Source of the DNA: Acidobacteriota bacterium
GTDB lineage: Bacteria; Acidobacteriota; Terriglobia; Acidiferrales; UBA7541
DNA: 38,659 nt
Direction: 5' to 3'
Assembly (NCBI GenBank): GCA_003224525.1
Contig: QHZB01000233.1
Span: 1 to 38,659, forward strand
The position numbers and the translations under genes are program-made. Of this stretch, positions 1 to 38,659 are shown piece by piece (position 1 is the first letter of the stretch; every line of letters begins with the position of its first letter). The notes beneath the pieces were generated by a model, which saw only the letters and a program-made list of their open reading frames with translations, was not told the origin of the DNA and ran no database searches.

Positions 1-1
1 C

Positions 2-1837
2 GTACTTCAGGCACCGTCCATCATCGGCAATAACAATGTTGCGACCGCCGGCTCCGTCGGACTCTTTGTCTATGACGGCGATCCGGTGAACTACGACTTC
101 GACAATTTCCTGGCGCGCCGCTACACCCAGCCTGAGCCGGCGACCGCCGTCGCCGCCGAGTCGGCCAATGCCTTGTCACCGTTGTATGGATCTCGCGAAA
201 ACATCGTCGCCAACCAGCCGACGCTCAACCTGCGCTATCTACGCGATGTGACTTTGAGCGCCCCGACGTTGGGAATTTCAGAAATCACTCTGAACTGGAC
301 GTTCCCGATTGGCTCGACAAACGCCAACTATGACGGAGTGTTGTTCGCTAAGCAGGCAGGAAGCGTTGCGCCGTCTTTTGCTCCCGCGGATGGAACGGTT
401 TACAACACCGGAGCGCAGCCCGTTGCGGGACAATTCATCGCCGCTAACACCGGCGCGTTCCCTACCGTCAGCGCCTTTGATGAAAATGGAGACAACAGCA
501 TCGTCCTTCCGGGCACGCAGTACGCCTACAAAGCCTACACCCACGATGCCACGGCCATTGCAGGAGCGGCTTCTCCTGCTGCGCCTCACTATTCTTTCGG
601 CAACACCTCGACGCAAACCAACACCACGGTGACCGGCGGGGGCGCGAACAAGAACTGGAGTTACAAAACGGGCGCAACGACTCTGGCAGCGCCCGCGCTG
701 GATCCCGGGAATATTGTTCTTACCGGTGGAAACGACAACACCATTCACGCCATGTCCGTGACCAACGGCCAGCGCAATTATCAGCCGGGTGGAACCTCAG
801 GTCTTACTGGCGGAGCGATCCAAGGACGGCCTCCCCTGATCGCTGCGGGCGACACATCCAACCCTACTTGCAAGAATGTCTGCGCGGTCACTTATGTGGC
901 TGCAGGCGACGGCACTGTTTATGCCTTCCGCGCAGACACAGGCGCCTTGCTGTGGCAAACCGCCGTGCTGACAATTGGCGCCGGCAGCGGTTTCCTGGCG
1001 GCCCCAGCGGTCCAGGTGAAGTCGTTCAGCGGCGTGGGTTACCTCAATGCTTTTGACCTCGTCATCGTTGCCACGCGAAATGTTGGTGCGGGGAGCACAA
1101 CCAACAATAGAGTTTTCGGGTTGAACGGAAACACCGGCGCAACGGTTTGGACATTCAATCCGGGAAACATGGACATCGCGAACGCCACCCCATATATCGA
1201 TTACGTGAACAACATGGCCTGGGTCGCGAGCCGCTCCATTGGTGGTATCGGCCAGCCCAGCCTTTGGCAAATCAACACCAATACTGGAAGTCTATCAGCG
1301 TCCTTCAATCTGAACGATATCGACCAGGCGCCGACGCAAAACTTCGACGGCCGTGTGATCTACGTCACGCCCAACAACGGCCAGCTCTACGCCGTGCGTA
1401 CGGATATCAGTAATTGCGCCCAGAGCAGCGCCGCTCTCGGCGTCACTCCCTTGGGTTTCCCCATTCCCATTCAAACCGCGGCCTTGAACGACGATGTGTT
1501 CTTTTCCACTTCGACCGGGGTATCCAAAATTCACGTGGTCTACCCGTTGGCGGCGTGCGCTCCGGTCACGTTTACCGTTTCACCCGGCGGATGGGTGAAT
1601 CCCGCGATTACGAACCCTTCGTCCCTCATGTTCACTCCTCCGCCGCAAGCCGAATTCATGTACGTTGCTTCTTCGGACGGGCATTTGTACAAGATCAATC
1701 CGACAACCGGTGCGAACGCCGCCAATCGCCTCATTAATGCCGGCGCGACGATCGGCGACCCGAGTTTTGACACCGTTATTCAGAAATTCTATATGGGCGA
1801 CTCGACCGGCCACATCTTCTCGTTCGATTTGTTTTAA
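2..1837 (+). CDS. PQQ-like beta-propeller repeat protein, 5' end outside the window
   Basis: The frame is open from the left edge, so the gene begins upstream; the first in-frame GTG (position 86) is internal rather than a real start. About the first 200 visible residues look like a beta-sandwich (fibronectin-like) segment rich in Asn, Thr, Gly and Ala. The rest holds repeated blade motifs of the PQQ/pyrrolo-quinoline type: DGTVYAFRADTGALLWQT, VFGLNGNTGATVWTF, and DGHLYKINPTTGA near the end. These repeats build a propeller, but no dehydrogenase catalytic motif is visible, so an enzyme function is not claimed. Composition suggests an exported or cell-surface protein. The next gene is convergent. 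Family call is good; role is unknown. Confidence 0.8.
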   Translation, partial: VLQAPSIIGNNNVATAGSVGLFVYDGDPVNYDFDNFLARRYTQPEPATAVAAESANALSPLYGSRENIVANQPTLNLRYLRDVTLSAPTLGISEITLNWTFPIGSTNANYDGVLFAKQAGSVAPSFAPADGTVYNTGAQPVAGQFIAANTGAFPTVSAFDENGDNSIVLPGTQYAYKAYTHDATAIAGAASPAAPHYSFGNTSTQTNTTVTGGGANKNWSYKTGATTLAAPALDPGNIVLTGGNDNTIHAMSVTNGQRNYQPGGTSGLTGGAIQGRPPLIAAGDTSNPTCKNVCAVTYVAAGDGTVYAFRADTGALLWQTAVLTIGAGSGFLAAPAVQVKSFSGVGYLNAFDLVIVATRNVGAGSTTNNRVFGLNGNTGATVWTFNPGNMDIANATPYIDYVNNMAWVASRSIGGIGQPSLWQINTNTGSLSASFNLNDIDQAPTQNFDGRVIYVTPNNGQLYAVRTDISNCAQSSAALGVTPLGFPIPIQTAALNDDVFFSTSTGVSKIHVVYPLAACAPVTFTVSPGGWVNPAITNPSSLMFTPPPQAEFMYVASSDGHLYKINPTTGANAANRLINAGATIGDPSFDTVIQKFYMGDSTGHIFSFDLF

Positions 1838-1850
1838 GCGGCTGGGCAGG

Positions 1851-1868
1851 GAAGCGCAGGCTTCTTTC
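1851..1868 (+). terminator. Short hairpin after the beta-propeller gene
   Basis: A 5-bp stem (GAAGC/GCTTC, loop GCAG) sits 14 bases after the stop codon and is followed by TTTCT. The stem is short, so it is a weak candidate for an intrinsic terminator between two convergent genes. Confidence 0.3.
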
Positions 1869-3040
1869 TAACTTCTTTCGGCTTTGCCCATGAGCAAGCC
1901 GCGCAGCCCGAGAAGCACCAGGCGCGGCTGACGGCGCACCACGTTCCACAACAAACGAGTGGACTCATCACGGTTGATCTCGCCGAGCGATTGCCGCGTT
2001 GAAGCGTCCAGCAGATCGACCAGCTGTGAATAATCCTTCTGCTCAAAATGGTGCAGCGCGCGGCGGATCAGCCAGTGCGTTCGCAATTCACGCCGCAAGG
2101 ACAGAAGCTCTTGGCTCTTGCCATTCTGCAAAAGTGCCTGCGAGACGCCGAGCGCGCCGCGAAAGCCGGTGACGATTCCTCCGACGGTTGAAACTTTGAC
2201 CTGCGCAGCCGCGTCACCCACCAGATAAACTTCGCCGTTCCCGATTTGCCGCCGTACCGGCACCCAGCCGCGATAGACCGGGATGCGCGCGCCTTGCCAT
2301 TCGAGCGGCTCCAGATGCTTCTTTTCGAGGAAGCGTTCGAAGCAGCGCTTCGTGTCGCTACCGTGCTCGCCGATCACGCCGAGCGCGCCGCGTTCCGCCG
2401 ATTCGGGGATCAACCAGTAAAAATAGGGCGTATCATTCGGCACGAACCAGACGCGGGTCGTATCCGGACGGCAATCTTTCGGCAGGCGCACGATGGCTTG
2501 AACGAGTGGCACGGTCTCGATCGTGGGCCAGCCGGAAGCGCGCGCCACGCGGCTCGCGGCCCCGTCCGCGCCAACCACGCTGTCCGCGTGCAACTCCTCG
2601 TGCTTGCCGCCTGATTCCACCTCCAGCCGCAAGCCGCGCGCATTCGGACCGATTCCCAGGAAACGCGTGTCGAACGAGAGCGCCGCGCCGGCTTGTTGGG
2701 CCTCGCGGGCCAGCGCCGTAATCAGGCGCGAGCGCTCAATGATGAGATCGGGCTTGGTCAGCGTGACTTGCGCCGAACGACCATCAGTGAAAAGCTCGAA
2801 GCGGTGAATCTCGTTGATGATGCTTTCGCGGGCGGAGGCGCCCATCTGGTGGCGGAAGTGGTCCGTAACAATCAGCGTCCGGGCCGCAGGCTCGAATTGC
2901 GGTTTTGACTCCAGCACGCGCACACGCCTGCCGCCGCGGGCCACGCTCGCGGCGGTGAAGAGTCCCGCCGCGGAGCCGCCAACAACGATAACTTCGCGGT
3001 CGCTTGGTCCACGCCGATGCTGTGCTTCTGTGTTTTCCAC
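1868..3040 (-). CDS. Geranylgeranyl-reductase-family FAD-dependent oxidoreductase
   Basis: The N-terminus has an FAD-binding Rossmann motif (VIVVGGSAAG, then E about 20 residues on). A mid-protein VVGADGAASRVARASG matches the DG motif and YLVGDAAAQVKVSTVGGIVTG matches the GD/ribityl-binding motif of the geranylgeranyl reductase/PHBH-like group. Known relatives reduce polyprenyl double bonds or hydroxylate aromatics. It is the last gene of a minus-strand glycan cluster, downstream of a polyprenyl-phosphate sugar transferase, so a lipid-carrier role is possible but inferred. I chose the GTG at 3040, preceded by GGAAGCACGGAAACT; the frame stays open to 3235, but that extension is low-complexity and precedes the FAD motif by too far. 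Expected length 390 residues. Confidence 0.8.
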   Translation of the reverse strand: MENTEAQHRRGPSDREVIVVGGSAAGLFTAASVARGGRRVRVLESKPQFEPAARTLIVTDHFRHQMGASARESIINEIHRFELFTDGRSAQVTLTKPDLIIERSRLITALAREAQQAGAALSFDTRFLGIGPNARGLRLEVESGGKHEELHADSVVGADGAASRVARASGWPTIETVPLVQAIVRLPKDCRPDTTRVWFVPNDTPYFYWLIPESAERGALGVIGEHGSDTKRCFERFLEKKHLEPLEWQGARIPVYRGWVPVRRQIGNGEVYLVGDAAAQVKVSTVGGIVTGFRGALGVSQALLQNGKSQELLSLRRELRTHWLIRRALHHFEQKDYSQLVDLLDASTRQSLGEINRDESTRLLWNVVRRQPRLVLLGLRGLLMGKAERS

Positions 3041-3258
3041 AGTTTCCGTGCTTCCCAAGGGTGTGCACTCCCTGCAAATTCTATCCGTCAGGGATCCCAC
3101 GCCAAAAAATTTGCCTGCTTCCCGCTCGACCCGTGTGGGACTGTTCGACGTGTGAGTGAGAGGGCGCCCGGTAAGTATAGCGAATCCACCATCGAGGACC
3201 AACACGCGGAGAGTTGCAAAACCACCGATGGACATTGCTTTCGAATCGGCAGGTTGTC

Positions 3259-4311
3259 CTAGGAATCAGCGGAGGCCTTGCCGGTCTGGCGTTCATAAGG
3301 CGCGCGCTCAAGATACGCGACGCCGGCAAAAATGACGCCGAGGGCCAGAGCTCCAACGAGGAAAGCCACTCGCGCGGAAAGATAACTGACGAGCAGGGCT
3401 ACGCCGCCGCCAATGGCGCCGAGCAGATACAGCGTGAGGACGGCGCCGCAGTGGCCCAGACCTAGATTCGAAAGTCGGTGAGCCGCGTGGTCCTTCCCGG
3501 GTGTGGCGAAGGGCAGCAGCCCACGCCGCGAGCGGGAAATCGTTACCAGCGTGGTGTCGAAAATAGTCACGCCCAGGATCAGAATCGGCGCAAGCCACGC
3601 GGACAGATGATTGGAGTTCTCCAGGCGCAGTTTTAGGCCCAGCGTGGCCATCAGGTAACCGAGAAACATGGCGCCGCCATCGCCCATGAAAATCTTCGCG
3701 GGTTTAAAATTCCAGCGGAGAAACCCGGAGGCTGCGCCGAGAACGGCGGCAGCCAGCGTGGTAACCAGCGTTTGGCCGTTCAAGTAAGCCAGCGTGGCGA
3801 AGAAAACGGAAGCCATGGCTGCGACGCCTGCGCACAAGCCGTCCATGTGATCGAGGATGCTGAACGAGGCCGTAATCCCCACCACCCAAACAACCGTGAT
3901 AGCGGCGTCCAGAAAATCCCCGCTGCGCCCCCCCACGAGCACGCTGAAAACCTGTGCGCGAATTCCGCTGACCAGCAGGATCGCCGCCGCCAGCGGCATG
4001 CCCACAAATAGTTTGACCTGATGATGCAGCAACCCTTGGTCGTCGAGAATGCCAACACCCGCGACGAGCGTCGCGCCGATGAGGATGCCCACAATCTGGG
4101 CGCGAGCAGCTCCGTTGAAGGCGAAGAGCACCGCGATCACCACCGCGGCGTACATCGCCAGGCCGCCAAGAAGCGGGATTGGCGTGACGTGAACTTTGCG
4201 CGGCCCCGGCAGATCGACCATTCCAACGCGCAGCGCAAGGGCGCGCACGGGAACGACCAGCATCAGCGATGCAAATAGCGCGATGAAAAAAGCGAGCAGG
4301 TCTGCGGCCAT
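3259..4311 (-). CDS. Polyprenyl-phosphate sugar-1-phosphate transferase (WecA/TagO/MraY family)
   Basis: A 350-residue polytopic membrane protein, about ten hydrophobic segments. Family signatures are in order: PGPRKVHVTPIPLLGG after the first segment, the DxxD-type Asp motif LDHMDGLCAG, MGDGGAMFLGY, and the cytoplasmic HAAHRLSNLG His-Arg motif. Enzymes with this set transfer a sugar-1-phosphate (often GlcNAc- or GalNAc-1-P) from a UDP-sugar to undecaprenyl phosphate, the first step of O-antigen, enterobacterial common antigen or teichoic-acid-like chains. The exact sugar cannot be read. The start at 4311 has a good GAGGTTGC ribosome site; an in-frame codon 36 bases upstream lacks one. It lies in the glycan cluster after the epimerase, with a 248-base gap that may hold its own control region. 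Confidence 0.88.
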   Translation of the reverse strand: MAADLLAFFIALFASLMLVVPVRALALRVGMVDLPGPRKVHVTPIPLLGGLAMYAAVVIAVLFAFNGAARAQIVGILIGATLVAGVGILDDQGLLHHQVKLFVGMPLAAAILLVSGIRAQVFSVLVGGRSGDFLDAAITVVWVVGITASFSILDHMDGLCAGVAAMASVFFATLAYLNGQTLVTTLAAAVLGAASGFLRWNFKPAKIFMGDGGAMFLGYLMATLGLKLRLENSNHLSAWLAPILILGVTIFDTTLVTISRSRRGLLPFATPGKDHAAHRLSNLGLGHCGAVLTLYLLGAIGGGVALLVSYLSARVAFLVGALALGVIFAGVAYLERAPYERQTGKASADS

Positions 4312-4483
4312 GCAACCTCGTTTATCAAATGAGCCGAATCCGGCCAACCTGTTGCCGGTGGCTCACGTGATCCTCGCCGGATGGGGGGTCCGGCTCCCAA
4401 GTCGAACTAACAGATAGCTGCCCCGCACAGCCTAAACACAATACTGCGATTTTAGTTTCGCTTCAATCGGGATCGTCCGGCAT

Positions 4484-4506
4484 GCGCAAAATTGCACACT
4501 TTGCGC
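4484..4506. repeat. Inverted repeat in the gap between the sugar transferase and the epimerase
   Basis: A perfect 7-bp inverted repeat, GCGCAAA ... TTTGCGC with a 9-base spacer, lies in the 248-base gap (4312-4559) between two co-directional minus-strand genes. No T-run follows on either strand, so a regulatory palindrome or an RNA hairpin is as likely as a terminator. I see no gene in the rest of this gap. Confidence 0.35.
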
Positions 4507-4559
4507 GATGTCTCTGATGCAGGCAAGATCCACTCCACTCCGTCGGCGAATTTCGTGGT

Positions 4560-5594
4560 TCAGCGCTCCGTCAACATGCGCGTGAAGATGCGCTTCACTT
4601 GCTGCTTGTCCCGTGTGGCGTAGTACCAGTCGATGGTGCGTTTGAGGCCTTCGCGGAAGAGAACTTTTGGTTCCCAACCAAGAAGTTTCTTGGCGAGAGA
4701 ATTGTCAGCAACCCGGTTCAGAGGGCCTGTGGGCATATCCGGGCGGAGCTTGATGTCGGCTTGATGTCCGGTGAATTCGCACACCATTTTGGCGCAATCG
4801 ATAACGCGGATACGTTCCATCGTTCCGAGGTTAATCGCCGTGCCGTCGTTGATCTTCTCCCCGGCCAGGATCGTGCCCTCGACGATGTCCTCAATGTAGG
4901 TCCAGTTGCGGATCTGTGTGCCGTCGCCCCAGACTTCGAAAGGGTTCTGCCTGAGGAACGCGCGGGCAATCATGGCGATGACGGCGTGATTCTCCACCCC
5001 GCGCGGGCCATACACCGTGAAGTAGCGGCAGGAAGAGGCTCCCATTCCGTGCTCCTTCGCGTAAGCCTGCAACGTGAACTCTCCCATCAACTTGGCCCAG
5101 CCGTAGGTATTGTCGGCATCATTTGGGCCTTTGGTGAGGTCTTCGGTGAGGTAGAGTTCTTTCTTGGTGTCCGATTGCAGAAAATTCGGATACACGCAGC
5201 CGGAAGAAGCGAACACCACTTTTTTTACTTTGGCTCTGAGCGCTTCCGCAAACACCAGACCGTCGAGGAAAAAATTCGACGCCGGCCCGGCTTGGTGGAG
5301 CTCCACGTAGCCGCGCCCGCCGTGATCCGCGGCGAGATGGAAAACGGTGTCGACGTTCTCTATCGCGGCCCGGGTCACGCCGGGTTCCCGCAAATCGGCT
5401 TGCAGAAAATCGACCTTGCCCGTGCCGAGATGCTGGCGAATGTTGTCGAGATGCCCGCTGCTCAAGTCATCGACGATGCGAACTTTTTTCGCGCCTCGCG
5501 CCAGCAGCTGATCGGTAAGCGTCGAGCCGATGAACGATGATCCGCCAGTCACTAAAACGGTTTTTCCAGCCCAAAATCCATCCGCCGTCTTCAC
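4560..5594 (-). CDS. NAD-dependent sugar-nucleotide epimerase/dehydratase (extended SDR)
   Basis: The N-terminus has the SDR dinucleotide motif TGGSSFIG (TGxxGxxG-like, with Ser and Phe variants) and an acidic VDDLSSG segment typical of NAD-linked enzymes. The catalytic triad is visible as ASSGCVYP (Ser), then NTYGWAKLMGE (YxxxK). SCRYFTVYGPRG is the usual substrate-loop motif. The 344-residue length fits UDP-glucose 4-epimerase, GDP-fucose synthase and related enzymes; the substrate is not decidable from sequence alone. The GTG start has AAGGGGGAAA upstream. It begins 23 bases after the preceding GT4 gene stops, which fits one transcript supplying an activated sugar for the same glycan. Confidence 0.88.
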   Translation of the reverse strand: MKTADGFWAGKTVLVTGGSSFIGSTLTDQLLARGAKKVRIVDDLSSGHLDNIRQHLGTGKVDFLQADLREPGVTRAAIENVDTVFHLAADHGGRGYVELHQAGPASNFFLDGLVFAEALRAKVKKVVFASSGCVYPNFLQSDTKKELYLTEDLTKGPNDADNTYGWAKLMGEFTLQAYAKEHGMGASSCRYFTVYGPRGVENHAVIAMIARAFLRQNPFEVWGDGTQIRNWTYIEDIVEGTILAGEKINDGTAINLGTMERIRVIDCAKMVCEFTGHQADIKLRPDMPTGPLNRVADNSLAKKLLGWEPKVLFREGLKRTIDWYYATRDKQQVKRIFTRMLTER

Positions 5595-5617
5595 GCTTGT
5601 GTTTCCCCCTTGATTTT

Positions 5618-6823
5618 CTAGTCGACCGTCAAGTGATCGATGATTTTCACGAATTTTTGCAATTCCTTGACTCTATCATAATCAGGAGCGGCGGCCCGCG
5701 CCGCCTCGCCCATGGCCTTTAACTTACTTGGATCGGAAGCCAGTGCGCGCACGGCTTTGACAACTTCTCCGGGGAGATCCGGATCCGCGGCTACCGCGAA
5801 GCCGCGCTGAATCCCTAGCGACACGGCATCCGTCTCTTTCGGCGCCACCGCGACGATGGGTTTTCCCGCCGCGAGAATCCCGTACATTTTGCTGGGCACC
5901 ACCACGCCTTCCAGGCCCCGTTTCACGGTAATCACGTGTGCATCGGCGGCCGCGAGCACCGACGGAATCTTGCTCGCTGGGAAAAACTCCAGAAAACGGA
6001 TATTGCCGGAACCCTTGGCCGCAGCTTCGATTTGCGAGCGCTGCGCGCCGTCACCCACGAACACGAGACCCACACCGTCGCCCGCCAGCAGGCGCGCGGC
6101 CGTCACCAGCGTGTTCCACGCGCCGTAGAAACCAAGGTTGCCGGCGTGAACGAGAACAAACGAAAAACTCCCGCGGATCGCGCGGAAAACTTCGGGATCC
6201 AGCGTTGGAAGCGGCGTATGCTGCGTGAGGATTTCGCTTCCATCGCGGACGATCACTACGCGGGAAGGTTCGACGCCTTTGGCGATAATTCGCGCGCGCA
6301 TGTCTTCGCCGAGAACGATCACGCGCGTGGCGCGGCAGAGCGCCCAGCGATGAAGTTTTTCCCAGATCCTCGCGATCCTGCCGGGTTCGACGATCGAGCC
6401 TCCCACGGCCATGTCCGGATACATGTCCCGTATGTTGTAGACGTACGGCTTGCGTTTCAGCAGGGCGACGATCGCGCCGACGATGCCCTGAAACGGCGGA
6501 TCGGTCATGGCCACGACGGCGTCCGAAGGCACAAAGAGCGCACCTGGAATCGCCAGCGCGACGTAGCTGAGATAATTCAGCACCCGTTTTTTCATATCGA
6601 AGCGCGGAAAATCCGTTGAGCCGACACGGATGATGCGTGCCCGGCCCCCAATTTCCGTTTGGTACGGCCGCCACGCGCGGCGTTCGGTCGGATCGTAGGA
6701 AGGCCGCCCGCACAGCACCGTCACGTTGTGGGAAATGGAAACGGCATCCACGACGCTCTGCCCCATCGTCGCGGTCGCGGAAGTGTCCGGCGGGTAATAA
6801 AGATTGAGCAGCAGAATGCGCAC
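5618..6823 (-). CDS. GT4 family glycosyltransferase (WcaI-like)
   Basis: A 401-residue GT-B fold protein. The N-terminal acceptor domain opens with LLLNLYYPPDTSATA, typical of the WcaI-type group. The C-terminal donor domain has LVHAGNLGFYGAWNTLV and FVGDGAQRSQIEAAA, and the E-x7-E-like region GLEGVVVPSKMYGILAAGKP that grips the nucleotide sugar. Such enzymes are retaining transferases acting on lipid-linked or polysaccharide acceptors at the inner face of the membrane. The GTG start has only a weak ribosome site. It is between the carbamoyltransferase region and the epimerase, all co-directional. Donor and acceptor sugars unknown. Confidence 0.87.
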   Translation of the reverse strand: MRILLLNLYYPPDTSATATMGQSVVDAVSISHNVTVLCGRPSYDPTERRAWRPYQTEIGGRARIIRVGSTDFPRFDMKKRVLNYLSYVALAIPGALFVPSDAVVAMTDPPFQGIVGAIVALLKRKPYVYNIRDMYPDMAVGGSIVEPGRIARIWEKLHRWALCRATRVIVLGEDMRARIIAKGVEPSRVVIVRDGSEILTQHTPLPTLDPEVFRAIRGSFSFVLVHAGNLGFYGAWNTLVTAARLLAGDGVGLVFVGDGAQRSQIEAAAKGSGNIRFLEFFPASKIPSVLAAADAHVITVKRGLEGVVVPSKMYGILAAGKPIVAVAPKETDAVSLGIQRGFAVAADPDLPGEVVKAVRALASDPSKLKAMGEAARAAAPDYDRVKELQKFVKIIDHLTVD

Positions 6824-6867
6824 GGAAAGATTGTACAGAGTTCCGGCTCTCCGCGGAGCGCGGTCGC

Positions 6868-6987
6868 CTAGTGGTTTTCGGCAGGTTTTTTGAAGATTGG
6901 CGCAGCGGCCCGATTCAGTTCATGGGCGGTTGGTTTCTTTTTTGGCGGCTTCTTGACTTCGCGTTTTCGTGCGTCTTTGTTTCCCAT
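6868..6987 (-). CDS. Small Lys-rich basic protein, 39 residues
   Basis: An ATG-to-TAG frame of 39 codons sits in the gap between the carbamoyltransferase and the next GT4 gene. It starts MGNKDARKREVKKPPKKK and ends IFKKPAENH. The MGNKD start followed by a Lys/Pro run resembles small conserved hypothetical proteins I have seen in bacterial genomes, but I cannot confirm homology here. The peptide is very basic and low in hydrophobic residues, so it would be soluble or nucleic-acid/polyanion binding if made. The upstream ribosome site is weak (ATCGGGC). It is too short to be judged by codon bias alone. Confidence 0.5.
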   Translation of the reverse strand: MGNKDARKREVKKPPKKKPTAHELNRAAAPIFKKPAENH

Positions 6988-7056
6988 GCCCGATAGCTTG
7001 CCACAGTTCGTTAACTCTGGCTAGAGGAAGTGAATTCCAGACTTGACGATCGAAAG

Positions 7057-8805
7057 TTAAGGGCGCGAGACGAGCAAGTCGCCGAGGACCAGTGCATCCA
7101 TCTGCGTGCGCAAGAAGCAATCGATCGCTTCTTCGGGGCGGCAGACGATGGGCTCGTTGTCGTTGAAGGAAGTGTTGAGCACGACGGGCACGCCGGTAAG
7201 ATCGCGGAAAGCGGAAATGAGCGCGTGATAGCGCGGGTTGGCCTCGCGCGTGACCGTTTGCAGCCGACCCGTGCCATCCACATGCGTCGGCGCGGGGATC
7301 TTGTCGCGTTTCACTGCGCGCACGGAGTAGGCCAGGGTCATGAACGGCGAGGGGTGCGACTTCTCAAAATACTCCGCCGTGGCTTCCGCGAGGATGGAAG
7401 GCGCAAACGGGCGAAAGATTTCCCGGTGCTTGATCCGGCGGTTGAGAATTTCTTTCATTTCCGGACGGCGCGGGTCGGCGACGATGCTGCGATTGCCAAG
7501 CGCGCGCGGTCCCCATTCGGCGCGGCCCTGAAACCAGCCGAGAATTTTCCCGTCCGCGATGATTGCCGCGGCGCGGCGGGAAAGTTCCTCTTCGCTCAAC
7601 TCCGCGATGGAATAGCCACTTTGTGCCAGGCCGTTCGAATCGATCGCGCGGTGAATTCCTTCGCGCGTATATCCAGGTCCCCAGTAAGCGTGATCCATCA
7701 CGAAGGAGCGCGGCTTGCCGAGTTTCTGATGCCAGACGTAGTACGCGGCGCCGACTGCTAATCCCGCGTCTCCCGCCGCCGGATGTACGTACACCTGTTC
7801 GAACGGCGTGGCATCAAAGATTTTTCCATTCGCGACGCAATTGAAAGCCACGCCACCGGAAAGACAAACGGCCTTGAGCCCTGTTCGCTCCGCAAGTTTT
7901 TTCAACATGCCGAGATAAACTTCTTCGAGCCGCGCTTGCAACGAACAAGCCAGATTGCGGTGCCGCTCCTCCAGCGCTTCTTCGGGAGCGCGAACCGGCC
8001 CCAGGCGCTTCGCCATTTCATCAGAAAACATTTTGCCGAGCGCTGGCGTCTTGTCGGCTTCGGCCCAGGACATCTCCGGGCCGCTGCGGTGATGCGAGAA
8101 GTAATCCAGCCCCAGGCGGAAGCCGTTCCCGTTGGAGCGGCCATCAAAACGCACGATGTCGCGGAATACGTCGAGCTGCTCCGGGTGGCCGTACGCGGCC
8201 AGCCCCATAACTTTGTACTCGTCGCCAAATTTCAGGAAGCCAAGATACTGTGTCACCGCGCTGTAAAACAGTCCCAGCGAATGCGGAAAAGCTACCGCGC
8301 CGTCGATCCCCATGCGGTTGCCTGCGCCGGCGCCCCACATCGTGCTCGCGAAATCGCCGAGACCGTCGGCGGAAAGCAGCGCGGCGCGTTCGAACGGCGA
8401 AACGAAAAAACTGCTCGCAAGATGTGCCTGGTGGTGTTCGATCCGGTGGAACTTTGCGCCAAGTTTTCTTGGATCCACCTCGAAGGCCGCCGCCAGCGCT
8501 TCGGGAATACCCGTGAATTTCGCGAGAACTTTGACGCGTTCCCGCGCGAAAGACGGCATGCGCAGCGCGTAAAAAAGTTTCGTGCCCAGCCTCGCGTACG
8601 GATTTCGCGGCACAGCAACGTGATCGACGTCCGCGAGCGTGAGGCCCGCCTCCTTCAGGCAATAGCGAATCGCCTGCGCGGGAAACCCCGCCGCGTACTT
8701 CACGCGGTTGAAGCGTTCTTCCTCGACCGCGGCGATCAGACTGCCGTCGCAAACAATCGCTGCCGAAGCGTTCCCGTGATACGCATTGATCCCAAGAATA
8801 TTCAT
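7057..8805 (-). CDS. Carbamoyltransferase (NodU/CmcH family)
   Basis: A 582-residue two-domain enzyme. The N-terminal Kae1-like domain begins ILGINAYHGNASAA, has the metal-binding EHHQAHLAS (around residues 123-131), LLSADGLGDFAS, and LSGGVAFNCVANG. The C-terminal YrdC-like lobe starts at about GWFQGRAEWGPRALGNRS and includes REIFRPFAPS. Known members carbamoylate a hydroxyl of a sugar or antibiotic using carbamoyl phosphate and ATP (Nod factor, cephamycin, some lipopolysaccharides). Next to glycosyltransferases the likely acceptor is a sugar of the encoded glycan; that is inference. It follows asparagine synthase by 33 bases on the same strand. Confidence 0.92.
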   Translation of the reverse strand: MNILGINAYHGNASAAIVCDGSLIAAVEEERFNRVKYAAGFPAQAIRYCLKEAGLTLADVDHVAVPRNPYARLGTKLFYALRMPSFARERVKVLAKFTGIPEALAAAFEVDPRKLGAKFHRIEHHQAHLASSFFVSPFERAALLSADGLGDFASTMWGAGAGNRMGIDGAVAFPHSLGLFYSAVTQYLGFLKFGDEYKVMGLAAYGHPEQLDVFRDIVRFDGRSNGNGFRLGLDYFSHHRSGPEMSWAEADKTPALGKMFSDEMAKRLGPVRAPEEALEERHRNLACSLQARLEEVYLGMLKKLAERTGLKAVCLSGGVAFNCVANGKIFDATPFEQVYVHPAAGDAGLAVGAAYYVWHQKLGKPRSFVMDHAYWGPGYTREGIHRAIDSNGLAQSGYSIAELSEEELSRRAAAIIADGKILGWFQGRAEWGPRALGNRSIVADPRRPEMKEILNRRIKHREIFRPFAPSILAEATAEYFEKSHPSPFMTLAYSVRAVKRDKIPAPTHVDGTGRLQTVTREANPRYHALISAFRDLTGVPVVLNTSFNDNEPIVCRPEEAIDCFLRTQMDALVLGDLLVSRP

Positions 8806-8838
8806 CGCGCGATTTGTCAGTGTACCTCAGCCGGAAGT

Positions 8839-10797
8839 TTATGCGGCGAGGTGTTGGCGGCACCACTCGTTCAGGACGTACAAGGACCAGGGGCGCGACC
8901 AGCTGGTTTTCCCGGCAAGAAAATCCGTCCAGACCGAGCGAGCGCCTCCCGGGCGAAGATAAGCCCCCAGCCGCGGCGCAGGGTCGGCGAAGCTTTTATC
9001 CATCCGCGCGCGCAGCGGCCCGCGCAGCCACTCCTCCCACGGCAGAGTAAACGTTCGTTTCCGCTGCGCTAAAATTTCCTGCGGCAGCAAATCGCCGAGC
9101 GCTTCCACCAGGAGCGCCTTTTGTGCACCAGGACGGCGGCGCGCCGCATCCGGCAGTGACCCTACAAATTCAACCACGGGCGTGTCGAGGAGGGGCAGGC
9201 GAACTTCCAGCGATTGCGCCATGCTCACGGCATCGGTGTCGCGCAGCAGCGTGCTGGCCATGTAAGTGCGCATCTCGAGCCAGGAAACTCCGGCGACCGG
9301 TTCCAGCTTCTGCGCTTCGTCGGCCGTCCGTTCGAGCCAGCCCAGCCAGGTCGGCTCGAGCGTGACGCCGTCGGCGTTCACCGTGCTCGGGCGAAATCGC
9401 GGCTCGATGATTCGTTCGAGCTGCCCCGGCGGGAAAAGCGTTCGCGCGAAAAAATACGGATGCGGCAAAGCCTCCGGATGGGCCCACGCGGCGGCGGCCT
9501 TGCGCGCAGCGTCCGGTGAACCTAGCCGCGCCGCGAGACCGGCAACCAGCGGGGCCGTCATTCGACGCGCCGCCGCAGGCACATACCACGCGCATCCGAT
9601 CAGCCTCGAAAGGCGCGGTGTATCCGCAAAAGTTTGATAGCCCGCGAAAAGTTCATCTCCACCCAACCCCGATAACGCAACCTTTAGCCCGACTTCTCTA
9701 GCTGCCCAGGAAACAAAGTACGTATTGATCGCGTCCATGGTGGGCTGGTCGAGGGCGGAAAGAGCTTCATCCAGACGCGCAAGAACCGACTCTCCGCTCA
9801 AAGGCACTTCGGTGTGCTTCGTCTTGAATCGATTCGCTGCCAACCTTGCCAGCGCCGCTTCGTCGAATGCCGTGCCCGGAAACGTCACTGTGAAGCTCTG
9901 AATTCCGCCGCGCGCCTGAGCGGCGAGCGCCGCGATTGCGCCGGAGTCCAGCCCGCTAGAAAGAAACAAGCCCACGGGCACGTCGGCGATGAGATGCGTG
10001 CGCACGGCATCTTCAAGAAGCGGCCGCAACTGTTTCCCTGCCGAAGGAGGATCGCGCGGCTTACGCGGTTCGCGTGCTGCCGGCGAAACCGCGGGGTCCC
10101 ACCAGGGCCGCGCGCGCGGCGTGCGCCGCCGCTCCGGGACGTGCAGCAGTATTCGATGTCCCGGGGGAAGGGAAAACACTCCCTCCAGAATCGTCACCGG
10201 CTCCGAGACGCTGCCAAAAAGCAGATAAGCAGTGACGGCATCCTGCGACAGGTGTTTGGGCACTGCGCCGGACGCGAGCAGCGCTCGAACCTCCGAAGCA
10301 AACGCAAAACCTTCCGGCGTCTGCGTGTAATAGAGCGGCTTGATGCCCAGCGGGTCGCGCGCCAGGAAGAGAATCGGTGCCGTGGCATAACGCTTGCGAA
10401 GATCAAGCAAAGCGAAGGCGAACATGCCCCGCAGTTCGGAGAGGGAGTCTTCGCCCCACTCTTCCCAAGCATGAACGAGAATTTCCGTGTCCGATTGGGT
10501 GGCCAAGCGGTGACCGCAGAGCGACAGGCGCTCGCGCAGGTCGCGATAGTTGTACAGCTCACCGTTGAAAATGACCGCGACGTCCTTGGTTTCGTTCCAG
10601 GTGGGCTGGTGGCCGCCAGCCAGATCGATGATGCTCAGCCGGCGCATCCCCAGTGCGAGTCCCGGCGCCCGCGCATCGCCGGTAAGAAAGCCTTCTTCAT
10701 CCGGACCGCGATGTTCCATCGCCGCGGTCATCGCTCGCACGCGCGATTCGGCATCTGCGTTGCGCGAAGCGAAGGCGACGCCGCAGATGCCGCACAC
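8839..10797 (-). CDS. asnB: Asparagine synthase, glutamine-hydrolysing (AsnB type)
   Basis: The GTG start is followed directly by Cys2, the N-terminal nucleophile of class II amidotransferases (MCGICGVAF). The glutaminase domain has FNGELYNYRDLRERL and SDTEILVHAWEEWG. The synthetase domain has the PP-loop LFLSSGLDSGAIAAL, then ALSGLGGDELFAGY and SLEVRLPLLDTPVVEF. At 652 residues it is the long form common in polysaccharide clusters, where related proteins may amidate sugars or peptides rather than make free asparagine. It starts 1 base after the transglutaminase-like gene stops, so the two are surely co-transcribed. The true acceptor in this context is unknown. Confidence 0.92.
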   Translation of the reverse strand: MCGICGVAFASRNADAESRVRAMTAAMEHRGPDEEGFLTGDARAPGLALGMRRLSIIDLAGGHQPTWNETKDVAVIFNGELYNYRDLRERLSLCGHRLATQSDTEILVHAWEEWGEDSLSELRGMFAFALLDLRKRYATAPILFLARDPLGIKPLYYTQTPEGFAFASEVRALLASGAVPKHLSQDAVTAYLLFGSVSEPVTILEGVFSLPPGHRILLHVPERRRTPRARPWWDPAVSPAAREPRKPRDPPSAGKQLRPLLEDAVRTHLIADVPVGLFLSSGLDSGAIAALAAQARGGIQSFTVTFPGTAFDEAALARLAANRFKTKHTEVPLSGESVLARLDEALSALDQPTMDAINTYFVSWAAREVGLKVALSGLGGDELFAGYQTFADTPRLSRLIGCAWYVPAAARRMTAPLVAGLAARLGSPDAARKAAAAWAHPEALPHPYFFARTLFPPGQLERIIEPRFRPSTVNADGVTLEPTWLGWLERTADEAQKLEPVAGVSWLEMRTYMASTLLRDTDAVSMAQSLEVRLPLLDTPVVEFVGSLPDAARRRPGAQKALLVEALGDLLPQEILAQRKRTFTLPWEEWLRGPLRARMDKSFADPAPRLGAYLRPGGARSVWTDFLAGKTSWSRPWSLYVLNEWCRQHLAA

Positions 10798-10798
10798 G

Positions 10799-11659
10799 CT
10801 ACTCTTTGATCTCCGGGGCGGAGAAGAAGGCGGCGCCCGCGCGGACGGCGTGCTGCCGCAGACGGAAGCGCGGGATTCTCAAACGGCTGTCCGCATACCA
10901 GGCAAGCAGGACCCGCAACAACAAAAAGAGCAACGTCGCCGCAGCGGAGAGCACCAGATAGAAGAAAGATTCACGCTCCAGGAGCAGGCTCCAGTCGACC
11001 GACTCATCCCAGCCCGGGTACACGGTGTCCAACAAGCGCCGCAGATGCAACCCCTCAAGGGGCAGACGGGCCAGACGCACATGTGCAAACTGGTCGTAAG
11101 TGTACTCCTGCGGATAGTTCGGGATGGCGCCGGCGGCCTCGGAAAACACGGCAGGATTCCGCAGCTCGCTGCGCGTCAAGTAGTGGCCCCGTGCATCTTT
11201 CATGATGACCCGGTAGGTTGGATCGACGATGATCCAGCGTTCCTCGATCAGAACTTCGGCAACCACATGTTTCGTCCTGCGATCGGGAGTCAGCAGGAGC
11301 AGACGTCGCACCCGCAGATCGGAGCTTCGCGCAAGATTCAAAAAGGCATTCGTCGCCGTACCACAGACGTTCAACAGTTGGCGGTAGGTGAGCGTCATCT
11401 CCGGATCGCGCTTCCCAAGTGCGTCCGGATTCTCCGCGATGGCTCGCGATGGCTCGGCGCGCATCCAGTTCAAAATGGCTTCGACCTTTTGCTCTGCGGG
11501 CAGGGCGTTGGGCACAATCGCGTCCGAGAAGCCGTCGAGATACCGGCGCACAGAATATTCCCGGGCACAGGAGTAAAGCATCGCCACGAACGCTGTGGCT
11601 AGCAGCACGTTGCTGCTCCACCAGATGACGCGGAAAATTCGATGTTGGCCCGTCTGCAA
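10799..11659 (-). CDS. Membrane-anchored transglutaminase-like cysteine protein
   Basis: 286 residues. A hydrophobic segment near residues 11-30 and another near 204-222 bracket a soluble domain, so the domain is likely held at the membrane. The domain has a Cys-His-Asp set typical of transglutaminase-like proteases: C99 in NVCGTATNAF, H131 in TKHVVAEVLIEE, and D146 in RWIIVDPTYR. Known relatives cut or transfer amide bonds, and similar genes occur beside amidotransferases in exopolysaccharide loci. Its position 3 bases downstream of a GT4 gene and 1 base before asnB suggests a shared task. Whether it acts on protein, peptide or glycan is not visible. A C-terminal basic tail follows the second membrane segment. 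Confidence 0.8.
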   Translation of the reverse strand: MQTGQHRIFRVIWWSSNVLLATAFVAMLYSCAREYSVRRYLDGFSDAIVPNALPAEQKVEAILNWMRAEPSRAIAENPDALGKRDPEMTLTYRQLLNVCGTATNAFLNLARSSDLRVRRLLLLTPDRRTKHVVAEVLIEERWIIVDPTYRVIMKDARGHYLTRSELRNPAVFSEAAGAIPNYPQEYTYDQFAHVRLARLPLEGLHLRRLLDTVYPGWDESVDWSLLLERESFFYLVLSAAATLLFLLLRVLLAWYADSRLRIPRFRLRQHAVRAGAAFFSAPEIKE

Positions 11660-11662
11660 AAT

Positions 11663-12892
11663 TTACTCCACTCGCTTGGATTCTCCGCGCGGTGCTTGCT
11701 GTGAGGCAAGCGTAGTGTATAACGCTTCCATGTCGCGAACGGGTTCCTCCCACCCCAGACGTGACGTGACCACGGCGCATCCGGCCGCGAGCCGCGCCCG
11801 TAGTTCCGCTTCGCGCAGAATCCGCTCAAGCGCTCTCGATAGTGCCGCCTTGTCGTGGCGCACCACCAGCCCAGCCTCATCCACAAGACGTGGCGCAATC
11901 CCGCATTGTTCCGTCACGATGACCGGAGTCCCCGCGGCCACCGCTTCCGCCGCCGTATTCCCAAAGTTTTCATTCTGCGACGGCAGCACGAAAACATCCG
12001 CATCTCTATAGGCCGCCCACTTGGCCTCGCCAAAAACCGGTCCTACGAACTGAACCTTTGACCGAACGCCCAGTTGTAATGCCATTTGATCCAGTCGTGC
12101 CTGTACTCCGCCCTCGTCTGGTCCCGCAAAAACAAGTAGCAATGGTATTCCCGCCGAGCGGTTAAAAAGTTCCCCGAATGCCTGCAGTAGCAGCTCTGGA
12201 CTCTTCTTCACAGATATACGCCCCAGGAAGAGGACCAGTTTCACATGGTCTGAAATACCGTGCGTCCTTCGGAACGTGCCTCGTTCGGGCCACGATGCAG
12301 GCGCTTCCACGCCGTTCCGCCGCAGCACCACCCGCGTGCGAGGAAGACCACCCGCGACCAGTTCCTCGGCTTCCTGCTCTGAAGTGGCGATGACTGCGCT
12401 TGCCCCCTCGAGTAGCGGCCTTCCCCAAATTGCATGATACATCCGTTTCAGCCAAAGATTTCGCACAATTGGCACAAACATACCGATGGGCTCGAGCACG
12501 TACGGCAGACCTCGCTTGCGGCTGGCTGCAGCCACCGCCGGACCCAGCAGGTCGTAAAGCCCGAAAATGTGCACGATATCGAAATTCTGCAGCCGCGCGC
12601 GGCAGTAACGCTTGACCGCCGGATTCCAGCTAACTCTACGGTAGCGGAACCATGTAGGTATATAAATGGACTGCACGCCATTTTCTTCGCGGCGCCAGCC
12701 AAAGGGTGATCGCTCCGCCGTGATTTTCGCTTGCTGCGCTTGCAGGCGCTTTTCCAGGCCCCAGTCGGCCGTGAGAACGGTGACCTGGTGGCCGCGCCGC
12801 GCCAGGCCTTCGGAAAGCGCGCGCACCTTTACAGGCGGGCCGCCGAATTCGAGAAAGGGAGCGTACGTTTCCGTGACGTTCAGGATTCGCAT
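11663..12892 (-). CDS. GT4 family glycosyltransferase
   Basis: 409 residues with GT-B layout. The N-terminus (RILNVTETYAPFLEFGGPP, then GHQVTVLTADWG) is a typical GT4 acceptor domain with a glycine-rich GGPP turn. The C-terminal donor domain has LVLFLGRISVKKSPELLL, VFAGPDEGG and the E-x7-E motif in ENFGNTAAEAVAAGTP. Its start overlaps the stop region of the upstream GT4 gene by 13 bases, which implies translational coupling, and its stop is 3 bases before the transglutaminase-like gene. Role: retaining transfer of one sugar in the surface glycan; sugar not identifiable. Confidence 0.9.
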   Translation of the reverse strand: MRILNVTETYAPFLEFGGPPVKVRALSEGLARRGHQVTVLTADWGLEKRLQAQQAKITAERSPFGWRREENGVQSIYIPTWFRYRRVSWNPAVKRYCRARLQNFDIVHIFGLYDLLGPAVAAASRKRGLPYVLEPIGMFVPIVRNLWLKRMYHAIWGRPLLEGASAVIATSEQEAEELVAGGLPRTRVVLRRNGVEAPASWPERGTFRRTHGISDHVKLVLFLGRISVKKSPELLLQAFGELFNRSAGIPLLLVFAGPDEGGVQARLDQMALQLGVRSKVQFVGPVFGEAKWAAYRDADVFVLPSQNENFGNTAAEAVAAGTPVIVTEQCGIAPRLVDEAGLVVRHDKAALSRALERILREAELRARLAAGCAVVTSRLGWEEPVRDMEALYTTLASQQAPRGESKRVE

Positions 12893-13992
12893 TGTTCGCG
12901 CAGGATTTTTTTCAATGATTTGGCGAAGGCCTTGAAGTGAAACTCGTGCTCGGCGCGCTGCCGCCCGCGCGCGCCCATCTCCTTCGCATGCGCCGGGTCC
13001 GCCAGCAGCGCTTCAATGGATGTAGCAAGCTGGATCGTATCGCCGTGCGGCACCAGGTAACCCGTAACGCCGTCCTCGATGATTTCCGGTGCGCCGCCAT
13101 GGGTGCCTCCGATGACTGGTTTGCCGCACGCCATCGCTTCCAGATACACCAGGCCGAATCCTTCGCCCTCGCTGGGCAGAGCGAAGATTTCGCAGGCGGA
13201 GTAGCACGCGGCAAGTTCCGGGTAGTTCATTCCGGTCAAAAAATGCACGTGGCGGTGCACGCCGTTTTTTTCCATGAGATCCTCAAGCCAGCCGCGGTCA
13301 TCGCCTGTTCCCGCCAGGACGAGCTGCAGCTCCGGCCAGCGCGTCAGCAGCCTCGGCAGCGCGGTAATCAGGGTGTCCATGCCCTTGTATCGTTCCGTCG
13401 CCAGCCAGCGTCCCACTGCCAGGATCACGCGTCCCGGAGGAAAATCCGCTGGCAGCGCGGGATGCGAGCCGGGGCTGATCAGCGCTTCGAATTGCGGATC
13501 GAGCGCCCAGGGCAGAACGCGAATCCGTTCGCGCGCGACCCTTTGTTCCGAGGCCACGTGATCGGCGGTATCCCGGCTTGGTGCCAGAACCAGGTTTGCG
13601 TGAAGCAGCGCGCGCCGGCGCAATCCACCCAGCGGTTCCCAGACGTCAATCCCATGCGTGCAGATAATACTCTTCATCCGTGGCGCCACAAACCACATGG
13701 CCTGTACCACGGGTCCTAAATTCGGGTGCGCGGCCAGAACCAGTTTTGCTTTGCGCCGCGCTGCTCGCAGCGCGGTCACCGTGAATCGCCCCTTGGCGCG
13801 GTCGCACCCTGTAAATACAAATTCCCGCCCTCCGAGCGTCATCCGGTGCAGCTCCGGCGAATCATTCAGACTGAGCAGGAGGCAGGCCATGCCGCGGCTG
13901 GAGGCGAATTCGGTGAGCACCGCCGCCAGGTGGCGGCCCGCACGCTGCACCCCGCCGGGTGCGTCCAGTTCGGGAAAGAGGCCAATGAGCAC
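12880..13992 (-). CDS. GT4 family glycosyltransferase, first gene of the glycan cluster
   Basis: 370 residues with GT-B fold signatures: GLFPELDAPGGVQRAGRHLA at the N-terminus, VILAVGRWLATERYKG at the start of the donor domain, LVLAGTGDDRGWLEDL, and the E-x7-E motif EGFGLVYLEAMACGKP followed by GGTHGGAPEII. The donor-domain sequence is close in style to phosphatidylinositol- and polysaccharide-directed GT4 enzymes. It starts with GTG and is the most upstream gene of the minus-strand run that ends at 1868. A clean promoter was not found in the 99 bases upstream, although a TTGACA hexamer is present near 14085 without a matching -10. Confidence 0.9.
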   Translation of the reverse strand: MLIGLFPELDAPGGVQRAGRHLAAVLTEFASSRGMACLLLSLNDSPELHRMTLGGREFVFTGCDRAKGRFTVTALRAARRKAKLVLAAHPNLGPVVQAMWFVAPRMKSIICTHGIDVWEPLGGLRRRALLHANLVLAPSRDTADHVASEQRVARERIRVLPWALDPQFEALISPGSHPALPADFPPGRVILAVGRWLATERYKGMDTLITALPRLLTRWPELQLVLAGTGDDRGWLEDLMEKNGVHRHVHFLTGMNYPELAACYSACEIFALPSEGEGFGLVYLEAMACGKPVIGGTHGGAPEIIEDGVTGYLVPHGDTIQLATSIEALLADPAHAKEMGARGRQRAEHEFHFKAFAKSLKKILREQCES

Positions 13993-14091
13993 GCGGAAAG
14001 TCTGCCAAGTACCGCGAACGATGGCAAGTCGGGATGTATCGCAGCGTCAGGAACGCGGACTAGCCGGCGCGCTCGCTGTCTGTCTAAAGTG

Positions 14092-14958
14092 TCAAAACCG
14101 GCGCGGCTGGAACGGATTTTGAGCTGGGGGGGCCGGCGCGGTGCTGGAAGTGTCCCTTGCGGCCTGAAAGGCCTGTTTCTTTAGCTGCATGTCCCCATCC
14201 ACGTACGCAGTGAATTCGGTTCCTTGCGCGAACACTACGTCTTTGCCGGAAGATAGCGGGAGAACCGCTCCAGTCGAATTGCTTGAGCCGGTGCTCTGCT
14301 GGAAGGAGCGGACCGCAGCCTTCTCGTCGTCCTTCAGACGCACAAAGTTGATACTCAAGGCCAGCGTTCCGCCGTGGCCCATGCGTTTCTTGGGTTCCGC
14401 GTCCGTCACCAAGCCGATGGCCACCGCGCCTTCCGGAATCACCAAAAGGCCATCCACAGTAACCTCTTCCATGACCTTCAGATCCACTACGTCGCCGACG
14501 TGGGCGGTCGCAGAAGAAATGGTTTTGCCGAGTTTCAGGCGAATCGGAGTGCCATTGCGCAGAGTGAAGTCAGAAGCGGAGGGGGGAGCGCTCGGAGCAA
14601 TTTCAGCGCGTCTGGCGGGCGCGTCGTATGGAGTACGCTCTCTCGTGGGCTGCACCGTTTTAGATTGCGGTGCCTTGGCGCCCGGCTTGTCTTTCAACAG
14701 CAGGAGGCTCTCCACCGGGACGTAACCGATCTCGCCCTTGGCGGTGCGCACGCCGAAGTAGCGGTCGTACCGTCCGGTGATCTGTAACTGCTCACCACAC
14801 TGGAGCGTAATGCGCACATCCAGAGTGGTCATGGAACTATAGAGATAGACGTAGTCGCCGGAGCGCGGGCACTCAACGATACCCGCACTCTGAGCTTGGG
14901 CAATTGCTGCCAACACCAGGCAAAGAAATGCGGCCACGTACTTGGCGCTTGATATCAT
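14092..14958 (-). CDS. Exported SH3-like domain protein
   Basis: 288 residues from the ATG at 14958, which has CAGGTGC upstream and gives a clear signal peptide (ISSAKYVAAFLCLVLAAIAQAQS); the frame is open further upstream but without plausible protein. Residues about 25-85 resemble a bacterial SH3 domain: VECPRSGDYVYLYSS, then TLQCGEQLQITGRYDRYFGVRT and GEIGYVPVESLLLL. A Pro/Thr/Arg-rich linker follows. The second half (FTLRNGTPIRLKLGKTISSA ... GDVVDLKVMEEV ... PEGAVAIGLVTDA) resembles a repeated beta domain also seen in secreted Acidobacteriota proteins. No catalytic motif is visible. Likely periplasmic; function unknown. Confidence 0.75.
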   Translation of the reverse strand: MISSAKYVAAFLCLVLAAIAQAQSAGIVECPRSGDYVYLYSSMTTLDVRITLQCGEQLQITGRYDRYFGVRTAKGEIGYVPVESLLLLKDKPGAKAPQSKTVQPTRERTPYDAPARRAEIAPSAPPSASDFTLRNGTPIRLKLGKTISSATAHVGDVVDLKVMEEVTVDGLLVIPEGAVAIGLVTDAEPKKRMGHGGTLALSINFVRLKDDEKAAVRSFQQSTGSSNSTGAVLPLSSGKDVVFAQGTEFTAYVDGDMQLKKQAFQAARDTSSTAPAPPAQNPFQPRRF

Positions 14959-14987
14959 TTTGCACCTGCTGGTCCGAAGGGTAGAAG

Positions 14988-15167
14988 ATGCCACGCTTCT
15001 ATCTAGAGCGTATGATGGTTCTTGCCGACAAGAAATGGAACTCCCGTACTGTGCATAAAGAGATACGGTGGGGAAACAACCTGAAGATCTGCATCCGCAA
15101 CGGCCGCGTCCAAATCCGCGATGAAGCCCACCAGCGAGCGCTGAGCCTGTTTTGTGCCGCGCGATAA
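14988..15167 (+). CDS. Possible small protein, 59 residues
   Basis: An ATG with GAAGGGTAG upstream opens a 59-codon frame between two minus-strand genes, ending in TAA. The product (MPRFYLERMMVLADKKWNSR and on) is basic with a mixed composition, and the second half uses mostly G/C third bases. I recognise no family. The gap of 239 bases would otherwise be empty apart from promoter sequence for the exported SH3 gene, so this could equally be chance. Confidence 0.25.
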   Translation: MPRFYLERMMVLADKKWNSRTVHKEIRWGNNLKICIRNGRVQIRDEAHQRALSLFCAAR

Positions 15168-15197
15168 CCCCGGACGACAAATGCAACGAAGGTCTGT

Positions 15198-15869
15198 TCA
15201 TTGGCGGCCATTCATAAGGAGAGGGACGAGATCCGTGAGCCGGTTGAGATAAATATCCGCGGGGAATGCGGCGCGGTCGTGCGTGCCGAAGCCATAATTT
15301 ACGGCGGCAACGAGAGTGCCGGCGTTGCGGGCGGCCTGTACGTCGACTTCGGAATCGCCGATCAGCATGGCTTCGGCGGAGGCGACGCCAAATTCGCGAA
15401 GAATCGTCCGGGCGCCGAGCGGGTCGGGCTTTTTTGTTTCAAAGCTGTTGCCGCCATAGACGGCGCGAAAATATTTCGCCAGGCCGAGTTCTTCCAATAT
15501 GCGCATGCTGACGCGCACCGGCTTGTTCGTCAGGACGGCCATCGGGAACGCGGCGAGATGCTCGAGCGCTTCCGGAACTCCTGGGTACGCGCACGTCGAA
15601 TCCAATTTGTGATCTTCGTAGTACGCAAGAAAAAATTTCAGCGCGCGCTGGCATTCGTTCTCGGCGGCGCCGCTGCCCAAAGCGCGGCCAACAAGTTGCG
15701 GCGCGCCGTGGCCGATAAAGCTGGAGATGGTGTCTTCGTGCAGTTGCTCGCGGCCCATTTCCTCCAGCATGGCGTGGACGGAGCGGATCAAATCGCGGCG
15801 AGAATCGATGAGCGTGCCATCCAGATCGAAAATCAGAGCGCGCACGGAAGAAAAATTCGGGGCGATCAT
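15198..15869 (-). CDS. HAD-superfamily phosphatase, phosphoglycolate-phosphatase-like
   Basis: The motif I loop FDLDGTLIDS carries the nucleophile and acid/base Asp pair. Motif II is TNKP in PMAVLTNKPVRVS, the motif III Lys is in SFETKKPDP, and motif IV is MLIGDSEVDVQAARNAG. The helical cap between motifs I and II is of the C1 type used by Gph, PGM-like and pyrophosphatase PpaX enzymes. The likely reaction is dephosphorylation of a small phosphorylated metabolite such as 2-phosphoglycolate. I used the Met codon at 15869, which places 11 residues before the FDLDGT motif; an upstream ATG at 15908 with a GGATGA site is also possible. It is divergent from the DUF1015 gene. Confidence 0.85.
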   Translation of the reverse strand: MIAPNFSSVRALIFDLDGTLIDSRRDLIRSVHAMLEEMGREQLHEDTISSFIGHGAPQLVGRALGSGAAENECQRALKFFLAYYEDHKLDSTCAYPGVPEALEHLAAFPMAVLTNKPVRVSMRILEELGLAKYFRAVYGGNSFETKKPDPLGARTILREFGVASAEAMLIGDSEVDVQAARNAGTLVAAVNYGFGTHDRAAFPADIYLNRLTDLVPLLMNGRQ

Positions 15870-16034
15870 GAACCAATAATTGTAATATGACCGCACTGTT
15901 TTCAACATTCATCCATCTCTGGTCAAATGGTCAAATGTCCATTGAAAATTAACCTTTTGCCTTTTTCGGAATGCCGGCGTGTTCGCGTAAACTAGAAGAC
16001 TTTGCAGGCGGCACAAAGCGATTCCGGAGAGCCC

Positions 16035-17381
16035 ATGGCCCAGGTTTACCCCTTTCGCGCTTTTCGCTACAACCCGGCGCGCGCGCCGTTCGACCGCGTC
16101 CTGACGCAGCCTTACGATAAGATTTCTCCGACGATGCAGGAAAAGTATTACGCTGCGGACCCGCACAACTTGATTGCGGTGGAGAAGGGGCGCGCATATC
16201 CCGGGGACACGCCGCAGAATAATGTTTACACCCGCGCGGCCGCGGCGCTGAACGATTGGATTCGCGAGCACGTCGTGGTGCGGGATCCCGCGCCGGCTTT
16301 TTACGCCTACACGCAGGAATACGCGGTGCCGGGGACGGAAGAGCTCCGCACGCGGCAGGGATTTATCGGCGCGGGAAAACTCGAGGAATATTCCGCGCGA
16401 GTGGTTTTCCGGCACGAGCACACTCTTTCCGGGCCGAAGGCGGACCGGCTGGAACTCCTGCGGCACACCAAGACGCACACAGGGCAGCTCTTCATGCTGT
16501 ATTCGGACCCGCAGCGGCGCATCCACGCGATTCTGGCGGAAGCGGAAGAAGCTGCGGCGCCGGCCACCGAGATGCGCGACGAATGCGGCGTGTTGCACCG
16601 GCTGTGGGTGATCGCGGAGCCGCAGCGCGTGGCCGCAATCCAGAAAGCGATGGAGCACCAGAAGCTGGTGATCGCCGACGGGCATCACCGTTACGAGACG
16701 GCGCTGAATTACCGGAACGAGTGCCGCACGCGCGCGGGAAAGATCGATCCGGAGGCGCCGTACGAGCGCGCCATGATGACGTTCATCAACACGCGAAGCG
16801 AGGGGCTGACGATTCTGCCGACACACCGCGTGGCGGCGCACCTTCACGATTTTTCCTGGACGAGCGTGCGGCGGCATCTCGAGCCGTGGTTTACGGCGGA
16901 AGAGTTTCCGTTCTCGGGCAGTGGAGAGAGGTCCGAGGCGAAAAGGAAGTTTCTTGCGATACTCGCGAGAGCGCGCGCGAAACGGGCGATCGGCGTTTAT
17001 CCTGCCACGGATGCGCAGAAGCGGGCGTTCTACGTGCTGACGCTGCGCGAAGGCGCCAGCCTGGCGCAACTGCTGCCCAATGTTTCGCCGCTGCAGCGCG
17101 AACTGGACGTGGTGCTGCTGCACGAAGGAATCCTGGAACCGGCGCTGGGGATTACGCCGCAGGCGGTGACGGCGGAGGCGAACCTGACGTATGAGCGAGA
17201 AGCCTTGGCGGCGATCGACGCCGTGGACAGCGGACGCGCGCAAATTTCGTTTTTGCTGAATCCCTGCGACGTCGAGCAGGTGATGAAAATCGCGACGGCG
17301 GGCGAAGTGATGCCGCAGAAGTCCACTGATTTTTATCCCAAGCTGATGAGCGGGATCACCATGTTCCGGGTGGACGGTTAA
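16035..17381 (+). CDS. DUF1015 family protein
   Basis: 448 residues from ATG 16035, which has CGGAGAGCCC upstream. The N-terminus VYPFRAFRYNPARA followed by VLTQPYDKISP is the family hallmark, and IADGHHRYETALNY in the middle is its best conserved block. The family is widespread and sometimes described as HTH-type or SpoOJ/ParA-linked by annotation pipelines; no biochemical role is established that I can rely on. It is monocistronic here, divergent from the HAD phosphatase. A 678-codon frame antisense to it is a composition artefact. Confidence 0.87.
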   Translation: MAQVYPFRAFRYNPARAPFDRVLTQPYDKISPTMQEKYYAADPHNLIAVEKGRAYPGDTPQNNVYTRAAAALNDWIREHVVVRDPAPAFYAYTQEYAVPGTEELRTRQGFIGAGKLEEYSARVVFRHEHTLSGPKADRLELLRHTKTHTGQLFMLYSDPQRRIHAILAEAEEAAAPATEMRDECGVLHRLWVIAEPQRVAAIQKAMEHQKLVIADGHHRYETALNYRNECRTRAGKIDPEAPYERAMMTFINTRSEGLTILPTHRVAAHLHDFSWTSVRRHLEPWFTAEEFPFSGSGERSEAKRKFLAILARARAKRAIGVYPATDAQKRAFYVLTLREGASLAQLLPNVSPLQRELDVVLLHEGILEPALGITPQAVTAEANLTYEREALAAIDAVDSGRAQISFLLNPCDVEQVMKIATAGEVMPQKSTDFYPKLMSGITMFRVDG

Positions 17382-17522
17382 AATGGAAGGGATGGCTACG
17401 GCGCCGTCGTTGCCGGAGCAAATCAACCGGTGCGAGATTTTCCCTCGCATCGGGTAAGAGCCAGGATCATCTAGCCGCATCCATTTCGTCACAATTCTTA
17501 GCATCCGGCGCCTAATTGATGC

Positions 17523-17786
17523 ATGAGTACGACGATTCGCCTCTCGCCTCACGGTGAACAACTCCTGCGGGAACAGCTTTCGACTGGCCCCTACCGCTCC
17601 GCGGAAGAGGTCATCGAGCGAGCCTTGGAGTCGCTTGCTCATGAAAACTCTCAGCGCAATGGTTCCGCTGGCGCTGCCAAAAAGAGCGCTTCGGAAGCGA
17701 TTGCGGACATGATGGAGCTGCGCAAGAACCTGACTCTCGGCGGGCTGAAGATAAAGGAGCTGATTAACGAGGGCCGGAAGCACTGA
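17523..17786 (+). CDS. ParD/RHH-type antitoxin, orphan
   Basis: 87 residues. STTIRLSPHGEQLLREQL followed by GPYRSAEEVIERALESL is the ribbon-helix-helix DNA-binding fold of ParD-like antitoxins: a beta strand, two helices with RSAEEVI at the turn. The C-terminal tail (MMELRKNLTLGGLKIKEL) would wrap the partner toxin. The stop TGA overlaps the ATG of the next frame by one base, the normal layout of an antitoxin-toxin pair, but that toxin gene (a PIN domain) is cut after about 13 codons. The antitoxin itself is complete, so it may still bind its operator or cross-neutralise another PIN toxin. Confidence 0.8.
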   Translation: MSTTIRLSPHGEQLLREQLSTGPYRSAEEVIERALESLAHENSQRNGSAGAAKKSASEAIADMMELRKNLTLGGLKIKELINEGRKH

Positions 17787-17907
17787 TGTCCCGCTTTGTG
17801 CTGGACGCCGCCGCAACGCTGGCGAGACGCGGTCAACTGTCGAGAAAGAGAACAAGCCCAAACTCATCCGGCTGCATATGGTGAAGGATGAGGTCATCGT
17901 GGCGTGA
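17786..17907 (+). pseudogene. PIN-domain (VapC-like) toxin head fused by deletion to a HicB-like antitoxin tail
   Basis: The first 13 codons, MSRFVLDAAATLA, match the start of VapC-type PIN toxins (FVLDxSvtLAW), including the first metal-binding Asp. The frame then leaves the family and stops at 17884. From about 17823 a second frame reads RDAVNC, and from 17839 a third reads VEKENKPKLIRLHMVKDEV and ends IVA-stop at 17907. That ending is typical of a HicB-like antitoxin family that is often mis-named 2-oxoisovalerate dehydrogenase subunit. So an internal deletion has joined the head of one toxin to the tail of an unrelated antitoxin. The last GTGA overlaps the start of the HicA remnant, as in an intact hicBA pair. 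Confidence 0.65.
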
Positions 17908-18154
17908 AATTGCCGTGCGATCTCTCGGGTGCGGAAATTTGCCATTGCTACCGCGCCGCTACGGTTAACAGGAAATCCGACAATCTGGAAACCACATTCG
18001 CGTTAGCTCTACCTTCAAGAGCTCAGAACACCAGGTTACAATCCCCGCATAGTCCGCTGAAAGTCGGGACGCTCGCCGGCATCCTTCTGGAAATCGCCGC
18101 CTACCTTGAAATCAGCAAAGAAGTGCGCGCGCGCTGTTCGGCTGGAGGAAATGA
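17904..18154 (+). pseudogene. HicA-family mRNA interferase toxin, broken by frameshifts and a stop
   Basis: Three frames together rebuild an 83-residue HicA. Frame 1 gives KLPCDLSGAEICH from the GTG at 17904. Frame 2 (from about 17954) gives RRYG, a TAA at 17966, then QEIRQSGNHIRV and SSEHQVTIPA. Frame 1 resumes at 18048 with HSPLKVGTLAGILLEIAAYL and EISKEV. A last shift gives LFGWRK and the TGA at 18152. Family landmarks are the catalytic His in SGNH, the TIPAH strand and the KVGTLAGIL helix. The gene cannot make an active toxin. Its start overlaps the HicB-like tail by GTGA. The remaining 79 bases to the next gene hold nothing I recognise. Confidence 0.7.
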
Positions 18155-18233
18155 CGGTGTAGTGGGGGACGTGTTTGGGAAGAAGAAATCGGCCTGCTCC
18201 GTTCGTAATGGCGGCGGTGGCTCGCGGTCAGAG

Positions 18234-18533
18234 TCAGGCGGCTTTTTGGAATTTGAGTTTGGCGGTGTAGCCGAGGGAGTAGAGGACGCGGAGGAGGAGA
18301 TCCGTGGAGATGTCTTTGGTGTTGCGGTTCATGATGGCGGTGACGCGGGTGCGCGAGGTACGCGCGAGGCGCGCGACCTGAGCATGCGTTAGGCCTTTGC
18401 GCTGAACGACTTCGACAATTTTTGAGTTGAGCTCGCTACGGAGCGCGATTTCCGCGCCGTCCGCCGGAGTGAGGCCCAGAGCTTTGGCGAGCTCGGCGGC
18501 CGTGCGTGTGATGGTGACTCTAGACTTCTTCAT
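18234..18533 (-). CDS. HigA-like XRE-family antitoxin
   Basis: 99 residues with an XRE helix-turn-helix: ELNSKIVEVVQRKGLTHAQV, then ARLARTSRTRVTAIMNRN, and a closing DLLLRVLYSLGYTAKLKF strand. This matches the antitoxins that follow Gp49-like HigB toxins (toxin gene first). The ATG has a strong AAGGAGTTGC site inside the toxin end, and the two frames overlap by 14 bases. The antitoxin is intact although its toxin carries an internal stop. It probably represses the pair through the palindrome at 18861-18878. Confidence 0.82.
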   Translation of the reverse strand: MKKSRVTITRTAAELAKALGLTPADGAEIALRSELNSKIVEVVQRKGLTHAQVARLARTSRTRVTAIMNRNTKDISTDLLLRVLYSLGYTAKLKFQKAA

Positions 18534-18852
18534 GGAGCAACTCCTTTAACCGCTTCTTTCCTAAGTCCAACTCGCGTTTGGGTGTCGCCTGGGTCTTTTT
18601 CACAAATGCGTGAAACACCAAAATGCCCCGCGGCGAACGACTGTAATAGAACGCGCGATAAATTCCAGTCAGGTCGCGGATTCTCAACACTGCAGCGCCT
18701 GGCTCGATTGAAGGCATGGGCCGGGAGAGCGGCATTGTAAGAACCTCGCCCTACTGAAGATCGTAGATAGCCTTGCCAAGCTCCTGCCGGACGTCTTCCG
18801 GGAACGAACGGATGGCAGCCCTTGCTGCAGGATGGAAGATCGCCGCCTTCAC
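18520..18852 (-). pseudogene. HigB/RelE-like (phage Gp49 family) toxin with one internal amber codon
   Basis: Read from the GTG at 18852 the frame gives FHPAARAAIRSFPEDVRQEL, GKAIYDLQ, then TAG at 18751-18753, then GEVLTMPLSRPMPSIEPGA and the rest of the toxin (LRIRDLTGIYRAFYY, GILVFHAFVKKTQATP, LGKKRLKELL). Apart from the one TAG (codon 34, where the family has Lys/Gln-Gly-Glu) the 110-codon frame is intact. One base change explains the break. A 71-residue product could still start at the ATG at 18735, but it would lack the first two helices. The catalytic strand with RIRD and YR is retained. Confidence 0.75.
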
Positions 18853-18860
18853 TTGTTTAA

Positions 18861-18878
18861 TGTCTCATATCTGGGACA
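18861..18878. promoter_or_regulatory. Probable HigA operator palindrome
   Basis: TGTCTCATATCTGGGACA is an 18-base inverted repeat (TGTC ... GACA, 7 of 9 pairs match) lying 8 bases upstream of the toxin start. Its place and form fit an autoregulatory operator for the XRE antitoxin. No clear -35/-10 pair was identified around it. Confidence 0.5.
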
Positions 18879-18904
18879 TGGCGTCAAGGAAGTGAAGTCT
18901 CCCG

Positions 18905-18946
18905 CCCGCCTGCGGCGGGTAGACAAAAGCGCCGGTCTGAAGACCG
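18905..18946. repeat. Double-hairpin REP-like element
   Basis: Two perfect hairpins lie side by side: CCCGCC-TGC-GGCGGG (18905-18919) and CGGTCT-GA-AGACCG (18933-18946), separated by TAGACAAAAGCGC. On the minus strand the second hairpin is followed by GCGCTTTTGTC, so it may also end transcription of the YdeI-like gene whose stop is 5 bases away. The double-hairpin form suggests a dispersed intergenic repeat, which one window cannot prove. Confidence 0.4.
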
Positions 18947-18950
18947 ACCA

Positions 18951-19679
18951 CTACAAGATTCCATCGCGAGCAACTTCTTTCGGCCCTGCTTTGCTTCTTG
19001 ATTTGCGTTCAGCGTGGGCGGAGGCGTCTTCAAGCATTTTGGTGATGCGGCGGTCGCGGGATTCGGGGGAGCGGTAGTAGAAGATGCCGAGGAGGTGGCT
19101 GCGGCGTTGCAGGGGAGTCATGGTCTGCCAACCTTGATAGGCGCGGGGATCGCTGGCGAAGGCGCGCTTGAGGATAGGAGGCAGGTCGAGTTCGGCTTCC
19201 ATCGTGGAGAGCAACTGTTCGGCGACTTGCTCGGCGCGGCGGACGCGGGATTGGGGATTTTTTACGTTGACGATCCAATCGCAGATCCACTTGCGCATGG
19301 AAAAGGTGAGCTCGTCAAACCAGCGGCGGAAGGAGCGGTCTTCGTTGAGGATGCGCAGGAGTTCGGCGGGGATGATGGCGACGCGTTTTGCGGTGTCGGG
19401 TTCGATGCGGAAATAGGCGGTTTCGCCGGGGGTGGCGTGGGCTCCCGTCTGCATGGACTTTTTGACGAGCATGCAGTGATAGCCCTTGCTGGTGGGGAAG
19501 ACGGAAGCGCGAAACGCGAAGCCGTTGACTTCGCCTTTGACTCTGACCTTGGCACGGGTTCCCCAGACTTTAGAGACATCGAACGGGATGCGGATAATGA
19601 CCCAGCCGAGTCTCGAGTCCACCATGCGCTCGAGAGTGGCCTTAAAGACTTTCGCGACTCGTTTCGGACTTTCCTTCAC
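18951..19679 (-). CDS. DUF1905 / YdeI (OmpD-associated) family protein
   Basis: 242 residues. The N-terminal half (VFKATLERM, LGWVIIRIPFDVSKVWGTR, VKVRVKGEVNG-like strand and FPTSKGYHCMLVKKSMQ) matches DUF1905, a small beta barrel. The C-terminal half (PPILKRAFASDPRAYQGWQT, MTPLQRRSHLLGIFYYRSP) matches the helical YdeI/OmpD-associated domain reported in bacteriocin-protection-type proteins. Basic residues (ERKSRSKAGPKE) close the chain. I chose the GTG at 19679; a GTG at 19724 keeps the frame open but lies inside the terminator of the upstream gene. Activity not established. Confidence 0.8.
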   Translation of the reverse strand: MKESPKRVAKVFKATLERMVDSRLGWVIIRIPFDVSKVWGTRAKVRVKGEVNGFAFRASVFPTSKGYHCMLVKKSMQTGAHATPGETAYFRIEPDTAKRVAIIPAELLRILNEDRSFRRWFDELTFSMRKWICDWIVNVKNPQSRVRRAEQVAEQLLSTMEAELDLPPILKRAFASDPRAYQGWQTMTPLQRRSHLLGIFYYRSPESRDRRITKMLEDASAHAERKSRSKAGPKEVARDGIL

Positions 19680-19710
19680 GGCGGATCTAGCGGGACGAGG
19701 ATTTCGGAAG

Positions 19711-19740
19711 ACAAAAGAGGGCACGCCGGAGCGTGCCCTC
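19711..19740 (-). terminator. Strong intrinsic terminator of the STAS gene
   Basis: A perfect 10-bp stem, GAGGGCACGC / GCGTGCCCTC with a 4-base loop, is followed on the minus strand by TTTTGTC. It lies 60 bases after the stop of the minus-strand STAS gene and fits a textbook rho-independent terminator. Confidence 0.8.
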
Positions 19741-19799
19741 CGGCAAAGGTCACACGCGCAAAACCAGCGTGTGTGGCACTTGCCATCTGGCTTGGACGC

Positions 19800-20159
19800 T
19801 TATACTCCGGCGCCTTTCGAAAAGCTGGCGACGGCTTCGGCTTCAGTGTTGTACACATCGAAGACGGTCAGCAATTTGGTGATCTGGAGGACTTCCTGGA
19901 ACTTGCTGCCCAGGTGGCAGAGGCGCAGAGAAGCGCCCTGCGTCTTGACACTGTGATGAGCGGCAACCAGGGTGCCCAGCCCCGCGCTGTCGATGAAAGT
20001 GACGTTGTCCATGTTGAGGACAATTTTCTTTTTTCCTTCGGCGATGAGCGATTTCACTTTTTCGCGCAGGGCATTGCTTTCCTCGCCGAGAACGATTCGG
20101 CCGTCCAGTGCCACCACGGACACGCCATTCACTTCGCGGTATGTCATCTTCAAAGCCAC
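19800..20159 (-). CDS. STAS-domain anti-sigma factor antagonist
   Basis: 119 residues from the GTG at 20159, which has a strong GAGGAGG site; upstream in-frame codons only translate that site. The fold order fits SpoIIAA: GVSVVALDGRIVLGEESNAL, then KKIVLNMDNVTFIDSAGLGT with the phosphorylatable Ser at about residue 58, and LRLCHLGSKFQEVLQITKL. Such proteins bind and release anti-sigma kinases when the Ser is unphosphorylated. No kinase or phosphatase gene lies nearby, so partners are elsewhere. Followed by its own terminator. Confidence 0.9.
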   Translation of the reverse strand: MALKMTYREVNGVSVVALDGRIVLGEESNALREKVKSLIAEGKKKIVLNMDNVTFIDSAGLGTLVAAHHSVKTQGASLRLCHLGSKFQEVLQITKLLTVFDVYNTEAEAVASFSKGAGV

Positions 20160-20292
20160 GTTATTTTCCTCCTCATCGGAAAGCGGTTCCGGCGGCAACC
20201 CGGGCCGGAGCCGTAAAGCTTATCAAAATATGGATGATCCCTGAGCGATGAATCGTAATCGAAGACCGGGCAGCGGTCAAATCACCTCGAGG

Positions 20293-20523
20293 CTAATAAT
20301 AGTCCGCGCAGGGCATGTAATAGCCGCACGCGGAACAGAGCAACTTGCAGCGCCGCAACTCCAACCGCTGCGAGCAGACGGGACAATACCGCGAAGGATC
20401 TTCAGTACCAGCGACGAGACTCGGAATGCCCAGCAAAGGCGCAACGGATTCAGCTGCGGCCTGTGCCGACTCGGCCTGGACCTGGGCTAGCTGGGCTAGC
20501 TCCCATTTCGCGGCGCGTTCCAC
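20293..20523 (-). CDS. Small zinc-ribbon protein, 76 residues
   Basis: The N-terminal half is an Ala/Glu/Gln-rich helix (MERAAKWELAQLAQVQAE). The C-terminal half has four cysteines in ribbon spacing, YCPVCSQRLELRRCKLLCSA then CGYYMPCADYY; the first CPVC and later CSAC pairs form the likely zinc site, and extra cysteines flank them. The chain ends CADYY. Ribbon modules like this bind nucleic acid or protein partners; a role is not assigned. The start is GTG with no clear ribosome site. A G-rich tract lies 26 bases upstream. Confidence 0.65.
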   Translation of the reverse strand: MERAAKWELAQLAQVQAESAQAAAESVAPLLGIPSLVAGTEDPSRYCPVCSQRLELRRCKLLCSACGYYMPCADYY

Positions 20524-20549
20524 GGCTGGACGGTTATAGCACAGTGGAA

Positions 20550-20580
20550 GGGAATAGGGGATAGGGGATAGGGAATGGGG
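20550..20580 (+). repeat. G-run tract, potential G-quadruplex
   Basis: Five runs of three or four G separated by short AT spacers (GGGAATAGGGGATAGGGG and on, unit about AGGGGAT) occur in 31 bases. This meets the usual G3+N1-7 quadruplex pattern on the plus strand. It lies upstream of the minus-strand zinc-ribbon gene in a 241-base gap (20524-20764) that otherwise holds only the hairpin at 20731. Confidence 0.5.
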
Positions 20581-20730
20581 AGCAGGCTGCTTGCACTGGA
20601 AGGTGAAGGGACAGGACGTTTGGAGCGCGGGAATTTAGCGCCAGCGATTGAATTGGATTGAAACCTACGCTGCGCTTGGCGCATCTTTCTTATTGAGGCT
20701 AATTGGGTTTTGAGGAAAGATTGATTGTGA

Positions 20731-20752
20731 AAGGCCCGGCAGGCCGGACCTT
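20731..20752. repeat. GC-rich hairpin upstream of the exported protein gene
   Basis: AAGGCCCGGC-AG-GCCGGACCTT pairs at 9 of 10 positions. It ends just before the AGGTGAG ribosome site of the gene that starts at 20765, so it may form in the leader RNA. The core CCGGCAGGCCGG recurs inside the next gene near 21581. Confidence 0.4.
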
Positions 20753-20764
20753 CAGGTGAGAACT

Positions 20765-21535
20765 ATGGTCCGCCAGATCATTCTTACAGGTTTTGTGGTT
20801 TTTCTCCCGGCAGGCGCGCAGGCACAAGGGCGCGGAGGGATGCCGCAGGTTTCCCATGCTGTCGGTGTTGCACCCAGGGTGGTGAGGCCGGCTCCGCACG
20901 CGGGGATTGCGCAAGCGATGCCTGGCACGCGGACGGTGACGAGAGGCGGGGCAGTGCGCCCGAGAACGGCGGCGCCAGCAGTGCGAAGTACGCGACCGCA
21001 GATCACCACGCGAAGGCGCTTCGATGGCGAGGATAGTCGTCTTCGATCGGATTGCAGCTCGGCGCCGGGGTTGGGATTCGATGAGGTACACCAGGCCGCG
21101 ACGTGCGGATCAGGGGCAATGGGCTTGCGGGGGCGCGGGCTTCAGGAACCCTTTTTCTTTCCTTTTTTTGACGGCGGATTTTCCGTGCCGAGTTCTCCGG
21201 TAGCCGCAGATGATGGTTCGGCGGCCGAGAGTCCACAACCGGAAGCCCCGGATGCCGAAGTTCGCGAGACAGACCGGCGAAACCGAACTCCTCAGCCAGT
21301 AACGGCGCCGGCGGCTGAAACGGCTAGCACTGCAGCTTCCGATAACGAGGGATTTGTTTTTGTGCGGCGGGATGGAACGGTGTTTTTTGCGGTGGCCTAC
21401 GCGTGGGAAAAAGGGACGCTGCGCTACGTTACGAGCCAGGGTTTGCGCCGCACCGTCACCCAGGATACGCTGGATCTGGACGCAACGCGGCAATTCAACG
21501 AACAACGCGGATTGAATTTTCGATCGCCGGGGTGA
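20765..21535 (+). CDS. Exported Pro/Ala-rich protein with a conserved C-terminal domain
   Basis: 256 residues from ATG 20765 with AGGTGAG upstream. A signal peptide (VRQIILTGFVVFLPAGAQAQ) is followed by a low-complexity Arg/Pro/Ala stretch, an FFFPFFDGGF patch, and an acidic/Pro linker. The final 60 residues are the ordered part: GFVFVRRDGTVFFAVAYAW, KGTLRYVTSQGLRRTV, DTLDLDATRQFNEQRGL. I associate this ending with secreted hypothetical proteins of Acidobacteriota, by memory only. No enzyme motif seen. It is convergent with the CDF transporter gene; a GTGAAA/TTTCAC hairpin spans the 3-base gap. Confidence 0.7.
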   Translation: MVRQIILTGFVVFLPAGAQAQGRGGMPQVSHAVGVAPRVVRPAPHAGIAQAMPGTRTVTRGGAVRPRTAAPAVRSTRPQITTRRRFDGEDSRLRSDCSSAPGLGFDEVHQAATCGSGAMGLRGRGLQEPFFFPFFDGGFSVPSSPVAADDGSAAESPQPEAPDAEVRETDRRNRTPQPVTAPAAETASTAASDNEGFVFVRRDGTVFFAVAYAWEKGTLRYVTSQGLRRTVTQDTLDLDATRQFNEQRGLNFRSPG

Positions 21536-21538
21536 AAG

Positions 21539-22498
21539 CTATTTTTTCACGGGTTCCGGCATAACGTAGCCGGATGTTGCCGGCAGGCCGGCACGCTCCA
21601 ACTGCACGGTGGTGTGCTCAACTCCAAATTCCTTTGCCGCGACGCGCTGAATCGAGGCCAGCAGGCGCTCACACTCGTCGAGGTGCATATCCGGAATGCG
21701 CGCGTGGAGACTGAGCGCATGGTGACCGCCGCCGAGGGACCAAAGATGCACATCGTGCACTTCCTGCACGCCTTCGACGGTCAAGATAGCCCTGGCGACA
21801 TCTTCAACCCGCAAATCAAGCGGGCGGCCTTCCAGAAGAATGTGTGAGGATTCGCGCAGGATGCCGATGCTGGACCACAGCACGAGCAAGCCGATGGCCA
21901 GGCCGAGAAGCGGATCGATCCAAAACGCACCGGTCGCATGGATGATTACTGCGCCGGCGATGATGGCGATATTTGAAAGCGCGTCACCGAAATTGTGAAC
22001 GAGGATGCTGCGCAGATTGAGGTCGCCCCTCCCGCGGACGAGAGCGAGGGTGATGCCGCCATTGACGGCGAGAGCGACGACGGAGGTCCAGATCATCCAG
22101 CTCTCGACCACGGTCACGGGAGAGCGGAAGCGTTCGAAAGCTTCATATCCGAGCCAGAGCGAAAGCAGGACCAGGACAAATGTGTTGGTAAAGGCAGCCA
22201 GTGTGCCGGCGCGGTGATAGCCGTAGGTCTTTTCGCTATCGGCTGGCCGTTCGGCCCAGCGCATCGCGAGATAGGAAATGCCGAGCGCGGGGACGTCGGA
22301 AAGATTGTGAACCGCGTCGTTCAGAAGGGCGACGCTGCGGCCGAGAATGCCGCCAAAGACCTCCGCTACAACCAAACCGAGTGTGGCGGCCATGGCCCAG
22401 CCAAGCACGGAGGGGCGCAGCGTGGGGTGAGAGTGGCCGGCGTGAGCATGGCCGGGGGAATGCGAATGACCGGCGTGGTCGTGGGAATGAGCGGCCAT
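21539..22498 (-). CDS. Cation diffusion facilitator transporter (CzcD/ZitB-like)
   Basis: 319 residues. A His-rich N-terminus (HSHDHAGHSHSPGHAHAGHS) likely binds metal in the cytoplasm. Six membrane segments follow; the transport-site pairs are HNLSD in segment 2 and HNFGD in segment 5. The cytoplasmic C-terminal domain (GVQEVHDVHLWSLGGGHHAL) is the ferredoxin-like dimer module. Relatives export Zn2+, Co2+ or Cd2+ in exchange for protons; the HxxxD pairs favour zinc. No metal-responsive regulator is adjacent. Confidence 0.92.
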   Translation of the reverse strand: MAAHSHDHAGHSHSPGHAHAGHSHPTLRPSVLGWAMAATLGLVVAEVFGGILGRSVALLNDAVHNLSDVPALGISYLAMRWAERPADSEKTYGYHRAGTLAAFTNTFVLVLLSLWLGYEAFERFRSPVTVVESWMIWTSVVALAVNGGITLALVRGRGDLNLRSILVHNFGDALSNIAIIAGAVIIHATGAFWIDPLLGLAIGLLVLWSSIGILRESSHILLEGRPLDLRVEDVARAILTVEGVQEVHDVHLWSLGGGHHALSLHARIPDMHLDECERLLASIQRVAAKEFGVEHTTVQLERAGLPATSGYVMPEPVKK

Positions 22499-22684
22499 CC
22501 ACTTTATTCTACCCGCACGATGGCGGCGGTGCAGTCCTTTCCCTTGCTTGTTAGGCAGTATGACACTTAGCCTCCGCGAATTGATTGACGCTCCTTCCGT
22601 CGGCTGCGACCATGAAGCGAGCTTCTCGTGCCGCGCGTGTTGGTGCGGAACGAGCCTTCACACAGGGGTTTTGCGCTCAGAGCA

Positions 22685-23854
22685 ATGACGGTTCCCATCG
22701 CCAAATTGAGTTTCTGGGGCGTGCGCGGATCGACGCCGACGGTGGACCCGGCGACGTGGCGCTACGGCGGCAATACGCCTTGTCTGGAGCTGATTGCGCC
22801 GGACGGCACGCAATTCATTCTGGATTGCGGCACGGGGCTGCGCATGCTGGGGAGCCGCTGGGCCACGCCGAATGGCGGGAAAGCTCCGGAGACGCAAATC
22901 CTGGTCACGCATTATCACTGGGATCACATCCAGGGGATTCCTTTTTTTTCACCGCTGTACGTGGAGAACAACGAATTTCATTTCTACAGCTTCCGATCCA
23001 AATATCTGGGGCGCGACAGCCTGAAACAAGTCTTCGAAGCGCAGATGGCGCTGCCCTATTTCCCCGTGGACATGTCCGCGATGAACGCCAAGCGAAAGTT
23101 CAAGGAAATGGACGGCGGCGATACTTTCAAGGTTGGAGAGAACAAGATCACGGCGCGCTGGCTGAATCATCCGCAGGGCTGCCTGGGCTTTCGAATCGAG
23201 ACGCCGGCGGGGACGGTGGCCTATGCCACGGACAACGAGCCGGGCGACCCGAAACTGGACGAGAGCCTGCGAGAGCTGGCTGCCGGTGCGGACATCTTCA
23301 TTAACGACGCGCAATTCACACCCGAGCAACTGGAGACGACGAGAAAAGGCTGGGGGCATTCCTCGTGGCTGGAGGGCGTAAAAGTGGCGCGCCACGCGGG
23401 TGCGAAAACCCTGGTGCTTTTCCATCACGACCCCGATTCGACCGATCGCATGGTGGATTCGATTCTGCGGCAGGCGCGGGAAGAGTTCGATTCGGTGTAT
23501 GCGGCGAGCGAGGGCATGGTGATCACGCTCGGGGCGCCGGGAGACAGAGTTCAAGCGCACATGCCGGGAACGCGAACGGCGCTGCGCCGCGAAGCACAAT
23601 TCCATGCGAAAGTCTGCGGCGTAACCGAAGGCGGGAAAGACTTCGAGGAGGAGACCATCGTCCGGGACATTTCCCTGCAGGGAGCGCTGATTTCGCTGAA
23701 GCACCTGCCGCGGCTGCAATCGGAGCTGCAAGTCACCATGGAGGCGCCGGGCGCGGATGGCGTGCAAGCGATGAACTTGCGCGGTTACGTCGTGAGGATC
23801 GAGGCGGGACCGGAGAAGGGGCATGTGGCCGTCGGCGTAGTTTTTACTGACTGA
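22685..23854 (+). CDS. Metallo-beta-lactamase-fold hydrolase with C-terminal PilZ domain
   Basis: 389 residues. The N-terminal domain starts LSFWGVRGSTPTVDP and has the HxHxDH zinc motif as HYHWDH at residues 76-81, later ATDNEPGD and LFHHDPDSTD. The C-terminal 95 residues are a PilZ-like domain: RTALR at 297-301 and DISLQG at 328-333 correspond to the RxxxR and D/NxSxxG c-di-GMP-binding motifs. This suggests a hydrolase (cyclic nucleotide or nucleic-acid type) under c-di-GMP control; the substrate is not known. ATG 22685 was preferred over the GTG at 22628 because the fold begins right after it. Confidence 0.85.
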   Translation: MTVPIAKLSFWGVRGSTPTVDPATWRYGGNTPCLELIAPDGTQFILDCGTGLRMLGSRWATPNGGKAPETQILVTHYHWDHIQGIPFFSPLYVENNEFHFYSFRSKYLGRDSLKQVFEAQMALPYFPVDMSAMNAKRKFKEMDGGDTFKVGENKITARWLNHPQGCLGFRIETPAGTVAYATDNEPGDPKLDESLRELAAGADIFINDAQFTPEQLETTRKGWGHSSWLEGVKVARHAGAKTLVLFHHDPDSTDRMVDSILRQAREEFDSVYAASEGMVITLGAPGDRVQAHMPGTRTALRREAQFHAKVCGVTEGGKDFEEETIVRDISLQGALISLKHLPRLQSELQVTMEAPGADGVQAMNLRGYVVRIEAGPEKGHVAVGVVFTD

Positions 23855-23886
23855 TTTAGAGTTTCAAGTTCATAGGACGTTCTATA

Positions 23887-23912
23887 TAGGGGCGAAGCGT
23901 GCTGCGCCCCTA
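23887..23912. repeat. Palindromic REP-like hairpin
   Basis: TAGGGGCG and CGCCCCTA form a perfect 8-bp stem around a 10-base loop (AAGCGTGCTG) in the 108-base gap between two plus-strand genes. There is no T-run, so it is more likely a dispersed repeat or mRNA-stabilising element than an intrinsic terminator. Confidence 0.45.
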
Positions 23913-23962
23913 CTGCTATCTTGGCCTGAGCGTGCCGCTGCTGTAGGCTGAGGTGACGGCCC

Positions 23963-25057
23963 ATGACTCAGAAGAAGGCGAATTTCGTTCCCGTCAGTGC
24001 GCTGGACAAGCGCCCGCCATCGAAACGCGATTTATTGCGCGGGTTGCTGCGGCAGGCGCCGTTCGTGGCGAAGAATTTTCAGCTTTATTTCCGCAACGCT
24101 TGGCGGCGGCGCTTCCTGCGGACCAAGGTTGTGGCGCCCTACGCGGTTACGTTTTACGTCACCCACAAATGTAATTTGGCCTGCAGTTATTGCACGCAAA
24201 AAGAGCCGGACGTCTTCAGCGACGAGTTGCCGACGGGAGAGACGATCGCATTGTTGAAGCGAATCCGAAAAGAGACGGACTCCATCGTCATTACGGGGGG
24301 CGAACCGACGCTGCGGCCCGATATTGAGGAGTTGGCCGAAGCGGCGCGCTTTGAATGCAAATACCGCTCTCTGCTGTTGATCACCAACGGCACGCTGTTG
24401 GATCGAAAACCGCGGATTCTGCGAGCGGTGACGGGACTGGTGGTGAGCCTGGATGCGCTGGCAGCAGATCCGACGAATCCGCTTTCGAAACCCGCGGCGC
24501 TGCCGAAGGTTCTGGAAAACCTCGAGCTCGCGAAAGAGTTGCTGGGCAGCCCGCGGCGCATCACGATCAGCACGGTGATCGAGCAATGGAACGTGAGTGA
24601 AGTCGAACGATTGCTGGACTGGTGCGGCGAGCAAGGCTTCGTTTTTGCGGCGCAGTCCGCGCAGATGGAGAAAATGCCCAACCTGGCGCTGCTGAAAAAT
24701 CCGCAATATCAAGCGCTGGTAGACAAAATCATCGAACGGCGGCGCAGCGGCACGCAGCCGATCAATGGCACCCCGCGGACGATCGAGACACTGCTGCGCT
24801 TCGGTGACTTTCAGTGTTACCCGACGATGTTTCCCCGGGTGTATCCGAACGGTGACGTTTTTTATCCCTGCGAGCCGCTGCGCAAGATTGCCGGTAATTT
24901 GCTGAGCGATGGCTCGCTGAAGAAAATCTTCGCGCGCGGCAAAAGCATCTATGGAGAGATTCCGCCGTGCCAGGGGATCTGCTACCTGTTCGGAAACGTG
25001 CTGTCGCATTATTATGTGAATGACTTTTGGGGGTTGGCGGGAGATTTCATGCAATGA
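23963..25057 (+). CDS. Radical SAM protein
   Basis: 364 residues. The radical-SAM Fe4S4 motif CNLACSYC is at residues 70-77 (CxxxCxxC). IVITGGEPTLRPDI is the SAM-binding GGE motif, and LLITNGTLLD the following strand. The C-terminal third has extra cysteines (FQCYPTMF, VFYPCEPL, PPCQGICYLF) that may hold a second cluster, as in SPASM/twitch-type enzymes. A basic N-terminal 60 residues with FVAKNFQLYFRNAWRRRFL could be a membrane- or RNA-facing extension, a feature seen also in HpnH-like and heme-pathway relatives. Substrate unknown. Alone in its transcript as far as seen. Confidence 0.85.
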   Translation: MTQKKANFVPVSALDKRPPSKRDLLRGLLRQAPFVAKNFQLYFRNAWRRRFLRTKVVAPYAVTFYVTHKCNLACSYCTQKEPDVFSDELPTGETIALLKRIRKETDSIVITGGEPTLRPDIEELAEAARFECKYRSLLLITNGTLLDRKPRILRAVTGLVVSLDALAADPTNPLSKPAALPKVLENLELAKELLGSPRRITISTVIEQWNVSEVERLLDWCGEQGFVFAAQSAQMEKMPNLALLKNPQYQALVDKIIERRRSGTQPINGTPRTIETLLRFGDFQCYPTMFPRVYPNGDVFYPCEPLRKIAGNLLSDGSLKKIFARGKSIYGEIPPCQGICYLFGNVLSHYYVNDFWGLAGDFMQ

Positions 25058-25183
25058 TCGGCGCTTGCGTTACATTGCTTCGAGCCGGGCCGAAGACCTG
25101 AAGGAAAAAGATTTAACGCCGAGGACTCAGAGGAGACTCGCTAGGTCGCGGAGACTACTTGCAGAAAGTTTGCGGCTTGCTCT

Positions 25184-25429
25184 TCAGCTAAGGTCGGCGA
25201 TTTTTTTGTCGAGGTGGGCGAGGGCGGCTTCGAGGGACTTGCGATGGTTGGGATGAGTGGCGGAAGCGAGGTCGTTCACGATGCGGATACGGGATAATTG
25301 AAGGTCCTTGCGCTGTTCTTCGCGCACGAGCTCTTCCGGAGTCTTGGGTCCCGAACTCGGTTTCTGCTGGGGTGCTTCCGTAGCTTCGACCTGCGATTCG
25401 ACGTCCTTGCTTTCCCAGCCGCGTGCCAT
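25184..25429 (-). CDS. Small charged coiled-coil protein, 81 residues
   Basis: From ATG 25429 the product starts MARGWESKDVESQVEATEAP. The rest is a charged helix (EELVREEQRKDLQLSRIRIV, SLEAALAHLDKKIADL) with heptad-like spacing. No family recognised with certainty. The upstream extension (MHNLCHTVC) is unlikely to be translated. It is 66 bases downstream of the membrane-protein gene and may share its transcript. The 126-base gap before it (25058-25183) holds no gene. Confidence 0.6.
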   Translation of the reverse strand: MARGWESKDVESQVEATEAPQQKPSSGPKTPEELVREEQRKDLQLSRIRIVNDLASATHPNHRKSLEAALAHLDKKIADLS

Positions 25430-25495
25430 GCATACAGTGTGACACAAATTGTGCAAATCGTGCGCGATTCAGATGGGAAAGTTACTAAAGAAAAA

Positions 25496-26140
25496 TCAGG
25501 CGCCGGCGGCGCGGCGTTGCGGGAAAACGGGGAGAGCCGGGCGCATCACACCGCGGATGGTGGTCTCCGCGACGCGCGCGAGATGCTCGGCAAAGATGCC
25601 GCGGTAGGAGAATTCGGCGGTGTGACTGGCCCAGGTCATTCGCAGGCGCCAGGATTCTTCGGATTGCTCCGTGCAGGCGGTCGTGATTTCGCTGACGGGG
25701 ATCTCAAGGAGCGGCTGGAAGCGCCGGTCGAGCGCCCAAACACTTTCGGCCCCCACGTAGAGCTGCACGGCAGCAGATGGCGCGCTACCGGGTTGAAAGC
25801 GCCCGCCGTTGACAACCACGAGGGCTCCCAGTTCGTGGGCCTTGTCGTCGGCGTTGGCATCGGGTTTGGCGGGAGGCAGAAGAATCGCGCTGATGAACAT
25901 GGCCAGGCCGACGATGGCCGGAACGAAGCCGGTCCCCAAGCCGAGCGGCAGGACGGCCAGCGCCGCCCCGGCGACTCCCAAGAAAATGCGCAAGACCATC
26001 CAGGAGCGCGGGTTGCGCCGCACGTCCAGAATCTTAGGAATAAGTAGCACCAATGCGAAAAGAGCTCCGACAGCAAGTTGGCGCAGCCTTTTGCCGAGAC
26101 CCTCGGGCTGGGAAAGCGCTTGGTTGGACGTGTCGCTCAT
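25496..26140 (-). CDS. Inner-membrane protein of unknown function
   Basis: 214 residues. Three hydrophobic segments fall at about 21-38, 49-66 and 69-88, followed by a soluble domain of about 115 residues (KAHELGALVVVNGGRF, VQLYVGAESVWALDRRFQPL) that has alternating strands, perhaps PH-like. Starts 24 bases after the CMD-family gene, so probably co-transcribed with it. No recognised family or catalytic motif. Confidence 0.6.
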   Translation of the reverse strand: MSDTSNQALSQPEGLGKRLRQLAVGALFALVLLIPKILDVRRNPRSWMVLRIFLGVAGAALAVLPLGLGTGFVPAIVGLAMFISAILLPPAKPDANADDKAHELGALVVVNGGRFQPGSAPSAAVQLYVGAESVWALDRRFQPLLEIPVSEITTACTEQSEESWRLRMTWASHTAEFSYRGIFAEHLARVAETTIRGVMRPALPVFPQRRAAGA

Positions 26141-26164
26141 CTTCGATATCTCAAATCCGATCTC

Positions 26165-26515
26165 TCAGGGTTGCAGGCCGCCGATATCGCGCAAGCGGTC
26201 AAAAGCACGCCGCCCATGAGGAATGGTGGTCGAGCCGCCAACGATCAGCGCCACGTTTAGAGCGTCGATCAGTTCCTCGCGCTTCCAGCCTTCCTCGCCG
26301 CCGCGAACCAGGTGGTAAGTGAAGCAGTCATCGCATCGCAGCACGGCGGAAGCGACCACCCCGAGTAATTCCTTGTTCTTGGTGCCGAGCGGGCCGGGTT
26401 CGTAGGCCTGGTGGTCGAGAGCGAAGAAACGGTTGATGCCGAGGTGGCCGCAACCGAGGATTTCCTCGTTTAGGTCGGTGCGAAACTTCTGAAAATCTTC
26501 CAGGCGATCGGCCAT
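26165..26515 (-). CDS. Carboxymuconolactone-decarboxylase family protein (AhpD-like)
   Basis: 116 residues from ATG 26515 with a strong GGAGGAACC site. The redox motif RCDDCFTYHLV gives Cys61, Cys64 and His68, the CxxCxxxH arrangement used by AhpD-type peroxidase partners. ALNVALIVGGSTTIPHG is the conserved second helix. Both cysteines are present, so a thiol-redox role is more likely than decarboxylation. It is the first gene after the terminator of the ABC transporter operon. Confidence 0.88.
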   Translation of the reverse strand: MADRLEDFQKFRTDLNEEILGCGHLGINRFFALDHQAYEPGPLGTKNKELLGVVASAVLRCDDCFTYHLVRGGEEGWKREELIDALNVALIVGGSTTIPHGRRAFDRLRDIGGLQP

Positions 26516-26570
26516 GGTTCCTCCGGATGATGAAGCAATCGAACACACCGATGGTGCCAGCTTTATGAAC

Positions 26571-26605
26571 CAAAACTTTCCGCAACGCTCTGCCTCAGCG
26601 GAAAG
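26571..26605 (-). terminator. Intrinsic terminator of the ABC transporter operon
   Basis: CTTTCCGC and GCGGAAAG form a perfect 8-bp stem around 14 bases, followed on the minus strand by TTTTGG. It begins 7 bases after the stop of the last permease gene. Confidence 0.6.
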
Positions 26606-26611
26606 AAGACA

Positions 26612-27445
26612 CTAGGCGTCCTGCTGCAGTCGTTCGAGAAGTTCCTGAGCATCGGAGCCGAGGCCTCGGGTACGCACGCGGTACCAGATGACGATGAGGG
26701 CGACGGAGACGGCAAAGATCAGCGTGGAGACGGCGTTGATCTCGGGAGTGATGCCACGGCGGAGGCGGCCCCAGATTTCGAGCGGCAAAGTATTGTCGCG
26801 GCCGATCAGGAAAAAGCTGACGGCGATCTCGTCCATGGACAGCGTGAAGATGAGCAGGCCGGCGGCGATCAGCGAGAGCTTGAGATTCGGAAGAGTGACT
26901 CGCCAGAAAGTTTGCCAGGGCGTCGCGCCGAGGTCGAGGGAGGCTTCTTCCTGAGCGTGGTCCATTTTTTGCAGGCCAGCGAAGAGCTCGGTGGTAGCAA
27001 CAGAAATGAGCGCGGTGCCGTGGCCAAGAAAAACGGTGAGCAGGCTGAGCTGGGCCCCGGCAAAGACAGCGAACATGAGCAGGGAGAGGCCGGTGATGAT
27101 GCCGGGAAGAATCAACGGCAAGAGAACGAGGCGGCGGAAGAGAGCTTTTCCGGGGAAGGTGGCGCGGTCGAGCGCGAGCGCGGCCAGCAGCCCGAGGGTC
27201 AGCGAGAGTGCCACGCTGCCTGCGGCGACGATCAGGCTGTTCCCGACGGCATCCCAGATCGGGGCGTCGGCAAAAAGTAGGCGGTACCATTCGAGCGTGA
27301 GATGGCGGGGAGGGAAACCGCCGACGCCGTCACGGTTGAAAGAGTAAAGCATGAGAACGGCGACCGGCAGATAGATAAAGATGAAGACGAGCACGGAATA
27401 AATGGTGAGCAGCGGAGCGCGCCGGGTTGGAGTGTGGCCGCTCAT
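26612..27445 (-). CDS. potC: ABC transporter permease, spermidine/putrescine type (PotC-like)
   Basis: 277 residues with six hydrophobic segments and the cytoplasmic EAA loop around EEASLDLGATPWQTFWRVTL PN. The N-terminal segment LTIYSVLVFIFIYLPVAVLM and VGGFPPRHLTLEWYRLLF are typical of PotC. The ATG at 27445 overlaps the stop of the partner permease by ATGA, so translation is coupled; an in-frame codon at 27514 would extend into the partner gene. It is the last gene of the operon. Confidence 0.9.
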   Translation of the reverse strand: MSGHTPTRRAPLLTIYSVLVFIFIYLPVAVLMLYSFNRDGVGGFPPRHLTLEWYRLLFADAPIWDAVGNSLIVAAGSVALSLTLGLLAALALDRATFPGKALFRRLVLLPLILPGIITGLSLLMFAVFAGAQLSLLTVFLGHGTALISVATTELFAGLQKMDHAQEEASLDLGATPWQTFWRVTLPNLKLSLIAAGLLIFTLSMDEIAVSFFLIGRDNTLPLEIWGRLRRGITPEINAVSTLIFAVSVALIVIWYRVRTRGLGSDAQELLERLQQDA

Positions 27446-28287
27446 TTGAAGGACCACCGCTTTTCGAGCCGCTCGCTGAGGAAAAGCAAGGAGATGGTAA
27501 TGATCAGGATGCAAACGGAAATCGCGGCGCCGAGCGGCAAATCATAGGCCGCGCCGAAGAGGCTCTGTACCACGTTGGCGATCATCGTGCCGGAAGCGCC
27601 GCCGACGAGAAGGGGCGCGAGGAAATCGCCGAGAGAGAGAACGAAGGCGAACGTTGCGCCGGCGAGCAGACCGGGAATGGAAAGAGGCAGGATGACGCGC
27701 AGAAAAGTTTGAACCGATCCGGCGCCGAGGTCGTGCGAGGCTTCGACAAGCGGGCGAGGGATGTGTTCGAGTGCTGCGTAGATCGGCAGAAAAACAAAAG
27801 GTGTGTAGATGTGCGTGAGCATGAGAACGACGGCGAAAGGGCTGTAGAGAAGGAACGCGACGGGCGCATGCGTGAAATGCAGGTATTGCATGAAGCCATT
27901 GAGGACGCCTTCGCTGCCGAGAATCGTTTTCCAGGCATAGCCGCGGACTAGGTAGCTCACCCACAACGGCACGATGACGAGCTGGTAGAGCAGCTCCTTG
28001 CGAGCACGGGCATGAAACGACAGGTAATAGGCCAGCGGGTAGCCGAGCAACAGGGAGCACAGCGTCACCGAAGCGGCGATGCGCATGGTGCGCAGGAGGA
28101 CTCCGAGGTAGACGGGCTTGGAAAAGAGAGTCACATAATTGTGCAGGTTCCACTGGTGGACCAGGACTCCTTCGTGGACGGCCCAGAAGCTGTGCGCGAA
28201 CATCAGCGCGTAGGGAAGCAGGAGGAACAAGCCGACCCAGAGGAGCGGTGGGAGAGAGACGAGCGTTTTGTAGGCGCGCGAGTACAT
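27442..28287 (-). CDS. potB: ABC transporter permease, spermidine/putrescine type (PotB-like)
   Basis: 281 residues, six membrane segments. WVGLFLLLPYALMFAHSFW is the PotB-like first segment, and the EAA loop reads VEASHDLGAGSVQTFLRVIL. Forms the channel with the PotC-like subunit and docks the ATPase. It starts 17 bases after the ATPase gene ends and overlaps the next permease by four bases. Confidence 0.9.
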   Translation of the reverse strand: MYSRAYKTLVSLPPLLWVGLFLLLPYALMFAHSFWAVHEGVLVHQWNLHNYVTLFSKPVYLGVLLRTMRIAASVTLCSLLLGYPLAYYLSFHARARKELLYQLVIVPLWVSYLVRGYAWKTILGSEGVLNGFMQYLHFTHAPVAFLLYSPFAVVLMLTHIYTPFVFLPIYAALEHIPRPLVEASHDLGAGSVQTFLRVILPLSIPGLLAGATFAFVLSLGDFLAPLLVGGASGTMIANVVQSLFGAAYDLPLGAAISVCILIITISLLFLSERLEKRWSFK

Positions 28288-28304
28288 GGCAGCGATAAGG
28301 GCGA

Positions 28305-29384
28305 TTACTCCTGGACGCGGATGGCCTCCGCGGCCGAGAAAACAAATTCGTGTTCACCGGAGAGTGGTCCACGTGCGGGAATGCGCACGCGCAAGAGCTG
28401 GCCTCCGCCGCAATCCACTTCGAGCAATTCACTCGCGCCGCTAAAGAACTGCTGCTGAAGTGCGGCGCGGAAGCGCGCGGTTCCCGGAGGAGCCACAGCA
28501 TCGGAGGCGAGACGGATGGCCTCTGGGCGCAACGAGAAAATGGCGGCACCACTTGGGCCGTCCGTGGGCCACTGCAGTGCTCCACACTTGGCCCTGCCAT
28601 CCAGAATCTCACCGCGCAATAAATTTGTCTGGCCGATGAACTGAGCGGTGTACGCTGTAGCGGGATGCGCGTAGATCTCGCGGGGAGAGGCGACTTGCTC
28701 CAGCGCGCCATTGCGCAATAGCGCAATGCGGTCGGAGAGCGCCATGGCTTCTTCCTGATCGTGGGTGACAAAAAGAAAAGTGATGCCGAGTTCGCGTTGC
28801 AGGGCTTTCAATTCGCTTTGCATCTGCTTGCGCAGATTGGCGTCCAGCGCGGAAAGCGGCTCGTCGAGCAGGAGAAGCAAAGGGCGATTGACGATCGCGC
28901 GCGAGAGGGCGACGCGTTGCTGCTGGCCGCCGCTTAACTTGGACGGACGCGAAGCCGCGAATTCCTGCATCTTCACCATGCGCAGCGATTCATCGACGCG
29001 GCCGCCGATCTCCGTTGCAGAAGTTTTCTGGACGCGCAAGCCGTAGGCGACGTTTTCTCGCACACTCAGGTGCGGGAACAGCGCGTAGTGCTGGAACACG
29101 GTGTTCACGCGGCGCTTGTAAGCGGGAAGGGTGTCCAGCCGCTGGCCGCGCATCCAGATTTCTCCCGCGCTGGGTTGCTCGAATCCTGCGACCAGGCGAA
29201 GAACAGTGGTTTTGCCGGAACCGCTCTCGCCGAGCAGGGTGAGGAATTCTCCCGAGGCGATGTTTAACGAGATGTTTTTCAGCACCTCCCGCGCGCCGAA
29301 GCGCTTGGCCACACCGCGCAGCTCGAGGAGTGCTTCCCGCGCGGCCGAGACCTGGTGCTGCGGGTTGGCAGCGGCGGAGCTCAC
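28305..29384 (-). CDS. potA: ABC transporter ATP-binding protein, spermidine/putrescine type (PotA-like)
   Basis: 359 residues with every ATPase motif: Walker [10 protein letters not shown] at 52-60, Q-loop near [15 protein letters not shown], signature [15 protein letters not shown], Walker [14 protein letters not shown], and H-loop [13 protein letters not shown]. The C-terminal 120 residues are a TOBE-like regulatory part ([12 protein letters not shown]). Start is GTG, overlapping the stop of the binding-protein gene as GTGA. Confidence 0.93.
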
Positions 29385-30442
29385 TGAGCGGCTTTCACCT
29401 CGTTCCAGATTTCGTTGTACTTCGCGCGGCGAGGAACGTCCTGCCAGAAATAGATCCGCTGCATGTAGGCATCGGGGTTATCGAGGTGCAGGCCTTTGAT
29501 TTCGTCAGGAGTTAGAAACTGTGACGCCCTGGGATTTGCGGGGGTGTAGTGCGTCCTATCGGTGATCAGTTTCTGGGTTTTCGGTTCGATCATGTATTCG
29601 AGAAAGTCGTGCGCCAATTCCTTGTGGCTGCTCGCGGAGGTGATCATCAGGTGGTCGATCCAGCCGGTGGTATTTTCTTTGGGGATGGTCTCTGCGATGG
29701 GGAAATTCAACTTGCGAAGGTCATTGGTGTTCAGCGGCCAGCCCATGGCCAGAACCACTTCGTGGTTCTGGAAGAGGTTGGTAAGTTCTCCGCCGGTGGC
29801 CCAGATCTTTCGAATGTTGGGCTTCAGTTCGATCAGTTTGTTCCTGACGGCGGCGAGCTGATTGTCCGTCAGATTGTAAAGTTGCGACGGGTCCGGCTTG
29901 TCGAAACCGAGGATTTGCGCCGCGAGGTAGACGGTGGAAAGATCATCCCACACGGAAATTTTGCCTTTGTATTTCTGGTCCCAGAGGATCGCCCAAGTAT
30001 CCGGGGGTTGCGCAAAGACAGTGGTGTCATAGAGAAGGGGATTCGGCCCCCACATGAAAGGGACGCCGTAGACCTGGCCGTCGGTTTTGACAAGAGGAAG
30101 GTCCCGGAGTTTGCTGGAGAGCTGCCCGTAGGACGGCAACTTTGAAAGGTCGAGGGGCGCGGCGAGGCCGGTGCGCGCAATGGAGGCGGCGACGTCGCTG
30201 GAAGGTGAGATTACGTCGTAATTCGAAGCGCTGCCGCCCCGAAGTTTCGCGACGAGTTCATCGCTGGAGCCCATAAAAGACGCGACTACTTTGCAGTGAT
30301 GGCTTTCTTCGAACGCGCGTAGGAAGGAATCGTCGGAATAACCTTCCCAGACCAGCAGGCTTAGCGCTTCTTCTTTTTTCTTACAAGCGCTGCATGCCAA
30401 TGCGAGCGTCAGAATTGCCAGAAGAATGGCGCGAGGTCTCAT
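29381..30442 (-). CDS. potD: Spermidine/putrescine-type periplasmic binding lipoprotein (PotD/PotF-like)
   Basis: 353 residues. A signal peptide ([19 protein letters not shown]) ends in a lipobox-like Cys (17 or 20), followed by KKKEE, so it is probably a lipoprotein. [20 protein letters not shown] and [19 protein letters not shown] match the PotD/PotF start; [15 protein letters not shown] and [20 protein letters not shown] are later family blocks. Binds polyamine-like cations in known relatives; the exact ligand here is unknown. Strong ribosome site GGGAGGAGCA. Starts 12 bases after the amidohydrolase gene stops. Confidence 0.9.
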
Positions 30443-30454
30443 TGCTCCTCCCGG

Positions 30455-32173
30455 TTACTTTGTATCCGCTTGATAGACCACCCGCCCGCCGACAATGGTG
30501 GTGACAACTTTTGTCGCATCAATCTTATGTGGATTTACGTCGAAGATATTCTGCGAAAGGATGATCAGGTCGGCAAGCTTGCCGATCTCGAGCGAGCCTT
30601 CCGATTTTTCGCGGCGGCCGGCAAACGCCGCTCCGAGCGTGTAACCCTCAATTGCCTCCGCCACGGTCAATCGCTGCTCGGGGACAAAACCCGCTTCAGG
30701 TTTACCTTCAGACGTTTGGCGAGTCACCGCGGTCTGAACCCCTTCCCACGGATTGAGAGTCACGACAGGCCAATCGCTGCCGAAGGCCAGGCGGCCTCCT
30801 GCATCAGAGATGCTCTTCCAGGCCCAGGCACGAGAAGCGCGATCGGGGCCGGCATTCCGCGCCCAGACTTCCAGCGTGTCGGAATCCGGGTAAGAATGGA
30901 GCGGCTGCATGCTGGCGACAACCCCGAGCTTGCTGAATCGCGGAATGTCGGACGCGGCGATGGTTTCAATGTGTTCGACGCGCGGCCGGCGATCGCCCTT
31001 GTGGTTCCGCGTTACGGCGTTTTCATAGGCATCCAGCGCCGTCCGCACGCCGTAGTCGCCGATGGCATGCGTCAAAAGCTGCAAACCGTGCTTGTCCAAT
31101 TCCGCAACCGCCGCCTTGTAGTTAGCGGGCTCCCAGAAGAGCTTGCCTTTCAAAGAGGGATCGTCGCTGTATGGCTCGAGCATCGCGGCGGTGTGCGATT
31201 CGACCACGCCATCCACCATAAATTTGACGGCGTCGGCGTCGATCCAGTCGTCGTGGAATTTCTTGCGGGCATGGTCGATAGCATCGAGGTCCCGAGGACG
31301 GAGTTCCGGCGGATTGAGGAAGTAAGCGATATACATGCGCACGCTCAGGTCGCCGCGATGGCGCATTTCGTCGAAGAGATCGAGCGCTTCGAAATCCTGT
31401 CCGGCGCTGTGGACGCGAGTGATGCCGTGTTCGTTGGCCCATTTCATGCCTGCGCGCAGCGCCAAAAGCTGTTCGACGCGAGACGGTTTTGGAATAATCT
31501 TGGCGACCAGGCCCTGAGCTGACTCTTTTAGCGCACCTGTCGCTTCACCCGTTTTGGGGTCGCGAACAATCGTGCCGTTTGGCGGATCCGGAGTATCGCG
31601 GGTGATCCCGGCCAGAACGAGAGCCTTCGAGTTTGCCCAGTAGGTATGCCCGTCGTAACCTTCGAGGAAAACCGGGCGACTGGGGAAGATTTCATCCAAA
31701 TATTTCTTGTGCGGGAGCGCCTCGGGACCGAACATAGCGTAATTCCAGCCACGGCCAAGGATCCAGTCGTCCCCAGGACGTTGAGCGGCATACTCCCGCA
31801 ATCGTTTTTGAATGTCGGCGGGATCCTTAGAGCCCTCGAGATTCACGCGCCCCAGACTGAGGGAGCCATCCAGGAAATGAACGTGGCAGTCGACAATGCC
31901 CGGAAGCACAAGCTTTCCGCCGGCGTTGATGACCTTGGTACCCATGCCGCGCCGGCGCTCAATTTCGGGATCGTCTCCAACGGCAACGATTTTTCCGCGG
32001 TAAATCGCCACGGCTTGAGCCCATGGCTGCTTGGGATTTTCGGTGTAAACGTGTCCGTGAACGACGATGATGTCCGCCGGTTCTACGATCCGGCCTTGCG
32101 CGCGAGTGAAGGCGGCGACACAGAGCAAGAGCAGAAGAGTTTGAAGAAAGAGGCGAAGCGTGCGAGTTTTCAT
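30455..32173 (-). CDS. Exported amidohydrolase, YtcJ-like (amidohydrolase family 3)
   Basis: 572 residues from ATG 32173, which has AGGTGCCG upstream. A signal peptide (TLRLFLQTLLLLLCVAAFTRA) puts it outside the cytoplasm. The metal site is complete: VDCHVHF (HxH), AVKFMVDGVVESHTA (Lys that is carbamylated in relatives), LLTHAIGDYG (His), RVEHIETI (His) and AFGSDWPV (Asp). Relatives hydrolyse N-substituted amides and formamides. Being between a regulator and a polyamine-type importer, it may free the imported amine from an acylated form; this is inference. Confidence 0.88.
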   Translation of the reverse strand: MKTRTLRLFLQTLLLLLCVAAFTRAQGRIVEPADIIVVHGHVYTENPKQPWAQAVAIYRGKIVAVGDDPEIERRRGMGTKVINAGGKLVLPGIVDCHVHFLDGSLSLGRVNLEGSKDPADIQKRLREYAAQRPGDDWILGRGWNYAMFGPEALPHKKYLDEIFPSRPVFLEGYDGHTYWANSKALVLAGITRDTPDPPNGTIVRDPKTGEATGALKESAQGLVAKIIPKPSRVEQLLALRAGMKWANEHGITRVHSAGQDFEALDLFDEMRHRGDLSVRMYIAYFLNPPELRPRDLDAIDHARKKFHDDWIDADAVKFMVDGVVESHTAAMLEPYSDDPSLKGKLFWEPANYKAAVAELDKHGLQLLTHAIGDYGVRTALDAYENAVTRNHKGDRRPRVEHIETIAASDIPRFSKLGVVASMQPLHSYPDSDTLEVWARNAGPDRASRAWAWKSISDAGGRLAFGSDWPVVTLNPWEGVQTAVTRQTSEGKPEAGFVPEQRLTVAEAIEGYTLGAAFAGRREKSEGSLEIGKLADLIILSQNIFDVNPHKIDATKVVTTIVGGRVVYQADTK

Positions 32174-32192
32174 CGGCACCTAGTCCTGAGAA

Positions 32193-33023
32193 TCAGAATG
32201 TTGGCGGCGTGTTGATCCACAGCAGCCAGGTTTCCGTACGGCCGGGATTGTTCCAGCGGTGCGGAGTCGAACTCTCAAAATAGAGACTATCGCCGGGCTT
32301 TAGATGATAATGCTCCTTGGCGTCGAGCCAGATCTCAAAATTTCCGCGAAGGACGTGCAGGAATTCTTCGCCTTCATGCGAGTAGGATGCACCGCTGCCG
32401 CCCCCGGGTTTGATGCGGAAAAGGTGCGGCTCCATCGCGGTGTTCCCCCAGGCAAGCAGCTCCATGCGCACGCCTGGCGTGGTCTCCAGGACTTTTCGCT
32501 GATGTGGGCGCACAAGACGCGGATTATCGCCGGCGGTTTCGAAGAGTGAAAGAATGTTGGTGCGGTAGAAGCGGGCGATGCGGCGCAGCGTGGCAATCGA
32601 GCAGCGCATCCGGCCTCTCTCGAGGGCGCTCAGAAAACCGACGGAGACCCCCGTGGCGCGAGCCACTTGAGCGAGTGAAAGGCCGCGGCGGGTCCGCAGG
32701 CGGCGGAAACGTTGTCCGGGAAGGAGCGTGCTCTCCGCAGGAGCAGAGACGATTCCCTGGCGCTTGAGCACGTGGACGATGGCGGCGGGATTGAGGCCGC
32801 GGGCCCGGCGCAGGAAAATCGCGCGCTGCAGCAGGCGCACATCGGATTCGTTAAAAAGGCGGTAGCGGCTCCGCGTGCGCTGCGGCGAGACGAGGCCCAA
32901 GGCTTCCCAGGCGCGCAAAGCGGAGGAAGAAATGCCCACGCGGCGCGCCACTTCGCTGATGCGCAACGTGCGCGGCGGTTTGCGTGCCGCCGATGTGTCG
33001 GATAAATTCTTTGTGCTTGACAC
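32193..33023 (-). CDS. MerR-XRE-cupin three-domain transcriptional regulator
   Basis: 276 residues, three domains in order. Residues 20-88 are a MerR-type winged helix (LRISEVARRVGISSSALRAW, YRLFNESDVRLLQRA). Residues 104-162 are an XRE helix-turn-helix (LRTRRGLSLAQVARATGVSV, SALERGRMRCSI). Residues 197-274 are a cupin_2 sensor (SHEGEEFLHVLRGNFEIWLD, LKPGDSLYFESSTPHRWNN) with His216, Glu220 and His255 as likely metal ligands. XRE-cupin proteins such as PuuR repress putrescine-use genes, which fits the neighbours; the extra MerR domain is the unusual part. GTG start, GGGACCG upstream. Divergent from the TonB receptor. Confidence 0.88.
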   Translation of the reverse strand: MSSTKNLSDTSAARKPPRTLRISEVARRVGISSSALRAWEALGLVSPQRTRSRYRLFNESDVRLLQRAIFLRRARGLNPAAIVHVLKRQGIVSAPAESTLLPGQRFRRLRTRRGLSLAQVARATGVSVGFLSALERGRMRCSIATLRRIARFYRTNILSLFETAGDNPRLVRPHQRKVLETTPGVRMELLAWGNTAMEPHLFRIKPGGGSGASYSHEGEEFLHVLRGNFEIWLDAKEHYHLKPGDSLYFESSTPHRWNNPGRTETWLLWINTPPTF

Positions 33024-33051
33024 CGGTCCCGGCCTTCTCTAAGTTTACAGG

Positions 33052-33080
33052 ATTATAGTAAGGTTTCAGGAGCACAGCAA
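33052..33080 (-). promoter_or_regulatory. Sigma70-like promoter of the regulator/ABC operon
   Basis: On the minus strand TTGCTG (33075-33080) and a perfect TATAAT (33052-33057) are separated by 17 bases. The start of RNA would be near 33045, leaving a leader of about 20 bases before the GTG at 33023. The -35 is weak (three of six), which suits a regulated promoter. Confidence 0.5.
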
Positions 33081-33129
33081 CCTCGAAGAATTGGTCCTCG
33101 AAAGATTCTTCGCGGCAAGGGGTGAGGGG

Positions 33130-36100
33130 ATGAAGGTTGACGCGCAATTCCGGCAACTGCGTTCGTGGTGTTGCCGCAGCATCTCATTCGCAATCGTTTT
33201 GGCGATGGCATTCTGCCTCGCAGTGCCGTTTGCCGGCGCGCAGAGCACCGGCGGCCGCATCCGCGGCACGGTGGTGGATCCCAGTGGCGGAGCGGTGACC
33301 GCCGCTAACGTTAACCTCCGAAATGAAGCGACCGGCGGCGAGCGCACAGCCCAATCCAGCGCGACGGGTGAATATGTGTTTCTTGAAGTTCCCGTCGGCA
33401 CTTACACAGTGGAGCTTCAGCTAACTGGATTCAAGAAGTACCTGCGCAAGGGTGTCACCCTCGAACTGAACCAAATTCTGACACTCGACATTACTCTCCA
33501 AATTGGCGGCTCGACGGAAGTGGTGGAAGTCACTGGCGCACCTCCCGTGGTGGATACGACCTCGACGCAGCTCGGGGCGGTGGTGAACGAGCGCGCGGTG
33601 AGCCAATTGCCGCTCAACGCTCGCGATACCTACCAACTGCTGCAATTGCAGCCCGGAGTCCAGGGCGTTGGAGGATCAGATCTTTTCTACGGGAGCAATC
33701 AGTCGGGCGCCGTTTCTGTCAATGGAGGCCGTGGGCGCTCCAACAATTTCAACGTCAACGGCGGCGATGGTAACGATCTGTTTGTAAACTCCCCGGGAAT
33801 TCAGCCGACTCCCGACAGCATCGCGGAATTCCGCGTCCTGACCAATACGTTCGATGCCGAATACGGGCGCAACTCTGGTGCTGTCATCAACGTGGTCACC
33901 AAGTCGGGAACCAACAATCTCCATGGCAACGTCTACGAATTCCTGCGCAACCAATTATTCAATGCCAAGGGCTACCTCGATCTGCGGCGGCCCGATGACA
34001 AGCAAAACCAGTTCGGCGGAACGTTTGGCGGTCCTATCAAGAAAGATCGGACCTTCTTCTTCGCGTCTTATGAAGGACGCCGCGTGGTCCACGGAATCTC
34101 CTCCGATCCCGTCGTGGTTCCGACAGCTGCTGAGCGAAACGGAGACTTCTCGGCTACGCCATTCGATCCCAGCGCCACCATTCAGGATCAGTTGGTTGCT
34201 GACGTCTTCAATGCCCGGTGTAATCTCGGCGCCTCGGTAGGCGACGCCTACGGTACACTTTTTCCGGGAAGCATAATTCCGTCGAACTGCCTGGACCCGG
34301 TCGCAGTTGACCTTATGAAACGCTACGTCCCCTGTCCTAACGCGGACCCCAAGTGCTCCAATCTCACGCCAGGTGGCGCCAATGTCTTCCAATCCATTCC
34401 CAATGAGAGTTCGCACGCCAACCAGTTCACCATGAAACTGGACCACCGGATCAACGAGAAGCAGAATCTGAGCATCTACTACTACTTCAACGACTCGTTC
34501 GACGCGCAACCGTTCACAAGATTCCAGGCAGCTACCCCGAATCTGCTTGAGGGATTCGGCAACAACAACGCCACCCGCGCGCAGCAGATTAACGTTTCCC
34601 ATGCATGGACCATCAACTCCAGCGTCGTGAACGAATTAAGGCTTAGCTATTTCCGCGAGGCGCAAGGCACATTCCTTCATCCGCAACACACCAACCTGGT
34701 GACCGATTCCTGTAGTTCCGCGGTGGCTCCGATCTGCTTCACCGGCACCACTGACGTACCTGGTGTCATCCCATCCGACCCAAAGATCGGGATCACGCCA
34801 GGTCTCGGCCCCAAGCGGGAAGGTATGCCGTTCATCTCCATTTCTGGCGGATTTACCATTGGCAACGACTTCGAAGGCGAGTTGCCGCAAAAGGGAAACA
34901 CCTATCAGCTCAGCGACAGCTTGACCAAAGTAATGGGCAACCACACCACCAAGTTCGGCGTGGATCTCAGAAATCAACGCTTCTTCCAAACGTTGTTCTT
35001 TGACCCCAACGGTGATTACAGCTACTTCGGCGGCGGTTTAAACGACCCGATCGCCCTCGACGTCAATGGAAACCAGAACCTGTTTCCCAACTATTTACTG
35101 GGTCTTCCAGATTCGTATTTGCAGGGGTCAGCCCAAAGTGAGGACGTTCGTGGCAACTCGATCTACCTGTTTGCGCAAGATAGCTGGAAAATCCGGCGAA
35201 CTCTGACCCTCAACTATGGATTGCGTTGGGAATACAACCAACCGCTCTACGATGCGGGGTTGCGCTACCAAACTTTCAGGCCGGGGCAGGCTACGACGAC
35301 CTATCCCTGCCAACTCACGGCGGCAAGCCAGGCAAACCTCGGATATCCTGATACCAACTGCAACCCCGGCGGTTCAGCTGCGGCGGTATTCCCGCTGGGC
35401 CTGGTCGTCCCCGGGGACAAAGGTGTTCCGAAAGGGCTCACCGACAATTACTACAAGTCTTTTGCTCCTCGTATTGGAATTGCCTGGGATCCCAAGGGAG
35501 ATGGTAAGACCACCGTCCGCGGCGGATGGGGACTCTTCTACAACCCGATCGAGCAACTTGTGCTCGAGCAATTCCAGGCTGAGCCGCCCTTCGGTGGTAG
35601 CTCGCTCCTATCCGAAGGCCTGTTCAACACCCCTTTTGTTCTTCAAGATGGAACCGTGGCGCCCAATCCCTTTAACGGGGTTCTTACTCCGCTGCACGGA
35701 ACCCCGACCGACTGGTCCGCCTTCCGTCCCATCCTGCTGTTTGGGGAACTTGAACCCAAACTGCGCTCGCAGTACACCGCGCAGTATAACTTCGGGATCC
35801 AGCATCAGCTGACAAAGGACATGGTGCTCTCTGTTGGTTACGTGGGCTCACAGGGACACCGCCTGCTCGCTACCCACGACATCAATTTTGGAAACGCGCA
35901 GACCTGCATCGACATGCAGAATATTTCGGATTACTACACAAACGTCGCGCCGAACGCGGGCTTGGCTTCCGATTATGCCTGCGGGCCGTTCTTCGCTGAC
36001 AGTTCTTTCTTCCTGCCTGCGGGTTCGGTACCTGCAGGCTTCACGGTACACCTCCCGTACGGCTCGGTTCCGACCATCGGTCCTGGTAATCCGGATACCA

Positions 36101-36939
36101 CCTTGGTCGGCTTGCGTCGGTTCAGTTCGCCGATTTGCGAGCCCACCACGGGAGTCGGCTGCCCCTCCGATGGCGTCCCGGTATTTTCCAGCATCTTTGC
36201 CCAAGACACAGTCGCGAACTCGAATTACAACTCGTTGCAAGCTTCGCTGGAGAAGAGAATGAGCCATGGCTTGCAGTTTGAGTTGGCCTACACCTTCAGC
36301 AAGTCCATCGACAACGCCTCCAGCTTTGAGAGCATCCTGAGACCGATTTGCGACCGTTGTAATCGCGCGCTCTCTCTCTTTGACGCGCGGCACCGGTTCG
36401 TGCTCAGCTACCTTTGGTCGCTTCCGGTGCCCGAATATCAGGGTGCGAAGGGCAAGGTCCTGAACGGATGGCAGGTTTCGGGCATTACTACTCTTCAGAC
36501 CGGTTTCCCAATTCGACTGGAGTCGAGCAACGACTCGGAACTGGAAAACAGCTTTGACTTCGAACTGCCTGGTAAACCGGATCTAATTGCCCCATTCCGC
36601 ACGTTTGATCCCAGAACCCACGGAGGCCTCTACTTTGATCCCAATTCCTTCGCTCTCCCCGTCCAGGATTTCAATTCGACACCACTACAGTTGTTGGGCA
36701 ACGCGCCGCGGACCATCTGCTGCGGACCGGGGATTTCTAACTTCGATTTCTCAGTGCAGAAGGTCACACGCATGGGAGAAAAAATGCACCTTGAGTTCCG
36801 CGCCGAGTTTTTTAACATCTTTAATCATACCCAGTTTCTGAACCCAGACGGCAGCATCACCGACGGAGCGGATTTCGGCCGCGTCAAGCGCACTCGAGAG
36901 CCGCGGCAGGTGCAGTTCGCACTGAAGCTGTTCTTCTAG
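33130..36939 (+). CDS. TonB-dependent receptor with carboxypeptidase-regulatory-like domain (Oar-like)
   Basis: 1,269 residues from ATG 33130 with GGTGAGGGG upstream. A signal peptide (SFAIVLAMAFCLAVPFAGAQS) is followed by a carboxypeptidase-regulatory-like beta domain (RIRGTVVDPSGGAVTAANVN to about residue 105), then a TonB plug (GAVVNERAVSQLPLNARDT, PDSIAEFRVLTNTFDAEYGR) and a barrel ending QVQFALKLFF, a terminal Phe as in outer-membrane proteins. The mid-barrel segment KFGVDLRNQRFFQTLFF and NYNSLQASLEKRMSHGLQFE are typical of the Acidobacteriota Oar/SusC-like class. No SusD partner is present. It is divergent from the regulator, so both may be controlled from the same 106-base gap. Confidence 0.92.
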   Translation: MKVDAQFRQLRSWCCRSISFAIVLAMAFCLAVPFAGAQSTGGRIRGTVVDPSGGAVTAANVNLRNEATGGERTAQSSATGEYVFLEVPVGTYTVELQLTGFKKYLRKGVTLELNQILTLDITLQIGGSTEVVEVTGAPPVVDTTSTQLGAVVNERAVSQLPLNARDTYQLLQLQPGVQGVGGSDLFYGSNQSGAVSVNGGRGRSNNFNVNGGDGNDLFVNSPGIQPTPDSIAEFRVLTNTFDAEYGRNSGAVINVVTKSGTNNLHGNVYEFLRNQLFNAKGYLDLRRPDDKQNQFGGTFGGPIKKDRTFFFASYEGRRVVHGISSDPVVVPTAAERNGDFSATPFDPSATIQDQLVADVFNARCNLGASVGDAYGTLFPGSIIPSNCLDPVAVDLMKRYVPCPNADPKCSNLTPGGANVFQSIPNESSHANQFTMKLDHRINEKQNLSIYYYFNDSFDAQPFTRFQAATPNLLEGFGNNNATRAQQINVSHAWTINSSVVNELRLSYFREAQGTFLHPQHTNLVTDSCSSAVAPICFTGTTDVPGVIPSDPKIGITPGLGPKREGMPFISISGGFTIGNDFEGELPQKGNTYQLSDSLTKVMGNHTTKFGVDLRNQRFFQTLFFDPNGDYSYFGGGLNDPIALDVNGNQNLFPNYLLGLPDSYLQGSAQSEDVRGNSIYLFAQDSWKIRRTLTLNYGLRWEYNQPLYDAGLRYQTFRPGQATTTYPCQLTAASQANLGYPDTNCNPGGSAAAVFPLGLVVPGDKGVPKGLTDNYYKSFAPRIGIAWDPKGDGKTTVRGGWGLFYNPIEQLVLEQFQAEPPFGGSSLLSEGLFNTPFVLQDGTVAPNPFNGVLTPLHGTPTDWSAFRPILLFGELEPKLRSQYTAQYNFGIQHQLTKDMVLSVGYVGSQGHRLLATHDINFGNAQTCIDMQNISDYYTNVAPNAGLASDYACGPFFADSSFFLPAGSVPAGFTVHLPYGSVPTIGPGNPDTTLVGLRRFSSPICEPTTGVGCPSDGVPVFSSIFAQDTVANSNYNSLQASLEKRMSHGLQFELAYTFSKSIDNASSFESILRPICDRCNRALSLFDARHRFVLSYLWSLPVPEYQGAKGKVLNGWQVSGITTLQTGFPIRLESSNDSELENSFDFELPGKPDLIAPFRTFDPRTHGGLYFDPNSFALPVQDFNSTPLQLLGNAPRTICCGPGISNFDFSVQKVTRMGEKMHLEFRAEFFNIFNHTQFLNPDGSITDGADFGRVKRTREPRQVQFALKLFF

Positions 36940-36966
36940 CGAGCTAGAGGAGAGCGACGATAGTTC

Positions 36967-36998
36967 AGAAGGCGCGGCACGCAAGAGCCGCGCCTTCT
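36967..36998 (+). terminator. Hairpin terminator after the TonB-dependent receptor
   Basis: AGAAGGCGCGGC and GCCGCGCCTTCT form a perfect 12-bp stem with an 8-base loop, 27 bases after the stop. The downstream T-run is poor (CACGTTTG), so it may act with Rho or mainly protect the mRNA end. Confidence 0.65.
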
Positions 36999-37168
36999 CA
37001 CGTTTGAAAAAATTTGCACGGAGAGTGCCACCCGTCAGGCCATTGCGATCCTCGTTGGAATTGCAGGGTGTACACTGAAAGTAAGGCAAAAGCCGCGCAA
37101 GAGCATCATCAGGTTTTCCACGCCGATACTGACCGCAGGGAACAGACCTGCAATCACGGAGCACTCAA

Positions 37169-38551
37169 ATGCACGACGCACTACAGAAGGAAATCGCCAC
37201 CTACGAAAAGCGCACGCCGAAATCGGCAGTCGCCCACAAGCGTGCTCTGGAACGCATCCCGCTCGGGGTTGCGAGCAATTACCGCCATTACGAACCATAT
37301 CCGCTCTTCGTGAAGGATGGAAAGGGCAGCCGGATTCACGACGTCGACGGCAACGAGTACATCGACCACAACCTGTGTTTCGGCGCGCTGATGGCGGGGC
37401 ATTGCCATCCCGCCGTCGTGAAAGCCGTCGAACAAAAGCTGCATGAAGGAACAACCTTCGGGATGCCGCACGAGCAGGAATGGGAGCTTGCAGAGGAAAT
37501 TTGTAAGCGTTATCCGGTGGATATGGTGCGGTTCGGTTCCAGCGGAACGGAAGTCACGATGCACGCCTGCCGCATCGCGCGCGCCGCCACGGGCCGCGAC
37601 AAGATTCTGAAGTTCGAAGGCGCGTACCACGGCCTGCATGACAACGCGCTCGTCAGCGTCAAGCCCAATGCCGAAGACTACGGTGATCCAGAGGCTCCCA
37701 ATTCCGTTCCCGGGGGCGGTGGCGTGCCGAAGGCTTCGCTCGAGAATGTTGTCGTCGCCAGCTTCAACAACCTGAGGAGTGTCGAGAATCGTTTTAAGCA
37801 GTATCCTGGCCAGATCGCTGCGATCATTCTCGAACCCATCCTCATGAACGTCGGACTGTGCATGCCGCAGCCCGGTTTCTTGCAGGGCCTGCGCGACATC
37901 TGCACAAAAAACGGCGCGTTGCTGATCTTCGACGAAGTGAAAACGGGCGCGAAGCTGGCCTGGGGCGGCGCTAGCGAATTTTTCGGCGTGAATCCGGACA
38001 TGATCTGCCTGGCAAAGTCCATCGGCGGCGGCTTGCCGCTGGGAGCATTCGGCGCGAGCCGCGCGGTAATGGATCTGATCTCGCAGCACAAGGTCTTCCA
38101 CGGCGGCACCTACAACACGAACCGTGTGGCCATGGCTGCGGGCCTGGCGACGTTCCGCGAAGTCCTCACGCGCGAGAATTATGCGCACGTCGGCAAGCTC
38201 GGCAAAAATCTCACCGAAGGCTATCGCGCCATCGTCAAGAAATCCGGCCTGCAAGCCTACGTCGCCAGCGCCGGCGTCAACGGCACCTTGATGCTCTATC
38301 CGAAGGAGATTCAGAACTACCGCGACTGGACCAAGATCGACGTCGATCTCTGGCGGCACTACTGGTTCGCCATGGTCAATCGCGGCGTACTCGCGCAGCC
38401 CTATTGGTGGGACGAGCAGTGGACCATCTCCGTTCAGCACACGGAAGCCGACATTGACAAGCACCTCGCCGTTTTTGAAGAAATCGCGCCGGCGCTCAGG
38501 AAGGCACAGCAAGAGCGAGGCCTGGCATTTGTGGGCGCAGCCGGACATTAG
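37169..38551 (+). CDS. Class III PLP aminotransferase, glutamate-1-semialdehyde aminomutase-like
   Basis: 460 residues. Motifs in order: IHDVDGNEYIDHNLCFGALM near the N-terminus, RFGSSGTEVTMHACRIARAA (PLP phosphate site), KFEGAYHGLHD, LLIFDEVKTG (the Asp that holds the PLP ring), and ICLAKSIGGGLPLGAFG with the PLP lysine at residue 283. The sequence resembles GSAM but is about 30 residues longer than the usual hemL product and is not near other tetrapyrrole genes, so amine or amino-acid transamination is likelier. A probable permease gene follows 34 bases later. Confidence 0.85.
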   Translation: MHDALQKEIATYEKRTPKSAVAHKRALERIPLGVASNYRHYEPYPLFVKDGKGSRIHDVDGNEYIDHNLCFGALMAGHCHPAVVKAVEQKLHEGTTFGMPHEQEWELAEEICKRYPVDMVRFGSSGTEVTMHACRIARAATGRDKILKFEGAYHGLHDNALVSVKPNAEDYGDPEAPNSVPGGGGVPKASLENVVVASFNNLRSVENRFKQYPGQIAAIILEPILMNVGLCMPQPGFLQGLRDICTKNGALLIFDEVKTGAKLAWGGASEFFGVNPDMICLAKSIGGGLPLGAFGASRAVMDLISQHKVFHGGTYNTNRVAMAAGLATFREVLTRENYAHVGKLGKNLTEGYRAIVKKSGLQAYVASAGVNGTLMLYPKEIQNYRDWTKIDVDLWRHYWFAMVNRGVLAQPYWWDEQWTISVQHTEADIDKHLAVFEEIAPALRKAQQERGLAFVGAAGH

Positions 38552-38585
38552 TCCGCTCCAGTACGTCGGTTAGGAGAGAACGCCA

Positions 38586-38659
38586 TTGGCGAACGAGGTC
38601 ACCACTGCGCCGGCAGCGGCTGTAACGCAAGAAGCGCCCCGCCTGCGCCGGGTGCTGGG
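38586..38659 (+). CDS. Probable APC-family permease, N-terminus only
   Basis: A strong TTAGGAGAG site precedes a TTG start; 24 codons are visible before the window ends (ANEVTTAPAAAVTQEAPRL then RRVLG). A soluble Ala/Pro/Thr start leading into LRRVLG is how many amino-acid/polyamine APC permeases begin, just ahead of the first membrane segment. The call rests on that short piece and on the neighbouring aminotransferase. Confidence 0.5.
   Translation, partial: MANEVTTAPAAAVTQEAPRLRRVL

Follow-up and report, generated by a model that had tools for sequence, protein, structure and literature searches.

A six-gene operon in the window, the 38,659-nt stretch of acidobacterial DNA analyzed here, probably forms the uptake half of a divergent cluster, under local control, for amine acquisition and catabolism in Acidobacteria, with putrescine-type polyamines as the most likely substrates (rough probability 0.55). 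The minus strand carries all six genes, which encode a regulator (REG), an amidohydrolase (AH), a solute-binding protein (SBP), an ABC ATPase, and permeases B and C. A sequence-only reading of the window, which gave no strand, described six genes in one direction that overlap or lie no more than 19 bases apart. By the coordinates, the first two gaps are 19 and 12 nt, the SBP and ATPase genes overlap by 4 nt, a 17-nt gap precedes the permease B gene, and the two permease genes overlap by 4 nt. These spacings and the family assignments agree with that description, and conservation of the gene order in relatives argues that the arrangement is not chance. The label of an uptake operon is right for one half only, since the cluster also encodes an aminotransferase, an aldehyde dehydrogenase, a GABA transaminase, and an APC permease.

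An amine-type ABC importer encoded in the operon is supported by the family placement of its subunits. SBP (29381..30442, minus) is a YdcS/PotD-like protein by NCBIfam and fold, and its N-terminus resembles a lipobox by eye. The best NCBIfam match is YdcS (144.7 bits against a cut-off of 725), followed by PotD (100.2 against 582) and PotF (83 against 636); because all three equivalog cut-offs are missed, SBP is not filed as any of these proteins itself. Its best PDB chain, by sequence and by a fold search used for family placement only, is 6nlp, the YdcS of E. coli. The ATPase (28305..29384, minus) is PotA-like, scoring 391.2 bits against a cut-off of 482 for PotA and 344.9 against 355.6 for TIGR01187. 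Permease B (27442..28287, minus) matches PotB best (195.1 bits, cut-off 348) and permease C (26612..27445, minus) matches PotC best (167.8 bits, cut-off 326); the ATG start of the latter overlaps the stop of the PotB-like gene. The Pot/Ydc-type set of binding protein, ATPase, and two permeases is thus complete, and these best matches bear out the earlier assignment of a PotD-like lipoprotein with PotA-, PotB-, and PotC-like subunits.

The binding pocket was assessed from sequence alignments with PotD, since the predicted model of SBP is modest (pLDDT 64.5, pTM 0.66) and residues 215-260 fall under pLDDT 50. A pocket reading from the model itself was dropped because this region contains Trp235. 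Measured against what we take to be the amine-contact residues of PotD, SBP appears to retain most, not all, of the residues that hold the amine. Trp34, Tyr37, Ser83, Asp168 (as Asp or Glu), Trp229, Trp255, Asp257, and Tyr293 of PotD are kept, and the kept residues include, in SBP numbering, Trp32, Tyr35, Asp167 (Asp/Glu), Trp235, Trp261, Asp263, and Tyr299. Thr35, Tyr85, and Glu171 of PotD are replaced by Glu, Asp, and Thr/Ser, respectively. The importer resembles PotABCD and PotFGHI in its subunit types and in these eight kept positions, and differs from them in the three replacements and in that all its subunits lie below the curated equivalog cut-offs. Two findings had been named in advance as fatal to the sequence-only reading, a neighborhood not conserved in relatives and a pocket lacking acidic residues. 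Neither was made: gene order is conserved, and the PotD-like positions of SBP include acidic residues.

REG (32193..33023, minus) combines an N-terminal MerR helix-turn-helix, an XRE-type (HTH_3) helix-turn-helix, and a C-terminal cupin, all above their Pfam cut-offs (MerR_1 59.7, HTH_3 57.7, and Cupin_2 66.5 bits). PuuR is its best NCBIfam match, at 68.9 bits against a cut-off of 211, so REG is not a PuuR equivalog. Of 76 visible named loci, 71 have the regulator next to the transporter; this count and the other locus counts rest on visible named loci, with denominators that vary by gene. According to the available portion of the source, XRE-cupin regulators inhibit neighboring metabolic genes and bind palindromes, and PauR and PuuR respond to putrescine (PMC7901475). 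By sequence, REG has the marks of such a local metabolic repressor, namely HTH_3 plus cupin and a palindromic site beside its own gene. The cluster is also like the PuuR- and PauR-regulated polyamine catabolic clusters, as the same portion describes them, in setting an XRE-cupin regulator and a palindromic site beside amine genes and in routing through GabT (PMC7901475). It differs in the additional MerR domain, and no gamma-glutamylation genes were noticed in passing at the acidobacterial loci examined.

The putative operator is a 25-nt dyad (33041..33065, minus) with 8-nt arms and a 9-nt spacer that starts with the -10 TATAAT, so that it spans the -10 box upstream of the regulator gene. A relaxed pattern of the dyad was matched in all 75 usable upstream regions, and a stricter 27-nt pattern was missed in 7 of 74 relatives. 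Both arms pair perfectly (8/8) in 47 of 75 loci, the copy in the window pairing at 6/8, and shifting the axis by 1-3 positions lowers the mean from 6.8 matches to 0.2-3.1. With up to three mismatches allowed, the genome contains a single match to the 27-nt pattern. Hairpin formation by the operator strand does not exceed chance (z -0.96), and the dyad is taken to be a site for a protein.

The TATAAT promoter named in the sequence-only reading stands at 33057-33052 (minus), within a block nearly identical in all 20 upstream regions that were aligned, those of the window and of 19 relatives, although the box is absent from the output of a generic promoter scan of the window. The hairpin and U-tract terminator is the weak point of the earlier operon description. 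A weak hairpin with UUUU shortly behind it does follow the permease C gene (26578..26603, minus), but its folding does not stand out from chance (z -1.0; 30 of 200 shuffles do as well), the tract has four U only, and a terminator scan of the window that allowed only loops of 3-8 did not list it. Further downstream on the same strand, a CMD/AhpD-like gene (26165..26515; PF02627, 43.6 bits on the 26165-26548 frame) also trails the operon in many close relatives, often with other genes between, and its membership in the operon is uncertain. A gene of 605-612 aa found downstream in many relatives was rejected as a cluster member; by eye, its sequence looks like that of a translational GTPase of the TypA/BipA kind.

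The predicted catabolic half lies on the opposite strand. An Oar-like outer-membrane protein with a carboxypeptidase-regulatory domain and a beta barrel (OAR; 33130..36939, plus; PF25183 691.2 bits and PF13620 67.8 bits on the 33091-36939 frame) runs divergently from the operon and is followed by a class III aminotransferase of the GSAM/GntE kind (AT3; 37169..38551, plus; PF00202, 226 bits). In relatives, GabT, an aldehyde dehydrogenase (ALDH), an APC permease, AT3, and OAR are laid out divergently from REG, the optional AH, SBP, the ATPase, and permeases B and C. Among visible named loci, APC is found in 47/48, AT3 in 48/48, OAR in 56/57, and the ATPase in 72/73. The series AT3-APC-ALDH-GabT occurs in all 15 upstream stretches from 15 genomes, which were scanned for cluster proteins only, one of them also being gene-called, and a succinate-semialdehyde dehydrogenase (SSADH) at 85% identity or more adjoins it in six, the reference relative G022 included. 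In that relative, GabT (583.4 against an equivalog cut-off of 506.65) and SSADH (875.1 against 828) pass, and ALDH belongs to the betaine/aminobutyraldehyde class, below cut-offs. In the genome of the window, bases 1-4203 of contig C321 carry APC (91% identity), ALDH (95%), and GabT (90%) in that order, with APC cut by the contig edge, which suggests that contig C450 continues into C321. A FAD amine-oxidase-like gene is present in 32 of 56 visible named loci; the search for its orthologue in the genome of the window gave three weak matches only.

The E. coli YdcSTUV gene set goes with the aminobutyraldehyde dehydrogenase YdcW. The acidobacterial cluster is like that system in that YdcS is nearest to SBP by sequence and fold, in its Pot-type ATPase and permeases, and in the class of its ALDH. 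It differs in the distance of SBP from the YdcS cut-off, and in having a MerR-XRE-cupin regulator, an aminotransferase, an APC permease, an Oar-like barrel, and an optional exported amidohydrolase.

The nearness of SBP to YdcS and PotD/PotF and the PuuR match of REG appear to favor an amine. Against the polyamine reading count the Thr/Ser at Glu171 and the Asp at Tyr85 of PotD, and the scores of the ABC subunits, APC, and ALDH under their equivalog cut-offs. A different substrate, such as a beta-amino acid, 5-aminovalerate, GABA or its lactam, or a guanidino compound, is possible, if rather improbable; AH would then open or deacylate the matching amide (lactam to omega-amino acid is one example). 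The nearest relatives of AT3 are GSAM, GntE, and beta-transaminases, and it is less like putrescine aminotransferase. It passes the GSAM-like subfamily cut-off (NF000818, PRK00062; 404.9 against 398 bits), and the first reaction of catabolism may therefore use an amine other than putrescine. It stays under that of the HemL equivalog TIGR00713 (388 against 527.3 bits); AT3 as the HemL of this genome was ruled out, as contig C170 carries a separate HemL over the cut-off at 605.9 bits. The best model for APC is a GadC-type antiporter, far under cut-off, and GabT acts on an omega-amino acid. The family of SBP, most of its PotD-like pocket positions, and the PuuR-like part of REG point instead to polyamines.

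AH (30455..32173, minus) is a 572-aa metal-dependent amidohydrolase of the YtcJ-like Amidohydro_3 family, matching PF07969 over the whole profile (positions 1-472 of 472) at 359.9 bits (cut-off 29.7). A signal-peptide-like N-terminus is present in 22 of 24 aligned AH sequences, and His97, His99, His176, Lys317, His369, His401, and Asp467 are invariant in all 24, making them candidates for six metal ligands (four His, Lys, and Asp) and a further His. AH is thus predicted to be exported with an apparently intact metal site, in keeping with the exported YtcJ-like amidohydrolase of the sequence-only reading. The predicted model (pLDDT 84.4) has 3icj and 3igh as its nearest solved folds. In the available portion of its description, BwBSH1, a secreted Amidohydro_3 metallo bile salt hydrolase that splits taurocholate, needs six ligands and an extra His (PMC13081902). 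The invariant residues of AH correspond to these ligands and the catalytic His when paired by motif and order; Pfam family and export are also shared, whereas BwBSH1 has 945 aa and AH sits in an amine cluster (PMC13081902). NfdA, a YtcJ-like formamide deformylase, belongs to the same Pfam family. No substrate of YtcJ is stated in the available portions of PMC8766522 or PMC4899797.

The distribution of AH suggests that it follows the cluster, not the importer. Of 78 visible named loci, 23 have AH in its slot and 55 lack it, so the cluster does not need it. Of 22 genomes with an orthologue of at least 50% identity, 21 have it inside the cluster; the other one (G037) has it about 3.2 kb from GabT-ALDH-APC. 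That AH hydrolyzes N-acylated amines in the periplasm specifically for this ABC importer is unlikely. In the window, 12 nt separate the AH and SBP genes, both occur in 16 of 36 genomes of the genus, and across 13 complete loci pairwise AH distances track those of REG, the ATPase, and permease B (r 0.67-0.76; 0 of 2,000 permutations reach the observed values). The AH-SBP correlation, however, is the lowest of 15 pairs (r 0.45, same loci; 2/2000), an SBP orthologue occurs without an AH orthologue in 11 of the 36 genomes, in three genomes (G027, G007, and G058) the cluster has AH but no importer genes, and the state of AH changes at least 13 times on the regulator tree. The pair that the sequence-only reading expected to be conserved is conserved, yet optional. 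Its proposal of hydrolysis outside the membrane before import keeps an exported, intact-looking enzyme in the operon and loses the specific feeding of this importer, given that optionality and the three clusters that have AH but lack importer genes. That AH is a mere passenger, one of many exported amidohydrolases that slipped into the operon without a tie to its function, is very unlikely: Amidohydro_3 matches are numerous in the genome (38 match rows) and AH is patchy, with remnants of loss at two loci (L091, L128) and a truncated copy in G015, but three paralogues (42-44%) that were looked at lie outside the cluster, where nearly all close orthologues sit, and AH evolves in step with the cluster and keeps its catalytic residues.

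Under the preferred reading of a polyamine acquisition and catabolism cluster, the cupin of REG would sense the amine or its product and lift repression from the dyad. The amine would enter by the ABC importer, the APC permease, or both; AT3 and ALDH would convert it to GABA or a similar amino acid, and GabT, with the SSADH beside it in some relatives, would lead the product to succinate. AH would act as an accessory periplasmic metallo-amidase that frees the amine from N-acyl conjugates outside the inner membrane, or alternatively frees an amino acid destined for the same route, and would serve the whole cluster rather than the ABC importer alone; an acylated amine is a plausible substrate. 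A wider envelope-to-succinate scavenging module, in which OAR imports conjugated polyamines, AH cuts them, the ABC and APC systems import the products, the transaminase route burns them, and REG switches the whole, is a doubtful extension. Such conjugates might include phenolamides from plants or soil N-acyl polyamines, and this single MerR-XRE-cupin regulator would act through one 25-nt dyad that covers the -10 box of its own gene.

Searches of the literature on polyamine transport, amidohydrolases, and Acidobacteria turned up no account of this cluster, although one may exist. Acidobacteria are common soil bacteria, and to our knowledge their nitrogen diets are poorly known; the cluster offers them a testable amine diet. 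It is also a lead to the substrate of a YtcJ-like enzyme and, for a MerR-XRE-cupin regulator, predicts both an operator and a class of inducer. Loci with AH and importer, importer alone, and AH alone amount to a natural experiment on the role of AH.

Six minus-strand genes form a real and conserved operon. A MerR-XRE-cupin regulator (REG, 33023-32193; MerR_1, HTH_3 and Cupin_2 in Pfam) is followed by a YtcJ-like amidohydrolase with predicted export (AH, 32173-30455; Amidohydro_3 in Pfam), a YdcS/PotD-like solute-binding lipoprotein (SBP, 30442-29381; SBP_bac_8 in Pfam, its best NCBIfam models being YdcS and PotD), and, by NCBIfam, a PotA-like ATPase (29384-28305), a PotB-like permease (permease B, 28287-27442) and a PotC-like permease (permease C, 27445-26612). 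The intergenic distances are, in order, 19, 12, -4, 17 and -4 nt. The names given to all six genes in the sequence-only reading are borne out by Pfam and NCBIfam, and none of the transporter subunits reaches a curated equivalog cut-off in NCBIfam. Of the operon ends proposed there, the TATAAT promoter box is convincing on grounds of conservation; the hairpin terminator is weak.

The cluster extends beyond this operon. The divergent plus strand encodes an Oar-like outer-membrane protein (OAR) and then, as the last gene before the contig end, a class III aminotransferase (AT3). The fetched neighbourhoods of relatives likewise place AT3-OAR divergent from REG-(AH)-SBP-ATPase-permeases, and in one relative (G022) AT3 is followed on the same strand by an APC permease, an aldehyde dehydrogenase (ALDH), GabT and a dehydrogenase (SSADH). 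The order AT3-APC-ALDH-GabT recurs in all 15 fetched upstream stretches of relatives (GabT being in two frames in G030), and SSADH (at least 85% identity) adjoins it in 6 of the 15, G022 among them. In the window's genome (6.47 Mb, 516 contigs), the window makes up contig C450, and contig C321 starts with APC (cut by the contig edge at codon 40), ALDH and GabT, at 91, 95 and 90% identity to G022. C450 very likely continues into C321. Elsewhere in the window, a minus-strand gene run (3259-15908) has the look of a surface-glycan cluster by eye, with glycosyltransferase-like, carbamoyltransferase-like and asparagine-synthase-like genes.

SBP has a match at E 0.001 or better in 32 of 61 genomes searched. 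Orthologues (at least 72% identity) occur in 28, comprising 27 of the window's genus, its own included, and one of the same family; the remaining four matches are weak (23-29%). A scan of named genomes with SBP matched 168 stretches, 155 of which encode a relative, and the best 80 of 155 were analysed as loci, titled nearly all as Acidobacteria or Acidobacteria groups and once as Betaproteobacteria. SBP is present in these 80 by construction, as the loci were found by it, and counts of other genes take in sufficiently long contigs only ("visible" loci). Among the visible loci of the best 80 of 155, REG is present in 71/76, ATPase in 72/73, permease B in 63/64, permease C in 62/63, OAR in 56/57, AT3 in 48/48, APC in 47/48 and AH in 23/78. 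REG is missed five times: in L139 and L152 AH reaches the contig start, L120 and L150 keep the operator box with no recognised REG, and L089 has neither box nor REG. An importer-independent sample is given by the window's genus (36 genomes including its own, several incomplete; AH counted at 50% identity or more), in which 16 genomes have SBP and AH orthologues, 11 SBP only, three AH only (G007, G012, G027) and six neither. The locus counts and the genus tally show a stable cluster core with an optional AH.

In L089 (G017, also L041), REG and OAR are missing, and AT3 is directly followed by divergent AH and transporter genes. In L138 (11127-11954), the ATPase and permease genes are gone after SBP, which is adjoined on the opposite strand by an agmatinase/ureohydrolase-like protein (by eye). 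In the Betaproteobacteria-titled L094 (CAJCHZ010000027.1), the acidobacterial cluster is present with identities of 74-89% (51% for OAR); the record is probably a mislabelled bin. A FAD amine-oxidase-like gene (L046:12045-13592 and orthologues), with a twin-arginine-like start and weak similarity to spermidine dehydrogenase, follows the permeases in 32/56 visible loci of the best 80 of 155; sought in the window's genome, it gives weak matches only.

At 50% identity or more, AH occurs in 22/61 genomes and lies inside the cluster in 21 of them, the exception (G037) being 3.2 kb from GabT-ALDH-APC. Three cluster copies lack adjoining ABC genes: G027 (REG-AH-DAA-CMD, CMD being CMD/AhpD-like), G007 (REG-AH-FAD-CMD, FAD being amine-oxidase-like) and G058, of another family (REG-AH). 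No SBP match is found in G027 and G058, and a weak one in G007; in G012 the contig ends within AH, so importer neighbours are out of view. Of the numerous paralogues below 50%, the three examined (42-44%) have no cluster neighbours except one partial Oar-like match. A regulator tree was built from 73 rows (80 named loci minus 11 with REG call missing or short, plus three AH-only loci and the window). It requires at least 13 changes of state for AH, with 29/69 inner branches weakly supported; the importer changes three times, a figure not comparable with that of AH because the named rows had all been selected through SBP and the importer-less rows were added deliberately. Among 52 AH-less slots examined, two hold AH remnants (L091, 46 aa at 80%; L128, 29 aa at 59%), L129 has a marginal third match (E 0.009), and the others have none. 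Given these two remnants and a truncated copy in G015, at least some AH absences are losses. Across the 13 loci with all six genes, window included, AH distances correlate at r 0.63-0.76 with the distances of REG, ATPase, permease B and AT3, and at a lower r of 0.45 with SBP distances. By distribution and distance correlations, AH is thus tied more closely to the cluster than to the importer. In L093 (G029, also L044), AH and REG are each in two frames, through mutation or assembly error. A second Amidohydro_3 amidohydrolase (L046:13654-15360 and orthologues), D-aminoacylase-like by eye and with a signal-like start, follows downstream in several of the close relatives, whether or not AH is present.

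A 25-nt dyad, the predicted operator, lies over the -10 box of the REG gene (33041-33065, relaxed pattern). A block approximating AACCTTRC-TATAAT-nnn-GYAARSTT stands upstream of REG in 75/75 usable regions (window, three AH-only loci, G012 and named loci; 10/85 candidates lacking REG or upstream sequence were left out) in a relaxed search (14 positions, up to 3 mismatches, 210 nt) with, by arithmetic, about a 1% chance per region. Under stricter settings (27 nt, up to 4 mismatches), 7/74 relatives are missed (L134, L138, L142, L154, L158, L163, L166). The box also occurs in the AH-only loci L167, L169 and L170. The window's dyad has 6 of 8 matches; among the 75 regions, 47 have a perfect 8+8 dyad and 13 one of 4 or 5 of 8, counts that are not independent because the loci are related. 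Matches drop when the axis is slid, and random 25-mers reach at least 6 matches in 0.5% and 8 in 0.008%. When up to 3 mismatches are allowed, the genome of the window contains one site of the 27-nt form, so REG appears to act locally on a single target. XRE-cupin factors are described as local inhibitors with palindromic sites, PauR (29 genes) being an exception, and PauR and PuuR as responding to putrescine (PMC7901475). REG differs from these factors in its extra MerR domain.

AH is likely an active exported amidase. Its active site is intact: His97, His99, His176, Lys317, His369, His401 and Asp467 are the same in all 24 sequences aligned, one from the window and 23 from relatives with 50-88% identity. 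Paired by motif and order, they correspond to the ligands and additional His of BwBSH1, a secreted Amidohydro_3 enzyme for which the preprint predicts four His, a carboxylated Lys and an Asp as metal binders, reports the alanine mutant of each to be inactive, and describes a further His that polarises the amide and is also needed for activity (PMC13081902, preprint). A signal-peptide-like start is present in 22/24 AH sequences by a simple hydrophobicity rule, L088 and L108 falling slightly below threshold. The structure model is good (pLDDT 84.4) and comes closest to two uncharacterised archaeal hydrolases.

Fold and sequence comparisons rank E. coli YdcS closest to SBP, ahead of PotD and PotF. 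Alignment to E. coli PotD, over what we take to be its contact residues, pairs Trp34, Tyr37, Ser83, Asp168, Trp229, Trp255, Asp257 and Tyr293 with SBP Trp32, Tyr35, Ser81, Asp167, Trp235, Trp261, Asp263 and Tyr299, and the Asp167 position is Asp or Glu across 17 aligned rows. SBP thereby has acidic residues at PotD-like positions, as the amine importer of the sequence-only reading should. Thr35, Tyr85 and Glu171 of PotD are replaced by Glu33, Asp83 and Thr170 (Thr/Ser), and ligand preference is possibly altered relative to PotD.

Of the proposed mechanism, the genes, their order and conservation, the operator-like dyad, the predicted export and the intact active site are shown; its substrate, direction of regulation and order of reactions we infer, together with a role for OAR in entry. 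The chemical identity of the amine is the main doubt: AT3 belongs with the GSAM/GntE enzymes and scores over a GSAM subfamily cut-off, and the best model for APC is a GadC-type antiporter. The cluster is larger than the uptake operon for acylated amines first proposed, and its core of amine uptake and catabolism is more ordinary than that proposal; what is noteworthy beyond this core is a predicted optional exported amidase and a clear candidate operator.
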